64,000 bases of DNA from Albidovulum sediminis (GTDB taxonomy: Bacteria > Pseudomonadota > Alphaproteobacteria > Rhodobacterales > Rhodobacteraceae), in assembly GCF_025380365.1 (NCBI RefSeq), contig NZ_JAOCQF010000001.1, positions 1,476,245-1,540,244 of the forward strand, given 5' to 3'. This document shows, one piece after another, positions 1-64,000 of this stretch. Both the position numbers and the translations under genes were made by a program. Each line of letters begins with the position of its first letter. Positions within the stretch are counted from its first letter, which is position 1. The notes beneath the pieces were generated by a model that worked only from the letters and a program-made list of their open reading frames with translations, searched no databases and was not told the origin of the DNA.

Positions 1-46
1 GCCGCAGCCGGATCGGGAGAACGCTTTTGCGAGGGCAAGTGGCGGA
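1..46. repeat. Left copy of a 46-bp direct repeat, possible attachment site
   Basis: This sequence matches 38515-38560 in the same orientation at 42 of 46 positions; the differences are at positions 28, 31, 33 and 39. The right copy is the 3' flank, including half of the terminator hairpin, and the last few bases of the tRNA-Ser gene. The left copy is cut at position 44 by the end of an IS6 element, so any further tRNA-derived sequence is lost. A duplication of a tRNA 3' end and flank about 38.5 kb apart is what an island inserted at a tRNA leaves behind; a lost second tRNA-Ser copy would look similar. Confidence 0.6.
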
Positions 47-862
47 GCTGTCAGACGGATTCGAACCAGTCTCCGAATGGACAGTGAGCTTGCCCCTTAC
101 GCCGCGCCGAGTTGACGCCACTCGGCGAGAGCGGCGGCGCGGTTCTTCTTGAAATTTGCCCTCGAGTAGAAGCTACGCTCCGCGTTAAAATGGTTGAAGA
201 CCGAGGCGTGGACGGCAGCGAACATCTGCTGACTTCGCATCCGGCGAAACCGCTGCATAGCCCGTTCTCGTCGTCGGAGGGGCAGGTGCGAATTTTCCGC
301 CCGGTTGTTGAGCCAGCGGCCCGTTTCCTGCCGGTCCGCCGCGCCGACCTCCCGTAGCGCGGCACCATACGATCGAAGCGTATCCGTTACCAAGATGTGC
401 GGCCGATCGTAGCGCTTCATTGTTTTCTTGAGGAATTTCAATGCAGCCTTCTTGTCCCGCTTTTTCGTCACGAAGCTTTCCAGCACCTCGCCTTCCTGGT
501 CAATGGCCCGCCACAAGTAGTGTCGCTCACCGTTGATCTTCACGAACATCTCGTCGAGGTGCCATTGCCACTGCGGCTCGGAACGCAGCCGCTCCGCCCG
601 TTTCTCGCGTATCTCGGCGGCGAACATCGGGCCAAAACGCTGCCACCAGAACCGCACCGACTCGTGGCTGATCTCGATCCCGCGCTCGTGAAACAGGTCC
701 TCGACGTTCCGAAGCAACAGCGGGAACCGGACGTAGAGCATCACCGCCAGGCGGATGATCTCCGGCGAGGTCTTGAAATACTTGAAGGGGCCATGCTTGG
801 TCATGCCGAAAGGCTAGGTCGACGCCGTGCCGCACGGCAAGCCAGGTCCCTCTGACAGTGCC
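44..862 (-). mobile_element. IS6-family insertion sequence, copy 1
   Basis: About 819 bp carrying one transposase gene. The left end (GGAGCTGTCAGACGGA) and the inverted right end (GGCACTGTCAGAGGGA read inward) agree at 13 of 16 positions. The left 32 bp also agree at about 25 positions with the left end of the second copy at 1130, which fixes the boundary. IS6 elements usually make 8-bp target duplications, but the 8 bp on the two sides here (36-43 and 863-870) do not match. This suggests rearrangement after insertion. Confidence 0.8.
97..804 (-). CDS. IS6-family transposase
   Basis: A 235-aa DDE transposase, full length for IS6/IS240-type enzymes. The N-terminal part resembles a helix-turn-helix (about residues 15-55). 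The catalytic triad is visible: D84 in WHLDEMFVKING, D141 in VTDTLRSYG and E170 in NNRAENSH. The motif after the second Asp reads DTLRSYG where the second copy in this window has DKLRSYG, a small divergence. It would move the element by replicative cointegrate formation. It lies wholly inside the element at 44-862 and appears intact. Confidence 0.9.
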   Translation of the reverse strand: MTKHGPFKYFKTSPEIIRLAVMLYVRFPLLLRNVEDLFHERGIEISHESVRFWWQRFGPMFAAEIREKRAERLRSEPQWQWHLDEMFVKINGERHYLWRAIDQEGEVLESFVTKKRDKKAALKFLKKTMKRYDRPHILVTDTLRSYGAALREVGAADRQETGRWLNNRAENSHLPLRRRERAMQRFRRMRSQQMFAAVHASVFNHFNAERSFYSRANFKKNRAAALAEWRQLGAA

Positions 863-971
863 TGCTTGATCTATGTCATTATCCGCAGTGGAGCACCGCT
901 GTACCAGTAGCACATCTCGAAGTGCCGATTCCTTGAGAGTCTTGGTACCGAGCTAATGGAGGGTATTTTAC

Positions 972-1129
972 ATGAGCGAAGAAGACAAGATCGTGCGGAC
1001 GCATCTTCCCCCGCGTAAGACGCGTCGACAAGGGCTTATCACTTATGATGCCAAGGATCCCGACACCAATTACCCACCAATCGAAATGCTGCGTCCGCCG
1101 AAAGGCGCACCTAACGTTATACTGATACT
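972..1129 (+). pseudogene. Arylsulfatase-like gene, 5' stub cut by an IS6 element
   Basis: An ATG at 972 preceded by GGAGGG opens a 57-codon frame ending at 1145. The first 52 codons lie before the IS end at 1130. The encoded text ends with PPKGAPNVILIL, which is how arylsulfatases of the alkaline-phosphatase superfamily lead into their first metal-binding DD motif. That motif and the catalytic Cys/Ser region are missing because the second IS6 element begins exactly here. Only the start signal and the first 50 or so residues survive, so no enzyme can be made. Family assignment rests on one short motif. Confidence 0.6.
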
Positions 1130-1945
1130 GGCGCTGGCAGACTAATTCGAACTCGTCTCAGCAAGGGCAGTGTCGCTGTCCTTTATGGCGCGCAGAGACC
1201 GCGCCACTCAGCAAGAGCGGCGGCGCGGTTGGCCTTGAAGAGGGGTCGGCTCGAGAGGCTGCGTTCCTGATTGAAGTGGTTCGAGACAGAGGCGTGGATG
1301 GCGGCGAACTTCTGCAAACTTCGCATCCGTCGGAAGCGGAGCATCGCCCGCTCCCGACGTCGGAATGGCAGGTGTGAGTTTTCCGCCCGGTTGTTCACCC
1401 AGCGGCCCGTCTCCTGCCGGGCGTCTGCACCTAGCTCTTTCAGAGCAGCGCCGTAAGAGCGGAGTTTGTCCGTCACAATGACCTCGGCCGGTCCGTGCTT
1501 CCGCATTGCTTTCTTGAGGCATTTCAAGGCAGCCTTCTTGTCCCGCGCCTTTGTCACGAAGCTCTCGAGTACCTCGCCCTCGTGGTCGACGGCGCGCCAG
1601 AGGTAATGCCGCTCGCCGTTAATCTTCACGAACATCTCGTCCAGGTGCCAACGCCAGTGGCTGGACTTCATGCCCTCGATCCGGCGTTTCCGGATCTCGG
1701 CGGCAAACATCGGGCCGAAGCGATGCCACCAATACCGGACTGTCTCGTGGCTGATGTCGATGCCGCGCTCATGCAGCAGGTCCTCAACGTTGCGCAGCGA
1801 GAGCGGGAACCGGACGTACAGCATCACCGCCAATCGGATGATCTCGGGACTAGTCTTGAAGTACTTGAATGGGTCGCGCTTTCTCATGAGGGAAGGTTAC
1901 GAGACCGGTCGGCAACGGCTCAAGCCGGGTTCTTCTGACAACACC
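1130..1945 (-). mobile_element. IS6-family insertion sequence, copy 2
   Basis: About 816 bp. The left end GGCGCTGGCAGACTAATTCG matches the left end of copy 1, and the inverted right end reads GGTGTTGTCAGA inward. It interrupts an arylsulfatase-like gene on its left and a serine recombinase gene on its right. These two genes were not originally adjacent, so this copy marks a deletion or recombination joint. Flanking 8-mers (1122-1129 and 1946-1953) are not duplicates. Confidence 0.75.
1183..1887 (-). CDS. IS6-family transposase
   Basis: A 234-aa transposase closely related to the one at 97-804 but clearly not identical, so the two elements arrived separately or diverged long ago. The catalytic residues are D83 in LDEMFVKING, D140 in VTDKLRSYG and E169 in NNRAEN. 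Length and motif spacing are normal for the family and no frameshift is seen. Two IS6 copies in the same orientation can mobilise the DNA between them (863-1129), but that segment now carries only a gene stub. Confidence 0.9.
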   Translation of the reverse strand: MRKRDPFKYFKTSPEIIRLAVMLYVRFPLSLRNVEDLLHERGIDISHETVRYWWHRFGPMFAAEIRKRRIEGMKSSHWRWHLDEMFVKINGERHYLWRAVDHEGEVLESFVTKARDKKAALKCLKKAMRKHGPAEVIVTDKLRSYGAALKELGADARQETGRWVNNRAENSHLPFRRRERAMLRFRRMRSLQKFAAIHASVSNHFNQERSLSSRPLFKANRAAALAEWRGLCAP

Positions 1946-2561
1946 CGACGTGCTCGTGGCCAATGCCGTCGCCGATCACATCGCAGCGGCGACGACAGGC
2001 CATCGGCTGCTGGCCACGCCCGATCTCCGGGCGGACCCGGGCCATCTCGATGCGGCGCGTGACCTCGTGCGAGCGATCCGGACCCGCGAACCTGACCTGC
2101 TGCGCCGCATCCTTGTCCGCGGCACCATCGCACCGCGGGAGATCCAGCTCACGCTCGATCCCCACGCCCTGTCAGACGCGCTCCACCTCCCCGCCGCAGA
2201 CCTGTCGCCCGATCTCATCAACCTCTCGGCACCGGTGCTTCTCCGGCGTCGCGGTATCGAGGCAAAGCTGGTTTCGGGAAAGGCCGCACCCGACCCCGAT
2301 CCGGTGCTGCACCGCACGCTCTTCGAGGCGCATCGATGGATCGCTGATCTGCGCAAGGGAACCCCGCTCGCCACAATCGCAGGCAGGGCCGGACATCACG
2401 ACGCCTTCATCCGGACCCGCGCGCCCCTCGCCTTTCTCTCCCCGAAGCTGCAGCGCGCCATCCGCGATGGCACCTTGCCGCCCGCGCTGACCCTGCACCG
2501 GATCCTCCGGCGCCCGATCCCCCTCGACTGGCAGGACCAGGAACGGCTTTACAGGCTCTGA
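1946..2561 (+). pseudogene. Large serine recombinase, C-terminal fragment
   Basis: An open frame of about 205 codons runs directly out of the IS6 end; a GTG at 1950 is only a nominal start. The last 75 residues carry a tail (HRW...LRKGTPLATIAGRAG, then RTRAPLAFLSPKLQRAI and PLDWQDQERLY) found at the C-terminus of phage-type serine recombinases in this group. The same tail is encoded as a separate gene at 29289-29672. The catalytic resolvase domain is absent, so the fragment cannot recombine DNA. It is the remnant of the integration module of a lost element. Confidence 0.7.
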
Positions 2562-2621
2562 GCCGCGGGTCGGGCCAGGGCTCTGTCCCGCCGCCGCGTC
2601 CCGGCTCATGCGACATCAGAA

Positions 2622-2757
2622 TTCCCTGCAGGTTCCCTGCCTGGGGCGACAGGGAAATCCCGTCAAGTAGCTGATTCAGATGATTAAATTCGAGCCCCAA
2701 GCACCCGATCGAGGCAGAATCAGGAAATTTCCCTGCAAATTCCCTGCGTGCAGGGAA
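2622..2757. repeat. Two modules of TTCCCTGC repeats
   Basis: TTCCCTGC occurs at 2622-2629 and 2633-2640, then again at 2729-2736 and 2740-2747, each pair with an 11-bp period. Each pair is followed by an inverted copy (CAGGGAA at 2650-2656; GCAGGGAA at 2750-2757). The two modules are 107 bp apart. Their position just after a serine recombinase gene end suggests binding sites for a recombination or replication protein. That role is inferred, not shown. Confidence 0.6.
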
Positions 2758-2926
2758 ATCTCAGCCAAAACCGAACCGGCGGATGCGCCCCACTGAGACC
2801 CATCGCGGCAGCGCCGGCGGAAACCTCTCTCTGCCGCGTCTCCGCTCGGGCGGAGGAGGCGCAAGGCACGGAAAAATCGACCGTAAATCCGGTGTTTTTC
2901 CCATCAATATCAATATATTAGGTGGG

Positions 2927-2942
2927 TGGCGGAGAGGGTGGG
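2927..2942 (-). other. 16-nt tRNA-Ser 3'-end-like sequence, possible att scar
   Basis: Read on the minus strand this is CCCACCCTCTCCGCCA, which looks like the 3' acceptor end of a tRNA-Ser including CCA. No T-loop or tRNA body follows, so it is not a tRNA gene. Such orphan 3' ends are typical of the far end of an island integrated into a tRNA. It matches the tRNA-Ser(GGA) 3' end in this window only partly (13 of 17 positions), so a different serine tRNA may be the source. Chance similarity is possible. Confidence 0.35.
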
Positions 2943-3182
2943 CCTAACATCCAACCTTCTCCACCATAAGCCATTGATTTTCTATGAAACACCTCAGTCC
3001 GCTGCCGAGCTTCACTCAGCGGCTGGCATAATTTGCTACGCCCACAACGCTGAACGACAAGAGCCGCGATGCTCTCATAAGCTGTTGTCGATCGCCCAAG
3101 CTCGCGGCTAGTCTGTTCGTCATGGAGAGGGCGTTCTGGAACAGTCAACGCGGATGTTTCCATTTGATTATTTGAGGCGTGC

Positions 3183-6100
3183 ATGGATGTTCGCAACCAC
3201 GAAACCGAACTGAAGCAGCTCGCCGCGTTCGTTCACGACGAATGCCAGAAGCGCCTCAGGGCCTACGAGGCGCAGCCGCGAGACGCGGCCGAGCATTTCG
3301 AGACCGAGAACGAAGTTCTGTCTGGCGGGTACGCGTACCGTCAGTTGTACGAACTGGTGCAGAACGCAGCCGACGCGATCCTCGAGGCCGCGGAGCCGCA
3401 AGGACGAATTCATGTCTTTCTCTCCCCTCATCGGCTTGAGGCAGCCAACACCGGGGCTGCCCTGGACGAACCGGGGATTGTGGCGCTTCTTAATGCGCGC
3501 AGCTCACCCAAGCGCGGCAATCAGATCGGCAGATTTGGGATCGGGTTCAAGTCGCTGCTCAAGCTGGGCGGTCGCGTTGACCTGACATCCAGATCTGTAG
3601 GACTGCGCTTCGACCCCGAAGCCTGCCGTGATCGCATTCGTGGACATCTTGGTCTTGCCAAGAATGCACCCGCCCCTGGCATGCGACTTGCCGAGGTACT
3701 GGACCCTGCTGCCGAAAGCAGTCCACTCTTCAGTACAAGCAGGTGGAGCTGGGCGACCACGGTCGTCTCGGCGGAGATATCGGATGACGCCGCATTCGAT
3801 CGACTGAGCCAGGAGATTGCCGATTTTCCGGCAGAGTTCCTGTTGTTCTTGCCCTCGGCTATCTCCCTCGAGCTTGAAGTTGAAGGGGCTGCACCCCGTC
3901 TCTTGACCAAGCGGTTTGAAGACGGATTCGCCGTTGTGGGTGACGGAACCAACGAGGCCCGATGGAAGGTCTTCGAGGCTTCGGTCAAGGTCGACAGCCA
4001 GGCCGCGCGCTCCGACGCAACTCACATCCAGGCAAGGGAACAGGTACCACTGTCTTGGGCAGTGCCGGTCGGTGGTCGTGAACAGGCTGGTCGCTTCTGG
4101 GCGTTTTTCCCGACCGAAACGCAGAGCCGCACTTCGGGCATTCTCAATGCTCCTTGGAAGCTCAACAGTGACAGGACCAACCTGATCAGGGGACCATGGA
4201 ACGAAGCGATAATGCAGGCAGCAGCTGATCTGATCAGCGGCTCTCTCACTGCGCTGTCGACACCCGAGGACTGCGGGGCCGCAGTAAGTGCGTTTCCGCG
4301 CCAACCGGAACGGCAGGACGAAATCGCCGTGCCCCTTGTCCGGTCTCTCTGGGACAAGATCATTTCGTCGGAAGTCTTGCCTGACGTGAATGGTATTCCT
4401 CGCATTCCAAGCCAGCTTCTGCGGCATTTTGTCGAGAACACGGAAATCTGCAGATCATGGGCCGACCTCGCAGGCACGGATGCGCGCGAACGTTACCTGC
4501 ATCCGGACTGCTACGTTTCCGAGGCACGGGTATCGCGGTTGAATGCTCTCGTCGCGGAAGCAAGACGCCGGGAGATGCAAGTCCTTGCTAAGTCGCCCGC
4601 CGACAAGTGGCTTGAATGCATTGCGAACACAGATATCGCATTGGCGAGACAGACCTTGGCTTTTGTCGGCAACCTCCTGCAGGAAAAGTTCAAACACGGA
4701 CTGTACAGTGTCCCTGAAGCACGCCTGATACCCACGGCCGATGGAGGCCTGGCCACTCCTTCGGAAGCCGTGATTGTTGAGGGGGTGGCAGCGCCATCTG
4801 GTTTCCTGGCCGTTACGTCTGAAATCGTCTCCGACCCGAACTGCAGAGCGGTTCTGATCGAACAGATGAAGGTGAGGCAGTTCGGTTCCGACTCTTGGCA
4901 CGAGCAACTCAAGGCTTCGCTGGAAAGGGCGAACACTGAGGATGACCCGTCGGATTGGGAGAATTTCTGGCAGAATTTCCTCTCAGCACCCGACGAAGCC
5001 AAGAACAGTTTCGTTGCGAAGCTCAGTGTTGGTAAGGTCAGGCTGTTTGCGGCTTCGGGCAAATGGCAGCGCCGGGGACTACTGGTCGTGCCGGATCAGC
5101 AGGTTGGGATTCCAGATGACAATATGCTGGATCTCGGTTTTCGGCGACGCATTGCACCTTACGTACCTTCGGACTGGCTTTCTGAGTTTCCCTCAGCGGT
5201 TGAACACGTGGATCGTCGCGAGCTGGAGATCGAAGGTTACCTGTCTCACCTGAAGCATGATGCTGCCGAGATACTCAGAGAACGAATGAATCGGAAGCCG
5301 CAGAGTTGGGCGCTGATCTTCGGTAGCGAAGAAGTTCGAATGCCTGGTGGCTGGCGTTTGCTAAAGCACCTTGCAGCAGCACCGGCGGCTCGACTCACAA
5401 CGCAGATGCTCGGTTCAACATCTGGCGAGATCAAGGTTGTTGATCCTGTTGAAATTGTTCACAGTACGCAATCACATGTCTATCCCGCGCTTTCGGCTCC
5501 ACATCCGATTTACTTTTGGCTGACGGAGCACGGATGGATACGCGTCGGCAACCTCGTAGCGCCGTTGAAGTGCATCCCTCTCGAACTTGCTGAGACCTTG
5601 GGCGACGCGGAAGTCGAGGGGTTCAAAGCTGTAGAAGGGTTTCTCCGTGCCAGGGACGTCAAGACGGACTTGGGGCCACGCTTGGCTTGGCCCAAGGCCA
5701 AACTTGCGCATGAGTGGATCACGCGCTTTTGGGAGGAGGTCTTCACGTCACTTTCGAAAAGAAGGAGTGATTTCAGGTCACTGCGGCCAGTGTGGGAGAT
5801 GGCGCATGCTGAAGGCGCCATTCCGGCCACTTTGCCCAGCGCCGATGGCGCGATCCCACTGTCGGAAATCTATGTGACCTCCGATCCGAGCGTCGGGCAC
5901 GATCTCGACGATGGAAGGATTGTCTTGCTGTCCCAGGAGATTGCATCGGCATGGGTGGCAGCCGGCGCAATCTGGCTTGGCACCGAGCCATCGATATCCT
6001 TCGAGAAGCGTCTGTCGGCTCCGTCCTACCTTCTCGACCTTTTCCCAGAGTTGGCGGCAGCACAGGAAGGCGCTGATGTCCTCAGTACGGTACTGGCCGT

Positions 6101-7892
6101 ATGGGTCAGCGGCCTTGAAGAAAACGTCGGACCCTTCAGTCGATCAGTGACGGTCGGGATGGACGCCGACGGCGCATTTCTCATCGATCGTGAGCAGTTT
6201 GGTAGTCGCGGCCGGAGGGAATGTATCGAGCTGCTGCTTCGCTGCCTTGCGCGCCACGGTATCATCCACGACGGGGCAGACATTCAAGAAACCCTATCAA
6301 GGATAATGGATCGCCGGTCAGACGAGGCGCGCAAGGCAGTTCGCGACGAGAAATCGCTTGAGCTCAGATTGCTGAAGGCGATCGGAGGTGACCTCGAGAC
6401 CCTGCTTGGGACCCTCACTCCTGCTACCCGTCAAGCAGTTGGGAACGATGTCGATCCGGAGAGTCTTGCCCGGCTGGCACTCGCGGTTCACGGACCGACG
6501 CTGCTCAGCAGGCTCAGGGACGCGCTCGAGCTTCAAGGGCTTGCGCCTCCCAATCGATGGGGTGGAGAACAGTCGCGCCTGTTTGTGCAAGAGCTTGGCT
6601 TTCCGATCGAGTTTGCTTCTTCGGTCGGCGGCCGGAGAGATGCAGAAATCTCCGTAAGCGGGCCGATCCACCTGCCAGCGCTTCACGATTACCAGGAAGA
6701 TATCCTGACGAGCATTGGCTCGCTTCTCGACTCAGGCACTGGCCGCCGCCGAGCTGTGGTCAGCCTGCCTACAGGCGGCGGTAAGACGCGTGTCGCTGCC
6801 GAGGCCGTCGTGCGGCTCGTCTTGAAGGGAGATGGGCGCCGAACCGCACTCTGGATAGCCCAGACCGATGAACTGTGCGAGCAGGCGGTCCAGTGCTTTC
6901 GCCAGCTATGGGTCAATGTGGGAGAGCCCGGCGAAGATCTTCGTATCGTGCGGCTATGGGGTGGTCAGCGAAACCCGTCACCGCCGGAGGGTGACGAGCC
7001 AACCGTAGTGATCGCAAGCATCCAGACCCTGAACAGCCGCAGCGGTCGCCCGGAACTCGCATGGGTCGCTCAGACCGGGATCATCGTCATAGATGAGTGC
7101 CATCACGCGATAACCTCGAGCTACACCGACCTGTTGCGATGGCTCGATGTTCAGGTCGGCAGCGAGCGAGCACGGGAGCGTGAAGCGCCCGTTCTCGGCC
7201 TCAGCGCAACACCTTGGCGCGGATACGATGAGGACGAGTCCGAGCGGCTTGCGGCGCGTTTTGACCGTCGCTGGTTTCCGGCCGACCAGGCTGGCCTTCA
7301 CGACAAGCTCTCCAGGATGGGCGTGCTTGCCGACCGGAGCTATCGCCCCCTTCGCTACGACAGGCCGATCACCCTGACAGAACGCGAACAGCAGCACGTC
7401 GATACGTTTGGGGAGCTGCCTGACAGCGTTGTGGATCGCATGGGCGAGGATTCCGACCGGAATGATCTGATCATCGATGCCATCGTGAACAGCAAGGCGG
7501 AGTCCATCCTCCTGTTCGCCAACTCTGTCGCACACGCGCAGTACCTTGCGGCGAGACTACACCTTGCAGATTGCCCTGCCGCCGCAGTCAGCGGTCAGAC
7601 GGACCGGCTTGCGAGGCAGCATTTCACACGACGGTTCCGTGCCGGCGATCTACGGGTAATCTGCAATCACAGTGTCCTGACAACAGGCTTCGATGCTCCA
7701 AGGGCCGACATGGTCCTGATCTCAAGACCGGTCTTCAGCCCCGTACTCTACATGCAGATGGTTGGCCGCGGTCTTCGGGGTCCAGCCAACGGCGGTACCG
7801 CTCACTGTGAAATCATGACGGTGGAAGACAACATCATCAATTTCCGGGATCGCCTTGCATACCACTTCTGCCGACGCTTCTTCGATGCCTGA
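3183..7892 (+). CDS. Sacsin/HSP90-type ATPase fused to SF2 DEAD/DEAH helicase
   Basis: A 1569-aa protein that starts the defence run. The N-terminus has a GHKL-type ATP pocket like that of sacsin: ELVQNAADAI at about residue 56 (N box) and GRFGIGFKS near 115 (glycine box). The usual DxGxG box is weak (ANTGAAL). A middle of about 1000 residues has no motif I recognise. The C-terminal 400 residues are a complete SF2 helicase: Walker A LPTGGGKT near 1194, DECHH near 1302, GLSATPWRG, and motif VI MQMVGRGLRG near 1523. ATG 3183 follows GAGG. It probably senses or remodels nucleic acid using two ATPase engines. GHKL ATPases coupled to helicases, DNA methylases and Vsr are known from bacterial restriction-type loci. 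Function here is inferred from context. Confidence 0.85.
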   Translation: MDVRNHETELKQLAAFVHDECQKRLRAYEAQPRDAAEHFETENEVLSGGYAYRQLYELVQNAADAILEAAEPQGRIHVFLSPHRLEAANTGAALDEPGIVALLNARSSPKRGNQIGRFGIGFKSLLKLGGRVDLTSRSVGLRFDPEACRDRIRGHLGLAKNAPAPGMRLAEVLDPAAESSPLFSTSRWSWATTVVSAEISDDAAFDRLSQEIADFPAEFLLFLPSAISLELEVEGAAPRLLTKRFEDGFAVVGDGTNEARWKVFEASVKVDSQAARSDATHIQAREQVPLSWAVPVGGREQAGRFWAFFPTETQSRTSGILNAPWKLNSDRTNLIRGPWNEAIMQAAADLISGSLTALSTPEDCGAAVSAFPRQPERQDEIAVPLVRSLWDKIISSEVLPDVNGIPRIPSQLLRHFVENTEICRSWADLAGTDARERYLHPDCYVSEARVSRLNALVAEARRREMQVLAKSPADKWLECIANTDIALARQTLAFVGNLLQEKFKHGLYSVPEARLIPTADGGLATPSEAVIVEGVAAPSGFLAVTSEIVSDPNCRAVLIEQMKVRQFGSDSWHEQLKASLERANTEDDPSDWENFWQNFLSAPDEAKNSFVAKLSVGKVRLFAASGKWQRRGLLVVPDQQVGIPDDNMLDLGFRRRIAPYVPSDWLSEFPSAVEHVDRRELEIEGYLSHLKHDAAEILRERMNRKPQSWALIFGSEEVRMPGGWRLLKHLAAAPAARLTTQMLGSTSGEIKVVDPVEIVHSTQSHVYPALSAPHPIYFWLTEHGWIRVGNLVAPLKCIPLELAETLGDAEVEGFKAVEGFLRARDVKTDLGPRLAWPKAKLAHEWITRFWEEVFTSLSKRRSDFRSLRPVWEMAHAEGAIPATLPSADGAIPLSEIYVTSDPSVGHDLDDGRIVLLSQEIASAWVAAGAIWLGTEPSISFEKRLSAPSYLLDLFPELAAAQEGADVLSTVLAVWVSGLEENVGPFSRSVTVGMDADGAFLIDREQFGSRGRRECIELLLRCLARHGIIHDGADIQETLSRIMDRRSDEARKAVRDEKSLELRLLKAIGGDLETLLGTLTPATRQAVGNDVDPESLARLALAVHGPTLLSRLRDALELQGLAPPNRWGGEQSRLFVQELGFPIEFASSVGGRRDAEISVSGPIHLPALHDYQEDILTSIGSLLDSGTGRRRAVVSLPTGGGKTRVAAEAVVRLVLKGDGRRTALWIAQTDELCEQAVQCFRQLWVNVGEPGEDLRIVRLWGGQRNPSPPEGDEPTVVIASIQTLNSRSGRPELAWVAQTGIIVIDECHHAITSSYTDLLRWLDVQVGSERAREREAPVLGLSATPWRGYDEDESERLAARFDRRWFPADQAGLHDKLSRMGVLADRSYRPLRYDRPITLTEREQQHVDTFGELPDSVVDRMGEDSDRNDLIIDAIVNSKAESILLFANSVAHAQYLAARLHLADCPAAAVSGQTDRLARQHFTRRFRAGDLRVICNHSVLTTGFDAPRADMVLISRPVFSPVLYMQMVGRGLRGPANGGTAHCEIMTVEDNIINFRDRLAYHFCRRFFDA

Positions 7893-7961
7893 CGCGTCAG
7901 GATGGAAATGTAGCTGTATTAAGCATTTGCATTGCCAGGTGATGATCTCCCGGCTAGCCTG

Positions 7962-8936
7962 ATGGAGGCCCAGAAAATAGGCGCGCATAGTTTCCATGCG
8001 CATCAGGCGGGCTGGGAGGCCGCGGTGGACAACGAGAGGTCTGAACTTCGCTGGGGAGTCGAGCAACGCCTCGAGTTCATAGAGTTCCGCCTCTTCTGGG
8101 AGGGACATGTGAACCGAAGCGACCTGATGGAGCAGTTCGGGGTCTCGGTGAACCAGGCGTCCACCGACCTGAACCGCTACAACAGCTTCGCACCCGACAA
8201 CATGGTCTACGACAAGAGCGCACGGACCTACGTCCGTGGCCCCGCGTTCAAGCCCCGGTTCCTCGAACCCGACGCAAGCCGCTACCTCGCCCAGCTTCGG
8301 TCGGTAGCGGACGGGATCCTCGACCGCGAGGACGCGTGGATCGCCGATCTCCCGCCCTACGCCTCGGCCCCGACCCCGGTGCGCGGCGTCAATCCGGTGA
8401 CGCTCCGCTCCGTGGTCGGCGCCATCCGTCGCTCCGAGGCTATCGAGGTGAAGTACCAGCCCCTGTCCAGCCCGGACCCGCGCTGGAGGTGGATCGCGCC
8501 GCACGCCATCGCGTTCGACGGGTTTCGCTGGCACACGCGCGCGTTCTGCCTGACCGACAAAGCGTTCAAGGACTTCCTGCTTTCGCGAATACTGGAGATT
8601 CGCGGGTCGCGGATGAGCGAAGTGCCTTCAGGGCACGACGGCGACTGGAATACCGAAGTTACCCTGGAGATCGGGCCCCACCCCGCCCTGTCGGAAACTC
8701 AGGCAAAGGTCATCGCGCTTGACTACGGGATGCGCGGCGGCAAGGCGAAAATCAAGGTCCGACGTGCGCTGTTGTACTACGCGCTCAGGCGTCTCGGGCT
8801 CGATACTGATCCCGACGCAAGGAAGCCGCAGGATCAACAGATCGTGCTCTTGAACCGTGAGACACTTGGGGATTCAGCGCGATCGGCGTCGAACGCAGAT
8901 CTGAATACGACAGCAACACAAGACATTGTTCGGTAG
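7962..8936 (+). CDS. WYL-domain regulator, BrxR/CapW-like
   Basis: About 324 aa. An N-terminal winged helix (FWEGHVNRSDLMEQFGVSVN) is followed by a WYL ligand-binding domain with the signature segment IAPHAIAFDGFRWHTRAF and KDFLLSRI. A C-terminal dimerisation-type region completes it. The arrangement matches BrxR/CapW proteins, which repress phage-defence operons and release them on an unknown signal. Starts are uncertain: ATG at 7962 has a poor ribosome site, while a GTG at 8025 has GGGAGG five bases upstream and still keeps the whole DNA-binding domain. It is 69 bp after the ATPase-helicase and 14 bp before the UvrD gene, so it sits inside the operon it probably controls. Confidence 0.85.
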   Translation: MEAQKIGAHSFHAHQAGWEAAVDNERSELRWGVEQRLEFIEFRLFWEGHVNRSDLMEQFGVSVNQASTDLNRYNSFAPDNMVYDKSARTYVRGPAFKPRFLEPDASRYLAQLRSVADGILDREDAWIADLPPYASAPTPVRGVNPVTLRSVVGAIRRSEAIEVKYQPLSSPDPRWRWIAPHAIAFDGFRWHTRAFCLTDKAFKDFLLSRILEIRGSRMSEVPSGHDGDWNTEVTLEIGPHPALSETQAKVIALDYGMRGGKAKIKVRRALLYYALRRLGLDTDPDARKPQDQQIVLLNRETLGDSARSASNADLNTTATQDIVR

Positions 8937-8950
8937 GGAATTCTGTAGCC

Positions 8951-10825
8951 ATGAATATTGCTGGAAAAGCTCCGCTGGATACAGGCTGGGATGCAGATCA
9001 GCGCAAAGTGATCGAAGCAGATACGAACGCCCGACTTGCGGTTGAAGCGGGTCCCGGAACCGGAAAGACAGCCGTCGCCTGCGCGCGCCTCGCGCACCTG
9101 ATTAACGAAGAGGATATCGAGGCCAGCAATACCTGGATGATCAGCTTCACGCGGACAGCGGTGGCGGAAATCCGTGCACGGCTGCATTCCTACGTTGGCG
9201 ATGCATCCTTTGCCATCCGGATAGCGACCATCGACTCCCATGCGTGGTCCATCCACTCCGGGCACGACCCGAATGCGAGGCTGACCGGTTCCTACGAAGA
9301 GAACATTACCCGCGTCATCGAGCTGTTGAAGTCTGATGAGGATGTGGCAGACGAACTGGCGCAGATCGAGCACGTCGTCATTGACGAGGCACAGGACCTT
9401 GTTGGGCAGCGAGCGGATTTGATCGAGGCTCTGGTGAATCGGCTGCCTTCGGACTGCGGAGTCACGGTGTTCGCCGACGAGGCCCAGGCGATCTATGGCT
9501 TCTCCGACGACAGCATCGGACGTCGCAAGGGGGAAGCCTCAAAGCCTGGCATGCCGCTCCTCGACCGCTTGCGAGGCGTGAAGGCACTCGGCTTCACCAC
9601 TTTTGTCCTTAAGGAGATTTATCGCACGTCCTCCCCCGGGCTTCGCAAGATCTTCTCCGAGTTACGGAGTGATGTGCTCGACAAGCAGAAACACCGCGAC
9701 GGGTTGCACGGCCAGACAGCGGAGAGAATCCGGGCGCTGGCGGACCAGCAAGGGCTGAAGTGGACGCAAATGAAAGTTGCGGACTTCACGAGCGATGACC
9801 TCTTGCTCTTCCGAACTCGTGCTGAAGTCCTGATGGCATCGCAATTCTGTGCCCTTCCACATCGGCTGCGCCTGTCAGGATATGGGGTAACGCTGCCGGC
9901 ATGGCTGGCGATCTGTTTCGCGGATTTTGTTGATCCGTTTATTGCCGAACGACGCTTTCTGGATCTCTGGGCGGCGCGCATCGAGAACAAGGCTGCGCCG
10001 CATTATGGTCCAGCTGAAGCCTGGCAACACCTCATGCGCGTTGCCGGCCGCAAGGACGGCTCTGTTGATATGCAGAGGCTGAGAAGGCGCCTGGGCCAGA
10101 CCCGCCCCCCTGTCGAGTTGACGCTCCCCGAATACGGTCTCCACGGACCGATCGTCGGAACGATACATGCCAGCAAGGGTCGCGAGGCCAGCAACGTCGT
10201 TCTGCTGCTGCCGAACGGCGTGGAGTTCGAGAGCATCGAGGACGAAATAGAAGAAACGCGTGTGCTCTTTGTCGGAGCCACGCGTGCGCGCGCATCCCTG
10301 ATTGTCGGGGAGAGCCACGCGTTCAGAGCATCAACATTGGCATCAGGACGGGTTCATCGTTCGGCCAGAAACGGCAAATCGACGATGGTTGAGATCGGCC
10401 GTGATGGCGACATCACTGCGCGCGGTCTCGTCGGTCGCAATGAATTCAGCGCAGCCGACGCCGCGGCAGGACAGGCATTTCTCACCAAGGTCGCCGATGT
10501 CGTCACGACCTACAAGCTGGAAGCGGATGCCGATCTCGATTGGCGCTACAGGATCCGAGCTGGCAACGAGGGCCCTCGCGTCGGTGCCCTGTCGCGCAAC
10601 CTCACGTACGACCTGTGGGAGATACTGTCGAACAGGAACCAGAAGAAAAGCCACAGGCCGCCGGGCTACGTAAATCACGTCAGAGGTCAGGGCTGTGCAA
10701 CAATTGTCCTGAGTCCGGACGACAATGACCTCGAGACATTGAATGAACCATGGGCTTCCTCCGGTTTCATCCTGACGCCGAGAATTGCTGCGTTCCCCCC
10801 CTTCTTCTTTTCAGGCCGGAGGTAG
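8951..10825 (+). CDS. UvrD/Rep-like SF1 helicase
   Basis: A 624-aa SF1 ATPase. Visible motifs are Walker A EAGPGTGKTA near residue 35, motif Ia SFTRTAVAEIRARL, the Walker B VIDEAQDL near 143, motif III VFADEAQAIYGF, and in the C-terminal half TIHASKGREASNVVLLL with VGATRARASLIV. It would unwind or translocate along DNA using ATP. No nuclease domain is evident within it. ATG 8951 is preceded by AGGGAA. It ends 5 bp before drmA, indicating co-expression. UvrD-type helicases are not part of the canonical DISARM set, so its presence is one of the features that make this locus unusual. Confidence 0.88.
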   Translation: MNIAGKAPLDTGWDADQRKVIEADTNARLAVEAGPGTGKTAVACARLAHLINEEDIEASNTWMISFTRTAVAEIRARLHSYVGDASFAIRIATIDSHAWSIHSGHDPNARLTGSYEENITRVIELLKSDEDVADELAQIEHVVIDEAQDLVGQRADLIEALVNRLPSDCGVTVFADEAQAIYGFSDDSIGRRKGEASKPGMPLLDRLRGVKALGFTTFVLKEIYRTSSPGLRKIFSELRSDVLDKQKHRDGLHGQTAERIRALADQQGLKWTQMKVADFTSDDLLLFRTRAEVLMASQFCALPHRLRLSGYGVTLPAWLAICFADFVDPFIAERRFLDLWAARIENKAAPHYGPAEAWQHLMRVAGRKDGSVDMQRLRRRLGQTRPPVELTLPEYGLHGPIVGTIHASKGREASNVVLLLPNGVEFESIEDEIEETRVLFVGATRARASLIVGESHAFRASTLASGRVHRSARNGKSTMVEIGRDGDITARGLVGRNEFSAADAAAGQAFLTKVADVVTTYKLEADADLDWRYRIRAGNEGPRVGALSRNLTYDLWEILSNRNQKKSHRPPGYVNHVRGQGCATIVLSPDDNDLETLNEPWASSGFILTPRIAAFPPFFFSGRR

Positions 10826-10830
10826 CCGCA

Positions 10831-13800
10831 ATGCAGGACAAGTCACTCGATAGGGATACCGTCGCCTGTCGGCTTGCTGAGGATCTTATCGGGCCGCGTG
10901 CAGAGGACGAGGAACTGACGGCACGCCCGTCGGATGTCTACCTCACCGGCATCCTATGGCCCCAGCGTACGGCGATGTCGAGCGAGGATGATGAACGCCT
11001 CGGGACCGCGGGCGCTGGCTCGGGCGAGGAGAGCGACGGCGAGAACGATGCAGTCAGGACCGGCTCGATCCAGAAGCCCTCCGTGGCAGGCATATCATTC
11101 AGCGTTGTTGCGTCCATTGGTATCCCGCAAGTGCGGGTTACTTGCAGCTTCGCCACGTATCGGACCGAAAAGCGCGACGACGTCGACATCTGGGTCCGCC
11201 AACCGCACAGGGTTGAGATTCCAGTTCTTGATCTGCCGCCCGGCCCTACGCGTGAGCTTGCGCTTGCGGAACACGGTGACGGGCTGCCCAATGTCTCGCT
11301 CAGTGTCAGATGCATAAGTGCAGGTGGGCCCGTTCTCGTCACTCTCTCACTCGTGAATTCGATAGTCCCAGAACAGGGTCGAAACGAGATCGAGGCTGCG
11401 TCGCTGTTCCAGACGGCTCTTCGCGTCGAGCCCTGTGATGGCACTCTGCTGGTGCCGAAGCCCCCCCGGCGCGCGGCATCGCGGCATCAAGGGGGGGCCG
11501 ACGTGCCCGCCGCCGTGAGTGACGAGGAAAGCGGAGCTCTGCTGTACAGGAACGTGGCCGAGTTTGCCGTCGGACATGTCTGCTCCGCCGAGTGGGAATC
11601 CTTGGACCACGCAGCCGGAACCCGCCCCACTGCACGATGGGTCGGGACGACCTGGCTCCCTTCAGCGATCGTCGAGGGCGTCGATCCGAATGGCCACACA
11701 GTCTTTTCCGAGCTTGGCAAGGACAGCGGGGGTTTCGATCCGCTTTCGGCTGAGGCACTGGCCTGCGCCGATGCAGCGAACCTCGAACAGGGGCTGCAAC
11801 TTTTCTGCGATGCCTACGACCGTTGGATAAAATTGCAGCGGAAGCGCCTCGACGACACGTCGGACGTGGGATCAGAACTGAGAGCCGTGGCTGAGGCGCA
11901 TCTAGCCCAATGTGATCTGGCGCTTGGGCGTATGCGGGCATCGGTCGACCAGCTTGGCACCGATCCGCGCCTGCGCCGCGCTTTCCAGCTGGCAAACCTT
12001 GCCATGCATCTGCAGCATTCATGGGACAACTCAAAGAGCCGCCACGGCCCCCTGCGCTGGCGCCCGTTCCAGCTGGGGTTCCTGCTCCTCAGTGCACCAT
12101 CCTCGGTCATCCGTGATCACATGCACCGGGGCGTCATGGACCTCCTCTGGTTTCCCACCGGCGGTGGCAAGACCGAGGCATACCTCGCGCTGATCGCGTG
12201 CATCGCCGTGTATCGTCGGCTCTCGGATGATCCGAGTGACCACAGCGGTGTCTGTGCCCTCATGCGCTACACGCTGCGACTTCTCACGACCCAGCAGTTC
12301 GCACGCTCTGCCGCGATGATCGTGGCCTTGGAGGCGATACGCTCTGGTCGCGAGTCGGCACCCGACGGCTTGCCGCTTCAAGGTGACGAACCTTTCTCTA
12401 TCGGCCTTTGGGTCGGAGGGGACGCTACTCCCAACAAGCGTGCCGACGCATTCGCTTCCCTCCGAGGGTCTTCGGAGGTGGCTTCGCCAAAACAGCTCGC
12501 CCGCTGTCCAGCCTGTGGCGAGAAACTGACCTGGTCGATGGCGAGCGCCACTTCACCCGTTGATGCCGAATGCACGAACAGCACGTGCAAGATGCACGGA
12601 AGACTACCTGTCTTCACTGTGGACGAGGATGTCTACGACAACCGGCCGACGTTGCTCATTGGAACTGCCGACAAGTTCGCTCAGATCGTCCGCGAGAAGA
12701 GAACCAACGGCCTGCTTGGAGTTTCGGATGGCTCTCCACCTGACCTCATCATCCAGGACGAGCTGCACCTAATCTCCGGGCCTCTGGGGACGATCGCGGG
12801 CGCATATGAGGCGGCATTCGACCTGATGTTCGCCGTGCGCGGACACCGGGCAAAGGTCATTGGCTCGACCGCTACGATCCGCAGAGCTTCGGAGCAGGTG
12901 CTGGCCCTTTTCGATCGCGAAGCATTCCAATTCCCACCGCCAGCGATAGATCACGACGATTCCGGTTTCGCGGTTCGTGATCGGCGGCCGAAGGCTGTGG
13001 GGAGACGCTATCTCGGTGTCACAACGGCCGGTCGATCGGCAAAGTTCACGTTGCAGGCAGTTGCGGGCTCCCTGCTGCAAACGGCGTTCGGGGCATTCAG
13101 CGATGATGTTCGCCGGGATGCCTACTGGACGCTCGTCGGGTACTTCAACTCGCTTCGCGAGCTTGGAGGTGCGCTCGTCCTCATGCAGGACGACGTAACC
13201 GACAGCATCGCGCTCTACGCTGATGCTCGCGCCGAGGAGAGAAGACCCCTCAGCAACGTCGAGGAACTGACATCCCGGCGAACGCAGGAAGAAATCCGCG
13301 GAATGCTCGACCTGCTCGACATCAAGGTCGGTTTCCCTGGCGCTGTTGATGCCGTTCTCGCGACCAACATGGTCAGCGTCGGCGTGGACATTTCGCGGCT
13401 GGGACTGATGCTGGTCAACGGACAACCCAAGACCATCGCCGAGTACATCCAGTCGACCAGCCGCGTCGGGCGGGGAGACGTCAGCGGCCTTGTCGTCTCG
13501 GTTCTCAACAACGCGAAGGCGCGCGACCGTTCTCATTTCGAGACGTTCTGCAGCTGGCACCGCACGCTCTACAGGGATGTTGAGGCGACCAGCGTTACTC
13601 CCTTCGCGTCACGGGCTCGCGACAGGGCGCTGCATGCGGCACTGGTTGCCGCAGTGCGCCACCTTGTTCCCGACATGCTCGACTCTCCCAGCATGGACGA
13701 CGACGCGGAAGATCTGGCGATGGACCTCATCGACCTGCTCGTCGAGCGGGCGAAGCGGGTCGATCCGGAAGAGACTGCAGTCCGAAGAGAGCTTGAGCGC

Positions 13801-14025
13801 CGTCTCGACACATGGCGGGCAAGGTCCCCCACAGTTTACTGGAGTGACCACAAGGGAGGGAAATCCCTTCTCCAGAGTGCCGAGCGCGCTGCCGCTCGCC
13901 GGGCCGCCGGCCGCGACGCCGGTGCCGCCTGGCCCACCCTCAACTCCATGCGGACCGTCGAGGCTGGAACTCCCTTCAGGATGGCCCCTGTCCTCAGGGC
14001 AAAGGATGATACGCATGAAGAATGA
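10831..14025 (+). CDS. drmA: DISARM-type helicase DrmA
   Basis: A 1064-aa protein. The helicase core has LLWFPTGGGKTEAYLAL (Walker A near residue 441), a four-cysteine cluster (CPACGEKLTW...C...C) inserted before motif II, IIQDELHLISGPLGT near 641, GSTATI, and STSRVGRG near 873. The QDELHLI and SGPLGT text and the inserted zinc cluster are characteristic of DrmA, which with DrmB forms the core of DISARM and blocks incoming phage DNA. Start: ATG 10831 with GGAGGT seven bases upstream; an upstream in-frame ATG at 10750 lies inside the preceding gene. The gene overlaps drmB by 11 bp. Identification is strong; the partners present are not those of standard DISARM. Confidence 0.9.
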   Translation: MQDKSLDRDTVACRLAEDLIGPRAEDEELTARPSDVYLTGILWPQRTAMSSEDDERLGTAGAGSGEESDGENDAVRTGSIQKPSVAGISFSVVASIGIPQVRVTCSFATYRTEKRDDVDIWVRQPHRVEIPVLDLPPGPTRELALAEHGDGLPNVSLSVRCISAGGPVLVTLSLVNSIVPEQGRNEIEAASLFQTALRVEPCDGTLLVPKPPRRAASRHQGGADVPAAVSDEESGALLYRNVAEFAVGHVCSAEWESLDHAAGTRPTARWVGTTWLPSAIVEGVDPNGHTVFSELGKDSGGFDPLSAEALACADAANLEQGLQLFCDAYDRWIKLQRKRLDDTSDVGSELRAVAEAHLAQCDLALGRMRASVDQLGTDPRLRRAFQLANLAMHLQHSWDNSKSRHGPLRWRPFQLGFLLLSAPSSVIRDHMHRGVMDLLWFPTGGGKTEAYLALIACIAVYRRLSDDPSDHSGVCALMRYTLRLLTTQQFARSAAMIVALEAIRSGRESAPDGLPLQGDEPFSIGLWVGGDATPNKRADAFASLRGSSEVASPKQLARCPACGEKLTWSMASATSPVDAECTNSTCKMHGRLPVFTVDEDVYDNRPTLLIGTADKFAQIVREKRTNGLLGVSDGSPPDLIIQDELHLISGPLGTIAGAYEAAFDLMFAVRGHRAKVIGSTATIRRASEQVLALFDREAFQFPPPAIDHDDSGFAVRDRRPKAVGRRYLGVTTAGRSAKFTLQAVAGSLLQTAFGAFSDDVRRDAYWTLVGYFNSLRELGGALVLMQDDVTDSIALYADARAEERRPLSNVEELTSRRTQEEIRGMLDLLDIKVGFPGAVDAVLATNMVSVGVDISRLGLMLVNGQPKTIAEYIQSTSRVGRGDVSGLVVSVLNNAKARDRSHFETFCSWHRTLYRDVEATSVTPFASRARDRALHAALVAAVRHLVPDMLDSPSMDDDAEDLAMDLIDLLVERAKRVDPEETAVRRELERRLDTWRARSPTVYWSDHKGGKSLLQSAERAAARRAAGRDAGAAWPTLNSMRTVEAGTPFRMAPVLRAKDDTHEE

Positions 14026-15874
14026 CCTTCAGGATTTGCGTCGCAGCGCAGTCGTTTCGACATTTGGCCCCGGCTCGGTGGTGGATTTCAGGGCGGGTGG
14101 AGGAGCTGTTTCGGGTATCGCAGCGGGCCTGGAGGAATGGGATCGCTCATTCCCCCCGGCTGGTCTTGCCCACCCGCAGGTCATCCGTGAGACACGCTTG
14201 CAGAAGAAGCTGGGCGTGAAGGGATTCAGGACACCCCCTGTGACGCTGGAGCGGGGAAAGGATGACGATCCGGATACCCGGCGTCTCGTCGCCGTGCGCT
14301 TCCCGAAATGGCTGCAGTGTCCCGGCTGCGATGTCGTCAGGCCGGAACGGCGATGGAAGAACGATCCGGGCAAAGCCTATCGCTACTGCGCTACGTGCAC
14401 GGAAAAATCCCATGGTGACAGCAAGGTCTTCGTCATCCCCGTCCGCTTCGTAATGGCCTGCAAGCATGGCCACGTCGACGAGTTCCCCTGGGACTGGTGG
14501 GTGGGGCACAAGCCGGATTGCACGGTTTCGAAGCGTGACAATGCGGAGCGTCATCCCGGCCTGATCCTGCGGTCCGAGAAACCCGGCCTTGCCGGCCTCA
14601 TCCTCAGTTGCCCCAAGTGCGGCGCGCGTCGGTCGATGGACGGCGTTTTCTCGAAGAAGACCTGGGAACGTGGGCCGAAATGCCGGGGGCACAGACCTTG
14701 GCTGGCCGATGGCGATGAAACTTGCGGCAAGGAGCAGTACGCGGTGCAGCGAGGTGCGTCCAACCTCTACTTTGCCGTGACGGAGTCAGCCCTCAGCATC
14801 CCGCCCTGGTCCGACCGTCTTCAGGAAGTTCTGGGCGACTGGTGGAGTTCCCTGACGAATCTCGATGACCTGTCCAAGCTTGAGGAATACATCGGATTCC
14901 TGGCTAAAGGTGACCTGGAGAGCATCCTGAAGGAGCTCGAGATGTCACCTGCCGAACTGGCAGAGGCGATCCGTGCGCGCCTCAAGTCATACGGACAGAT
15001 GCGGACCGACGACCTGCGTCCGGCAGAATACCGACAATTCGTCACGGAGCCTGGTCGGAGTCGGACCCCCGACATCGACTTCGAAACCCGAAGAGAAACT
15101 GTATCTCCTGATATAGCTCGCTGGATCTTCAGAGTTGTACGGGCTGTCCGCCTTCGCGAGGTGCGTGCCATCAAGGGATTCACCCGGATCAATCCGCCTG
15201 GGGATCCCGACTCACCCGAAGTGGCACGGCTCTCCAAGGCTCCGCTTGAGTGGCTGCCGGCGATTGAAGTTCGAGGCGAAGGCATCTTCCTCGCACTGAA
15301 CGAGGAACGGCTGGCGACGTGGGAAGCCCGACCTGACGTCATCGCGCGCGTATCCGAGTGCGAGACGCGACACCAGGCGGACTGGAAGGAGCGCTATGGC
15401 GACGATGCAAAGCCGCCGCAGGCGAGTACCCCGCGTTACATGCTCTGTCACACCCTCGCGCACGCGCTCATGCGTCAACTGACGCTTGAGTGCGGATACT
15501 CCTCCGCGTCCCTTCAGGAGAGGATCTATGCCGGGACGGGCGATGAGCAGATGGCTGGACTTCTGATCTATACCGCAACACCGGACTCCGATGGAACGCT
15601 CGGCGGGCTCGAACGGCAGGGAAAGGCGGGGCGCATCGAGGGCATCCTGCAACGTGCTATAGACGCGATCGAGTGGTGCTCATCCGATCCGCTCTGCATC
15701 ACGGATATGATGGGAGCGATCAACAGCTACTCCCATTCGGTCTGCCACGCATGCTGCCTTGCTCCCGAGACATCATGTGAGGCCTTCAACAGCTTCCTTG
15801 ACCGCGCGCTGCTGACCGGGGACGGGACGGGTTCGGGGCTCGGATACTTCGAAGACATGCTTCGGAGAAGCTGA
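14015..15874 (+). CDS. drmB: DISARM protein DrmB (DUF1998)
   Basis: A 619-aa protein. The N-terminus RRSAVVSTFGPGSVVDFR is the usual DrmB opening. Two zinc-type clusters follow (CPGCDVV...CATC near residue 105-135 and CPKCGARRS near 200). The C-terminal DUF1998 part has LCHTLAHALMRQL, YTATPDSDGTLGG and SYSHSVCHACC with several Cys. DrmB is the obligate partner of DrmA; the pair loads on DNA ends. ATG 14015 is best placed relative to AAGG; ATG 14006 is the alternative. The open frame extends far upstream into drmA, but that part is a shadow. Its stop overlaps the next start by one base (TGATG). Confidence 0.9.
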   Translation: MKNDLQDLRRSAVVSTFGPGSVVDFRAGGGAVSGIAAGLEEWDRSFPPAGLAHPQVIRETRLQKKLGVKGFRTPPVTLERGKDDDPDTRRLVAVRFPKWLQCPGCDVVRPERRWKNDPGKAYRYCATCTEKSHGDSKVFVIPVRFVMACKHGHVDEFPWDWWVGHKPDCTVSKRDNAERHPGLILRSEKPGLAGLILSCPKCGARRSMDGVFSKKTWERGPKCRGHRPWLADGDETCGKEQYAVQRGASNLYFAVTESALSIPPWSDRLQEVLGDWWSSLTNLDDLSKLEEYIGFLAKGDLESILKELEMSPAELAEAIRARLKSYGQMRTDDLRPAEYRQFVTEPGRSRTPDIDFETRRETVSPDIARWIFRVVRAVRLREVRAIKGFTRINPPGDPDSPEVARLSKAPLEWLPAIEVRGEGIFLALNEERLATWEARPDVIARVSECETRHQADWKERYGDDAKPPQASTPRYMLCHTLAHALMRQLTLECGYSSASLQERIYAGTGDEQMAGLLIYTATPDSDGTLGGLERQGKAGRIEGILQRAIDAIEWCSSDPLCITDMMGAINSYSHSVCHACCLAPETSCEAFNSFLDRALLTGDGTGSGLGYFEDMLRRS

Positions 15875-17559
15875 TGGCGGTGCTCTGGCCAAGGAAACTC
15901 CCCCGCTCGGTCCTCGATGACCCCAGACGCCGGGCTGAGGTTCGCGTTTACGATCGCCTCGCTGACGTCCTCGACGACAGTTTTCATGTCTTCTACTCGA
16001 GCCCCTGGCTGGGCACTGACAATCTGGGTAACGAGAGGGACGGTGAATGCGATTTCCTGATCGCGCACCCCATCCATGGCATTCTCGCCATCGAGGTAAA
16101 GGGCGGGAAGGAAATCTCGTTCGATCCGAGGGACGGTCAGTGGCGCAGCACGGATCACGGCGGTTTCGTCCACAAGATCAAGGATCCGGTGGCACAGGCG
16201 CGAAGCGCAAAGCATGAGATCCTGAAGCGGCTCAACGAGTCAGCAAGATGGCCCAAGCGCTTCATTCATTCTGCCCATGGAGTGATCTTCCCCGGTACAG
16301 GCTCGCCTCCCGGCAACCTCGGAGCTGATCGCCCGGCCTCGATCTTCTGTTGTTCGCGCCAGTTGCAGCATGGACTTCGCGGATGGTTGGATGACCGACT
16401 GAAGGCAGGGAAACGGCCAGACAATTGCGAGGCTCTGGGCCACGACGGCATCGCCGCGCTGGAAAGGCTGCTGGCGCATCCTTTCAAGCTCAGCTTCCGC
16501 ATCGGCGCTGCTCTTGCAGAGGCCGACACGGAGTTCCGCGTTCTTGAACCGTCCCAGTACCATATCCTCGACGTCATCGCCGATATCCCCCGGGCGCTCA
16601 TCCGGGGAGGCGCAGGGACTGGCAAAACGGTGGTGGCAATCGAGGAAGCGATCAGGTCTGCCGCGGCTGGACGGAAGACCCTTCTGACCTGTCACAGTCG
16701 GCCGCTCACAACGAACCTCGAGCGGAAGCTGAGGGGCGTCCAGAACCTTACGGTGGCCGGATTTCACGCTCTGTGTGGGCGCATCTCGCATCAGGCTGGT
16801 GTTCCGCCACCTTCCAATATCAGTGAGCAGGAACTTTATGAAACAGCGCTTCCCCACGCGCTCTACCGCGCGGTGGAGTTTCAGCCTGCACTCAGGTGGG
16901 ACACGATCATTGTCGACGAAGGCCAGGACTTCAGCGCCGACTGGTGGATCGCAATAGATGCCTGCCTGACCCATGGTGGACACCTTCGTGTGTTCATGGA
17001 CAGCAACCAGAGGGTCTACGAGAGCGCGGGGGTTAGCGTTCACGACCTGAGTGTCATTCCGGTTCGGCTTTCTCGGAACCTCCGAAACACAAAGAACATC
17101 CACAATGCCGCTTCAGTGCATTATTCCGGTCCCGAGATAGTCGCAGATGGACCCGATGGTCTCGCTGTCTCGTGGGTCACTGCCGAGAATGCTGATCAAA
17201 AGATCGAAGCCGCATACAGGGAGCTTAGACGGCTCGTATTCAATGAGGAAGTCGCTCCTGGCGACATAGCCGTGCTTGTCAACGGACCAGCCGCCCGAAC
17301 CAGTTTCGTCGAAAGAAGCAGCGGGACCAGCATCCCACTCACAGATGCAGAAACGATGGCGCTCGAGGATGTGGTGGTGGATACGGTGCGGCGGTTCAAG
17401 GGTCTGGAGCGCCCGGCAATAATCCTGATTGCGAGCGGCGATGAAATGGACCACCGCGAGCTGGCCTATGTCGCGTTCTCTCGTGCGCGGGCCTACCTTT
17501 GCATCGTGTCATCCCGAGGGGAGGCCAAGTGGCTGTCGGAAGGGTTGCCGGATACCTGA
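15874..17559 (+). CDS. NERD nuclease fused to UvrD-like helicase
   Basis: A 561-aa protein. Residues 20-125 form a NERD nuclease-related domain with the PD-(D/E)xK pattern ECDFLI (D60) and LAIEVKGG (E74, K76). From about 240 an SF1 ATPase follows: IRGGAGTGKTVV, VDEGQDFSADWW near 347, VDTVRRFKGLE and LAYVAFSRARAYL. Start and drmB stop share one base, implying translational coupling. It occupies the position where DISARM operons usually carry drmC (phospholipase D), so it may be the effector nuclease here; that replacement is an inference. It ends 26 bp before the convergent methyltransferase gene. Confidence 0.88.
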   Translation: MAVLWPRKLPRSVLDDPRRRAEVRVYDRLADVLDDSFHVFYSSPWLGTDNLGNERDGECDFLIAHPIHGILAIEVKGGKEISFDPRDGQWRSTDHGGFVHKIKDPVAQARSAKHEILKRLNESARWPKRFIHSAHGVIFPGTGSPPGNLGADRPASIFCCSRQLQHGLRGWLDDRLKAGKRPDNCEALGHDGIAALERLLAHPFKLSFRIGAALAEADTEFRVLEPSQYHILDVIADIPRALIRGGAGTGKTVVAIEEAIRSAAAGRKTLLTCHSRPLTTNLERKLRGVQNLTVAGFHALCGRISHQAGVPPPSNISEQELYETALPHALYRAVEFQPALRWDTIIVDEGQDFSADWWIAIDACLTHGGHLRVFMDSNQRVYESAGVSVHDLSVIPVRLSRNLRNTKNIHNAASVHYSGPEIVADGPDGLAVSWVTAENADQKIEAAYRELRRLVFNEEVAPGDIAVLVNGPAARTSFVERSSGTSIPLTDAETMALEDVVVDTVRRFKGLERPAIILIASGDEMDHRELAYVAFSRARAYLCIVSSRGEAKWLSEGLPDT

Positions 17560-17585
17560 GATCGCAGGTTGAATGATCACCAGGA

Positions 17586-19118
17586 TCAGTGCACTGCTTT
17601 CAGGACCAGCATGGCAATCTGCCTCGCAAGGAAAGGCGGTACGGCATTGCCAACCTGGACATACTGCTGCGTGCGGTTGCCGAGGAAAAAGTAATCGTCG
17701 GGAAAGGTCTGCAGACGAGCAGCTTCGCGAACCGTCAGGCTCCGGCACTGGATCGGATCGGGGTGAATGAAGTAGTGACCATCCTTCGAGATGTGGCTCG
17801 TGACCGTGGTCGACGCCTCGTCCGCCAGCTGAACCCGGAAGCGGTCATTGAACACGCCGCTGTGCCAGTTTCGGTGATCCGGACTCAGCGCCAGAGGGAA
17901 ATCGGCGGCCTTCGGGCTGTAGCCACGGACGGTTCCGAACACGGCAGTATAAAGGTATCGTCCCAGATCCGACGCCATGTGCCCGCGCGTTTCGTGCTGG
18001 GCCATCGCGCGAAGTCCCGGTCGCTCGATCCACTGGAGCAACTCATCGTTCGACGCGCCGTAGCCATCCGGCAACCGAAACGCCGCCCGAACAGTTGGCG
18101 AATTGTCCTTCAGTCGCTGCGAAACAGATAGGAACGCTTCGCGGAGCGCGCGGTTGTCCTTTCCCTTGGAGATGTCGGCCAGCAACTTCGCGGCGTAGAG
18201 GACTTCTCCTCGCCAGGAAGCGGCGTCGTCGCGCCCGCGGCTGATGCCGCTTCGCAAGTTGGGCATCGTTTCGATGACTTCGCGGACGGTTCGTACCATC
18301 CCGGATACAGCGATCTCCGCATCGGCGGCTCGTCCTGCGAGGTCCGAGCGGATGCCGACGATGATCACCCTGTGGCGACGCTGCGGAACTCCGAACGCCT
18401 CGGCGCGCACAACGAAATCCGAAGGTTGTGCCGCCTCCTGCAGGCTGGCCTTGCCATCCTCGACCCGGACGGCACGAAGTTCGTAGTGATGGGCGTGACC
18501 CGTGCCGAGCGAGGACAGATCCTCCATCAGCATCTCGAAAACCAGCCGGCTCTCGACCGTGGACGAGAGCATGCCCTTGACATTTTCCATAACGAAGGCG
18601 GCCGGGCGAAGCTTGTCGAGGACCCGGATATACTCCCGAAAGAGGTAGTGCCGCGCATCCTCCTCCGGGACGTAGCCGACCTTGCCTCTGGAGCGGACGC
18701 GCCCCACCAGGGAATAAGCTTGACAGGGCGGGCCGCCGATCAGGATCGTGTCGTCGTACTTTCGTTTCAGCGTCGCGATGGCGCCATCTATGGCGGTCGC
18801 CGCAGCCCCGGTGCCGAGCTCAAGCGCGCGGGCTTCGTCGATGGCATGCTGCCACGCTTCGGCATCGACGACTGACCAGTCCGGTTCGGATGCCAGCCCG
18901 GCATGGAAATCGATGAACTCTTTCGGCAAGACGCCATGACGTGCACGGTACTCGCGCAGAAAGGCACGCAGCGTCAGGGTCCGATGGGCCGACGCCTCCT
19001 TCTCGACCGAAATGCCGATCCGGAACGGCGTATGGCCGTCCTCTACGAGGGAGGCGAACCCCTCGCCAAGTCCGCCCGGGCCGGCGAACAGATCGACAAT
19101 GCCGAAAGTGGAAGGCAA
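17586..19118 (-). CDS. C5-cytosine DNA methyltransferase
   Basis: A protein of about 510 aa that methylates cytosine at C5 using SAM. Motifs in order: I GIVDLFAGPGGLGEGF at the start, IV GGPPCQAYS near residue 128 with the catalytic Cys, VI ENVKG, VIII PQRRHR, IX SLTVREAARLQTFP and X QVGNAVPP. The variable target-recognition region lies between VIII and IX. I chose TTG at 19118 because AGGAG sits six bases upstream and motif I follows at once. An ATG at 19253 is in frame but would run into the divergent vsr gene. DISARM class 2 uses a C5 methyltransferase (DrmMII) to mark self DNA; this enzyme may play that part. Confidence 0.9.
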   Translation of the reverse strand: MPSTFGIVDLFAGPGGLGEGFASLVEDGHTPFRIGISVEKEASAHRTLTLRAFLREYRARHGVLPKEFIDFHAGLASEPDWSVVDAEAWQHAIDEARALELGTGAAATAIDGAIATLKRKYDDTILIGGPPCQAYSLVGRVRSRGKVGYVPEEDARHYLFREYIRVLDKLRPAAFVMENVKGMLSSTVESRLVFEMLMEDLSSLGTGHAHHYELRAVRVEDGKASLQEAAQPSDFVVRAEAFGVPQRRHRVIIVGIRSDLAGRAADAEIAVSGMVRTVREVIETMPNLRSGISRGRDDAASWRGEVLYAAKLLADISKGKDNRALREAFLSVSQRLKDNSPTVRAAFRLPDGYGASNDELLQWIERPGLRAMAQHETRGHMASDLGRYLYTAVFGTVRGYSPKAADFPLALSPDHRNWHSGVFNDRFRVQLADEASTTVTSHISKDGHYFIHPDPIQCRSLTVREAARLQTFPDDYFFLGNRTQQYVQVGNAVPPFLARQIAMLVLKAVH

Positions 19119-19185
19119 ATCAGGCTCCTGACGAATTTCATTCAGCCGGTGTATACCAAGTTCAGGGACGAAAACCAGGACGGAT

Positions 19186-19650
19186 GTGACAGATATCGTG
19201 GACCAGCAGACCCGTTCCCGGATGATGTCGGGGATCAGGGGAAAGAACACCAAGCCCGAGCTGGCTCTCAGGCGGGCATTGCACGCGCGCGGTTTTCGCT
19301 TCCGGCTTCATTCCGGCAAGGTTCACGGTCGACCGGACCTTGTCCTTCCGAAGCACCGCGCCGTGGTCTTCGTGCACGGCTGCTTCTGGCACCGACACGA
19401 GGGGTGCCGCTACGCGACCGTACCGGCAACCCGGCCGGACTTCTGGAGGGCGAAGTTCGATGCGAACGTCGCCAGAGACAGCGCCGTTCGCACAGAACTC
19501 CTCGAAGACGGGTGGCGCGTGGCGACGGTATGGGAGTGCGCCCTGCGGAAGCCGGAACAGGTGGAAGCCTCGACGGAAAGCCTGTCGATGTGGCTGCGAA
19601 CAGAAGAACTTCAGATCGAGATCGGCGACAACAACGCACGTCGATCCTGA
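19186..19650 (+). CDS. vsr: Very short patch repair endonuclease Vsr
   Basis: A 154-aa protein of normal Vsr length. The opening MTDIVDQQTRSRMMSGIRGK is typical. Catalytic and zinc residues line up with the Escherichia coli enzyme: D51 in GRPDLVLP, then C66, H69, H71 and C74 in HGCFWHRHEGC, with a further Cys near 118. It nicks beside T:G mismatches that arise when 5-methylcytosine deaminates. It is divergent from the C5 methyltransferase with about 67 bp between the chosen starts, the usual Dcm-Vsr partnership. The start is GTG at 19186 with AGGA upstream. Confidence 0.92.
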   Translation: MTDIVDQQTRSRMMSGIRGKNTKPELALRRALHARGFRFRLHSGKVHGRPDLVLPKHRAVVFVHGCFWHRHEGCRYATVPATRPDFWRAKFDANVARDSAVRTELLEDGWRVATVWECALRKPEQVEASTESLSMWLRTEELQIEIGDNNARRS

Positions 19651-19681
19651 GCGGACCTCGCTGCGCTATTCGCAGGCCCGC

Positions 19682-20045
19682 GGGTCACGTCCGTCAAGGT
19701 GGTGTAATTTCCCGGATGGCCTGAGGTCATGATCAGGCGGCCTTTGTGGTTATGCTGAGAATGGGGTCGATCTCCTCCTTGTCGATCTGGGCGAAGGCCT
19801 CGACCATCATGTGGCGGCTGGCCGTCTGCCATTCGTCGTTCTGCTCGAACAGGACCGCGCCGATCAGGCGCATGATGGAGGCCTCGTTGGGGAAGATCCC
19901 CGACATCGGCGCGGCGCTTGACCTCCTTGTTCAGACGCTCGATCGGGTTCGCGGAATGCAGCTTGGTCCGGTGCTGGCGGGGGAAGGACATATAGGCCAG
20001 AACGTCGTGCTCGCTGGCGTCCACCTGAGCCTCCCGCCTGGGACG
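19682..20045 (-). mobile_element. IS256-family transposase remnant
   Basis: On the minus strand the frame EHDVLAYMSFP...LHSANPIERLNKEVKRRAD is the C-terminal region of an IS256-type transposase. After the codons for RRAD a base-level deletion shifts the frame. The expected continuation (FPNEASIMRLIGAVLFEQ ... IDPILSITTKAA, stop at 19733) is found in the next frame. A terminal repeat-like sequence (GGGAAATTACACCACCTTGA on the minus strand, near 19694-19713) follows. The N-terminal two thirds are missing, so the element is dead. Confidence 0.75.
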
Positions 20046-20134
20046 CATCGAAGATAGCATGATCAACCGCCAGAAGATGGATATTTGGCCGGAGTGACCA
20101 TGTCTGCTGCGGTCAGTGCCAAACCGGAAAATGC

Positions 20135-20824
20135 CTAATCAATGAATCTTCCCAGAAGATTCCTAACGTTGGACACCTGCCACCTGCCGTCTCTTCGGGT
20201 GCGCATGCCGCGCGCGGTGAGTTCGGCGGCGATGGCGCGGAGCGTGGTATGACCTTGGCTGCGGATATCGGCGATCACGGGGACAAGGTCACGGGCGAAG
20301 GCCTGCGCGTTGTCAGTAACCTGCGCTCGCAGCGCGGCTCCCCCTTTTCCCGCCCTCCTGAGCGCTGCCGCCCCGTTCGGGTTCCCCAGCTTCACGCCGC
20401 GCGCCTTGGCCACGGCCAGCGCCTCCTTCGTCCGGCGACTGATGGCTTCGCGTTCCTGCTGAGCGACGAGTGCCATGATGCCCACGGTCAGGTCATTAGC
20501 TTCCGGCATGTCGCAGGCGACGAACTTCACACCGGAGTCCCGAAGCGTCAGAAGGAAGGCTGCGTTGCGCGACAGCCGGTCGAGCTTGGCGATGACGAGC
20601 GTTGCGCCTGTGAGCCGGGCCAGCTGAATGGCCTTGCCGAGTTCGGGCCGATCGGGGTTGCGCCCGCTCTCGACCTCGGTGAAGCGGGCCAGGACGTCGG
20701 CCCCTCGCGACCCAGCGAAGGCGTCGATCGTGTTCCGCTGCGCCTCGAGCCCCAGACCCGACTGCCCTTGCCTGGCGGTGGAAACCCGCTCGTAGGCGAT
20801 GAACCGGGGCGATGGGGCTGTCAT
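20135..20824 (-). CDS. Small serine recombinase (resolvase/invertase family)
   Basis: A 229-aa recombinase. The catalytic domain has YERVSTARQGQS (Ser15), LVIAKLDRLSRN and ALVAQQEREAISRRTKEAL. A C-terminal helix-turn-helix (TLRAIAAELTARGMRTRR) reads DNA. It would cut and rejoin DNA at a res-type site through a Ser-DNA intermediate. ATG 20824 is preferred; an ATG five codons upstream (20839) is also possible. It lies between the IS256 remnant and a gene-poor stretch, without a Tn3 transposase nearby, so it is probably left over from a transposon. Confidence 0.9.
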   Translation of the reverse strand: MTAPSPRFIAYERVSTARQGQSGLGLEAQRNTIDAFAGSRGADVLARFTEVESGRNPDRPELGKAIQLARLTGATLVIAKLDRLSRNAAFLLTLRDSGVKFVACDMPEANDLTVGIMALVAQQEREAISRRTKEALAVAKARGVKLGNPNGAAALRRAGKGGAALRAQVTDNAQAFARDLVPVIADIRSQGHTTLRAIAAELTARGMRTRRDGRWQVSNVRNLLGRFID

Positions 20825-20839
20825 GGGCGGGGTGTACAC

Positions 20840-21423
20840 AACTGCCTAACGTTCGTTGCGCAGGTGTGTACCGTAGGTTTGAGACATCGCGTAGCAGTTT
20901 CTCCTGGTGGGGGAGCCTCTCAATTTCTCATTGTGCGCCAATGCCCTATGGGCTGTGATTTGGCCAAGTGGGGTGCTTACTGAAGCAGGCAGCCGATTAA
21001 TGTATCTATTTGTCGAGCCCAAGCGTACACAGTGCCACAGGCGCGAATACTCGCTCCGAGGAAAGGCTCTCATCTGATGACGATGTTTTCCATGAAGCCG
21101 CAGTTCAACCTTGCGGAGTTTCTTGCCGCGAACGGCCCGCGAGAACGACCCACCGCCACGTCGAAGCCGAAGCGGCGAAGCCCAAAGGTTGCCGATCACA
21201 AGCCAACTGAAGGGCATGGTGCGGCAAAGCCTGAGAAAGACATGAAATAGGCACCGATGCCTCAAGACACCTCTACCTGTCGTCCGATCAGGATGCTTGA
21301 TCTGCCCGAGTGCTCAGAGCCATTCGTCAGGTGTCGGCTATGCGGGACAGAGCGGTCGTTCATTTCCTCGGCCTCGAACGGCCGTTTCTGAGCCGGAACG
21401 AACATCAGTTATGTATCCGAGCT
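20840..21423. other. Gene-poor stretch
   Basis: The resolvase leader and about 580 bp with no recognisable gene apart from the weak small frame at 21077-21250. Longer minus-strand frames here (for example 20846-21265) have low-complexity, Arg-rich translations and no start signal. Confidence 0.5.
21077..21250 (+). CDS. Possible small basic protein
   Basis: A 57-codon frame opening MTMFSMKPQFNLAEFLAANG and ending in a Lys/Pro-rich tail (KPKRRSPKVADHKPTE). A purine-rich GAGGAAAGG lies about ten bases upstream of ATG 21077. No family is recognised. The hydrophilic, basic composition is compatible with a small DNA-associated protein, but nothing proves the frame is used. Confidence 0.25.
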   Translation: MTMFSMKPQFNLAEFLAANGPRERPTATSKPKRRSPKVADHKPTEGHGAAKPEKDMK

Positions 21424-22173
21424 TCACCGAATCTGCCGCGAGCCTTGGCATTTCGGGTATCGCGAACAGCCGAAGAAGCTTTGGCCGGTTTTGCGATTTG
21501 CTCTCTCGACCATCTTAGCTCCGCATCGAGGGCAACCAAGCGGCTCAGTTTCTTTCTGGCTGACCTTCCCCCGGACGTGTTGGACGTGCGCTTGCCGAGT
21601 GTCCTTGCTTGCGTCCAAGGCGCTGCTTCGGAGTTTGTTGGCGAAATCGCGCACCTCAGTGTCGGTGAACCGAACGTTTTTCTGCGCAGAAATGTGATTG
21701 AGTAGATCGTTCCTGCTCCAAAACACTTTGCCGGGCATCTCGGTCCTCGGCTCGGCTGTGCCTACGAATGCGACCAGATTTTCGACTTGGTCAAGCTTTA
21801 CTCCGAGTAACTGCTGGACGACCTTTACGTGAAGGTAGTTCTGGCGGAGGGGGTTTTGAAACCGTGCTTTGTGGCCTCGCATGACCTGCGTCCAACGCGC
21901 CTGACTCTCACCTCCGAAAATCCAACCCGACATGTTCTTGGTTTCAACGACGAATATGCCGAAGCGCGATAAGACGATGTGATCGATTTGTGTCGTTCCT
22001 TGCGTCGTAGGCAAGGTGAGGTCTTCGAGAAGGATGTAATCCTGAGCATCAAGGTTTCGGCTGAATGTCGCGTTAACCCGCCGTTCGCCCGCAGCTCCAA
22101 TTACTGATGGGGAGCGAAGGTAAAGGTAGAGGGCCGCAACGCCGACTGTGAGTAAGACAACCAGGAGTTCCAA
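21424..22173 (-). CDS. Membrane-anchored NERD-domain protein with C-terminal zinc finger
   Basis: A 249-aa protein. Residues 3-19 form one hydrophobic segment, so the protein is probably tethered to the inner membrane. A NERD domain follows with GERRV (E30), TQIDHIVLS (D64) and FVVETKN (E77, K79), the nuclease-like active-site pattern. The C-terminus has CPRCGAKMV...FGCSRYPKC, a topoisomerase-I-type four-Cys zinc finger. NERD plus this finger is a known combination, of unproven function but often near mobile DNA. It is the second NERD protein in the window and is not operonic with the defence run. Confidence 0.85.
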   Translation of the reverse strand: MELLVVLLTVGVAALYLYLRSPSVIGAAGERRVNATFSRNLDAQDYILLEDLTLPTTQGTTQIDHIVLSRFGIFVVETKNMSGWIFGGESQARWTQVMRGHKARFQNPLRQNYLHVKVVQQLLGVKLDQVENLVAFVGTAEPRTEMPGKVFWSRNDLLNHISAQKNVRFTDTEVRDFANKLRSSALDASKDTRQAHVQHVRGKVSQKETEPLGCPRCGAKMVERANRKTGQSFFGCSRYPKCQGSRQIR

Positions 22174-22337
22174 GTGCCCCTAATGCTCCGCCATGTCTCC
22201 AGCTTTCTTGACATTAGGCGATTTTGCTCGACCGGCAAATAAGGGCTCGAAGTGGACGTCTGGGGCATTGCAGCCGATGGCTGACTCCGGCGTCTTTCCG
22301 GGCGTGGTGAACGACAACCAGCAAGCCCTGCCATCCC

Positions 22338-22880
22338 CTAGATCCTGCTGTCGATGCAGGCATCGTGTTTCTCCTCCGGGACGAGATGGCCGTCCTGGTC
22401 GTGGACGGAACCGTCGGAAGACTGGAACAGGAGGCGGAACTCGAAGGGCTTGTTCTCCTGCGCGGCGGTGTAGGCCGCGACGCGCGAGCGGGAGGCGGGC
22501 GTGATGCCGAGCTCGGCCATGTAGCGGCCCATCAGTTCAAGCTGCTTGTTGGCGACCGAGAGCCAGGGCGACTGCTGCACATAGCCCGAGGGCGTCTTCA
22601 GCATCACCGGGGTTTCCTTCAGCTTCTCCTCCGCCTCGACCCAGCGTCCCCAGGCCTGGCAATAGGCGGCGAGCACCGCCCGGTCGACGGTCGTGACCAC
22701 GCCCATCTGGTGGAGCGTTGCCGCGATGCGGTCCCACTCCGCGCGGGCAAGGTCGGTGAGGTGCGGCGGACAGTCCGGCAGTCCCTCCGGCGGCCGCGGC
22801 TCGGCGGCGTTGTAGCCGCGCTTGCCCGGGTTTCCGTCGAGGCGACGGATGGCTGTCGGCTTCGGCTTGCGACCCCTCAT
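22338..22880 (-). CDS. Phage terminase small subunit, P27 family
   Basis: A 180-aa protein with the family opening MRGRKPKPTAIRRLDGNPGK, a helical core (DLARAEWDRIAATL...DRAVLAAYCQAWGRW) and the conserved NKQLELMGRYMAELGITPASRSR. In phages it binds the packaging site and recruits the large terminase. No large subunit follows downstream (22337 and below), so the packaging operon is cut here. The start overlaps the preceding tiny gene by ATGA. Confidence 0.9.
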   Translation of the reverse strand: MRGRKPKPTAIRRLDGNPGKRGYNAAEPRPPEGLPDCPPHLTDLARAEWDRIAATLHQMGVVTTVDRAVLAAYCQAWGRWVEAEEKLKETPVMLKTPSGYVQQSPWLSVANKQLELMGRYMAELGITPASRSRVAAYTAAQENKPFEFRLLFQSSDGSVHDQDGHLVPEEKHDACIDSRI

Positions 22881-23047
22881 GCCACCGCCCCCCGTCTGAC
22901 CCCCAGATGCCCCCGGCCCAGGCGGAAGGGCAGGTTAGCCAGCAGCAGCCAGCATCCCACCGGAGCGGAGAGCCCGGCGACGGGGCAGAGCAGACCCTGC
23001 AGCGCGAGGATCGCAAGACAGCGGGGGAGATCGCGGACATCGGTCAT
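22877..23047 (-). CDS. Small prophage protein, unknown function
   Basis: A 56-aa frame (MTDVRDLPRCLAILALQG...) overlapping the methyltransferase stop (23044-23047) and the terminase start (22877-22880), both by ATGA-type junctions. It has a hydrophobic middle and a basic end. The double overlap argues that it is translated. I recognise no family. Confidence 0.55.
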   Translation of the reverse strand: MTDVRDLPRCLAILALQGLLCPVAGLSAPVGCWLLLANLPFRLGRGHLGVRRGAVA

Positions 23048-24330
23048 CGCACCTCTCCCGCCCGCACGGCGGCCACCTCGGCGAAGCAGCGCCCGTCGCC
23101 GCAAAGGACCGCGGCCTGTCCGGTGAAGGCCTGCCAGCGGGTGACCGCGACATCGACATAGGCCGGGTCGAGTTCGACCGCGTGGCAGGCCCGTCCGGTG
23201 GTCTCGGCGGCAATGAGCGTGGTCCCCGAGCCGCAGAAGGGCTCATAGACGGCCTGGCCGGGGGAGGAGTTGTTGAGGATCGGCCGGCGCATGCACTCGA
23301 CCGGCTTCTGGGTGCCATGCACGGTCGCTGCATCCTGGTCCCGGCTCGGGATCTGCCAGAGCGTGGTCTGCTTGCGGTCCCCGGTCCAGTGCCCGGCGGC
23401 CCCTTTGCGGACCGCGTACCAGCAGGGCTCATGCTGCCAGTGATAGTGTCCGCGGGAGAGGACCAGCCGCTCCTTGGCCCAGATGATCTGCGACCGCACA
23501 TCGAACCCCGTCGCAATGAGGCTCTCGGCCACCGTGGTGGCATGAAGCGCCCCGTGCCAGACATAGGCCACGTCGCCTGGAAAGAGCGCCCAGGCTTCGC
23601 GCCAGTCGGCCCGGTCGTCGTTCATCACCTTGCCCACGCGCTTCGTCTCCGCGGCGCCGGCACGATTGCGCCAGTCGGGATCGTAGTTCACCCCATAAGG
23701 CGGATCGCTGGCGAGGAGATGGGGCACCACCCCGTCGAGGACCCGTGACACCGTGTCCCGGTCCGTGGCATCCCCGCAGATCAGCCGGTGTCGGCCGAGC
23801 AGCCAGAGATCGCCGGGACGCGAGACGGGCTCCGCCGGAACCTCCGGTGTCTCCTCCTCGCGCGGATCGGCGACACCGGCATTCAGGAGCGCGTCGACTT
23901 CACCAGCCTCGAAGCCGAGGGAGGCCAGATCGATGCCGAGACCGGCGAGGTCTCCGGCTTCCAGCGCCAGCAGTTCCCGGTCCCAACCCGCCTGTTCGGC
24001 CAGCCGGTTGTCGGCGAGGATATAGGCCCGCTTCTGCGCCTCAGTGAGATGCGCCAGTTCGATCACCGGCACCCGCGTCAGTCCGAGCTTCCGTGCCGCC
24101 AGGACCCGCCCGTGCCCAGCGATGATGCCGTTCTCGCCATCAACCAGCACCGGGTTGGTGAACCCGTATTCCCGGATCGACCCCGCGATCAGCGCCACCT
24201 GCGCCTCCGAATGGGTGCGCGCGTTGCGGGCGTAGGGGATCAGATCTCCGACCGGGCGATATTCCACCGCCAGCCGCGCCCCTCGGATCTGCGCCTCTTC
24301 CGTCGTCTTCCGTTCTGCCCGCGCCGCCAT
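23044..24330 (-). CDS. ParB-domain DNA adenine/cytosine-N4 methyltransferase (prophage)
   Basis: A 428-aa fusion. Residues 15-110 are a ParB/Sulfiredoxin-like domain (LIPYARNARTHSEAQV, IAGHGRVLAARKLG). The rest is an amino-methyltransferase: catalytic DPPYGVNY comes before the SAM motif EPFCGSGTTLIAAE, the beta-class order. Such enzymes are common in Rhodobacterales prophages next to terminase genes, as here. ATG 24330 has GGAGGG five bases upstream; a TTG at 24357 is less likely. It methylates an unknown site, probably protecting phage DNA. Confidence 0.9.
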   Translation of the reverse strand: MAARAERKTTEEAQIRGARLAVEYRPVGDLIPYARNARTHSEAQVALIAGSIREYGFTNPVLVDGENGIIAGHGRVLAARKLGLTRVPVIELAHLTEAQKRAYILADNRLAEQAGWDRELLALEAGDLAGLGIDLASLGFEAGEVDALLNAGVADPREEETPEVPAEPVSRPGDLWLLGRHRLICGDATDRDTVSRVLDGVVPHLLASDPPYGVNYDPDWRNRAGAAETKRVGKVMNDDRADWREAWALFPGDVAYVWHGALHATTVAESLIATGFDVRSQIIWAKERLVLSRGHYHWQHEPCWYAVRKGAAGHWTGDRKQTTLWQIPSRDQDAATVHGTQKPVECMRRPILNNSSPGQAVYEPFCGSGTTLIAAETTGRACHAVELDPAYVDVAVTRWQAFTGQAAVLCGDGRCFAEVAAVRAGEVR

Positions 24331-24417
24331 CCTGCCCTCCGATCCCCCGCTTGCCAAATTCGCGGGGTGTGCCTGCCTCAGGCGCCAGTCTATCAGATCA
24401 TCAAGCCATTGTATTCA

Positions 24418-24441
24418 TGACAATAAATGACATTCTGTGAC
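24418..24441. repeat. Three TGAC repeats with 10-bp period
   Basis: TGAC(A) starts at 24418, 24428 and 24438, exactly one helical turn apart, in a 250-bp gap between the divergent methyltransferase and sulfotransferase genes. The same TGACA(A/T)T units recur at 25683 and 25693. The spacing suggests a protein that binds one face of the DNA. Confidence 0.5.
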
Positions 24442-24580
24442 GGGAGGCGACAATCGACGCCGCCACCGTTCCGGCCGCGCCTCACCCGGTTGGCCCTCGT
24501 TTCCCGCTCCCCACGGTCAAAGGCGTAGACAGGCGCGGGGCCGAGGCAGATAGTCGTGCAATTCCTGGGGAGGGCAAAAC

Positions 24581-25216
24581 ATGGCACTCGAAGTGATCGG
24601 CTCGGGCTTCGGAAGGACTGGAACGAAATCCCTCAAGGCCGCGCTGGAGCGGTTGGGCTACGGGCAATGTCATCACATGCACGAGATCGTGGTGAACCCT
24701 GACCAGGTGGTCCATTGGCAAAGGCTGGCGGCCGGCGAGGCCGTCGACTGGGAAATCGTGTTCGCGGGATACAGGTCGCAAGTGGACTGGCCTGGGGCGC
24801 ATGTCTGGCGCGAACTGGCCGATGCATTCCCGGACGCGAAGGTGGTTCACACGGTGCGTCCCGAGGACAAATGGTGGGCCAGCTTCGACAAGACCATCGG
24901 CAAGCTGATGGCCCGGTACGAAGACCTGCCGCTGCCACCCCACATCCATGCCATTCTCACGGCGTGGAACGATCTGGCCGGCAAGGCCACCTTCGGCGGC
25001 GTGCTCGACGACAGGGAGGTTGGACTGGCCGCCTATCGCCGCAGGACCGAGGAAGTGCGCGCGGCTCTGCCCGCCGATCGCGTGCTCGTCTTCGATGTCG
25101 CGGAGGGATGGGAGCCCCTCTGCGCCTTCCTCGGGGTCGAGGTGCCCGACGAACCCTTCCCGCACCACAACCTGAGGGCCGACTTCTGGGAAGTACTTGG
25201 CGGGGAACCGGCCTGA
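24581..25216 (+). CDS. Sulfotransferase-family protein
   Basis: A 211-aa protein. The N-terminal GSGFGRTGTKSLKAALERLG is the phosphosulfate-binding P-loop of PAPS-dependent sulfotransferases; VVHTVRPEDKWWASF matches the 3'-phosphate loop. It would transfer sulfate from PAPS to an unknown acceptor. ATG 24581 follows GGGAGGG. Proteins of this type (P-loop sulfotransferase, about 210 aa) occur widely in marine alphaproteobacteria. It stands alone between phage-type genes, so it is probably cargo. Confidence 0.85.
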   Translation: MALEVIGSGFGRTGTKSLKAALERLGYGQCHHMHEIVVNPDQVVHWQRLAAGEAVDWEIVFAGYRSQVDWPGAHVWRELADAFPDAKVVHTVRPEDKWWASFDKTIGKLMARYEDLPLPPHIHAILTAWNDLAGKATFGGVLDDREVGLAAYRRRTEEVRAALPADRVLVFDVAEGWEPLCAFLGVEVPDEPFPHHNLRADFWEVLGGEPA

Positions 25217-25726
25217 CCTCAAGCGAAGCTGGCGCGCGCGTCACCGTGCGGGTTTCGAAGCGGGCCTGGCGATCTCTTCACGTCTTCCAGTTTTCTGCTT
25301 CACCCCCTCGTGTCGGTTGGTGAGTCCTGGAGCGAAGGCATAGGACGACCAGCCCCGGCATTCGCCGAAGCCGGTCCCCGCTGCCTTCAGCTGTCCGTGT
25401 CGGTCGGAGCCGCCCCGTCGCTTCGGGCCCTCGGGGTCACATCGATCCGTGCCCCAAGGTCGGCCGCTACTTGCGACACCGGATCTGGTGCCGGGGGACG
25501 CGCTTCGGCCTTTCGGACTGCGCTTGGGCCTTTGTCCCCGCCCCGTGGTGGGCCCTTCAGAGATCGATGCCACGGTCTTGCAACCCTCCGTCGATCCCGG
25601 GTCGCGCCGCTGGCAGAGAACAGTCTCCGCCGTCGACGCCACCGCCAGCGATCATAAAGTATCTTATAAGCTATTGATAGATTGACATTTTATGACAATC
25701 GCCGCCATCTGACGCCAGGGGATGAC
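25217..25726. other. Intergenic stretch with AT-rich promoter-like end
   Basis: About 510 bp without a convincing gene. A 133-codon minus-strand frame (25241-25642) is low-complexity and unsupported. The last 80 bp are AT-rich and contain TTGACA at 25682 with TGACA units at 25683, 25693 and 25723, just before the next gene. Confidence 0.5.
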
Positions 25727-25727
25727 A
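25683..25727. repeat. TGACA direct repeats upstream of unknown gene
   Basis: TGACA begins at 25683, 25693 and 25723. The distances are 10 and 30 bp, all whole helical turns. The first 17 bp match the 24418 site at 13 positions. The last unit overlaps the start codon region of the downstream gene, compatible with autorepression. The binding protein is unknown. Confidence 0.45.
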
Positions 25728-26737
25728 TGATGAGATCCCGGTCCGACCGCGAGGGGGGAACTGCACGCCGACCGGTCTGGTCAGCGCCGCCTGCAATCGG
25801 CAGAATGGTGGTGAACCTTTGGGCCTTTCGGAAGACGCGAGATGAGGTGCCGATGAGCGAAGCCCGCAAGCGGATGATGCGACGCAAGTTCGGCGATCTC
25901 TTCGGCTGGACCAGACCCGACATCGAGAAGACCGTGGGACCTTATGACCCTTTCGTCTTTGTGCGGTTCGACGAGCTAAGGTTGAAACTTCTGGATGACT
26001 GCGCCGCCAGGCTGAGTCACTTCGCCGAAGACGAAGTCGAGGACATGCTGGCCCAGAGACCTGAAGAAATGTCACAGGGGGCGAAGGCCTGGTGGGATCA
26101 TCGTTCCGACGAAATCTCCAGGCTCGGGCGCATGATCCCTCCCTGGCACGCGGGCGGTTTCGGACACCCCGATTACGTTGCCGACTTCGATTACTGGTGC
26201 AAGAACTCGCGCCTGGAGATCGAGGAGGTGCTGTGCCTCTCCGTGGGAATTGAGCCCGAGAACTTCAGCAAAAGCGCCCTGGAGAACCTTGCCCGCGAGG
26301 AACCTTCGAAGCTCTCGAAGACGCAGCGTTTTCTCGTTCGGCGGTACAAACAGTTGAAACGCAAGTTTGACCCCGGAGAGAACAATTGGACCGTTCAACC
26401 GAAGCAATTCGTCGCCTGGGCTCAACAGGTCCAGTTCGAGACACACCCCGAGTTTCTGCGACTGCTGTCGCAATATCATCTGCCCCCGCAGCCGACCGAA
26501 ACGCACGCAGGTGTGACCGCAGACGCCGACAAACGCGAAGTCGACAAGATCGCGCAACTCTTCACGGCCATGGCGATGGAATATCTAGGCTACGACCCGA
26601 GTCAGGCGAGAAGCCCGACTGCGAAGGAGATCGGCGACATCGCAGCGAAGATGGGGATGTCGATTTCTGAGGATACGATTCGAAAATACCTCAAACGCGG
26701 CGCCCAGTTCATCCCCAGGGACTGGAAACCCGATTAG
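25727..26737 (+). CDS. Protein of unknown function with C-terminal HTH-like region
   Basis: A 336-aa protein; ATG 25727 follows AGGGG, with ATG 25853 (after GAGGTG) as an alternative. It is hydrophilic, without signal peptide or membrane segment. The middle (DPFVFVRFDELRLKLLDD, then DYWCKNSRLEIEEVLCLSVG) is helical. The last 70 residues (SPTAKEIGDIAAKMGMSISEDTIRKYLKR) look like a helix-turn-helix. TGACA repeats lie at its start. It may be a regulator of the adjacent mobile module; no family is recognised. Confidence 0.7.
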   Translation: MMRSRSDREGGTARRPVWSAPPAIGRMVVNLWAFRKTRDEVPMSEARKRMMRRKFGDLFGWTRPDIEKTVGPYDPFVFVRFDELRLKLLDDCAARLSHFAEDEVEDMLAQRPEEMSQGAKAWWDHRSDEISRLGRMIPPWHAGGFGHPDYVADFDYWCKNSRLEIEEVLCLSVGIEPENFSKSALENLAREEPSKLSKTQRFLVRRYKQLKRKFDPGENNWTVQPKQFVAWAQQVQFETHPEFLRLLSQYHLPPQPTETHAGVTADADKREVDKIAQLFTAMAMEYLGYDPSQARSPTAKEIGDIAAKMGMSISEDTIRKYLKRGAQFIPRDWKPD

Positions 26738-26741
26738 CCAC

Positions 26742-26758
26742 TATTCGTTAACCGAATA
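26742..26758. promoter_or_regulatory. Palindrome upstream of recombinase operon
   Basis: TATTCG (26742-26747) and CGAATA (26753-26758) form perfect 6-bp arms around TTAAC, in an AT-rich gap 124 bp before the operon's first gene. It could be an operator for that operon. No U-run follows, so it is unlikely to be a terminator. Confidence 0.35.
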
Positions 26759-26881
26759 TTGAGGATTTAAACAAGCATTTTCAATGGATTGACTCTGTTC
26801 CGGATGGGTCTGGACCTGTTCCGTTACAGGCACGCTGGATTGCGCAAAGGTTCCCTCAGATTGAGCAGATCGAGTGGAAAA

Positions 26882-27115
26882 ATGGCCAGAAAGACCCAAA
26901 ACGGAGAGCAGGACCTGCTGCCGCCCGCCTTCATGCTGATGCGCGAACGGGCGGTGGCCGAGCGGTGGAACAAGTCGATCAGGACGCTGCAGCGGTGGCG
27001 GGCGGAGGGCTACGGGCCCGCCCACATCTACATCGGAGGCACCATCCATTACCGGCTGGAAGACATTCTGGCCTTCGAGGAACGGATGCGTCGCGGCGGG
27101 GTGGTGGAGCAATGA
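26882..27115 (+). CDS. Small HTH DNA-binding protein (MerR/excisionase-like)
   Basis: A 77-aa protein with MRERAVAERWNKSIRTLQRW, a MerR-type helix-turn-helix, followed by YGPAHIYIGGTIHYRLEDIL, the wing usual in AlpA/excisionase-like helix-turn-helix proteins. ATG 26882 opens the recombinase operon. Such proteins control direction of recombination or expression of the integrase. Its stop overlaps the next start (ATGA at 27112-27115). Confidence 0.8.
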   Translation: MARKTQNGEQDLLPPAFMLMRERAVAERWNKSIRTLQRWRAEGYGPAHIYIGGTIHYRLEDILAFEERMRRGGVVEQ

Positions 27116-27258
27116 ACATGCATCCCCTGGGCTGGCCGACCCGAGTTCCGGACACGAACCATGGCACACACGGCGTTCAGAACCCGACCCAGCGCGATCG
27201 GGCCTGTTTCGTCTTCGCGCGGATCGACGATCTGCATGCGTGGCGAGGTGCGGCATGA
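27112..27258 (+). CDS. Tiny protein in recombinase operon
   Basis: A 48-aa frame (MNMHPLGWPTRVPDTNHGTH...) joined to its neighbours on both sides by ATGA overlaps (27112-27115 and 27255-27258). There is no recognised domain. Coupling to both neighbours is the main evidence that it is real. Confidence 0.55.
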   Translation: MNMHPLGWPTRVPDTNHGTHGVQNPTQRDRACFVFARIDDLHAWRGAA

Positions 27259-27449
27259 ATCCCTATCCCGCCGCCCTCATGTCGCCGCTGGAACGCCGTG
27301 CCGAACTGTGTCGGCTGCTGGCCCTTGGCCTGGTTCGGCTGCGAGCCCGGCAGTCAAGCGGTCTATCTTCCGAGGGCGGAGAAAGTTCGCTTCCCTTCGG
27401 CGGCCACCGGAGCGGTCATGCAACCCCGACGCAAGGGAGAGCCGCATGA
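27255..27449 (+). CDS. Small protein in recombinase operon
   Basis: A 64-aa frame starting MNPYPAALMSPLERRAELCR with a helical LALGLVRLRARQS segment. ATGA overlaps join it to the 48-aa gene and to the DUF2924 gene. Short proteins with this opening are often seen before DUF2924/recombinase pairs in this bacterial family; function unknown. Confidence 0.6.
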   Translation: MNPYPAALMSPLERRAELCRLLALGLVRLRARQSSGLSSEGGESSLPFGGHRSGHATPTQGRAA

Positions 27450-27985
27450 CGACGCACGATCCGATCCCCGCGCGCCTGGCCGCGCTGAAGTCCGCGCCGA
27501 CGCCGGAGTTGAAGCGGCAGTGGCGCGACCTCTTCGACAGCGAGCCGCCGCCGTTCAACCGGCGCTACCTGGAAAGCCGCCTCGCGTACCGCATTCAGGA
27601 ACTGGCCTATGGCGGGTTGAAGCCCGAGACGATCCGGCGGCTGGAACGGCTGGGCGAGGACCTGGACGGTGGGGACAAGAAGAAGCGCGGAATGCGCCTC
27701 GACCGCGACCGCCCGATCACTGGCACGCGGCTCCTGCGCGAATGGCAGGGGGTGGAGCATGTCGTCACCGTCACCACCGACGGCTTTGAATGGCAGGGGC
27801 GGCCCTACAAGTCGCTGTCGGCCATTGCCCGCGCCATCACCGGCACGCGTTGGAACGGCTGGGTCTTCTTTGGGTTAAGGCGCGATGGCCGCAGGCCAGC
27901 GGAGGCTCCAGTGGAGCGTCCGCAGAGCCGTACGCACGATGCGCAAGCATCGGGCCGGCAGAAGAACCATCGGGGGCGGACATGA
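27446..27985 (+). CDS. DUF2924 protein
   Basis: A 179-aa protein of the DUF2924 family: a helical N-terminus (LKRQWRDLFDSEPPPFNRRY, RLAYRIQELAYGGL) and a C-terminal beta-rich part (GTRLLREWQGVEHVV, YKSLSAIARAITGTRWNGW). It is nearly always encoded just before a large serine recombinase in alphaproteobacterial phages. It probably assists recombination, though no mechanism is established. It overlaps both neighbours by four bases. Confidence 0.85.
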   Translation: MTTHDPIPARLAALKSAPTPELKRQWRDLFDSEPPPFNRRYLESRLAYRIQELAYGGLKPETIRRLERLGEDLDGGDKKKRGMRLDRDRPITGTRLLREWQGVEHVVTVTTDGFEWQGRPYKSLSAIARAITGTRWNGWVFFGLRRDGRRPAEAPVERPQSRTHDAQASGRQKNHRGRT

Positions 27986-29292
27986 CCAAGCCCATCCTGC
28001 GCAAGCTGCGCTGCGCCGTCTATACCCGAAAATCCTCCGAGGAAGGGCTGGAGCAGGAGTTCAACAGCCTGCACGCCCAGCGGGAGGCCTGCGAGGCGTA
28101 CATCGCCAGCCAGCGCTCCGAAGGCTGGGTGCTGGTCCGTGACCAGTACGACGACGGCGGCATATCGGGGGGCACTCTGGAACGTCCGGCGCTACGGCGG
28201 CTTCTTCAGGATATCGAGGACGGGCTCATCGACGTGGTGGTGGTCTACAAGATCGACCGGCTCTCGCGCTCGCTGATGGACTTCTCCAAGCTGGTCGAGG
28301 TCTTCGACCGGAACGGCGTCACCTTCGTCTCGGTCACACAGTCGTTCAACACGACCACCTCCATGGGTCGGCTGACGCTGAACATCCTGCTCAGCTTCGC
28401 CCAGTTCGAACGCGAGGTGACGGCGGAACGGATCCGCGACAAGTTCCGGGCCTCCCGACAGAAGGGCATGTGGATGGGGGGCGTGCCGCCGCTCGGCTAT
28501 GTGGTGAAGGACCGCAAGCTGGTGGAAGATCCTGAAGCTGCCGCGCAGGTGCGCTGGGTCTTTGCCCGGTTCCTCGAGATCGGGTCCGGAACCGTGCTAG
28601 CGCGCGAACTGGCCGACCGCGGGGTCACCACCCGGCACGGGCACCGGATCGACAAGAAGTTCATCTATCGGATGCTGTCGAACCGCGCCTATATCGGCGA
28701 GGCGGTCTACAAGGGCGAGAGCTACCCCGGCGAGCACGACGCGATCATCGACCGCAAGACCTGGGACCGGGTCCACACCATCCTGACTGAAAGCCCCCGC
28801 AAGCGCGCCGCCCGGACCAGAGCTGACACGCCCGCGCTGCTGAAGGGGTTGCTGTTCGGACCGGACGGCGCAGCGTTCTCGCCAACCCACACCCGCAAGG
28901 GCGGGCGGCTCTACCGCTACTACGTGAGCCAGACGGTGCTGAAGCATGGCGCGGGTTCTTGTCCGGTGGGCCGCTTGCCCGCGGGCGATGTCGAAGCCGC
29001 CGTCATCGACAAGCTGCGCGCCGTCTTCCGACAGCCAGAGATCGTGGTGGGGACATGGAAGGCCGCCCGTGCCGAAGTCGCCGACATCACCGAGGCCGAC
29101 GCCCGCGCGGCCCTGCAGCAACTCGACCCGCTTTGGGACGAACTGTTCCCCGCCGAGCAGGCGCGCATCGTGGCGCTGCTGGTCGAGCGCGTCGACATCG
29201 GCACTGACGGGCTCAACTTCCGGCTCCGGATGGACGGCCTCGGAGGGCTCGCGCGCGAGATGCTGTCTGGCAGCATCGGAGCAGCGGCATGA
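27982..29292 (+). CDS. Large serine recombinase (site-specific integrase)
   Basis: A 436-aa recombinase. The catalytic resolvase domain opens AVYTRKSSEEGL (nucleophile Ser18), with YKIDRLSRSLMDFSKL and FAQFEREVTAERIRDKF. The recombinase domain has PPLGYVV and HRIDKKFIYRMLSNRAYIGE. A zinc-ribbon-like region contains SPTHTRKGGRLYRYYVS. It would integrate or excise its element between attP and attB. ATG 27982 overlaps the DUF2924 stop. It is short for the class because its final tail is a separate gene directly downstream. Confidence 0.92.
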   Translation: MTKPILRKLRCAVYTRKSSEEGLEQEFNSLHAQREACEAYIASQRSEGWVLVRDQYDDGGISGGTLERPALRRLLQDIEDGLIDVVVVYKIDRLSRSLMDFSKLVEVFDRNGVTFVSVTQSFNTTTSMGRLTLNILLSFAQFEREVTAERIRDKFRASRQKGMWMGGVPPLGYVVKDRKLVEDPEAAAQVRWVFARFLEIGSGTVLARELADRGVTTRHGHRIDKKFIYRMLSNRAYIGEAVYKGESYPGEHDAIIDRKTWDRVHTILTESPRKRAARTRADTPALLKGLLFGPDGAAFSPTHTRKGGRLYRYYVSQTVLKHGAGSCPVGRLPAGDVEAAVIDKLRAVFRQPEIVVGTWKAARAEVADITEADARAALQQLDPLWDELFPAEQARIVALLVERVDIGTDGLNFRLRMDGLGGLAREMLSGSIGAAA

Positions 29293-29672
29293 CCCGCGCG
29301 ACGGCGGTCCCTGAGACGGTCACAATCCACGTGCCATTCCGCATCGTGAAGCGCGGCGGGCGGAAGGAGATGCAGCTGCCAGAAGGCGGCACGCCCCCGG
29401 CGAGGGCCGACAGCACGCTGGTCAAGGCGCTAGCGCGTGCATTCCGCTGGAAGCGGATGCTGGAGTCGGGCGAGTTCACCACCATCGCCGAACTGGCCGA
29501 GCGTGAGGGGATCGCGCCGTCCTACATGACACGCGTCCTGCGCCTGACACTGCTCGCGCCCGACATCGTCGAGGCGATCCTGGACGGGAAGCACGGGCCA
29601 GCGGTGACGCTCGCGCAGGTGCTGGAGCCGTTTCCGTTGGAGTGGATGGAACAGCGATCAAGCCTTCGTTGA
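29289..29672 (+). CDS. Recombinase-associated HTH tail protein
   Basis: A 127-aa protein, start overlapping the recombinase stop by ATGA. The opening TVHVPFRIVKRGGRKEMQLP is followed by a helix-turn-helix (EFTTIAELAEREGIAPSYMT) and LLAPDIVEAILDG...PFPLEW. The second half corresponds to the C-terminal tail of the recombinase fragment at 1946-2561. It is therefore probably a detached DNA-binding or accessory domain of the recombinase. Confidence 0.75.
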   Translation: MTRATAVPETVTIHVPFRIVKRGGRKEMQLPEGGTPPARADSTLVKALARAFRWKRMLESGEFTTIAELAEREGIAPSYMTRVLRLTLLAPDIVEAILDGKHGPAVTLAQVLEPFPLEWMEQRSSLR

Positions 29673-30140
29673 CCGACGCGAACGGCCCTGAGCAGACGTT
29701 GGCACCGCCGCAGCAACCGTCCGCTTTGAGACTAATTGGTCGCATTTTTCCGTATTTCAGCCCAAAGTGCATCCATCTGCAATTCCAGTAAGCGTGAGGG
29801 AGCCTGTGCCTGCCAGAACGCGACAATCACAAGCACTGCTCCCAACAGTTGCAGATCATTTTCGGCTGCTAGAAGGACAGGGGCAGGGTCGCGACCCGCT
29901 ACGACCGATCCGCCAGAATGTTCGTCTTCGCCGTTGACCTCTCCGCCAACATCATGTTCTGGCTACAATTCAAGAATGAGTCCGACCCTAGCGCAGGAAT
30001 CTTCGCAACGCATGCTGCATTCCTCGGACCAAACTGGGGGGTGTCCTCGGCCAGAGATTGGCGATTGCATAGCGAAGCCGTTCTGGGTGAACACTCTCGA
30101 ATGTTGATTCAGTCGCGGCCCTCTGCGGCTTGGAGACGCA
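29673..30140. other. Intergenic stretch
   Basis: About 470 bp between the recombinase operon and the LysR gene. Short plus-strand frames (29736-30107, 29918-30298) have no recognisable product or ribosome site. No repeat or RNA gene was recognised. Confidence 0.5.
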
Positions 30141-31025
30141 ATGGAACGGTTTCAGCGCAACCCGGGACTTCTGAGGAGCCTCCAACACCTCGACGCGTTC
30201 GCGCGTCGCGGAACGCTGGCCGAGGCAGCCGGCGAGCTCGGTGTTTCGGTCAGTGCTGTCAGTCATCAGTTGAACGAACTGGCGACGTTTATCGGTGAAC
30301 CCCTGGTCGTGAAGACCGGGAGGCGGTTGACCCTGACCGACACCGGCAGACTTCTGGCGCAGGACGTGTCGCAGGTCCTGCGGTTGCTTGACGCAAGCCT
30401 CAATACCGCTGTGGGCAAGGGACGACATACACTCCGGATCTCGGTCTGTTCGGCCTTCGGTCCGTACTGGCTGGCGCCGCGCCTTCCCTTGTTCAGAACG
30501 GCCTACCCGGACGTCGACGTAGAATTGACGATGTACACGCTTGACCCGCAGACCATCGAAACGGGCTTTGACGTTGCCATCACGACAGCCACTTTGGGGG
30601 GCGGGGTCCAGGCCGTGCCGTTTCATGAAGAGACACTGGTTGCCGTCGCCTCTCCCGCAGCGCTCGCCGGTGGCGATCCCGAGGGGCTTGCCCTCATTAC
30701 CACTGACACTCAGGCCACCGCGCCCGGCGCAGAATGGAACAGATTCGACGTGATGTCCGGCGGCATGATGGTTGCGAAGAAGCAGGGCGACTGGCTTTTC
30801 TGTTCGCACTACATCCTCGCCCGCGAAGCGGCGCGGGCTGGACTTGGCGCGGCACTTCTTCCGGACTTCATGGCCAAGGAGGGCCTTGCAGACGGAAGCC
30901 TGGTCACGATCCACCCGTTGTCCATGCCTGCTGGGCGGACATACCGGCTGTGCTTCAAGTCGGCCAGAGAGCAAGAGTACCCCATCAGGTTGTTTTCGCG
31001 GTGGATCCGTGCGCAGAAGTCCTGA
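30141..31025 (+). CDS. LysR-family transcriptional regulator
   Basis: A 294-aa protein of normal LysR length. The N-terminal winged helix is at residues 12-70 (LQHLDAFARRGTLAEAAGEL, SAVSHQLNELATFIG) and a substrate-binding effector domain occupies 90-290. LysR proteins bind upstream of target genes and respond to small ligands. No divergent partner gene is present, so the target is unknown; the envelope cluster 0.5 kb downstream is on the same strand. Confidence 0.9.
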   Translation: MERFQRNPGLLRSLQHLDAFARRGTLAEAAGELGVSVSAVSHQLNELATFIGEPLVVKTGRRLTLTDTGRLLAQDVSQVLRLLDASLNTAVGKGRHTLRISVCSAFGPYWLAPRLPLFRTAYPDVDVELTMYTLDPQTIETGFDVAITTATLGGGVQAVPFHEETLVAVASPAALAGGDPEGLALITTDTQATAPGAEWNRFDVMSGGMMVAKKQGDWLFCSHYILAREAARAGLGAALLPDFMAKEGLADGSLVTIHPLSMPAGRTYRLCFKSAREQEYPIRLFSRWIRAQKS

Positions 31026-31511
31026 ATAGGCAGAGCAATCGAACGACTACGACAGTCAAAGTTTGATTTTGGCTCAACTATATACAAGATCGCTCAATTG
31101 ACACCAGACCACCCATCCGGTTCCTTAGAGAAATCCGGAGGGTGGTACTAATGTCCCAAGAACTGCATGTTAATCAAAAGGTTCTGGCGCATTTTCGTGC
31201 AATGGGGCGCCGATTTCTTGTGCAGACTTTCCTGTATTCCAGCTCAACTCTTGTTCGGCAATCCAGTCGGAAAGTCGAGAAGGTTCTGATCTGTTTCAAG
31301 GCGCGGGGCCTTGTGTTCGTAGAGACTTACTCAGTTCTCTTCGCGCGTCGCCAATTCTTTGCAGCTGCGCGACGGGAAAGGGTGGCTTGATCCACCCAGC
31401 CGGTTGACGAGCAGACAGGTTAGTAGGTTCTGGCGCGCGTACCGCGCAATACCAAGGCGCCGAGCATTGCCAGCTCGGAACAGGAAACAGGTTCATGCAA
31501 GGGAGATGAAA
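31026..31511. other. Intergenic stretch before envelope cluster
   Basis: About 485 bp, AT-richer than the surroundings, probably carrying the promoter of the envelope cluster. An 82-codon frame at 31142-31390 has no recognisable features. No terminator hairpin with a T-run is obvious. Confidence 0.45.
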
Positions 31512-32429
31512 ATGGCGTTTCGTTCCTTCTTTCTGGTGACGGCAGTTATCCTTCCGTCTGCCGCTTTCGCCGAAATGCCGGTGTTTTCCGCCCAATGTCT
31601 TGAGAATTATGTCGACGCCGACAGCACTGGCACCGTCCGCATCAATGGTGCGGTGATGGACGTCGAGCGGTTCAACGAACACTATTATCAGGCCCGGATG
31701 GAGAGCCTGATCATCAGCATCAGCCATGAAGGCGGCGGTCGCGATCTGATTGTGAATTTTACCGGCCCCGGTGGGTCAAACGGGGTCTGCACGGTTCTGG
31801 GCGTCCAGAGTGCCGAGGCGCCGATGGAGCCGATGGCACCCGAGGGCGGCGCCGGCGGTCCGGACCATTTCACTGTCAGCGTCGATACAAGGCTTAAGGT
31901 GCACTCACAACCCTCCACGTTGTCGCCGACCGTCGGCATCCTTCCGAACGGGGCTGTGGTTGAGAACCGCGGGTGCCGGCAGTCGGACGGGCGCAGCTGG
32001 TGCCACATCTCGGATGGGGATGTTTCAGGTTGGGCGGCTTCGGAGTTTCTGGTCGAAGGCACCGGGCCGGTCCGTTCGGCGCGTGCAACGCCGGTCCATG
32101 CGGGCAAGGATGCCGGTCATACCGCCGAGCGCGTGCGCTTCCCGCGTGGCTCCTCGGGAACCGAGTTCACCGACAGTCTGGACGCGGGGAAATCGCACCG
32201 CTTCGTTGTGGGGGCTTCGAACGGGCAGGATCTCTATGTCCGCATCGACGCGGGCGGGCCAGGACTGTCCTACCGCATCCTCAACCCAAATCACACCGCA
32301 CTGGTGGATGAGATCCGCGCCGACATGGAGTACCGCGGGCAGCTGTGGCAGTCCGGGGATCACGTCATCGAGGTGTTCAACCGCAGCGGAAGCACGATGA
32401 CCTACGACGTCATCATCGGGGTGGAGTGA
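31512..32429 (+). CDS. Secreted SH3-domain protein with C-terminal beta-sandwich
   Basis: A 305-aa protein. ATG 31512 lies seven bases after AGGGAG and gives a clean signal peptide (FFLVTAVILPSAAFA). The mature part has an N-terminal two-Cys region, a bacterial SH3 domain at about 120-190 (LKVHSQPSTLSPTVGILPNG, WCHISDGDVSGWAASEFL) and a final domain (GTEFTDSLDAGKSHRFVVGA, GQLWQSGDHVIEVFNRSG). This last domain is shared with 32805-33758 and resembles PliG lysozyme-inhibitor or PPC-type sandwiches. It probably acts in the periplasm on or near peptidoglycan. First gene of a plus-strand cluster. Confidence 0.8.
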   Translation: MAFRSFFLVTAVILPSAAFAEMPVFSAQCLENYVDADSTGTVRINGAVMDVERFNEHYYQARMESLIISISHEGGGRDLIVNFTGPGGSNGVCTVLGVQSAEAPMEPMAPEGGAGGPDHFTVSVDTRLKVHSQPSTLSPTVGILPNGAVVENRGCRQSDGRSWCHISDGDVSGWAASEFLVEGTGPVRSARATPVHAGKDAGHTAERVRFPRGSSGTEFTDSLDAGKSHRFVVGASNGQDLYVRIDAGGPGLSYRILNPNHTALVDEIRADMEYRGQLWQSGDHVIEVFNRSGSTMTYDVIIGVE

Positions 32430-32434
32430 GGGCC

Positions 32435-32776
32435 ATGCGATACGGAACCGGACTTCTCGCCGTATTGCTCGCGTCCCCAGCCTTCGCGCAGGTTTCTCCT
32501 GAGACGGTCGGTGCCGGAATCGGATTTGTCGCCGGAATGATCATGGCGATCCTGATCGGGGCGGTGATCGGCTGGCTGGCAAGCTTGATCGTCAAGGGCA
32601 GCGGTTCGGGCCTGTTAACCGACATCCTTGCGGGCGTGGGCGGCTCCATGCTGGCCAGCTACCTGCTGCCAAAACTCGGCATCACGCTCGGTGGCGGTTG
32701 GTTCGGTGCCTTCCTGGCCGCCCTTGCGGGAGCTGTCCTCATCCTGGTCGTCCTCAAGCTTGTCCGCCGGGCATGA
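32435..32776 (+). CDS. GlsB/YeaQ/YmgE-family membrane protein
   Basis: A 113-aa protein. After a possible signal segment (LLAVLLASPAFA) come Gly-rich membrane helices: GIGFVAGMIMAILIGAVIGW, ILAGVGGSMLASYLL and GAFLAALAGAVLILVVLKLV. This is the GlsB/YeaQ/YmgE stress-associated inner-membrane fold. ATG 32435 is 5 bp after the preceding stop, so it is co-translated with the SH3 gene. Exact role unknown. Confidence 0.8.
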   Translation: MRYGTGLLAVLLASPAFAQVSPETVGAGIGFVAGMIMAILIGAVIGWLASLIVKGSGSGLLTDILAGVGGSMLASYLLPKLGITLGGGWFGAFLAALAGAVLILVVLKLVRRA

Positions 32777-32804
32777 CGGCCCACTGAAAGGGAGACTTGC
32801 GACT

Positions 32805-33758
32805 ATGTTCTATTCCAAGACATCCCAACCGCGCAGCCTACTCATTGGCGCTCTGGCCTGCCTCGCCCTGACTGCAACAGAAGCCCCGGCCCAGTCGGTC
32901 GATTTCATGCAGAACGAATGTTCAAGCGTGGCCCAGACCTTCTATCGCGACTTCACTGCGGCAACCGAAATGCAGTACAACGGGCGCCGGGTCGATGGAA
33001 CGCATGCGATCAATGGCCGGATCTACCTGGAGACCCGGGCCGCCGACTTTGCCTGCTCCTACAACAGTTCCGGTCGCCGGATGGTCGAGTTCGTCGCTGA
33101 GGGCCGGAAGCAGAACGGCTTCCTTCCCGGCGGAAATGCAGGCGGGACCGGCGGGGCGACGGGGGTCGATGCCGCGATCGTCCGGGTTACAGGTCTATCT
33201 GCCGGAGACGTGCTGAACGTTCGCAGCGGCCCCGGGACCGGATTCCGGATCATCGGCGCGCTGGCGAATGGCGACAGGGTCAAGCGCCTGCGGTGTGAGA
33301 ACCCAGGCGGCGCGACCTGGTGCCTGATCGAAATGCAGACGGACATGCGCGAGCAGGGCTGGGTCAGTGCCCGCTATCTGTCCAGGGGCGTGGCATCCGA
33401 TGGCGGTACGGCCACCCAACTGCCCGAGCCGCCCGGTCCGGCAGCGACGACCACCGCCCGTATCCGCTTCCCGGCGGGGGAAACCGGCGTCCAGTTCAAC
33501 GAGTCGCTCAAGGGGAACTCGGTCCGTCGCTATTTGCTGGGGGCAAGAAAGGGGCAGTTCCTTTTCTTCAATCTGGGATCGAGCAGTTCCTCGGTGACCT
33601 GGCGCATTCTCAATCCCGATGGCTCGCTCATGGACCGCGGTCCTGCCTCGAAGGGCTACCAGGGCCAACTCTGGCAGTCCGGCGACCATGTGATCGAGAT
33701 CACCAACAGCGGCGACAGGACCCGGACATATCAGGTGATCCTGGGCGTCAAACGATAA
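32805..33758 (+). CDS. Secreted SH3-domain protein with C-terminal beta-sandwich (paralogue)
   Basis: A 317-aa protein with signal peptide (SLLIGALACLALTATEAPAQ). Three parts follow: a two-Cys domain (ECSSVAQTFYRDF ... RRVDGTHAINGR ... ADFACSYNSSG), an SH3 domain at about 125-200 (DVLNVRSGPGTGFRIIGALA, GWVSARYL) and the same C-terminal sandwich as the 31512 gene (GQLWQSGDHVIEITNSG). ATG 32805 follows GGGAGA. The GQLWQSGDHVIE block identical in both proteins shows an internal duplication in the cluster. Likely periplasmic. Confidence 0.8.
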   Translation: MFYSKTSQPRSLLIGALACLALTATEAPAQSVDFMQNECSSVAQTFYRDFTAATEMQYNGRRVDGTHAINGRIYLETRAADFACSYNSSGRRMVEFVAEGRKQNGFLPGGNAGGTGGATGVDAAIVRVTGLSAGDVLNVRSGPGTGFRIIGALANGDRVKRLRCENPGGATWCLIEMQTDMREQGWVSARYLSRGVASDGGTATQLPEPPGPAATTTARIRFPAGETGVQFNESLKGNSVRRYLLGARKGQFLFFNLGSSSSSVTWRILNPDGSLMDRGPASKGYQGQLWQSGDHVIEITNSGDRTRTYQVILGVKR

Positions 33759-33782
33759 TCCTTTGAACGAAAGCAAGTCACT

Positions 33783-34475
33783 ATGTCGCAAAGCACACAA
33801 TCCATACGCCGTCGCCGTCTTCCAGAGGGCGTCATCGGCGCGTCATTGGCCTGTCTCATCCTCGCTGCGCCCGCATCTGCTCAGGACGACGTTGCCGGAG
33901 CCTGCGCGGATGCTGCCCGGCAGTTCTTCAACAACTTCGACGCCGTGGCCGACATGCGCGCCGACGATCCGCGCGTGGACGGCAGCCGCACGGCGGGTGG
34001 CACGTTGGATCTTGGAAACTATGTCGCGGAAGTCCGCTGTGGCTTCCCCGCCAAGGAGCTGCGGCTGACCGAGTTCTTCGTCGACGGGTCCGATCAGTTG
34101 GCGACGCTGCAGTCTGGTGGCGTCAGCGGCGGTGCCGACATGCCGAACTATGAGCGGCCAGTAGGCGGCGTCCTTCCCGAAGGCTCAAGCTTCACGGCAA
34201 GCTCCATCATCAATTGCGAACGGCCGGGAACCGGTGCCGGGCAATGTGATGCAGGCGTCGTGCGCGAAGGGAACGGCAACGGTGCCCTCTTCGTGTTCTG
34301 GCCCGATACCGGTAGCCGCGTCCTCTACTTCGAGAACGGCGAGATCATCCGGTACGACGAGTCCGAAGCCGATGGCGGCGCCAAGCTGAGCGTCACGCGC
34401 GACGGCGACATCCAGATCGTCACCGTGGGCGACGCACGTTTCGAGGTGGTCGACGCCCTACTGATCGGCGGTTGA
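33783..34475 (+). CDS. Secreted two-Cys-domain protein, unknown function
   Basis: A 230-aa protein with signal peptide (VIGASLACLILAAPASAQ). Its first mature domain (ACADAARQFFNNFDAVADM, RVDGSRTAGG, EVRCGF) matches the N-terminal domain of the protein just upstream. The second half is different (FVFWPDTGSRVLYFENGEII, DGDIQIVTVGDARFEVVDAL) and seems beta-rich. The gene is 24 bp after the previous one. Probably periplasmic; no known family assigned. Confidence 0.7.
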   Translation: MSQSTQSIRRRRLPEGVIGASLACLILAAPASAQDDVAGACADAARQFFNNFDAVADMRADDPRVDGSRTAGGTLDLGNYVAEVRCGFPAKELRLTEFFVDGSDQLATLQSGGVSGGADMPNYERPVGGVLPEGSSFTASSIINCERPGTGAGQCDAGVVREGNGNGALFVFWPDTGSRVLYFENGEIIRYDESEADGGAKLSVTRDGDIQIVTVGDARFEVVDALLIGG

Positions 34476-34526
34476 GCCGCCAGCGACTGAGACACTGAGT
34501 TCAACAATGGGAACAAGGGGAAAGAA

Positions 34527-34859
34527 ATGTTCCAATCCATCAAGGCCGTTCTTGCAGTCACCGCGCTGGCCGCCTTGGGGGCCTGCGTCGAAGATACGGG
34601 CATGCCGACCTCGCCTGCAGGGCCGTCGATGATCACGACCTTCGATCCCGCCGTGAGCAGCACGGCGGTAAATGTGTGCCAGAACACGCTGGCGCAGCAG
34701 GTCGACGGCAACGTCACTGTCGTCGGCACCGAGTACTCGGAAGCGAACGTGGGCGTCTACATGCGCGTGGGTGCGAACGGTGCGCCTTGGCGCTGCCTGG
34801 TCTCGAACGACGGGCGGGGCGCGTCGGTCATGTTCCTTGGCAGCGAAGGCGCGGCGTAG
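34527..34859 (+). CDS. Small lipoprotein related to the cluster's two-Cys domain
   Basis: A 110-aa protein with a lipobox (LAALGAC, Cys23), so it is probably lipid-anchored. The mature part AVNVCQNTLAQQVDGN...WRCLVSNDGRGASVMFLG has the Cys pair and ends seen in the other cluster proteins. ATG 34527 follows AAGGGGAAAG. Function unknown. Confidence 0.7.
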   Translation: MFQSIKAVLAVTALAALGACVEDTGMPTSPAGPSMITTFDPAVSSTAVNVCQNTLAQQVDGNVTVVGTEYSEANVGVYMRVGANGAPWRCLVSNDGRGASVMFLGSEGAA

Positions 34860-34923
34860 GGTTGGTAGCGAGTGAGGGCGGGCGGCGCGTGCCGCCCCCC
34901 GCGTTCCGAAAGGGACCGATGGG

Positions 34924-35193
34924 ATGGCGCAAGGTGTCCTGATCTGCGGTTGGGTGCTGCGAGCTTTCGCAGTGCTGTACCTGCTTGCACTGGTGATCTT
35001 CCTTGTCGGGACGTTCGGGCTGTTCGGTCAGACCCGCGACCCGCTGTCCGGAGTGTTTCTGGTGCCACTGGGATGGCCGTGGAACCGGTTTGTGGACCTT
35101 GCGCCGCAATCGACCTGGCCTTGGCTCGCCGCGCTCGCGCCGCTTGTGAACATCGGCCTGCTGGCCCTCTTGTGCCGCTGGGCACGAAACTGA
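34924..35193 (+). CDS. Small membrane protein, unknown function
   Basis: An 89-aa protein with two hydrophobic helices (AVLYLLALVIFLVGTFGLF and WLAALAPLVNIGLLALLC) separated by a Trp/Pro-rich loop. It continues the envelope cluster 64 bp after the lipoprotein gene. No family recognised. Confidence 0.6.
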   Translation: MAQGVLICGWVLRAFAVLYLLALVIFLVGTFGLFGQTRDPLSGVFLVPLGWPWNRFVDLAPQSTWPWLAALAPLVNIGLLALLCRWARN

Positions 35194-35284
35194 AGCCTCG
35201 CCCCCGGGAAAACTGGGGCGGAGAAAGTGATGCCTCCATTTGAGACGTCGCACGACCGGTACTTGTCAGAGAGAAAGGAATGAA

Positions 35285-35923
35285 ATGAAGGTTGCACTAG
35301 CACTTGGCGCCCTGGCAATCGGATCATCGACGGCCTATGCCGGTGGCCCGGTCACGCCTGCGCCCGAGCCCGTAGTCATGGCTCCCGCCGCCCCCGCGCC
35401 AGCCGGCATCGACTGGACTGGATTCTATGCCGGTGGCCAATATGAAAACCTCACGGGTGGTGGTTCTCTTACACCGCCAGGGCTTGCTCTGGATCTCGAT
35501 GGCAATGTGGCTGGCGTGTTTGCAGGATATCGGCGAGATTTCGGTCGGCTCGTTGTTGGCGGTGAGCTTGACTATGTGAAGGGCGACTTCACCTGGTCCG
35601 GCGGCGCGCTGCTGCCAACGGACCTCGACGTTGACAGCATGCTCAGGGTCGGTCCGGAAGTCGGCTTCGATCTCGGTCGCGTCCTGATCTACGGAACCGC
35701 TGGCTATGCAAAGATCGACATCACGAACCCGGCGGTGTCCCAGTCGGATTCCAGTAGTGGCTACTTCTACGGAATCGGTGCGGACGTGCTTGTCGGAAAC
35801 CGTGTCACGGTCGGTGTAGAGGTCCTTCGGCACAAGTTCGACGATTTCGGCGGACCGCTTGCCATCTCGAACACCGTCGTGGAGCCGACGACGGCAGGAT
35901 TGAACATCGCGATCCGGTTCTGA
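35285..35923 (+). CDS. Outer-membrane beta-barrel protein
   Basis: A 212-aa protein. A signal peptide (LALGALAIGSSTAYA) and a Pro/Ala-rich linker are followed by GIDWTGFYAGGQYENLTGGG, the usual first strand of the small alphaproteobacterial outer-membrane barrel family. Alternating strands end in NIAIRF, with the terminal Phe that targets the BAM complex. ATG 35285 follows GAAAGGAA. It closes the envelope cluster. Confidence 0.85.
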   Translation: MKVALALGALAIGSSTAYAGGPVTPAPEPVVMAPAAPAPAGIDWTGFYAGGQYENLTGGGSLTPPGLALDLDGNVAGVFAGYRRDFGRLVVGGELDYVKGDFTWSGGALLPTDLDVDSMLRVGPEVGFDLGRVLIYGTAGYAKIDITNPAVSQSDSSSGYFYGIGADVLVGNRVTVGVEVLRHKFDDFGGPLAISNTVVEPTTAGLNIAIRF

Positions 35924-36160
35924 TGACACACCACCGGGCTGAGCGGCCATCTTGACGATCTCCGCTCAGCCAGCGATGGCCTGCTCTTGGGTCATCGGCG
36001 ACTGACCGCATGCAGGAATTGCATGGATGCATTCGCGCGTGCTTGCCGTGTGCCGCTGGGTCATCGGCGCATCTTTCTTGAATACTTCGCGCTTCGCAAA
36101 TGCCCGGAGTTCCAGCAGTTGGGCAACCGTCAGCATTCCTAAGCCAAAGGACATCTCAGG

Positions 36161-37804
36161 ATGAAACCGCTCGGGCCTCGTTCCATGACTTCACCCGTCT
36201 CGGCGGCAGATAGAGGCAAGGCGCTTTTGCCCCCATTCCTGACGAGTCTCATTCTGGGACTAGTTTCAATCCTCTTCAACTTGTCGATATTTCATCGCGC
36301 CGTGGCCGAGACTCAGGCGCCGATCGAAACCGTGCAGCCCTGTTTTGTGGCCCCGTTTCCAGAGATGAGGGAGCCTATCGGCCCATTCGAATGCGGCTAC
36401 GTGGTCGTCCCGGAGAACCATGTCGCTCCCTCTGATCGTACAATCCGGCTGGGCTTCGTCCGCCTTCCCGCAAGGCGGCCTGCAGATGCTGCGCCGATCT
36501 TCATGTTGTCGGGCGGCCCGGGCAATTCCCTTTTGCAGCCCGTCACGTTCAGCTTGTTCTCAGACGAGATGCTTGGTCCTCTGCGCGAAGACCGCGACAT
36601 CGTGATCCTGGAACAACGAGGATCGATGCACAGCGTCCCGCGACTTGATTGCCCGCTGGTGCACCGCCTGCCCTGGATGGTCAACCAGCTTGGGCTCGAC
36701 CGGGAGGCTGGGCGCTCCCTTTCCCACTCGGTCCTCGCCGATTGTGTTGCGCAGGCACGAAGCCACGGAATCGATCTGTCGCAATACAACAGTCTTGCCA
36801 TCGCCGCCGACATCGATCTTGCCCGCCAATCCCTCGGCTACGATCAGATCATCTATTACGGGGCGTCTTATGGTTCGCAGCTCGGCCAGCATATGATGCG
36901 GGATTATCCCGAGACGCTTGCAGCAGTAGTTCTCGACGGGGCCAGTGCGTTGTCGGTCCGAAGCTGGATGCAGGACCGGGTCATCAACGTCGACGAAGGG
37001 CTGGAGCACCTGGTTGCAACCTGCGAGGCCGATGGAAAGTGCGCAGAAGCCTACGACATCCGGGCACTGCTGGACCAGGCAATGGCGCTGTTTGCGGATG
37101 GCCCGATCCCGGCAAGCTTTACGGACCCGAGTAACCCAGAGACGACGGTCTCGCTGTCCCTGAACGAAGAGGACTTCGCCATGGCGGTCTACGAGATGCA
37201 GACCGGCCAGATCTTTATCCGGTCCCTGCCCGCAATGTTGCACATGGCAGTGGCGGACGGTCGGCAGTCCATGGCGACTGTTCTCGGCGAGGTTGTCGGC
37301 CCGAAAATCGTCGCTGCGCGCAACGCGCAAGGTGGTATTGTGACCCTGATGCACGCCGCTGTGGTCTGCTCCGACGACCCCGTCACCTCGGACAAGGACA
37401 TGGTCATCCCCGAGGGGGCTTCCGCCTTCGCGCGTGTCTTCGGTGAGGCGGTTCTCGATGAATACCTGATGTATTGCGAGAGTGTCGATGTTCCGCCGCT
37501 TCCTGACGCAACCGATGTTGACCCCGTGGTTGATGTGCCTACGCTGATCCTCAGCGGCTGGCTGGACGTGCGCACGCCGACGGCGCGAAGCCTTGAGGTG
37601 GCCAAAGCGCTTCCCAAGGCTACCCTTGTGACGTTCTGGGAGGGAACGCATGTCCAACTGGCCGAGGTCAACACCTGTGCAGCCCAGATCGTTCGCGTGT
37701 TCGTTGCAGATCCTGAGGCGGAAGTCGATGCGAGCTGCGTAGGCGAGACTCCCAAACGCGGCTTCGTCTTGCCGGATTTCTCGATCAGCGTGGATCCCGA
37801 TTGA
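36161..37804 (+). CDS. Secreted alpha/beta hydrolase, proline-iminopeptidase/TAP type
   Basis: A 547-aa protein. A hydrophobic segment near residues 24-46 (PPFLTSLILGLVSILFN) is an export signal. The hydrolase has the oxyanion segment MLSGGPGNSLL, DIVILEQRGS, the nucleophile elbow YYGASYGSQLG and, at the C-terminus, PTLILSGWLDVRTPT with the Asp and a final His (EGTHVQL), as in tripeptidyl aminopeptidases. It would release N-terminal residues or hydrolyse an ester in the periplasm. It is separated from the envelope cluster by 237 bp. Confidence 0.88.
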   Translation: MKPLGPRSMTSPVSAADRGKALLPPFLTSLILGLVSILFNLSIFHRAVAETQAPIETVQPCFVAPFPEMREPIGPFECGYVVVPENHVAPSDRTIRLGFVRLPARRPADAAPIFMLSGGPGNSLLQPVTFSLFSDEMLGPLREDRDIVILEQRGSMHSVPRLDCPLVHRLPWMVNQLGLDREAGRSLSHSVLADCVAQARSHGIDLSQYNSLAIAADIDLARQSLGYDQIIYYGASYGSQLGQHMMRDYPETLAAVVLDGASALSVRSWMQDRVINVDEGLEHLVATCEADGKCAEAYDIRALLDQAMALFADGPIPASFTDPSNPETTVSLSLNEEDFAMAVYEMQTGQIFIRSLPAMLHMAVADGRQSMATVLGEVVGPKIVAARNAQGGIVTLMHAAVVCSDDPVTSDKDMVIPEGASAFARVFGEAVLDEYLMYCESVDVPPLPDATDVDPVVDVPTLILSGWLDVRTPTARSLEVAKALPKATLVTFWEGTHVQLAEVNTCAAQIVRVFVADPEAEVDASCVGETPKRGFVLPDFSISVDPD

Positions 37805-38495
37805 CTTTGTCTGCTCGCGCCGCGCAGCTGTCTAGGCCTGCCCCTTCAGCTTAACTTTCCCGTCGCAACTGGTAATTCACACCAAGCCAGAAGAGGCTGC
37901 GCATCGTTCAGCATGCGGCGCAGGTCTGAGCAGGACCTAAATCGCCCGAATGCGATGGTCCGCTGGCCATGACCGTTCACTTCGCGCTTGCCAACCTCGT
38001 GTCGGTCTACCTGATCGCCCATGCCGTTATGGCTACGATCCATCACTTTGCGAGGTCGGGACAGTTTGGCAAGATGTGTAAACTTTAGGAAGGAATGAAG
38101 ACCGCAGGCTGAGTGCCCAATTCGCAGTGCAGACCTTGGAGATCAATGCAGCGAACTTCCGCTCTCCGCCCTTTTCGGCAAAGAGACTGGCCGCAGAAAA
38201 GGCACTTGTCTCCTTCACATTTGGCCGTCCGGATGACTGGCTTCACGCATGCTCATCGGCGAAGCGGCTCTTGGTTGGCACGCGGTATATGTTGGATTTC
38301 AGTTCCATTGCACCGGTCGCGATTTGTGTCGAAGTGTTCAGGTGGGGCGTCGGAAAAACCTATTAAGTTCTAATGGTTGAAAGCTATTCACCAAATCCGC
38401 GCAGTCATGAGGTTCTGAGAATATCGCCCCTGAGAGACCGCTTTCGGGCCTATTGGCACCTATGCCGGTGCTCAGCCCACCCTGCATAACCCTCG
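37805..38495. other. Intergenic stretch left of the tRNA
   Basis: About 690 bp without a supported gene. Short frames on both strands (37846-38046, 38033-38218, 38127-38366) overlap each other and show no domain or start signal; they may be decayed sequence at the island edge. Confidence 0.5.
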
Positions 38496-38527
38496 AAAAA
38501 AACGAAATAATCCGGCCGCAGCCGGAT
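38496..38527 (-). terminator. Rho-independent terminator of tRNA-Ser
   Basis: On the minus strand a 7-bp stem (ATCCGGC/GCCGGAT, loop TGCG; 38510-38527) is followed by TATTTCG and a run of seven T (38496-38502). It lies 26 bp after the encoded CCA of the tRNA. Half of this hairpin is present in the left repeat at window position 1. Confidence 0.75.
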
Positions 38528-38560
38528 CGGGAGAACGCTTTCGCAAAGGCAAATGGCGGA
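38515..38560. repeat. Right copy of the 46-bp direct repeat at tRNA-Ser
   Basis: It matches 1-46 at 42 of 46 positions. It covers part of the terminator stem, the 3' flank and the last seven bases of the tRNA gene including CCA. The overlap with a tRNA 3' end is what makes an attachment-site reading attractive. Confidence 0.6.
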
Positions 38561-38643
38561 CAGAGAGGGATTCGAACCCTCGAGACGGTTCCCCGCCTAC
38601 ACACTTTCCAGGCGTGCGCCTTCGACCACTCGGCCATCTGTCC
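38554..38643 (-). tRNA. tRNA-Ser(GGA)
   Basis: A 90-nt class II tRNA. The acceptor stem GGACAGA pairs with TCTGTCC, discriminator G is followed by encoded CCA, and the T-arm contains GGTTCGAATCC. The anticodon loop CTGGAAA gives anticodon GGA for serine codons UCC/UCU. A long variable arm, as expected for tRNA-Ser, lies between anticodon and T-arms. It marks the border between the accessory island and the chromosomal genes. Confidence 0.95.
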
Positions 38644-38709
38644 GTGGCGCGTTCTTTACAGGGGTAAAGTGGTGCCGCGCAAGGGGGGCGGCCGGAAATC
38701 CGCGACTTT

Positions 38710-39429
38710 TCAGGGGGCAAGCAGGATGTTCACGCGGCGGTTCTGGCGGCCCTTGTTCTCGATCTTGCCCAGCGTCACCCGTCCGATCTCGCCCGTGCGC
38801 GCGACATGGGTGCCGCCGCAGGGCTGCAGGTCCACCTGATCCGCCCCGGCCCCGATCCGAACGAGCCGGACCCGGCCCTGCCCCATCGGCGGCTGGACCG
38901 ACATCGTCTTGACCAGCCCCGGGTTCGCCGCAAGTTCGGCGTCGGTGATCCAGTCGTCGGTCACCGGCAGGTCGCGGGCGATGAGCGCGTTCAGCGCCGC
39001 CTCGATCGCGGCGGGGTCGGCGGGCGGTTCCGGCATCAGGAAATCGAGCCGCCCCTTGTCGGCACCGATCTGCCCGCCGGTCACCGGCAGGGGGATCACC
39101 ACCGACAGCAGGTGCAACGCGGTGTGCACGCGCATGTGGCGGTGACGGCGGTCCCAGTCGAGCGTCTGGGTCACCCCGGTGCCCGGCTCCGGCAGCGGGC
39201 CCGGCGCCTCGGGCACCAGAACGATGGCGCCGTCCTCGCCCTTGACGGCCGTCGCAATGGCGATCTGCGCATCCCCGAAGCCCAGCGTGCCGCTGTCGCC
39301 CGGCTGTCCGCCCGACGTCGGGTAGAAGATCGTCGCATCAAGCACGATCCCGCCCTCGGGCGTGTGGCCGACGACCCGTGCGGGCGCCTCACGCAGGTAG
39401 GCATCGGTTCGGAACACCGGGTCCGTCAT
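38710..39429 (-). CDS. Alanyl-tRNA editing protein, AlaX-like
   Basis: A 239-aa free-standing editing domain that hydrolyses Ser or Gly wrongly attached to tRNA-Ala. Zinc ligands are visible in HTALH (H102, H106) and CGGTHV (C204, H208). The TIFYPTSGGQPGD segment is the conserved AlaX/AlaRS editing motif. ATG 39429 overlaps the mechanosensitive channel stop by ATGA, so the two are co-translated although unrelated in function. Confidence 0.92.
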   Translation of the reverse strand: MTDPVFRTDAYLREAPARVVGHTPEGGIVLDATIFYPTSGGQPGDSGTLGFGDAQIAIATAVKGEDGAIVLVPEAPGPLPEPGTGVTQTLDWDRRHRHMRVHTALHLLSVVIPLPVTGGQIGADKGRLDFLMPEPPADPAAIEAALNALIARDLPVTDDWITDAELAANPGLVKTMSVQPPMGQGRVRLVRIGAGADQVDLQPCGGTHVARTGEIGRVTLGKIENKGRQNRRVNILLAP

Positions 39430-41858
39430 CTGTCGCCTTCCTCGTCCTCGCTCGGGTCATTGTGGATCAGGCGCGGGTCGGGTGTCCTGCGCGCCTCGGG
39501 TGCGGCGGGCGTTGCGGGTGCGGGCGCGGCGACCCGCGCCTCGCCGCGCAGCGCCTCGGGGTTGCGGATCCAGATGTCGCGCTGGGCGAATGGAATCTCG
39601 ATCCCCTCCTCGGCAAAGCGGCGGACGATCTCGTGGTTCATCTCCGACAGGACCACGTTCTTGAAGTTCACGTCCGACAGGATCGCGCGCACCTCGAAGT
39701 TCAGGGAATCGGCGCCGAGGTCGGTGAAGATCACCGCCGGCGCGGGATCGACAAGGACCAGAGGTTGGGCATTGGCGATCTCCTTCAGGATCGCCTCCAC
39801 CCGCCGCGTGTCGCTGCCGTAGGCCACCCCGGCCTTGAGGATGAGGCGACCGGTCAGATTGCCCCGCGTCAGGTTGGTGACCACGCCCGACACGAGGTCG
39901 CCGTTCGGCACGATCACGTCGGTGCGGTCGAAGGTCTCGATCCAGGTCGAGCGGACCGAGATACCCTTGACGATGCCGAACTGGCCGTTGACCTCGATCA
40001 TGTCGCCCTCGGAGATCGGCCGCTCGATCAGGAGGATGATGCCCGAGACGAAGTTCTGGACGATGTTCTGCAGGCCAAAGCCGATGCCCACCGACAGCGC
40101 GCCCGCGACGATGGCCAGCGAGGAAAGATCGAGCCCCGCGGCGGTGATCGAGACGAGCGCGGCCAGGAATATCCCGACATATCCCACGCCGGCGGCCAGC
40201 GCGTTCTGGACGCCCTTTTCCAGGTTGGTCCGCGGCAGGACCGAATACTTCAGCGCACCCTGCACTAGCCGGGTGGCGAGGTAGCCCATCACAAAGACCG
40301 CAACGAGCGTCAGGAACGAGGTCGGCGAGATCCGCGTCTCGCCCAGCACGATGCCGCCGCGGAAGCGATTCCAGGCCTCCCACAGGTCGGCGGTGCGCGC
40401 GCCCCAGATCAGCGCCAGCGCCGGCAGCGCCGACAGCGCCAGGACGAAGACGAGCAGGACCGGGACCAGCGCCTCGCGCCCCTCTTCGCCGGAGCGCGAC
40501 ACGACCAAGTAGATGTCGGTCAGGAAGCGGTGCAGGACGATGACGAGGCCAACGAGCGCCAGCGTGCCGAGCGCGGGCCAGATGAGCGCGTTCGACGCCG
40601 CCACATAGCCCACCGCGCCAAGCAGCGGCGAGACCACCGAGGCGGCGACAAGCGCGGTGCCGAACAGCTTCTGGATGCGCGCGCCAAAGGCGCGTTCGTC
40701 GGTGTCGAGCGCGCCTTCGCGGCGGCGGATGAGGTGGCCGAGACGGAACAGGAAGACGGCGACAAGGACGGCGACCGGGAAGGCCCAGACCGATTGCGCC
40801 GCCTGCGACAGCGGCGGGCGCACGTCGGTGGCGAAGGCCACCCGCATCACCTCGAGCGCGGCTGCGACGCCCAGCATGCTGGCGTGGAAGCGCGCCTCGG
40901 CCGGACGCTCCACCACGATGGGTGCCGTCGTGCCGCCGGTGAAGACCGAGGCACCGAGCCACCGCGCGAGGAAGAAGGCCGCCGCCGCCTCGGGCAGCGC
41001 CCCGATCAGTTCGCCCGACCTGAGCCCCGTCATGCCGGTCGCCCTGGTGGCCATGACCAGAAGGAGCACGCCGAGGACCGGCACGACGACTTGCCCCAGC
41101 GACAGGATCGTCGCGGCCAGCGCGCGGGTGCGCATCGAGTTCGAGCGATGAAGGCGCGCGGTCATGTTGCCGATGAAGCCCGGCGCGCGCAGGACGAGGA
41201 TACCCGCGATTGCAAGGTAGAGGATGATGACGGGCAGGTTGTTGCGCAACTCCGTCCGCCGCGCGGGGTTTTCCCATGCCCCGACGGTTTCGCCCCAAAG
41301 GGTCTTCAGCCCCTGCGTCAGGACCGCCGCGCCGGCCGGCCAGTTGATCGGGTTCACCGGCGACGGCGACAGCTTCAGGAGCGCATCGGCCTGGCGGTCG
41401 CGGATCAGCGAGTCGATCTCGCGGATGATGCCTTCGGCGCGGCTGTGCGCCTCGACCGCGGCGATGCCCGGCGCCTCCAGCTTGGCAAGCTGATCGTTCA
41501 GCGCCGACCGGCGTTCCGCGATCTCGGGGGCTTCGGACTGGCCTTCGCTGGGCGCCGCGCCCAGCGCCGCGATCTGGCTGCGCAGGGTCTCGATCCGCTG
41601 CTGGTTGGCCGACTGGACCGCGGCGAACCGGGCGCGCCAGTCGACGATGCGCTGGCGCAGCTGTTCCATCGCCTGGTTCGAGGCGCGGTCTTCCTCCAGC
41701 ACCTGTTCGGCCAGGGCCGCGTCCTTCTCCCACTGCGCATAGTCCGGCGCGGCCGGCGCCTCCTGCGCCATCGCCGCCCCGGCGAACGGACCGGTGAGCC
41801 CCGCCGGCGCCGCAAGTGCCGCGAGAAGAACGATCAGGAGAAGGCGCAGTCCCCGCAT
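39426..41858 (-). CDS. MscS-family mechanosensitive channel with DUF3772 domain
   Basis: An 810-aa inner-membrane protein. The signal peptide (LLLIVLLAALAAPAGL) and a periplasmic coiled-coil/DUF3772 region (about 30-170) precede many membrane helices. The C-terminal MscS core has the pore-lining helix region SLAIVAGALSVGIGFGLQN and FVSGIILLIERPISEGDMIE, then the cytoplasmic vestibule (DVIVPNGDLVSG). It opens under membrane tension to release solutes in osmotic downshock. A Pro/Ala-rich tail ends the protein. Start and cysK stop share one base. Confidence 0.9.
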   Translation of the reverse strand: MRGLRLLLIVLLAALAAPAGLTGPFAGAAMAQEAPAAPDYAQWEKDAALAEQVLEEDRASNQAMEQLRQRIVDWRARFAAVQSANQQRIETLRSQIAALGAAPSEGQSEAPEIAERRSALNDQLAKLEAPGIAAVEAHSRAEGIIREIDSLIRDRQADALLKLSPSPVNPINWPAGAAVLTQGLKTLWGETVGAWENPARRTELRNNLPVIILYLAIAGILVLRAPGFIGNMTARLHRSNSMRTRALAATILSLGQVVVPVLGVLLLVMATRATGMTGLRSGELIGALPEAAAAFFLARWLGASVFTGGTTAPIVVERPAEARFHASMLGVAAALEVMRVAFATDVRPPLSQAAQSVWAFPVAVLVAVFLFRLGHLIRRREGALDTDERAFGARIQKLFGTALVAASVVSPLLGAVGYVAASNALIWPALGTLALVGLVIVLHRFLTDIYLVVSRSGEEGREALVPVLLVFVLALSALPALALIWGARTADLWEAWNRFRGGIVLGETRISPTSFLTLVAVFVMGYLATRLVQGALKYSVLPRTNLEKGVQNALAAGVGYVGIFLAALVSITAAGLDLSSLAIVAGALSVGIGFGLQNIVQNFVSGIILLIERPISEGDMIEVNGQFGIVKGISVRSTWIETFDRTDVIVPNGDLVSGVVTNLTRGNLTGRLILKAGVAYGSDTRRVEAILKEIANAQPLVLVDPAPAVIFTDLGADSLNFEVRAILSDVNFKNVVLSEMNHEIVRRFAEEGIEIPFAQRDIWIRNPEALRGEARVAAPAPATPAAPEARRTPDPRLIHNDPSEDEEGDR

Positions 41859-42889
41859 CAGCCTTCGAAGACCGAGGGCAGGTCCCGCGGCTCGCTGTCA
41901 AGCCAGGACGGAACCGGCAGGCCCTTGGCGCGCAGGAAATCGGGGTTGAACAGCTTGGACTGATAGCGGTTGCCGTAGTCGCAGAGCACGGTGACGATGG
42001 TGTGGCCTGGCCCCATCTCGCGCGCCATGCGGATGGCGCCCGCGACGTTGATGCCCGACGACCCGCCCAGGCACAGCCCCTCTTCCGCCAGAAGGTCGAA
42101 GACGATGGGTAGCGCCTCGCTGTCGGGGATGCGCCAGGCCATGTCGGGGGTGAACCCCTCGAGGTTGGCGGTGATGCGCCCCTGCCCGATCCCCTCGGTG
42201 ATGGAGGAGCCTTCGGACTTGAGCACGCCCGTCGTGTAGAAACTGTAAAGCGCCGCCCCTTCGGGGTCGGCCAGACCGATCTTCACCCCCCTGGGCTGCA
42301 GCGCCATCGCCACGCCCGCCAGCGTACCCCCCGACCCCACGGCGCAGACGAAGCCGTCGACCTTGCCGCCGGTCTGCTCCCAGATCTCCGGCCCGGTCGT
42401 CTCGACATGGGCCTGGCGGTTGGCGACGTTGTCGAACTGGTTGGCCCAGATCGCGCCGTTCGGTTCGGTCTGCGCCAGCGCGGCGGCCAGTCGGCCGGAA
42501 TAGCGGACGTAGTTGTTCGGGTTGGAATAGGGTGCTGCCGGCACCTGCACCAGTTCGGCGCCCGCGAGCCGCAGCATGTCCTTCTTTTCCTGGCTCTGCG
42601 TCTCGGGAATGACGATGACCGTGCGGAAGCCGAGCGAGGCGCCCACCAGCGCAAGCCCGATGCCGGTGTTGCCCGCCGTCCCCTCCACGATGGTGCCGCC
42701 GGGCTTCAGAAGCCCCTTCGCCACCGCGTCGCGGATGATGAAAAGCGCGGCGCGGTCCTTGACCGACTGGCCGGGGTTCATGAACTCGGCCTTGCCGAGA
42801 ATCTCGCAACCCGTCTGCTCGCTCGCCCGGTGCAGGCGCACCAGCGGCGTGTTGCCGACCGCCTCGGCCAGATCCTTGTGAATGCGCAT
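41858..42889 (-). CDS. cysK: Cysteine synthase A
   Basis: A 343-aa PLP enzyme joining O-acetylserine and sulfide to make cysteine. PLP lysine K44 lies in NPGQSVKDRAAL; EGTAGNTGIGLAL binds the substrate carboxylate and GSGGTLAGVA the PLP phosphate. ATG 42889 has GGGAGAG six bases upstream and is preferred over ATG 42916. It follows trgB by about 50 bp. In Rhodobacter sphaeroides cysK is next to trgAB and contributes to tellurite resistance. Confidence 0.92.
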   Translation of the reverse strand: MRIHKDLAEAVGNTPLVRLHRASEQTGCEILGKAEFMNPGQSVKDRAALFIIRDAVAKGLLKPGGTIVEGTAGNTGIGLALVGASLGFRTVIVIPETQSQEKKDMLRLAGAELVQVPAAPYSNPNNYVRYSGRLAAALAQTEPNGAIWANQFDNVANRQAHVETTGPEIWEQTGGKVDGFVCAVGSGGTLAGVAMALQPRGVKIGLADPEGAALYSFYTTGVLKSEGSSITEGIGQGRITANLEGFTPDMAWRIPDSEALPIVFDLLAEEGLCLGGSSGINVAGAIRMAREMGPGHTIVTVLCDYGNRYQSKLFNPDFLRAKGLPVPSWLDSEPRDLPSVFEG

Positions 42890-42940
42890 CCGCAACTCTC
42901 CCGTTGGTCGGTCCATACCTAGGACGGTGGGCGCTGGACC

Positions 42941-44068
42941 TCAAGCCCCGCGACCGTGGCGGGCCCGGATTGCCGCGCGCTCGCGCGCAAGCGTCATCCC
43001 GAGGATGAGGAGAGGCGCGTTGTTGACCTCGCCGCTCGCGATCAGGTCCATGAGATCGGGGAACCCCACCAGATGCGCGCGGATGTCCTCGGCCTCGCCC
43101 TCGACCCCGCCGAGCCCGGCCGCGCCGTCGGGCAGGTCGGCAAGACCGATGAAGGTATAAAGATACTCCGCCTTGGCGCCCGGCGTGGGATAGTAATGTG
43201 CGGCCGGGATCAGGTCCGACAGGACCAGTCCCGCCTCTTCCACGGCTTCGCGCCGGACGGCCTCCTCGGGCGTCTCGTCGGGATCGACCCGGCCCGCGAT
43301 CGCCTCGATCAGCCAGGGTTCGCCGTCGCCCCGCGCGAAGGGGCCGGTGCGGAACTGCTCGATCAGGAGCACGCGGTCGCGGACCGGGTCGTAGGGCAGC
43401 ACCACCGCCGCGTCGGAGGAGATGAAGGCCGCGCGGTTCACCGTCTCGCTCATCGTGCCGTCGAAGCGGCGGAAACCGAGGTCGTATTCCTCGACCGCGA
43501 AGAAGCGGGCATAGGGCTGGCGCCAGGCCGAGACCACGACATCGCCCTCAACGGCGCGGCGGCGCAGGCGCGCGGGCCCCCTCTCCCGCGCTCTCAGGCG
43601 CGAGGCCGCGTGCATCAGGATCATCCGGTAACGGCGCGCGATGTCGCGCGCGGAACGTGTCCCCATCAGCCTCATCACCTCGGCCGACGCCTCGACCGCG
43701 ACCGCGCCCCAGTGCACCACCCAATCCTCAAGCCGCCAGGGCGCGCCCGGCTGCCACCGCCCGGCGTCGGGAAAATAGACGCGCGCCACCACCCGGCGCC
43801 CGCCCGCGTCCACCGCCAGGTCACGCGTGCGGTAGTCGAACCCGCCCTCGTAGTGATCCAGCCGCGCCAGGTCTTCGGGCCCCAGCCCTTCGGCCAGAAC
43901 GCCCTCGGCGCCCGCGCCACCCTCCACGATCAGTGGAAAGTTCTGCCCCGCCGCCCAGAAGACCGAATGCCCGGCAAGCCGCGCAGGCGTGACCGGAACC
44001 TCGCGCCCCAGGACCGCCGCCAGCAGCGGAGGATGGCACAGGGTGCCGTAGAAGAAGAGATCGGCCAA
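42941..44068 (-). CDS. trgB: TrgB: gamma-glutamylcyclotransferase-like plus Nudix hydrolase
   Basis: A 375-aa two-domain protein. Residues 1-150 are an AIG2/GGCT-like fold (LFFYGTLCHPPLL, LARLDHYEGGFDYR). The rest is an ADP-sugar-type Nudix domain whose Nudix box is perfect: GRVDPDE, seven residues, REAVEEAG. The fusion and its position between trgA and cysK match TrgB of the Rhodobacter tellurite-resistance locus. It probably hydrolyses a nucleoside diphosphate compound; the real substrate is unknown. The gene begins 4 bp after the trgA stop. Confidence 0.88.
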   Translation of the reverse strand: MADLFFYGTLCHPPLLAAVLGREVPVTPARLAGHSVFWAAGQNFPLIVEGGAGAEGVLAEGLGPEDLARLDHYEGGFDYRTRDLAVDAGGRRVVARVYFPDAGRWQPGAPWRLEDWVVHWGAVAVEASAEVMRLMGTRSARDIARRYRMILMHAASRLRARERGPARLRRRAVEGDVVVSAWRQPYARFFAVEEYDLGFRRFDGTMSETVNRAAFISSDAAVVLPYDPVRDRVLLIEQFRTGPFARGDGEPWLIEAIAGRVDPDETPEEAVRREAVEEAGLVLSDLIPAAHYYPTPGAKAEYLYTFIGLADLPDGAAGLGGVEGEAEDIRAHLVGFPDLMDLIASGEVNNAPLLILGMTLARERAAIRARHGRGA

Positions 44069-44072
44069 GATG

Positions 44073-44513
44073 TCAGTCCCAGCGCTTGGCGGCCCATTCG
44101 GTCAGCATGCCGGCCAGCCCGCCGCCCACCAGCAGCACCGCCAGCACATCGGGGAACAGCACGAAGGCGCCGAACTTGATGAAGATCCGCGCAATGTCGA
44201 CCACCGCCTCCATCGGGCCGTCGTACATGTTGCGCAGGGTCTGGCGCAGCATCTCCCCGATCGCGTAGACGAGCAGCGCCCAGGCCGTGGCGATCACCGC
44301 CGTCTTCATCCCCGATCCGACCGAGCGGACATAGCCCCGCCGGGTCATCGGCCCCATGATCATCCAGCCGCAGGCCATGCCGACCACGGCGGCGACCTGC
44401 CACATGTAATCATACTTGGTGCCTTCGGGCAGGTGCGGAACCACGATCTGCGCGGTGAAGAACGCGAGCAGGGCGAAGGCGAGCGCGCCGACAAGCTTGG
44501 CTGCCGTGGGCAT
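44073..44513 (-). CDS. trgA: TrgA membrane protein (tellurite resistance)
   Basis: A 146-aa inner-membrane protein with four hydrophobic segments: LVGALAFALLAFFTAQIVV, WQVAAVVGMACGWMIMG, AVIATAWALLVYAIGEML and FGAFVLFPDVLAVLLVGGG. ATG 44513 overlaps the cfa stop (TGATG). Its place before trgB and cysK identifies it as TrgA. Mechanism of resistance is not established. Confidence 0.85.
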   Translation of the reverse strand: MPTAAKLVGALAFALLAFFTAQIVVPHLPEGTKYDYMWQVAAVVGMACGWMIMGPMTRRGYVRSVGSGMKTAVIATAWALLVYAIGEMLRQTLRNMYDGPMEAVVDIARIFIKFGAFVLFPDVLAVLLVGGGLAGMLTEWAAKRWD

Positions 44514-45727
44514 CAGACGGCCGGCCTGGTGACGGTGATCTGCGTCACGTCGCAGTTGCCGCCGTGGAAGGCGCCCGCGCAGGACGTCAGGTAGAAGTTC
44601 CACATCCGCCTGAACCTTTCGTCGAATCCCATCTTGGAGACGTCCTCCCAGCGCGCGTTGAAGGTGTCATGCCAGCGGCGCAGGGTCTGGCTGTAGCTTT
44701 CCCCGAATTCGAACGATCCGACAAGACCCAGCCCCGCACGGGCGATTTCCCGGCGCAGCGCCGTGGGGCTGGGCAGCATGCCGCCGGGGAAGATGTACTT
44801 CTGGATGAAGTCCACGCCCTTGCGATAGGTGTCGAAGCGCCGGTCCTGGAGCGTGATGATCTGAAGCGTCGCGTTGCGCCCCGGCTTCAGCCGGTCGCGC
44901 ACCGTATCGAAGTAGACGGGCCAGTATTTCTCGCCCACCGCCTCGAACATCTCGATCGAGGCGATGCCGTCATAGGTGCCGCGTTCGTCGCGATAGTCCT
45001 GCAGCTTGATCTCCACCCGGTCGGAAAGCCCGGCCCGCGCCATCCGCGCCAGCGCGTATTCGCGTTGCGCCTTCGAGATGGTCAGCGCGGTGACCTTCAA
45101 CCCGCGTTCGCGCGCGGCGTATTCGCAGAACCCGCCCCAGCCGCAGCCGATTTCGAGGACGTGATCCCCCGGCTGCGCACCGATCCGGTCCACCATCGAG
45201 GCGTATTTGGCCTTCTGCGCCGCCTCCAGGCTTTCCTGCCCGCTGGTAAAGAGCGCGGAGGAATAGGTCATGCTCTCGTCGAGCCAGAGACGGTAGAAAT
45301 CGTTTCCGAGGTCATAGTGATAGGCGATGTTCTTCTTCGCCTGCCGCTTGCTGTTCGATTTCAGGAAATGGCGCATCCGTTCGTAGAAGCGCACCAGCCC
45401 CATGCCCGGAAACCCGTCATACAGGCGTTCGTTGTGATCGTGGACAAGGTCCATGAAGGCCTGAAGGTCGGGCGTCGTCCAGCCGCCGTCGAGATAGGCA
45501 TCGCAAAAGCCCAGATCCCCCTCGCGGATCAGGCGGGCGAAGACGTCGGGATCATGAACGCGGATCTCCGCGACATAGCCGGGCGCACGGCCCTCGGCGC
45601 GAAAGCACCGCCCGTCGTCGAGCACGAAATCGAGCCGCCCCCGCTCCAGCTCGCTGGCGATGCGGAAGGTCTGCGCGAAGTAACGTGGCAGGTTCTTCTG
45701 TCCCTCGGTCGAAGAAAGTGCGTCCAT
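44513..45727 (-). CDS. cfa: Cyclopropane-fatty-acyl-phospholipid synthase
   Basis: A 404-aa SAM-dependent enzyme that adds a methylene group across double bonds of membrane phospholipid acyl chains. The SAM site DHVLEIGCGWGGFCEYA is near residue 190; AYHYDLGNDFYRLWLD and MTYSSALF are conserved cyclopropane-synthase motifs. ATG 45727 is the usual start; an upstream ATG at 45796 would add 23 residues overlapping the photolyase gene. Transcribed with trgA. Confidence 0.9.
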   Translation of the reverse strand: MDALSSTEGQKNLPRYFAQTFRIASELERGRLDFVLDDGRCFRAEGRAPGYVAEIRVHDPDVFARLIREGDLGFCDAYLDGGWTTPDLQAFMDLVHDHNERLYDGFPGMGLVRFYERMRHFLKSNSKRQAKKNIAYHYDLGNDFYRLWLDESMTYSSALFTSGQESLEAAQKAKYASMVDRIGAQPGDHVLEIGCGWGGFCEYAARERGLKVTALTISKAQREYALARMARAGLSDRVEIKLQDYRDERGTYDGIASIEMFEAVGEKYWPVYFDTVRDRLKPGRNATLQIITLQDRRFDTYRKGVDFIQKYIFPGGMLPSPTALRREIARAGLGLVGSFEFGESYSQTLRRWHDTFNARWEDVSKMGFDERFRRMWNFYLTSCAGAFHGGNCDVTQITVTRPAV

Positions 45728-45768
45728 GGCTCCCCCCTCAGGCAGAATCAGTAACCGAAACCCCGGCC

Positions 45769-47181
45769 TCAGGGCAACAATTTCAGCGTCTTCCACTGCG
45801 CAAGCGCGTCAAGCGCGCGCTGGCGCCCCGCCGCGGGCTCGATCCGGCGCCGCGGATAGGGCGCATAGGGGTCAAGGCCCCAGGCCCTTGGCGCGGCCGC
45901 GAAGTAGGAAAGCGCCTCGGCCGGGGGGTGGGCCTGCCCCTCGGCGATCCAGCGGCGGCGGTAAAGCTGCAAGGGGTCGAACTTCTCGGCCTGCGTCTCG
46001 GGGTTGAAGACGCGGAAGTAGGGCGCGGCGTCGGGTCCGGAGCCTGCGACCCACTGCCAGCCCATCGCGTTGGAGGCAGGGTCCCAGTCGGTCAGGCAAT
46101 CGGCGAACCAGGCAAGCCCGATGCGCCAGTCGGTCAGCAGGTGCTTGGTCAGGTAGGACGCCGCGACCATGCGCGCGCGGTTGTGCATCCGGCCCGTCAC
46201 ATACATCTCGCGCAGCGCGGCATCGACGAAGGGCTCCCCCGTCATGCCCCGCCGCCAGGCCTCCGCATCCGGGCTCTCGCCCCGCCAGGGAAAGCGGTCC
46301 CAGTCGCGGTTCCAGTTTTCCCGCGCCATGTCGGGGGAATGGTGGAGGAGGTGGTGGGCGAACTCGCGCCAGCCAAGCTCCGACAGGAACTTGCCGTTGC
46401 CGCCCGCCCGCGCGGTTTCGGCCCAGATGGTGCGGGGCGAAATCTCGCCCTGGGCCAGGTACTCCGACAGGCCCGACGTCGCCGCCTCGGCGGGGAAGTC
46501 CCGCCTTTCGGCATAGCGGGCGAGGGTGGTGCCCAGAAATTCCGCAAGGCGGTTCAGCGCCGCCGCCTCGCCGGGCGCGGAATGGCCGCGCACCACCGCC
46601 GCGCCCGACCTCAGCGCCGCGCCCGGCCGCCAATCGTCCAGCCGGTCCGATGCGGGCCAGGCAGAGGGCGCCGGCAGCGTGCCGGGCGCAGGCAGCGGCC
46701 GGCCGGGGTCGAGCCGCGAGGCCGCGCGCCAGTAGGCCGAAAACACCTTGAAGCCGGTCCCCTGCCCCGTCGCGACCGCCTCGGGCTCGAAAAGCAGGTG
46801 GCCCGGAAAGCTGCGCGCGGCCAGCCCTGCCGCCCTGAGCGCCGCCTTCACCGCCACGTCGCGCGCCCGCGCCTCGGGGTCGTAGGCGCGCGACCACCAG
46901 ACGGCCTCCGCCCCGGTTTCCGCAGCCAGCCGCGCCAGCACCTCTGCCGCCCCGCCCCGCCTGAGGATCAGGCGGGACCCCTTCGCGGCCAGCGTCCCGG
47001 CGAAGACGCGCAGCCCCTCGCCCCAGCGCCACATCGCGGCCGCCCCCCAGCCTTCGGCCACCGGATCGAGGATCGCGACCGGGATCAGCGGCCGGCCCGC
47101 GCGCGCGGCCTCGTGCAGCATCGGATGGTCGGCCAGCCGCAGGTCGCGGCGGAACCACAGAAGGATCGGCCGCGTGCTCAC
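45769..47181 (-). CDS. phrB: Deoxyribodipyrimidine photo-lyase (class I CPD type)
   Basis: A 470-aa flavoprotein that splits UV-induced pyrimidine dimers using light. The N-terminal Rossmann domain starts PILLWFRRDLRLADHPML. The FAD domain has LSELGWREFAHHLLHHSP, TGRMHNRARMVAASYL and SNAMGWQWVAGSGPDA, the last typical of class I enzymes. Length is normal. It lies 10 bp after the class V PLP gene and before cfa. Confidence 0.92.
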   Translation of the reverse strand: MSTRPILLWFRRDLRLADHPMLHEAARAGRPLIPVAILDPVAEGWGAAAMWRWGEGLRVFAGTLAAKGSRLILRRGGAAEVLARLAAETGAEAVWWSRAYDPEARARDVAVKAALRAAGLAARSFPGHLLFEPEAVATGQGTGFKVFSAYWRAASRLDPGRPLPAPGTLPAPSAWPASDRLDDWRPGAALRSGAAVVRGHSAPGEAAALNRLAEFLGTTLARYAERRDFPAEAATSGLSEYLAQGEISPRTIWAETARAGGNGKFLSELGWREFAHHLLHHSPDMARENWNRDWDRFPWRGESPDAEAWRRGMTGEPFVDAALREMYVTGRMHNRARMVAASYLTKHLLTDWRIGLAWFADCLTDWDPASNAMGWQWVAGSGPDAAPYFRVFNPETQAEKFDPLQLYRRRWIAEGQAHPPAEALSYFAAAPRAWGLDPYAPYPRRRIEPAAGRQRALDALAQWKTLKLLP

Positions 47182-47191
47182 CGCCCGCCGC

Positions 47192-48430
47192 TCACAGCAC
47201 CTTGTCGAGTGCAGCGATCAGGCGCGCGACCTCGTCGGCGGTGGTGTAATGCGTGGCCGAGAGCCGAAGCACGCCCTTGTCGAGGTCGACGCCCATCGCC
47301 GTCAGCGGCCGCACCGCGTAGAAATCCCCCGCCCAGCAGTTGATGCCGTGCGCCGCAAGTGCTGCCGACACCGGCTCCGCACGCCGGTCGAGCGCCACCG
47401 CGACCGTCGGGGCGCGGCGGTCCGCATCGCGCGGGCCGATCAGGCGAAGATCGTTGCGCGCCGCCAGGTAGTCGAGCAGCGGCTGGATCAGCGCCACCTC
47501 ATGCGCGCGGATCAGGTCGTGCACCTGCTGGCCACGCACCCGCGGGTCGGGTTCGGCGCGCAGGAAGTGGTGGGCGTGAAGCGCGTCGAAATAATCCGCC
47601 ATGCCCGCGCTGGCCGCGATCTGCGCGTGGTCGGGACCGGCGGGCGTGAAGCGCTTGTAAAGCACCTCACCGTTGAACCAGTGGCCCTGGTTCGGCAACC
47701 GCATCCCGAGGTCGCGGCGAATGGCCATGATGCCCTGATGCGGCCCGTAGACCTTGTAGGCCGAGAAAAGATAGATGTCGGTGCCGAGCGCGCCGACATC
47801 GGGGATGCCGTGGGGCGCGTAGCTCACGCCATCGACGCAGGTCGCGGCCCCGGCCGCATGGGCGATCGCCACGATCTCGGCCACCGGGTTGATCTCGGCC
47901 ACCACGTTCGAACAATGCGGGAAGGCGACCAGCCGCACCTTGCCGTCGGCCAGAAGGGGCGCCAGCCGCGCGGGGTCGAGATGCCCCGTCGCCGGGTCGA
48001 TCTTCCATTCGCGGACCTCGACCCCCTCCTCCCCCAGCCGCCGCCAGGGGCCGGAGTTCGCCTCGTGGTCCTGATCGGTGACCACGATCGCCTCGCCCGG
48101 CTTCAGGTAGCGGCGGAAGGCCTGCGCCAGCACATAGGTGTTGGCGGTCGTCGAGGGGCCGAAGCTCAGCTCATCCTTGGCGATCCCCATCATCGCGGCC
48201 AGCCGCTGGCGCGCCTCGTCCATCTCCTCCCCGCCCAGGCGCCCGGCCTCGTAGGGCGCGTAGGGCTGCACCTTGCGTTCACGGTAGAACCTGGTCAGCC
48301 GGTCGATCACCGGGCCGCAGGCATAGGAACCGCCCGCATTCTCGAAGAACGCCTTGTCGGCAAGGGCAGGCTCGGAAAACGCCGGGAACTGGCTGCGGAC
48401 ATAGACGGAATCGAGCTGGAGCTGGGACAT
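47192..48430 (-). CDS. Class V PLP aminotransferase / cysteine desulfurase-like
   Basis: A 412-aa fold-type I PLP enzyme. The cofactor lysine is in LFSAYKVYGPHQG; FENAGGSYACGPVIDRL and VVTDQDHEANSGPW are conserved in the cysteine-desulfurase-like branch. The exact substrate is not evident: it lacks an obvious catalytic-Cys loop of the IscS type. ATG 48430 follows AGAGGTG. It is next to an amino acid ABC transporter, so it may act on the imported compound. Confidence 0.82.
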   Translation of the reverse strand: MSQLQLDSVYVRSQFPAFSEPALADKAFFENAGGSYACGPVIDRLTRFYRERKVQPYAPYEAGRLGGEEMDEARQRLAAMMGIAKDELSFGPSTTANTYVLAQAFRRYLKPGEAIVVTDQDHEANSGPWRRLGEEGVEVREWKIDPATGHLDPARLAPLLADGKVRLVAFPHCSNVVAEINPVAEIVAIAHAAGAATCVDGVSYAPHGIPDVGALGTDIYLFSAYKVYGPHQGIMAIRRDLGMRLPNQGHWFNGEVLYKRFTPAGPDHAQIAASAGMADYFDALHAHHFLRAEPDPRVRGQQVHDLIRAHEVALIQPLLDYLAARNDLRLIGPRDADRRAPTVAVALDRRAEPVSAALAAHGINCWAGDFYAVRPLTAMGVDLDKGVLRLSATHYTTADEVARLIAALDKVL

Positions 48431-48495
48431 GTCGGACACCTCTTTCGTTGCGGGCGATCCTTGCCCGCGCCCTGTGCCTTCGCAAGGGGCAAAAG

Positions 48496-49389
48496 CTAGC
48501 GCTCGGCGCGTTCGAACCGGCGGAACAGGAGCGAGAGCAGAAAGCAGAGGCCGCCGTACAGCACCGCCGTGGTGATCCACGCCTCGAAGATCGCGCGGGT
48601 GGAGGACACAAGCTCGACCGTCTTGTAGGTCAGGTCGTGGACCGAGATCAGCGAGACGATGGCAGAGTTCTTCACCAGCGCGATGAACTCGTTCGCCAAC
48701 GGCGGCACGACCTTGCGCATCGCCTGCGGCAGCACGACGAAACGCATCTCGTCCGCCCAGGTCATGCCGATCGCCTGCGCCGCCTCGCGCTGGCCGCGCG
48801 GGATCGACTGGATGCCGGCGCGCACGATTTCACCGACGAAGGCGCTTTCAAACAGCGCAAGCACGACGATCCCGGAGATGAGCGAGGGGAATCGCCGCAT
48901 GTCGCCGAAGAACAGTTCCCAGATCCAGGCGTTTTCGCCCCGCGCGATGCCGCGCGCCCAGGCTTCGATCCTGAAGGCGGCGATCAGCTGTTCGGACAGG
49001 AAGAAGTAGAAGATGAAGATGACGACGACGGCGGGGATGTTGCGCAGAAACTCCAGGTAGGTCCGCGCCAGCATCCGGATCGTCAGGTTCTGCGCCACCC
49101 GCGCCAGCCCCAGCGCCGTGCCAAGGACCAGCGCCAGAAGACCGGCGAGGACCGAGATGCGGACAGTGTTGATCAGCCCCTGCATCAGGATGTTGGCGAC
49201 CCAGCGGCCCTGTTCCTCGTCGTAGCGGAACAGGTATTGCGGGATGATTTCCCAGCGCCACTTGTACTTCAGCGTCCCGTCGATCTGGAACCAGACGTAG
49301 CCGAAGAACAGCCCCAGCAGGGCGAGGATCGCCCAGTCCGCCCAATGCAGTTTCCTCAGCCGTCGCACCGTGCCCGCGCCCCGTTTCAC
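48496..49389 (-). CDS. Polar amino acid ABC transporter permease
   Basis: A 297-aa inner-membrane permease of the HisMQ type. A long N-terminal region (to about 65) precedes the core with NILMQGLINTVRISVLAGLL and the EAA loop REAAQAIGMTWADEMRFVVLPQA, which contacts the ATPase. It is the second permease of the operon, 45 bp after the binding-protein gene. Confidence 0.9.
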   Translation of the reverse strand: MKRGAGTVRRLRKLHWADWAILALLGLFFGYVWFQIDGTLKYKWRWEIIPQYLFRYDEEQGRWVANILMQGLINTVRISVLAGLLALVLGTALGLARVAQNLTIRMLARTYLEFLRNIPAVVVIFIFYFFLSEQLIAAFRIEAWARGIARGENAWIWELFFGDMRRFPSLISGIVVLALFESAFVGEIVRAGIQSIPRGQREAAQAIGMTWADEMRFVVLPQAMRKVVPPLANEFIALVKNSAIVSLISVHDLTYKTVELVSSTRAIFEAWITTAVLYGGLCFLLSLLFRRFERAER

Positions 49390-49434
49390 CGCCTGCCGGG
49401 TGCCCCGCCGGATGGTCCGGCGGGGCGCCTCGTA

Positions 49435-50265
49435 TCATTCGACCTGATCGGCCCAGTCCTCGGTCGTGAACCAGTAGTCATGCCGCTCCTTCAGCCAGCC
49501 CGACCGCCAGTTCTGCGCGATCCAGTTGTTGAAGTAGTTCTCGGCGTCCGGGTCGCCCTTGCGGAAGACGAAGCCTTCGCCGCGCTGGTCGAAGAGATCG
49601 CTTTCCATCACGAAAAGCGTGTCGGGATGGTTGCGTGCCTCGCGCGACGGCGTGGGTTCGGACGCCATGGTGGCATGGGCGTTGCCGTTCAGCACCTCCT
49701 GCGTCGCCGCCCCGTCCTCGTCGAACTGCAGCAGCGTCGCGTTGGGGAACATGGCAGCGATGACGGTCGCGGGCGTCGCCCCGCGGCGCGCCGAGAAGGT
49801 GATCGCGGGATCGTTCAGATCCGCCACCGTCTTGCCTTCCAGCATGGCCTTGTTGCCAAGGATCTTCAGGCCGGAATAGGCGTAGGGGTCGGAGAAGTTG
49901 ACCGTCAGGTTGCGCTGCGCCGTCCAGCTCATGCCAGAGATGATGACGTCGAACTTGCCCGACACCAGCGCCGGGATGATGCCGTCCCAGGCGGTCTCGA
50001 CGAATTCGACCTCGACCCCCATGTCCTCGGCCAGCTTGCGCCCGACATCGAGCTCGAAGCCGATCAGGTCGCCGTTCTTGGCGCGCATCGACCAGGGCAC
50101 GAACAGCGACAGACCGATCTTGATCACGCCGCGTTCCTTGATCCCCTCGATCACGCTTTCGCCCGCCAGCGCCTGCGCGGCCTGCTGGGCAACGGCGGGC
50201 AGCGCGACAAGGGCCGATGTCGCGATGGCGAAGGCCGCCGCCAGGAAGGTTCGTTTCGTTGTCAT
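49435..50265 (-). CDS. Polar amino acid ABC transporter substrate-binding protein
   Basis: A 276-aa periplasmic binding protein (SBP family 3). Signal peptide AAAFAIATSALVALPAVAQ; IKIGLSLFVPWSMRAKNGDL and GFELDVGRKLAEDMGVEVEF form the first lobe; DVIISGMSWTAQRNLTVNFS is the family signature. It captures an amino acid for the two permeases; the ligand cannot be read from sequence. Confidence 0.9.
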   Translation of the reverse strand: MTTKRTFLAAAFAIATSALVALPAVAQQAAQALAGESVIEGIKERGVIKIGLSLFVPWSMRAKNGDLIGFELDVGRKLAEDMGVEVEFVETAWDGIIPALVSGKFDVIISGMSWTAQRNLTVNFSDPYAYSGLKILGNKAMLEGKTVADLNDPAITFSARRGATPATVIAAMFPNATLLQFDEDGAATQEVLNGNAHATMASEPTPSREARNHPDTLFVMESDLFDQRGEGFVFRKGDPDAENYFNNWIAQNWRSGWLKERHDYWFTTEDWADQVE

Positions 50266-50293
50266 GGCAGTTCTCCTATGTTGGACTTGATCT

Positions 50294-51139
50294 TCAGGTC
50301 TTCACGGCATGGCGCTGCTCGAGACGGCTGACGAAGACCGACAGGCACAGCGTCACCACCAGGTAGACGAGCGCCACGGTGAACCAGATCTCGAAGCTCA
50401 TGTAGGTGTCGGAGATGATGTTCCTGCCCGCCGTCGTCAATTCCGCGACCGCGATGACCGAGACGATGGCAGAGCTCTTTATCATGTTCACCGCCTCTCC
50501 GGTCAGCGGCGGCAGCATGAAGCGGATCGACTGCGGCAGGATGATGTAGCGGTAGGACTGGCCCCTTGTCATGCCGATCGACTTCGCCGCCTCCCACTGG
50601 CCGCGCCCGACCGAATTGATGCCGGCCCGGAAAATCTCCGACACGAGCGCGCCGTGAAAGACGCCAAGGCAGAGGACCGAGGCGGTATAGCGGTCGAAGC
50701 CGAAGATCGGCCCGCCGACGTAGTAGAAGACGTAGAGCAGCACCAGAAGCGGCATGTTGCGCACGATCTCCAGGAAGACGCGCGCCACCGCCTTGCCCAC
50801 GACCAGGTCCGACAGGCGCAGCAGCGCAACTGCAAGCCCCACGATCAGCGCCAGCAGGAAGGCCACCGACGACAGCAGGAGCGAGGCGCCAAGCCCGGTG
50901 ACAAGTTCCCCAAGCTCATACCCGCCCTCGGTCCGGCGCAGGAAATACTGCGGCACCCGGTACCATTGCCAGTTGTAGCCCATCGCCTCCGCCCCGGTGC
51001 GGGCGGTGCGGAAGATCAGCCAGATGATGATCGCGTAAAGCGCGATCGACACCACGCGGGAGGCGAACACCCGCCGCAGCGTCAGCCGCCGCCGGGGGCG
51101 GGCAGACGATGCGGGAAATGCAGCCTCGGCCATCGTCAA
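50294..51139 (-). CDS. Polar amino acid ABC transporter permease
   Basis: A 281-aa HisMQ-type permease. Helices include [20 protein letters not shown]; the EAA loop is [20 protein letters not shown]. Its start overlaps the ATPase stop by ATGA (51136-51139). It pairs with the 48496 permease to form a heterodimeric channel. Confidence 0.9.
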
Positions 51140-51879
51140 TGCTCCAGGATCTGGTCGAGGAAGGCGCGGCAGCGCTCGCTTTTCGGCGCGGTGAAGAAGA
51201 CGTCGGGTGGTGCGACCTCGACGATCTCGCCCCGCTCCATGAACACCATGCGGTCTGCGACCTTGCGGGCAAAGCCCATCTCGTGGGTGACGACGATCAT
51301 GGTCATGCCGGTCCCGGCAAGCTCCACCATCACGTCGAGAACCTCGTTGATCATCTCCGGGTCGAGCGCCGATGTCGGTTCGTCGAACAGCATGATCCTT
51401 GGCTCCATGCAGAGCGAGCGGGCTATGGCCACGCGCTGCTGCTGGCCGCCGGAAAGTTGCGCGGGATACTTGTCGGCCTGTTCGGGGATGTGCACCCGTT
51501 CCAGGTACTTGCGCGCCCGCGCCTCCGCCTCGGCCTTCGCGATCTTGCGCACGCGCACCGGGCCGATGGTCAGGTTTTCCAGAACCGTCAGGTGCGGAAA
51601 GAGGTTGAACTGCTGGAACACCATGCCGACTTCCTGCCGGACGGCGCGGATGTCCTTGGTATCCTCGCCAAGCTCGATCCCGTCCACTACCAGTTCGCCC
51701 GAGGTATGCTCCTCCAGCCGGTTGATGCAGCGGATCAGCGTCGACTTGCCCGACCCCGACGGCCCGCAGATCACGATCCGCTCGCCCGAATGGACGTCGA
51801 GATTGATGTTCTTCAGCGCCTCGAATCCGTCATAGAACTTGCCGAGGCCGCGGATCTCGATGATCGGTCGCGCGGTCAT
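51136..51879 (-). CDS. Amino acid ABC transporter ATP-binding protein
   Basis: A 247-aa ATPase that opens the transporter operon. Walker [16 protein letters not shown], signature [15 protein letters not shown], Walker [15 protein letters not shown] and the switch His in VVTHEMGFA are all intact. It is of the GlnQ/HisP type and powers uptake through the two permeases. Confidence 0.93.
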
Positions 51880-52056
51880 TTCACCCCTTCTGCACAGGCC
51901 AGGCGGTCGTCCCGTTGATTTTGTCTACACTTATTCGATTCGCACAACCGGGATTCCCATGTCGCAAGCCTCGCGCAATACATGAGATATTCAACACATG
52001 ATATTGTTATTCAAAGCAGAAGACAGCATCTGCGCAAATAACGATCATCCCCGATT

Positions 52057-53460
52057 TCACCTGTCGGCCTCCGTTGCGGTGTATGCAGCTACGTGCTTGG
52101 CAAGAAACAGACCGCCAATCATCCGGCCGGCGACGAACTCCGCGACCGCGATCGAGACGGCAAGGCCCGTTACCACCGCCGCCGCGATGCCCAGCCAGAC
52201 CCCCCAGATGCCAAGCCCGAGGACGGTGGAGAAGAGCCAGGCGAACAGCGCCACCGCCACCGCCTGACGATAGATCCCGATCCAGAGCGTCCAGAGCGGT
52301 TGACGCAGGGCCTGCAGCAGCGAATTCACCGCGAACAGCATCATGTAGAGCGGCAGGATGACCACATCGACATGCAGGTATCCGGTGCCGATGGCGATCA
52401 CTTCGGGGTCGTCCGTGAACAGGCCCAGCAACAGATGCGCCGAAAGCCACAGCGCCGGGCAGGCGATCGCCATGTAGGCCAGCCCGATCTTCCAGCAGTC
52501 GAACACCGCCCGCCGAACCCGGTGGTGGTGGCCTGCGCCAAAGTTCTGCGCCGCTATCGGCAGCAGCGCGCCGGTGACCCCGAAGGCCGGCAGCAGCACA
52601 AGCTGCTCGATCCGGAGACCAAGGCCGTAGGCCGCGACCGCCGCCGGGCCGAAGGACTTCATGTAGAACTGCACGACGAAGCCCGCGACCAGCATGACGG
52701 CCATGGCGAAGCTGACCGGGGCGAGTTGCACCGCGATTTGCCCCAGCGCGGCGGGTCGCGGCCGGAAATCGCCGCGCGAAAGTTCCCGCCCGAAGGGGCG
52801 GCGGAACAGCCGGAAGGCCAAAAAGGCCAGCACGCCGGTCTGGCTGGCCACGGTGGCCGCCGCGATGCCGTCGAAGCCGATCCCGCCAACGACGCCGGGC
52901 AGGCCGAACATGAACAGCGGATCAAGGACGAGGTTGGCGAAGAAGGCGGCAATCATCGCCCGGCTCATCGAGACGGTATCGCCCAGCGCCTGAAGGACGC
53001 CGTTCAGGCCGAAGCCCAGGACAAAGCCCGGCATGGCCAGCAGCATCACCCGGAAATAGGACAGCGCGAGGTCGCGGTAGGGGCCCGGCTCCGACACCAG
53101 CCCGATCAGCATCGGGCCGAGCCACAGCCCGGCGCCCATCAGGATCAGCGAGGCCGCCGCGCCGAAGACGATTCCCTGCCCCGCCAGGCGCCGCGCCTCG
53201 GCCCGGTCCTTGCGCCCGATGGCCTGACCGACCAGCGCGCCCATCGCGGAACTCAGCCCGAAACCGACGGTGGAGAGGATGAAGAAGGCGATGAAACCGA
53301 TGGCAAGTGCTGCCTGCGCGTCGGTCCTGAGCAGCCCCGCGTACCAGACATCGACGACATTGTAGAGCGTGGAAAAGACCATGCCGATCGCCGCAGGCAC
53401 GGCCAGCGCGCGGAAATGTCCGGGGATGGACCCCGTGGTCAGGTCGCGTTCACCCTCCAT
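52057..53460 (-). CDS. MATE-family efflux transporter
   Basis: A 467-aa inner-membrane exporter with 12 predicted helices. PAAIGMVFSTLYNVVDVWYA at the N-terminus and GLSSAMGALVGQAIGRKD, repeated in the second half by GALLPIAAQNFGAGHHH, show the two-fold MATE repeat. It exports drugs or metabolites using an ion gradient. It is a single gene. Confidence 0.92.
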   Translation of the reverse strand: MEGERDLTTGSIPGHFRALAVPAAIGMVFSTLYNVVDVWYAGLLRTDAQAALAIGFIAFFILSTVGFGLSSAMGALVGQAIGRKDRAEARRLAGQGIVFGAAASLILMGAGLWLGPMLIGLVSEPGPYRDLALSYFRVMLLAMPGFVLGFGLNGVLQALGDTVSMSRAMIAAFFANLVLDPLFMFGLPGVVGGIGFDGIAAATVASQTGVLAFLAFRLFRRPFGRELSRGDFRPRPAALGQIAVQLAPVSFAMAVMLVAGFVVQFYMKSFGPAAVAAYGLGLRIEQLVLLPAFGVTGALLPIAAQNFGAGHHHRVRRAVFDCWKIGLAYMAIACPALWLSAHLLLGLFTDDPEVIAIGTGYLHVDVVILPLYMMLFAVNSLLQALRQPLWTLWIGIYRQAVAVALFAWLFSTVLGLGIWGVWLGIAAAVVTGLAVSIAVAEFVAGRMIGGLFLAKHVAAYTATEADR

Positions 53461-53557
53461 CGCCCTGCCCCCTGCCCTGTCCCGCGGGCCAGCCTACGGA
53501 CGCGCCCTGCCGTCCGCAAGTCGGCTGGCGCACAGAGCGTCCGCGTCCCGCGCACGC

Positions 53558-53890
53558 TCAGAGACGCACCTGCACCATCCCGTCCTGCACGCGTGCCTCG
53601 ACCATGCGCAGCGGCAAACGCGCCGGTGCCGCCAGAACCGCGCCCGTGCGCGCATCGAACAGCCCCTGATGCAGCGGGCATTCGATCCGCCGGCCGTCGA
53701 AGTAGCCGTCGCAGAGGTTTGCCGCGCCATGGGTGCAGCGGGCGTGAGAAACCGTGATTCCCTCGACGCCGTCGTAGACGGCCAGTTCGCGCGCGCCGAG
53801 GCTGACCGGCGTCACGTCCCCCTTCTCCAGATCCGCGACCGCGATCAGGTCTTGCCAGACCCTTTGGCGCGCGCCGGATGCGTCGTTCAT
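53558..53890 (-). CDS. Rieske [2Fe-2S] ferredoxin, MocE-like
   Basis: A 110-aa protein. Cluster ligands are C52 and H54 in CTHG and C71 and H74 in CPLHQG, correct Rieske spacing. It carries electrons, presumably to the desaturase encoded immediately upstream, whose stop overlaps this start by ATGA (53887-53890). The desaturase-plus-Rieske pair resembles MocD/MocE of rhizopine catabolism, though the substrate here is unknown. Confidence 0.88.
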   Translation of the reverse strand: MNDASGARQRVWQDLIAVADLEKGDVTPVSLGARELAVYDGVEGITVSHARCTHGAANLCDGYFDGRRIECPLHQGLFDARTGAVLAAPARLPLRMVEARVQDGMVQVRL

Positions 53891-54849
53891 TCCCCGGCCT
53901 CCGCCCGCAGGTCGGCGCGCGGGGTCCGCCCGGTCAGTTGCCGCAGAATTTCGCGGTGCGCGCCGATGTAGCCACCCGGCTCCACATGCACATATCCCTT
54001 CAGCTTGCGGTGCAGCCGGGGCAGCGCGTGGAACGGGACCGAGGCGGCATAGTGGTGTTCGGCGTGGTAGTTCATGTTCCAGCACAGGAAGCGGACGAAG
54101 GCGTTGGTCAGGTTCGTGCGGGTATTCTCGCGCATGTCGGCGATGTTGGGACGGCCCACATGCTCGGTCATGCGGATGGCGCGCATCACCGGCTGGCCCA
54201 GCAGCGATGGCACGATCCAGTACCAGAGTGCGGCGGTGCTGCCGGTCGCGACCGAACCGGCGAGGATGAGGGCATAGACCGCGACATAGGCGCGCGCCTC
54301 GGCGATGACGGTGGCGTGGGCCTCTTTCGGCAGGAACGTCTTGTCGGCGTCCGAGATCCGGCCAAGGGCGCGGGCGAACATGCCGCCGATGTTCGACCGC
54401 CAGTAGGGAATCGCGGTGATGTACCACATGTACTTCCAGACCGAGATCGGCAGTTCGATCAGTTCCGGGTCGCGGCCCTTCAGTTGCGTATGGGTGTGGT
54501 GGTCGCAGTGCTCATAGCGGAAATACTGGTGCGGGATGGCGATGATAAGGCCGCAAATAGTGCCGAAGACGTCGTTCAGCCAGCGCGTGCGGAACACGGT
54601 GTAGTGGCAGCATTCGTGCTGGAGCGCGAAGTGGTGGACGACGACGATCCCGTGCAGGAACATCGCCGGCCAGAGCCAGGGCGTGCCAAGCGTCGCATGC
54701 ACCAGCGCGGTCGTCGCGGCCAGAAGTACGATCCATCCCGCGAGATGCCGGAAGGCCGGCAGGTCGGACCGCCGCATGAAGGATTTCAGGTCCTGCCGCG
54801 TCAGCACGCCGTCGTTCAGCGCCTGCGTTATCGGTGTCTTGACCTCCAT
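53887..54849 (-). CDS. Membrane fatty acid desaturase / hydrocarbon oxygenase
   Basis: A 320-aa di-iron membrane enzyme. Three histidine boxes are present: HECCH (78-82), HCDHHTH (114-120) and HAEHH (262-266). Hydrophobic helices surround them (IVLLAATTALVHATLG, AYVAVYALILAGSV). It inserts a double bond or hydroxyl group using O2 and electrons from the adjacent Rieske ferredoxin. Substrate unknown; MocD-type oxygenases are the closest functional analogy. Confidence 0.87.
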   Translation of the reverse strand: MEVKTPITQALNDGVLTRQDLKSFMRRSDLPAFRHLAGWIVLLAATTALVHATLGTPWLWPAMFLHGIVVVHHFALQHECCHYTVFRTRWLNDVFGTICGLIIAIPHQYFRYEHCDHHTHTQLKGRDPELIELPISVWKYMWYITAIPYWRSNIGGMFARALGRISDADKTFLPKEAHATVIAEARAYVAVYALILAGSVATGSTAALWYWIVPSLLGQPVMRAIRMTEHVGRPNIADMRENTRTNLTNAFVRFLCWNMNYHAEHHYAASVPFHALPRLHRKLKGYVHVEPGGYIGAHREILRQLTGRTPRADLRAEAGE

Positions 54850-54925
54850 CGCGCCGCTCCCCTGCCCTGTGCCGCCGATACCCTGTGAATATACCAGCGC
54901 GATAAAAATTTCTCAAAAGGAAATA

Positions 54926-55507
54926 TCAGCCGTCTTCCGCCCGCGTCGAGACGACGGTGAGGAAGCGCACCATCGGCGCGGTCAGGCGGTCGGGCCCATG
55001 CGGAGCCTGCGCCTCGAAGGTGACGGTATCGCCGGGGCCAAGATCGAAGACCTCGGTCCCGATGCGGTAGGTCATGCCGCCGTCAAGCACATGGATCAGC
55101 TCGACGCCCGCGTTCTGGAACAGGGGCTGGCCCTCGGCCTTGCCCTCGATCGTGATTTCGTAGGCGGTCACCGCCTCGTCCTGCGACACCACCTTGCCGA
55201 CCAGGCGGTAATCGTGGCCGTAGGTCGACCCCGACCGGCGCACCGCCATCCCCGCGCCCGCGCGGACAAAGGAGACCTCGCGCCGCTCGACCGATGCCGC
55301 AAAGAGGTTGGCGATGGGCACCGACAGCGCCCCCGCCAGCTGGTCGAGCGTGGAGAGAGAGGCCGACACCTGCCCCCGCTCGATCTTCGAGATCATGGCA
55401 GAGGACACCCGCGCCCGCTCCGCCAGATCGGCGAGCGTCAGGCCCGCGCGCGTGCGCAGCCGCCGCACCGCCTCTCCGACGTGATCCTCGACCCGGCGCC
55501 GAGTCAT
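54926..55507 (-). CDS. XRE-family regulator with C-terminal cupin
   Basis: A 193-aa protein. Residues 10-65 form a helix-turn-helix (LRTRAGLTLADLAERARVSS, MISKIERGQVSASLSTLDQL). The last 80 form a cupin (QNAGVELIHVLDGGMTYRI, DLGPGDTVTFEAQAPHGPDR). Such proteins repress catabolic genes and sense small ligands through the cupin. ATG 55507 overlaps the VOC gene stop by ATGA. The desaturase pair lies 76 bp downstream and is a likely target. Confidence 0.9.
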   Translation of the reverse strand: MTRRRVEDHVGEAVRRLRTRAGLTLADLAERARVSSAMISKIERGQVSASLSTLDQLAGALSVPIANLFAASVERREVSFVRAGAGMAVRRSGSTYGHDYRLVGKVVSQDEAVTAYEITIEGKAEGQPLFQNAGVELIHVLDGGMTYRIGTEVFDLGPGDTVTFEAQAPHGPDRLTAPMVRFLTVVSTRAEDG

Positions 55508-56094
55508 GCCGGCCGGTACGGGTTCTTCGCCGACCGGTCTGCCGACAGGCTTTGCTGGCGCCGTTCGACCAGCGCCTCGATCGCGCCCGCAAGGTGCACT
55601 TCCTGGATGTTGTAGTCCCCCCGCGCGACCCGCTGCCGGTGCGCCTCGATCATCACGTCGGCATGGGTGCAGCCCACCGGCGGCTCGAAGCGGTAGCAGG
55701 CAAGCTCGACCAGAAGGCCGAGCGGATCGCGGAAATAGATCGAGTCCATGAAGCCCCGGTCCTTCGGGCCGTAGACCTTCACGCCGCGCGCCTCGAGCCG
55801 TTCCTTCGCATGGGTAAACGTCGCGTGGCTGACGCTGAAGGCGATGTGGTGGACCGCGCCGGGATCGTTCGGCAGGCGGCGCGCCTCGGGCTTGCGGTCC
55901 TCGCTCGTGAAGACGGTGATAAGCCGCCCGTCGCCGGGGTCGAAGTAAAGGTGCCCCTCGCGCGGGTTGTCGAGGTTCGGCTGGTCGAAGACGAAGGGCA
56001 TCCCCAGCACCCCTTCCCAGAAGTCGATCGAGGTCTGGCGGTCGGCCCCGTTCAGCGTGATGTGGTGAACGCCCTGGCTCTGGATCTTCTGCAT
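55504..56094 (-). CDS. VOC-family (glyoxalase/dioxygenase-like) protein
   Basis: A 196-aa metalloprotein fold with two beta-alpha-beta-beta-beta modules. QGVHHITLNGADRQTSIDF and GAVHHIAFSVSHATF supply metal His residues and LLVELACYRF the Glu. It may be a ring-cleaving dioxygenase or glyoxalase; the substrate is not evident. ATG 56094 has GGAGGG seven bases upstream and is preferred over ATG 56109. Confidence 0.85.
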   Translation of the reverse strand: MQKIQSQGVHHITLNGADRQTSIDFWEGVLGMPFVFDQPNLDNPREGHLYFDPGDGRLITVFTSEDRKPEARRLPNDPGAVHHIAFSVSHATFTHAKERLEARGVKVYGPKDRGFMDSIYFRDPLGLLVELACYRFEPPVGCTHADVMIEAHRQRVARGDYNIQEVHLAGAIEALVERRQQSLSADRSAKNPYRPA

Positions 56095-56193
56095 CGTCCG
56101 GCCCTCCATCCCGGCAGTATGGGCGCCCGGCGCCGGCCGGACAAGCGCAGAGCGGCAAAGGCGCTGTGCGGGGATGCAGGGGTCGGCCGCGGC

Positions 56194-57837
56194 TCAGCCG
56201 GCCAGCAGGTCCTCTGCCGCGGCGCGGGCGGCCTCGGTGACGGTCTCGCCCGAGATCATTCGGGCCAGTTCGTCCACCCGCGCGGCCGGGCTCAGCGCGG
56301 TCACTGTCGAGGTGGTCGTGCCCCCCGTTACGCGCTTTTCCACGCGGAAATGGTGGCGGCCCCGCGCCGCGACCTGCGGGCTGTGGGTGACGACCAGGAT
56401 CTGGGCGCCTTCGGACAGCCGTTCCAGCCTGCGGCCGACCGCGTCCGCGGTGGCCCCGCCCACGCCGCGGTCAATCTCGTCGAAGATCATCGTCAGCGCA
56501 TCGCCGCCCCGCGCAAGGCAGACCTTGAGCGCAAGGAGAAAGCGCGACAGCTCGCCCCCCGAGGCGATGCGGTTCAAGGGCCCCGCCGGCGCGCCGGGGT
56601 TGGTGGCGACGGTGAAGGCCACCGTCTCGGTGCCCTCAGGCCCGGCTTCCGTATCCGTCACCTCGGTCCGGAACACCGCGCGCTCCATCTTCAGGGGGGC
56701 GAGTTCCGCGGCAATCGCGCGGTCCAGCGCCCCGGACGCCTTGCGGCGCGCGGCGGAAAGTGACGCTGCGGCCTGCGCATAGTCCCCGGCGGTGCGGTCC
56801 ACCGCCGCACGCAGCCCCGCGATATCGCGCGCCCCGCCGTCAAGCGCGGCAAGACGGGCGCGCAGGTCGCCCGCGAAAGCGCCCAGATCGTCGGGCAGGA
56901 CGCCGTGCTTGCGCGCCAGACCGCGGATCGCGAACAGGCGCTCCTCCACCCGCTCCATCTCGCGCGGGTCGTGCGCCAGCCGCTCCAGCGCGCCCTCGAC
57001 CCCCTGCGCGGCCTCGCCAAGCTCGGTGATCGCCCGCGCAAGTGCCGCCAGCGGTTCGTCCAGCAGCCCCTCGGCCTTCGCTGCCGCGCCGTCGAGCCAG
57101 CGGGACGCATCGGCCAGAAGCCCCTCTGCCCCGTCGGGGCCCAGCGCCTGGAAGGCGCGCGCGATGTCCTCGCGGATGCGGACGCCGGCCTGCATCCGGC
57201 GGCGGCGGGTGTCAAGCTCCGCCTCCTCTCCCGGCTGGGGGTCGAGCCGGTCAAGCTCTGCCACCGCGTGGCGCAGGTAGTCCTCCTCGGCCCTGAGGGC
57301 CGCCAGCCCCGCCTCGGCCTCGGCCAGCGCCCGCCGCGCCTGCCCCAGCGCGGCCCAGGCCCGGCGCACGCCCTCCGTCGCGACCCCGGAGAAGGCATCC
57401 AGCATCGCCCGGTGGCCGCGCGGGTCCAGAAGCCCGCGGTCGTCCTGCTGGCCATGCAGCTCCACCAGCGTGTCGGAGAGCGCGCGCAGCACCTCTCCGG
57501 TCGTCCGGCGGTCGTTGACATAGGCGGTCTTGCGCCCGTCCGCGGCGTTGACCCGGCGCAGGATCAGTTCGTCCTCGGCGGCAAGCCCCGCCTCCTCCAG
57601 CACCCCGCGCGCGGGGTGGCCGGCCGGAAGGTCGAAGACGGCCGTCACCTCGCCCTGCGCGGCGCCCGCGCGCACGAGTTCGGCCCGCCCGCGCCAGCCC
57701 AGCACGAAACCCAGGCAGTCGAGCAGGATCGACTTGCCCGCGCCGGTCTCTCCGGTCAGCACGTTAAGTCCGGGCCCGAAGTCGAGCGCCAGCCGGTCGA
57801 TGAGCAGCATGTCCCGAATCTCAAGCGACCGAAGCAT
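56194..57837 (-). CDS. recN: DNA repair protein RecN
   Basis: A 547-aa SMC-like ATPase acting in double-strand break repair. Walker A GETGAGKS is at 29-36; LHGQQDDRGLLDPRGHR and the coiled-coil middle (about 150-360) are typical; the C-terminal half has GGELSRFLLALKV and TMIFDEIDRGVGG. Normal length. It is 34 bp after bamD. Confidence 0.93.
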   Translation of the reverse strand: MLRSLEIRDMLLIDRLALDFGPGLNVLTGETGAGKSILLDCLGFVLGWRGRAELVRAGAAQGEVTAVFDLPAGHPARGVLEEAGLAAEDELILRRVNAADGRKTAYVNDRRTTGEVLRALSDTLVELHGQQDDRGLLDPRGHRAMLDAFSGVATEGVRRAWAALGQARRALAEAEAGLAALRAEEDYLRHAVAELDRLDPQPGEEAELDTRRRRMQAGVRIREDIARAFQALGPDGAEGLLADASRWLDGAAAKAEGLLDEPLAALARAITELGEAAQGVEGALERLAHDPREMERVEERLFAIRGLARKHGVLPDDLGAFAGDLRARLAALDGGARDIAGLRAAVDRTAGDYAQAAASLSAARRKASGALDRAIAAELAPLKMERAVFRTEVTDTEAGPEGTETVAFTVATNPGAPAGPLNRIASGGELSRFLLALKVCLARGGDALTMIFDEIDRGVGGATADAVGRRLERLSEGAQILVVTHSPQVAARGRHHFRVEKRVTGGTTTSTVTALSPAARVDELARMISGETVTEAARAAAEDLLAG

Positions 57838-57871
57838 CCTCGCCCCCCGAAGGCCGCGCTTCAGCGCACCG

Positions 57872-58714
57872 TCACAGCCATTCGCCCTTGACGACCCGGC
57901 GGTAGATCGTGGCCAGCCAGCCGTCGCCCTTCACCTCGGGCTGAAGGCCCTTCTGGGTCAGCAGGCGATAGCCGTCCTCGTACCAGACGGTGGACTGGTA
58001 GTTGTGGCCCAGGATCGCGCCCGCGGTCTGCGCCTCGTCGGTCAGGCCCAGCGAAAGATAGGCCTCGATCAGGCGGTAGAGCGCCTCGGCCGTGTGGGTG
58101 GTGGTCTGGTACTGTTCCACCACGACGCGGAAACGGTTGATGGCGGCAGTGAAATGGCCCCGGCGCAGGTAGTAGCGGCCGATCTCCATCTCCTTCGCCG
58201 CCAGGTGGTCGAAGGCAAGATCGAACTTCAGGATCGCCGACTTGGCATAATCGCTGTCGGGATATTCCTCGATCACCGCGCGCAGCGCCTGGAGCGCCTG
58301 GAAGGTCAGCCCCTGGTCCCGCCCGACCTCGTCGATCTGGTCATAATAGCTGAGCGCGAGGAGGTACTTGGCGTAGGCCGCATCCTCCTCGGCCGGATAG
58401 GTGTCGATGTAGCGTTGCGCGGCGGCGCGGCTATTCTCGTAGTCCTTGTCCTTGTGATAGCCGTAGGCCTGCATGATCAGCGCCCGCTTGGCCATTTCGG
58501 AATAGGGATAAAGCCGCTCCACCTCCGAGAAGTAGTGGACGGCGTTCTCGGCCTTGCGCTCAGTCTCGAGCGACTGCTCGCCAAGGCGGAAGATCGATTC
58601 GGCGTCCATCTGGTCGAGCGGTACGTCCTGGGTTTCGCCGCCACCGCAGCCGGCCAGTAACAGGACCAGCGCGAGGCCCGCGACACCCTTTGCCGTTCCA
58701 ATGCCCCGCGCCAT
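57872..58714 (-). CDS. bamD: Outer membrane assembly lipoprotein BamD
   Basis: A 280-aa lipoprotein with lipobox LLLAGC (Cys23). TPR-like repeats follow: SIFRLGEQSLETERKAENAV, FSEVERLYPYSEMAKRAL and DYAKSAILKFDLAFDHLAAK. It is the essential partner of BamA in outer-membrane protein insertion. ATG 58714 is chosen because it begins the signal peptide; the upstream ATG at 58840 overlaps lpxC and adds no signal. Confidence 0.92.
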   Translation of the reverse strand: MARGIGTAKGVAGLALVLLLAGCGGGETQDVPLDQMDAESIFRLGEQSLETERKAENAVHYFSEVERLYPYSEMAKRALIMQAYGYHKDKDYENSRAAAQRYIDTYPAEEDAAYAKYLLALSYYDQIDEVGRDQGLTFQALQALRAVIEEYPDSDYAKSAILKFDLAFDHLAAKEMEIGRYYLRRGHFTAAINRFRVVVEQYQTTTHTAEALYRLIEAYLSLGLTDEAQTAGAILGHNYQSTVWYEDGYRLLTQKGLQPEVKGDGWLATIYRRVVKGEWL

Positions 58715-58832
58715 CTGCCGCCTACCCCGATTCCGCTTCAATTCTTGATCCGCCGCACCCTTGGGGCGCGCCGGTTCGCCACGTCCTAGCACAGAAAAAT
58801 CCGGGGCGCAAAACGCCTTTGGCAGGCGCTGC

Positions 58833-59753
58833 TCAGGCAACGGCCGGGATATCGGCGCGGGTCACACCCACGCCGGGCAGGCGCGCGCGGCGGTCATCGG
58901 CGCAGTCGGTGACGCGGAACGCCGCGGGATCAGCGAAAAGCGCGCGCAGAAGACGGTTGGTCATCGCATGGCCGGCGCGGTTGCCGGTGTAGCGGCCAAG
59001 AATGGGCGCCCCCGCCAGCGACAGGTCGCCCAGGGCATCGAGCATCTTGTGGCGCACGGCCTCGTCGGCATGGCGCAGTCCGCCGGGGCTCAGCACGCGG
59101 TCGCCATCGACGACCACGGCGTTCTCGAACGTTCCCCCGAGCGCGAGGCCATTGGCGCGCATCGCCTCGACATCGCTCTTGCGGCAGAAGGTGCGGCTGT
59201 CGGAAAGTTCGCGCACGAAGGTGCCGTTGGCCAGCGTCAGGCGCTTTTCCTGGCGCCCGATGGCGGCATCCGCAAAGTCGATGCGGAAGTCGATCTCGAG
59301 CGTTTCGGCCGGCTCGAGCCGCGCGAAGGATGCACCGTTGCGCACCTCGACCGCGCGCAGAACCTCGAAGCAGCGGACACGTTCGCCCAACGACCGAAGC
59401 CCGCGCCCGAGGATGCCCGCGACGAAGGGCGCGGCAGAACCGTCGAGGATCGGCACCTCGGGCCCGTCGATCTCGATCAGGGCGTTGTGGATGCCGCAGC
59501 CGGCGAGCGCGGCCATGATGTGTTCGATCGTGGACACCGAGACGCCGGCGCCATTCTCGATCCGGGTGCAAAGCTGCGCCGGGATCACCGCGTCCCAGAT
59601 CGCGGGCACCATCGCGTCGACGCCGACCACGTCGGTGCGGCGGAACCAGACGCCATAGTTGGCCGAGGCCGGGTGCACGCGCATCCGCGCGGGCCGGCCC
59701 GAATGCAGGCCGACGCCGGTGAAGGTCGCGGTGGATCTGATGGTCGCCTGCAA
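58833..59753 (-). CDS. lpxC: UDP-3-O-acyl-N-acetylglucosamine deacetylase LpxC
   Basis: A 306-aa zinc enzyme for the committed step of lipid A synthesis. Zinc ligands H78 (STIEHIMAAL), H235 and D239 (HKMLDALGD) are present, as is the catalytic His in NRAGHAMTNRL. Length matches the family. It sits between ftsZ and bamD, as usual in alphaproteobacteria. Confidence 0.95.
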   Translation of the reverse strand: MQATIRSTATFTGVGLHSGRPARMRVHPASANYGVWFRRTDVVGVDAMVPAIWDAVIPAQLCTRIENGAGVSVSTIEHIMAALAGCGIHNALIEIDGPEVPILDGSAAPFVAGILGRGLRSLGERVRCFEVLRAVEVRNGASFARLEPAETLEIDFRIDFADAAIGRQEKRLTLANGTFVRELSDSRTFCRKSDVEAMRANGLALGGTFENAVVVDGDRVLSPGGLRHADEAVRHKMLDALGDLSLAGAPILGRYTGNRAGHAMTNRLLRALFADPAAFRVTDCADDRRARLPGVGVTRADIPAVA

Positions 59754-59931
59754 GACTGCCCCCGAGAAATTCTGCGCCGAGCGTCAGGCCACGCGGGGCC
59801 CGGTTTTCGGCAAGGATCAGGTAACCATCAGTCCTCAAACACACAATTCACTCTTTGCAACGACCTGAAACAAAACCGTCGCATTTTGGCAAAGCGCCGC
59901 CAACGACTCGCCCAAGAATCTCAAGGCATTG

Positions 59932-59966
59932 AATAAAAAAGAAAAAGGGCCGGATCGCTCCGGCCC
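59932..59966 (-). terminator. Rho-independent terminator after ftsZ
   Basis: On the minus strand the stem GGGCCGGA...TCCGGCCC (59947-59966, loop GCGA) is followed by a T-rich tract. It begins 22 bp after the ftsZ stop and separates ftsZ from lpxC. Confidence 0.85.
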
Positions 59967-59988
59967 AGGTAAATGAAATGTTACAGGT

Positions 59989-61590
59989 TCAGTTCGCTTG
60001 CCGGCGCAGGAATGCCGGGATTTCGATGCGCTCCTGATCCGGATCGACCTCCGCCTCCTCCTCGTAGGAGGTATTGACGCGCGGCTGCTGGCGCATGGCC
60101 GGCGCTGTCCGCTCGGTGTGTTCGGGCGAATGCCCGGTCATCCGGTTGATCAGCGTGTTGATGCCGAAGCGCGGCCGTTCGGCGGGCTGGGGCGCCCGCG
60201 TCGGGGCGACCGGCTGGGCCGCGCGCGGCGCGGGCTGGCGGTTGACCGCGGCCTGAAGCCGGGCCAGCGCCTCGGGGGTCGGCGTGCCGGGGGCACGCGG
60301 CCGCGGCGCCACGAAGGCAGAGGCGTCGTCGTCCACATGCACGCTGCGGGCCTGTGCCATCTGCGCCGCGGTCGGCTGCGGCTGATAGGCGGGCGCGGGC
60401 AGGTCGTCTTCGGCAGGGGCGTCGAACAGCGTGCGGTCCTGCGCCACGGCGGGCTGCGGCGCGGGTTCGGCACGGACGGATTCGGCTCGGGCGGGCACGG
60501 GTTCCGGCTGCGGCGCGGCGGCGGCGCGCGGCGCCTCGACAGGGGCGTGAACCGGGGTCTGCGCGCGCGGCGGCAGCGGTTCGGCCAGCGAGCGGCGCGG
60601 CGCCGGCGCTTCGGCCTCGGCCACGGCGGCGTCGATGCCGGTCGCCACGACCGACACCCGCATCACGCCTTCCATCCGGTCATCGAGCGTGGAGCCCACG
60701 ATGATGTTGGCGTCGGGGTCCACCTCCTCGCGGATGCGGTTCGCGGCCTCGTCCAGTTCGAACAGCGTCAGGTCGGAGCCGCCGGTGATGTTGATCAGAA
60801 CACCCTTGGCGCCGCGCAGGCTGATCTCGTCCAGCAGCGGGTTGGCAATCGCCTTCTCCGCGGCCTGGATCGCGCGGTCGTCGCCCGCGGCCTCGCCCGT
60901 GCCCATCATCGCCTTGCCCATCTCGTCCATTACCGAGCGGACGTCGGCGAAGTCGAGGTTGATCAGGCCCGGACGCACCATCAGGTCGGTCACGCCCTTG
61001 ACGCCCTGGTAGAGCACGTCGTCGGCCATGGCGAAGGCCTCGGTGAACGTGGTTTTCTCGTTGGCCAGCCGGAACAGGTTCTGGTTGGGGATGATGATCA
61101 GCGTATCAACGACCCGCTGGAGCGCCTCGATCCCCTCGTTTGCCTGGCGCATCCGCTTGGCGCCTTCGAACTGGAAGGGTTTCGTCACGACGCCCACGGT
61201 CAGCACGCCAAGCTCGCGCGCGGCCTGGGCGATGATCGGGGCAGCGCCCGTGCCGGTGCCGCCGCCCATGCCTGCCGTGATGAAGCACATGTGCGCCCCG
61301 GCCAGGTGATCGACGATTTCCTCGATGGTCTCCTCGGCCGCCGCGGCGCCGACCGCCGGGCGCGCACCGGCGCCCAGGCCCTCGGTCACCTTGACACCCA
61401 TCTGGATGCGCGCATGGGCCTTCGACTGCTGAAGCGCCTGCGCGTCGGTGTTCGCCACGACGAACTCGACCCCTTCGAGCGCCTTGGCGATCATGTTGTT
61501 GACCGCGTTGCCGCCCGCGCCGCCCACGCCGAAAACCGTGATCCGCGGCTTCAGTTCCTCGTGCTCGGTCATCGTCAGATTCAATGCCAT
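59989..61590 (-). CDS. ftsZ: Cell division protein FtsZ
   Basis: A 533-aa tubulin-like GTPase that forms the Z ring. The GTP loop GGGTGTG is at 109-115; [15 protein letters not shown] is the T7 synergy loop that completes the active site of the next subunit. A linker of nearly 200 residues, rich in Ala, Pro and Arg, joins the core to a canonical C-terminal peptide ([10 protein letters not shown]), which binds FtsA. ATG 61590 (MALNLTM) is the conserved start; in-frame ATGs upstream at 61626 and 61638 are unlikely. Confidence 0.96.
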
Positions 61591-61759
61591 CGGTTTCCGC
61601 CTGTCATGTCGGCCGTTATCGGCCATTTTCCCCCGCAATTGCGGTGATTTTACCGGCTTGCGCCGGCGAGGTCACGAAAAAAACGCCCGCAAGACACAAA
61701 ATCTAGAGGTGTCGTGTTTGCTTTCGGCGGCATTTCGCCAAACCCTCACGATATTGCGC

Positions 61760-63091
61760 TTACCAGTTGTCCTTGAACCACCTGACGGCCCGCCGCAGCG
61801 ACCGCGCTGGATAGCGTTCTGCCGGAATCTCGAAATCCCACCACTCGTCCTGCGGATGCGCGGCGAAAAGGCACAGGCCGACCGAGGAGGAAAACGCCGC
61901 CCCCGTGGCCGCCTGCGGCAGGCCCTGGACGCGCAGCGGGCGGCCGAGACGCACGTTCTGGCCGAGGATTCGCGCGGCCAGCCCATCGAGGCCGGGGATC
62001 TGGCTGGCGCCCCCGGTCAGCACGACCTGCTGGCTTGGCAACTGGTCGAATCCCGCCGCGTCGAGGATGGCGCGGACCTCCTCGAGGATCTCCTCCACCC
62101 GCGGGCGCATGATGCCGATCAGTTCGGTCCGGCTGACCCGGCGGCGGTCCTTTTCCCAGTCGCCGCTGTCGCCGCCGATCTCGATCATCTCGCGGTCGTC
62201 CATCCCGGTCGCATGCACCCCGCCGTGGACGGTCTTGATCCGCTCGGCGATGGCGAAGGGCACCTGGAGGCCCTTGGCGATGTCGGAGGTGACGTGATCG
62301 CCCCCCATTCGCACGCTTTCGGCAAAGATCATGTGCTTCTTGATGAAGATCGACAGGCCGGTGGCGCCGCCGCCCATGTCGATGCAGACCGCGCCCAGTT
62401 CCTGTTCGTCCTCGACAAGGCTCGAAAGACCCGAGGCATAGGCCGACGACGCGATCCCGGCAAGCTCCAGGTCGCAGCGCTTGATGCAGTAAAGCAGGTT
62501 CTGCACCGCGGCGGTGTCGATCGTCAGCAGGTGCATGTCGACGGCCAGCCGGTTGCCGACATGACCGCGCGGATCGCCGAAGCCGGTGCGGTGATCAACG
62601 GCGAAGTTGACCGGGTGGGCGTGCACCACCTCGCGCCCGCCGCCGTAGTCCGGCACGTCGCAGGCGGCGAGCACGCGCGCCACGTCATGCTCGCTGACCT
62701 GCCCTTCGGTCAGCTGGACCTCGCCGGCAAGCCCGTAGCTGCGCGGATGGGCGCCGGAGAAGCAGGCGATGACGTGGTCGACCCGGACCTGCGCCATCTT
62801 CTGCGCCGCCTGCACCGCGGTGCGGATCGCGCGTTCGGTTTCCGCCATCGCGTCGATCTCGCCGAATCGCACCCCGCGCGAGCGTGTGGTCGCCGCGCCG
62901 ATGACGCGGAACTGCGACTGCCCGGCGAGCGGGCCAAGACCGTCCTCGCGGTCCGGTTCCGGCCCGTCGAACTTCAGCACGAGGCAGGCGATCTTCGACG
63001 TTCCCACGTCGAGGATCGCGATCACGCCCCGCTGCATGGCGGCGCGGCGCATGTTCCGCATGGCCCGTTGCGACTGATAGAGGTCCGTCAT
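61760..63091 (-). CDS. ftsA: Cell division protein FtsA
   Basis: A 443-aa actin-like ATPase that tethers FtsZ to the membrane. Phosphate-binding motif IAILDVGTSKIACLV near residue 25 and VCIDMGGGATGLSIF mid-protein are the actin-family loops; VLTGGASQIPGLDGLA is the adenosine motif. The C-terminus (LRRAVRWFKDNW) is an amphipathic membrane-targeting helix. Its start overlaps the ftsQ stop by ATGA. Confidence 0.95.
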   Translation of the reverse strand: MTDLYQSQRAMRNMRRAAMQRGVIAILDVGTSKIACLVLKFDGPEPDREDGLGPLAGQSQFRVIGAATTRSRGVRFGEIDAMAETERAIRTAVQAAQKMAQVRVDHVIACFSGAHPRSYGLAGEVQLTEGQVSEHDVARVLAACDVPDYGGGREVVHAHPVNFAVDHRTGFGDPRGHVGNRLAVDMHLLTIDTAAVQNLLYCIKRCDLELAGIASSAYASGLSSLVEDEQELGAVCIDMGGGATGLSIFIKKHMIFAESVRMGGDHVTSDIAKGLQVPFAIAERIKTVHGGVHATGMDDREMIEIGGDSGDWEKDRRRVSRTELIGIMRPRVEEILEEVRAILDAAGFDQLPSQQVVLTGGASQIPGLDGLAARILGQNVRLGRPLRVQGLPQAATGAAFSSSVGLCLFAAHPQDEWWDFEIPAERYPARSLRRAVRWFKDNW

Positions 63092-63981
63092 TGCCCGCTC
63101 ACCTTCGTCTCGTCCAGAACCTCGCCCCGAAGCGTGGCCATCGCGGCCGCGCTCAACCGGATCGTGGGGCGGTAATCGTTGCGCAGATCAACCACGGCGA
63201 CATCGCGCGCGAGCAGGTCCTCGGCGCGGTCCAGTTCGATCACCCGGTTCAGTGCCGCGATCGCACCCGTCTCGGGCAGCAGGATCCGCTGGTCGCGGTC
63301 CAGCACCAGGTCCCAGCGCCGCTCACCCATCAGCACCAGACCCCGCAGCCGTGGCGCAAGCGGCCGCGCCGCCGCCAGCAGCGTCAGCGCTTCGGGCACG
63401 CGGTCCTCCGCCCCCTCGCCCGCGATGACGGCCAGGTCGGGCCGCGCCTCGCGCGCGGTCAGCGTGGCCACGCGGTGCCCCCTCGCGTCCAGCATCTCGA
63501 GCCGGCCCGAGGCGGTGCGCCACAGGATCGCCGGCTGGCGTTCGGTAACGTCGACCTGCAGCACCCCGCCGGGGCGGATGCGCAGGTCGACCGCCGCGAC
63601 GGCGTCGATCTGGGCGATGGCGGCGCGGAAGGTCTCGAGGTCGATGCGGAAGGACGAGGCCGGAAGCGCGACAGGCAGCATCGACCGGATGCCCTCCGCC
63701 ACCGGCTCGGACGCACCGTCGATGCGCATCAGGGTGACCATGAATTCCGGCCGTTCCTGCAACTCCCGCTTGATGTCCGCGATGCCGGAGACCAGATCGC
63801 CGCGGCGCCCGTCGTCCTTCAGGTAGAGTCCGACGGAAAGCGCCAGCGCCAGCGCCGGCAGGCCGACCCGGGTGAAGCGACGGACGAGCGGCGTCAGCCA
63901 GAGACGGTTCAGCCGGTAGGCCAGACGCGACGGCGCCGGATCCTGCCAGCCTTCGCCCCGCTCTCCCTTCAGCGCCCGCAT
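63088..63981 (-). CDS. ftsQ: Cell division protein FtsQ
   Basis: A 297-aa single-pass membrane protein of the divisome. The membrane helix is VGLPALALALSVGLYL (about 39-54). A POTRA domain follows (SFRIDLETFRAAIAQIDAV, AAVDLRIRPGGVLQVDVTER), then the FtsQ beta domain (RRWDLVLDRDQRILLPE). It links cytoplasmic and periplasmic division proteins. The gene is complete within the window and overlaps ftsA by four bases. Confidence 0.94.
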   Translation of the reverse strand: MRALKGERGEGWQDPAPSRLAYRLNRLWLTPLVRRFTRVGLPALALALSVGLYLKDDGRRGDLVSGIADIKRELQERPEFMVTLMRIDGASEPVAEGIRSMLPVALPASSFRIDLETFRAAIAQIDAVAAVDLRIRPGGVLQVDVTERQPAILWRTASGRLEMLDARGHRVATLTAREARPDLAVIAGEGAEDRVPEALTLLAAARPLAPRLRGLVLMGERRWDLVLDRDQRILLPETGAIAALNRVIELDRAEDLLARDVAVVDLRNDYRPTIRLSAAAMATLRGEVLDETKVSGQ

Positions 63982-64000
63982 GACGCATCCTCCACGATCC

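Follow-up and report, generated by a model that had tools for sequence, protein, structure and literature searches.

Two classes of DISARM are known: class 1 has drmD and drmMI, class 2 has drmMII and drmE, and both have drmA, drmB and drmC. In the excerpted text of PMC9142583, DrmAB of Serratia DISARM binds and translocates on single-stranded or forked DNA. DISARM is reported there to work without the PLD nuclease DrmC, and the route of DNA destruction is described as unsettled. The available part of PMC12458937 describes ARMADA, in which a YprA helicase is fused to an OB-CON-DUF1998 module and accompanied by BrxHII-like and PglX-like genes; ARMADA type II has a GajB-like UvrD helicase carrying a RelE-like domain. 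According to the same part, many uncharacterized DISARM-like classes exist. A DISARM-like cassette linked to McrBC is given in a figure legend of PMC11090510 as YprA, DUF1998, SWI2/SNF2 and PglX. The word "NERD" is absent from the main text of that paper, which defers details to a later publication. In the excerpted text of PMC10952713, NERD is listed for Mokosh type I and Nhi-like systems and not for DISARM.

The window analyzed here is a stretch of 64,000 nucleotides of Albidovulum sediminis DNA. The eight genes that the original prediction named at 3183-19650 are open reading frames close to where it had placed them, and scans with PADLOC and Pfam confirmed the names. The plus-strand run starts with a GHKL (Hsp90-like) ATPase fused to an SF2 helicase (3183..7892; 1569 aa), which we treat as an exchangeable partner. 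Its N-terminus is of the TmtA type (3.5e-52, residues 11-451), its C-terminus matches ResIII/Helicase_C (PADLOC, Pfam) and residues ∼450-850 are variable. A WYL-domain regulator follows on the same strand (7932..8936; PADLOC/Pfam, start uncertain).

The next four genes, all on the plus strand, form the core. They encode a UvrD-like SF1 helicase resembling GajB (8951..10825; PADLOC/Pfam), a DrmA-like YprA-family SF2 helicase (10831..14025; PADLOC DrmA, 6.2e-193), DrmB with its DUF1998/MZB zinc domain (14006..15874; PADLOC DrmB, 1.7e-81) and, as the final core gene, a NERD nuclease domain fused to a UvrD-type helicase (15874..17559; RTasNERD-Hel, 4.3e-53). Overlaps or gaps between them are at most 20 bases, and the true starts of DrmA and DrmB are probably at 10831 and 14006. 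A D...ExK-like motif was spotted by eye in the NERD-helicase. The predicted structure of the UvrD protein had a pLDDT of 56, and its C-terminal domain is unreadable from the model.

Beyond the core lie a C5-cytosine DNA methyltransferase (17586..19253, minus strand) and a Vsr very-short-patch-repair endonuclease (19186..19650, plus strand; PADLOC/Pfam profile match). Both had been predicted to flank the run and both are present, but the two genes are divergent, with the methyltransferase on the minus strand, so it shares no transcript with the core. The best PADLOC model for the methyltransferase is DrmMII (6.3e-81), so this gene is not foreign to DISARM; general type II models match it too. 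The single nuclease-like domain that had been counted becomes two nuclease-like proteins, NERD and Vsr.

We compared the neighborhoods of these genes in other genomes. UvrD-DrmA-DrmB-NERD/UvrD (8951-17559) kept its order and strand in the window and in 11 other loci (L019, L020, L021, L024, L035, L041, L042, L043, L044, L071 and L072; DrmB of L071 is interrupted by ∼2 kb). For the core, the proposed co-occurrence is thus beyond chance. Three further loci were left out of the core count: L063 and L064, which are identical over 14.4 kb, represent one locus and end within DrmB, and L013, which begins within DrmA. L045 has UvrD-DrmA-DrmB without a full NERD match. Four class-1 controls (L047, L078, L079 and L080), with the order DrmD-DrmMI-DrmA-DrmB, gave no UvrD or NERD match at 1e-3; the same search detected NERD in L074, L076 and L077 and UvrD in L045. 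In the control L079 a Vsr match lies farther away. The DrmA row of L063 has one in-frame stop and the frame of L064 is shortened, so this DrmA copy may be broken.

The loci came from several searches. Scanning genome contigs for the GHKL-helicase yielded 28 loci. Among plasmids, 168 records matched the GHKL-helicase and 85 matched DrmA at 1e-5, and 13 matched NERD at 1e-20; 12 of these records were examined, and four of the core loci examined sit on plasmid-labelled records. At 1e-40, DrmA matched in 9 of 385 genomes of the class, the window included: the core is in the window and G651, G327 has a short fragment and the remainder have other DrmA types. NERD is rare at the same cut-off, with matches in 2 of 398 genomes of the phylum (the window and G014). 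Because the loci were retrieved using these genes as queries, the frequencies are biased and do not amount to a census. The survey tblastn missed the NERD-helicases of L076 and L077, so its gaps are weak evidence of absence, and the controls were re-tested. No description of the UvrD-DrmA-DrmB-NERD set, and no exact match to an already named system, was found in the open literature searched; a published description may exist elsewhere.

NERD-helicases also accompany DrmAB in another order. L074 (2755-13103), L076 (3508-13749) and L077 (7168-17411), from three alphaproteobacterial genomes, have a DrmE-like gene, a NERD-helicase, DrmA and DrmB in a class-2-like row. The DrmE score of L074 is 64 bits, below the family cut-off of 80. 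L070 (7611-22637) and L069 have a NERD-helicase and an SNF2 pair with no DrmAB match listed, and in L070 the NERD-helicase adjoins a 2094-aa helicase.

The DrmA phylogeny, built from 24 proteins, places each of the 13 core-type rows (12 full-core loci plus L063) on the same side of a branch supported at 100/99. Class-1 DISARM is represented by four rows on a separate branch (94/93), and the DrmE-NERD loci by three on a third one (99/97). Another four rows are ungrouped, and eight rows of the tree have long branches. Support for the deeper joins is weak (64/91), and any order of descent would be tentative.

The neighbors of the core were less regular. The original prediction had treated all eight genes as a single distinct system; in the survey only UvrD-DrmA-DrmB-NERD/UvrD is stable and its neighbors vary, and this rules out a single fixed eight-gene system. 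Half of the 12 full-core loci (the window, L019-L021, L024 and L035) have the GHKL-helicase next to the core, divergently in L035 and with WYL in between in the window; in L013 it is 4.8 kb from the core. In L041, a type III Mod-Res pair separates WYL from UvrD. Genes for a C5 methyltransferase, a McrB-like protein, a DUF2357/McrC-like protein and Vsr stand beside the core in L042, and a divergent SNF2 pair does in L043, L044 and L072. A C5 methyltransferase is upstream of the core in L071; in L024 and L041 a relative lies 3' of the core and is encoded on the other strand. L041 has a divergent methyltransferase-Vsr pair like that of the window. This pair occurs twice around the L041 core, at 461-2492 and 20828-22877. 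Besides the window, only L041 and L063 had a WYL match near the core, in both cases upstream of it.

Even the close relatives (the window, L041 and L063) differ in the partner slot. DNA of the window and L063 is 96% identical from 8036 to 15167 (WYL to DrmB), the latter position being near the end of L063. Upstream of WYL, L063 has a large serine recombinase and no GHKL-helicase. The GHKL-helicase is therefore not tied to the core.

The GHKL-helicase keeps other company elsewhere. Matches spanning at least residues 19-1567 were present in 15 of the 28 loci (L033 in two frames), and partner sets were checked by PADLOC with one member per set. The core is adjacent in four of these 15 (L019, L020, L021 and L035). 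L013 has the core 4.8 kb off together with a 74-residue remnant of a PDC-S68-like gene. A PDC-S68-like gene adjoins the GHKL-helicase in five (L014, L015, L022, L026 and L028); in these loci the GHKL-helicase and the RecD-like, PDC-S68-like helicase make a recurring two-gene set. BREX genes PglX-PglZ-BrxL stand by it in three (L016, L018 and L028, the last also PDC-S68-like), type III Res and Mod genes in one (L033), and none of those partners in L023 and L017, the latter a 7-kb contig. Overall, 10 of the 15 have no core gene match within the DNA examined, and the GHKL-helicase also occurs without DrmAB within 10 kb.

These observations bear on the rival reading that two independent systems lie side by side, the GHKL-helicase on one hand and WYL-UvrD-DrmA-DrmB-NERD with the methyltransferase and Vsr on the other, with only the island in common. 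The 10 coreless loci speak for it, as do the PDC-S68-like and BREX partners, the pairing of the close GHKL-helicase relatives in L014 and L015 with PDC-S68-like genes, and the WYL-core of L063 without a GHKL-helicase. DNA matches to the window also change partner at the GHKL/WYL junction: that of L014 ends at 7892, and those of L041 and L063 start at 7951 and 8036. Against it, the GHKL-helicase is by the core in 6 of 12 loci, and these are spread over three parts of the DrmA tree, a distribution suggesting that the pair was chosen more than once. We regard two independent systems as a serious possibility, though short of probable; the GHKL-helicase may be an unrelated neighbor in a defence island.

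A tree of the GHKL C-terminal region was compared with the core label. The label needs 4 changes (3-4 over the bootstrap), and 220 of 500 shuffles do as well; the starred branches force only 2 changes, and 9 of 17 inner branches are open. On a single origin of the GHKL-core link, this tree says no more than that the core-linked copies do not form one clade.

Within the GHKL-helicase, the center differs from its flanks. In 50-residue windows against four close homologues, mean identity was 0.86-0.99 up to residue 450 and 0.92-0.98 over residues 1051-1550, and only 0.32-0.42 over residues 551-750. Codons 551-850 (4833..5732, plus strand) had pS of 0.68-0.71 and pN of 0.33-0.37, compared with pS of 0.16-0.38 and pN of 0.02-0.03 for codons 1-400 and pS of 0.25-0.42 and pN of 0.01-0.02 for codons 1201-1569. 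When the homologues were compared with each other, the rise over codons 551-850 was milder (pN 0.08-0.24). As controls, UvrD, DrmA, DrmB and NERD (window against L041 and L024) and the C5 methyltransferase (window against both L041 copies) had no 50-residue window below 0.52 identity. The jump in pS favors recombinational exchange over selection alone as its cause. As judged from these sequences, residues 551-850 were probably exchanged between conserved flanks, and this suggests a swapped recognition domain.

The N-box and G2-type motifs of the GHKL-helicase are invariant in 16 sequences. A structure predicted for residues 1-1130 had a mean pLDDT of 82 and a pTM of 0.47, with the variable part mostly confidently folded. 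The best 50 of 62 PDB matches (0.001) for this model are all of the Hsp90 family, and no match to the central domain alone is among those best 50 of 62.

Family scores place the locus near DISARM. DrmA scored 845.2 bits against NCBIfam DrmAS, below the equivalog cut-off of 950, and 617.1 bits against DrmAL (cut-off 999), so DrmAS fits better. DrmB scored 516 bits against DrmB_fam, above the cut-off of 240. In a structure search with DrmA, the single solved match at 0.001 was DrmA 7s9v (7e-127). The DrmA and DrmB profile matches confirm that the locus is DISARM-related, as predicted.

The window plus 10 kb upstream was searched by tblastn at 1e-4 for parts of known systems. DrmC, partial DrmD, DrmMI and three DrmE-like queries gave no match there; neither did PglX, PglZ, BrxL, Mod, Res, McrB and McrC, nor the SNF2 pair, a second GHKL protein and two PDC-S68-like queries. 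The positive controls DrmA and Vsr were recovered. The DrmC query was one cyanobacterial protein, DrmMI and partial DrmD came from L047, and the DrmE-like queries were taken from L074, L076 and L077. PLDc_2 has seven matches in the 4.29-Mb genome, none inside the window, and the nearest on the same contig is ∼380 kb off. Thus drmC is missing as had been noted, and the gene content is unlike class 1 and class 2, with no match to drmC, drmD, drmMI or drmE.

Under a second rival reading, the locus descends from class-2 DISARM by loss of drmE and drmC and gain of the UvrD and NERD helicases. The DrmMII-like methyltransferase, the better fit of DrmA to DrmAS than to DrmAL, and the row of DrmE-like, NERD-helicase, DrmA and DrmB genes in L074, L076 and L077 are in its favor. 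However, drmE and drmC have no match in the window, and the DrmA tree keeps the core rows apart from the DrmE-NERD group (99/97); its joining branches are weak (64/91). We consider this derivation rather unlikely.

The locus lies in an apparent island bounded by imperfect direct repeats ∼38.5 kb apart. The left repeat (1..67, extending 20 bp left of the window) is 85% identical over 87 columns to the right one (38495..38578), which overlaps the 3' end of a tRNA-Ser(GGA) gene (38554-38643, minus strand; Rfam). At the gathering threshold, Rfam found nothing besides this tRNA in four source sequences. About 175 bp by the tRNA-Ser(GGA) repeat end recur in L041, L065, L025 and L040, and the copies in L025 and L040 adjoin tRNA-Ser genes. 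A large serine recombinase within the island (27790..29292, plus strand; Resolvase, Recombinase, Zn_ribbon_recom) shares 62% identity with the recombinase that precedes WYL in L063. The region also carries two transposases whose DDE domain is of the IS240 type. A search at the DNA level for an empty site, across 22 genomes of the genus, returned mostly partial pieces from 10 of them (among these the window's own genome) and established no empty site. The same island encodes a second NERD protein, which bears a zinc ribbon of the topoisomerase type (21424-22173), and an N6/N4 DNA methyltransferase (23044-24357).

The UvrD, NERD and Vsr families occur in DNA repair too. That the core is a DNA-repair or anti-plasmid module and not an anti-phage one is nevertheless improbable: YprA-family helicases are also found in repair (available part of PMC12458937) and four core loci are on plasmid-labelled records, but the core keeps company with type III restriction, McrBC-like, BREX and methyltransferase genes, and its spread is patchy (the window and G651, with a fragment in G327, among 385 class genomes).

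On balance, a DISARM-related anti-phage island that combines a recurring effector core with exchangeable partners is, in our view, a fairly probable explanation of the locus. What was observed is the order of the genes, their family matches, a single DrmA grouping, the exchange of partners, the mosaic center of the GHKL-helicase and the repeats at the flanks. The conserved ATPase motifs and the Hsp90-fold match also count in favor; DrmA below its equivalog cut-off and WYL beside the core in few loci count against.

From the families and the published work on DrmAB we infer how such a core with partners might act. WYL, by its place and family, would control expression. By homology, DrmA with DrmB would bind and translocate on invading single-stranded or forked DNA, and UvrD and the NERD-UvrD protein would extend the unwinding. 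The NERD nuclease would cut the DNA, so that the NERD-helicase probably fills the nuclease role of the missing PLD nuclease DrmC. Host DNA would be marked by the C5 methyltransferase, with Vsr repairing T:G mismatches from deaminated 5mC. Least certain is the GHKL-helicase, which could be a separate plug-in with an Hsp90-like ATPase and an SF2 motor whose exchanged central domain recognizes a feature of the invader and helps to start or direct the attack.

A bolder form of the core-plus-partners reading, which we put forward only tentatively, is a third DISARM-like lineage with a UvrD-DrmA-DrmB-NERD engine and interchangeable modules: the GHKL-helicase, type III restriction-modification, McrBC with a C5 methyltransferase and Vsr, and the SNF2 pair. 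In this lineage the GHKL-helicase would gain specificity by swapping its folded central domain, much like the specificity subunits of restriction systems.

Redrawn as a core with partners, the unit is a relative of DISARM that has been little described so far, and it suggests an immune engine with interchangeable recognition parts. A NERD nuclease tied to the DrmAB core allows a direct test of where the cutting activity resides. If the partners are truly exchangeable, the core would be a general effector callable by different sensors, and the variable GHKL domain would represent a novel type of recognition module.

Compared with DISARM classes 1 and 2, the locus likewise has separate and adjacent drmA and drmB genes and, as in class 2, a drmMII-like C5 methyltransferase nearby. 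In contrast, UvrD and NERD-UvrD helicases flank DrmAB here, drmC, drmD, drmMI and drmE have no match, and DrmA stands apart from the class-1 controls and below the NCBIfam equivalog cut-off. The DrmE-NERD-DrmA-DrmB loci (L074, L076 and L077) also have a NERD-helicase directly beside DrmA-DrmB. However, they have a DrmE-like gene and no UvrD match, and their NERD gene precedes DrmA, whereas that of the window follows DrmB.

PADLOC TmtA, which we take to be Tiamat, matches the N-terminus of the GHKL-helicase, but the best model covers residues 11-451 of 1569 and not the full length. A PDC-S68-like gene is the commonest other partner seen for the GHKL-helicase, but no PDC-S68-like match is in the window. 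Gabija's arrangement of GajA beside GajB is not found: the UvrD gene has WYL and DrmA as neighbors, and the GajB match is partial.

ARMADA, a possible relative raised in the original prediction, shares a YprA-family helicase with the window, and ARMADA type II also has a GajB-like UvrD helicase. In ARMADA, as far as described in the available part of PMC12458937, YprA and OB-CON-DUF1998 are fused, whereas DrmA and DrmB of the window are separate genes; the RelE-like domain of the GajB-like helicase was not seen on the window's UvrD by Pfam. PglX, DrmMI, SNF2 and DrmD queries, which are not ARMADA's own proteins, matched nothing in the window or in the 10 kb upstream of it. Within that description, the unfused YprA and the lack of a PglX match rule out ARMADA, and the locus is distinct from it by gene content. 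The McrBC-linked cassette of the PMC11090510 legend has a likeness among the surveyed loci: L042 and L046 likewise have C5 methyltransferase, McrB-like, McrC-like and Vsr genes near DrmAB.
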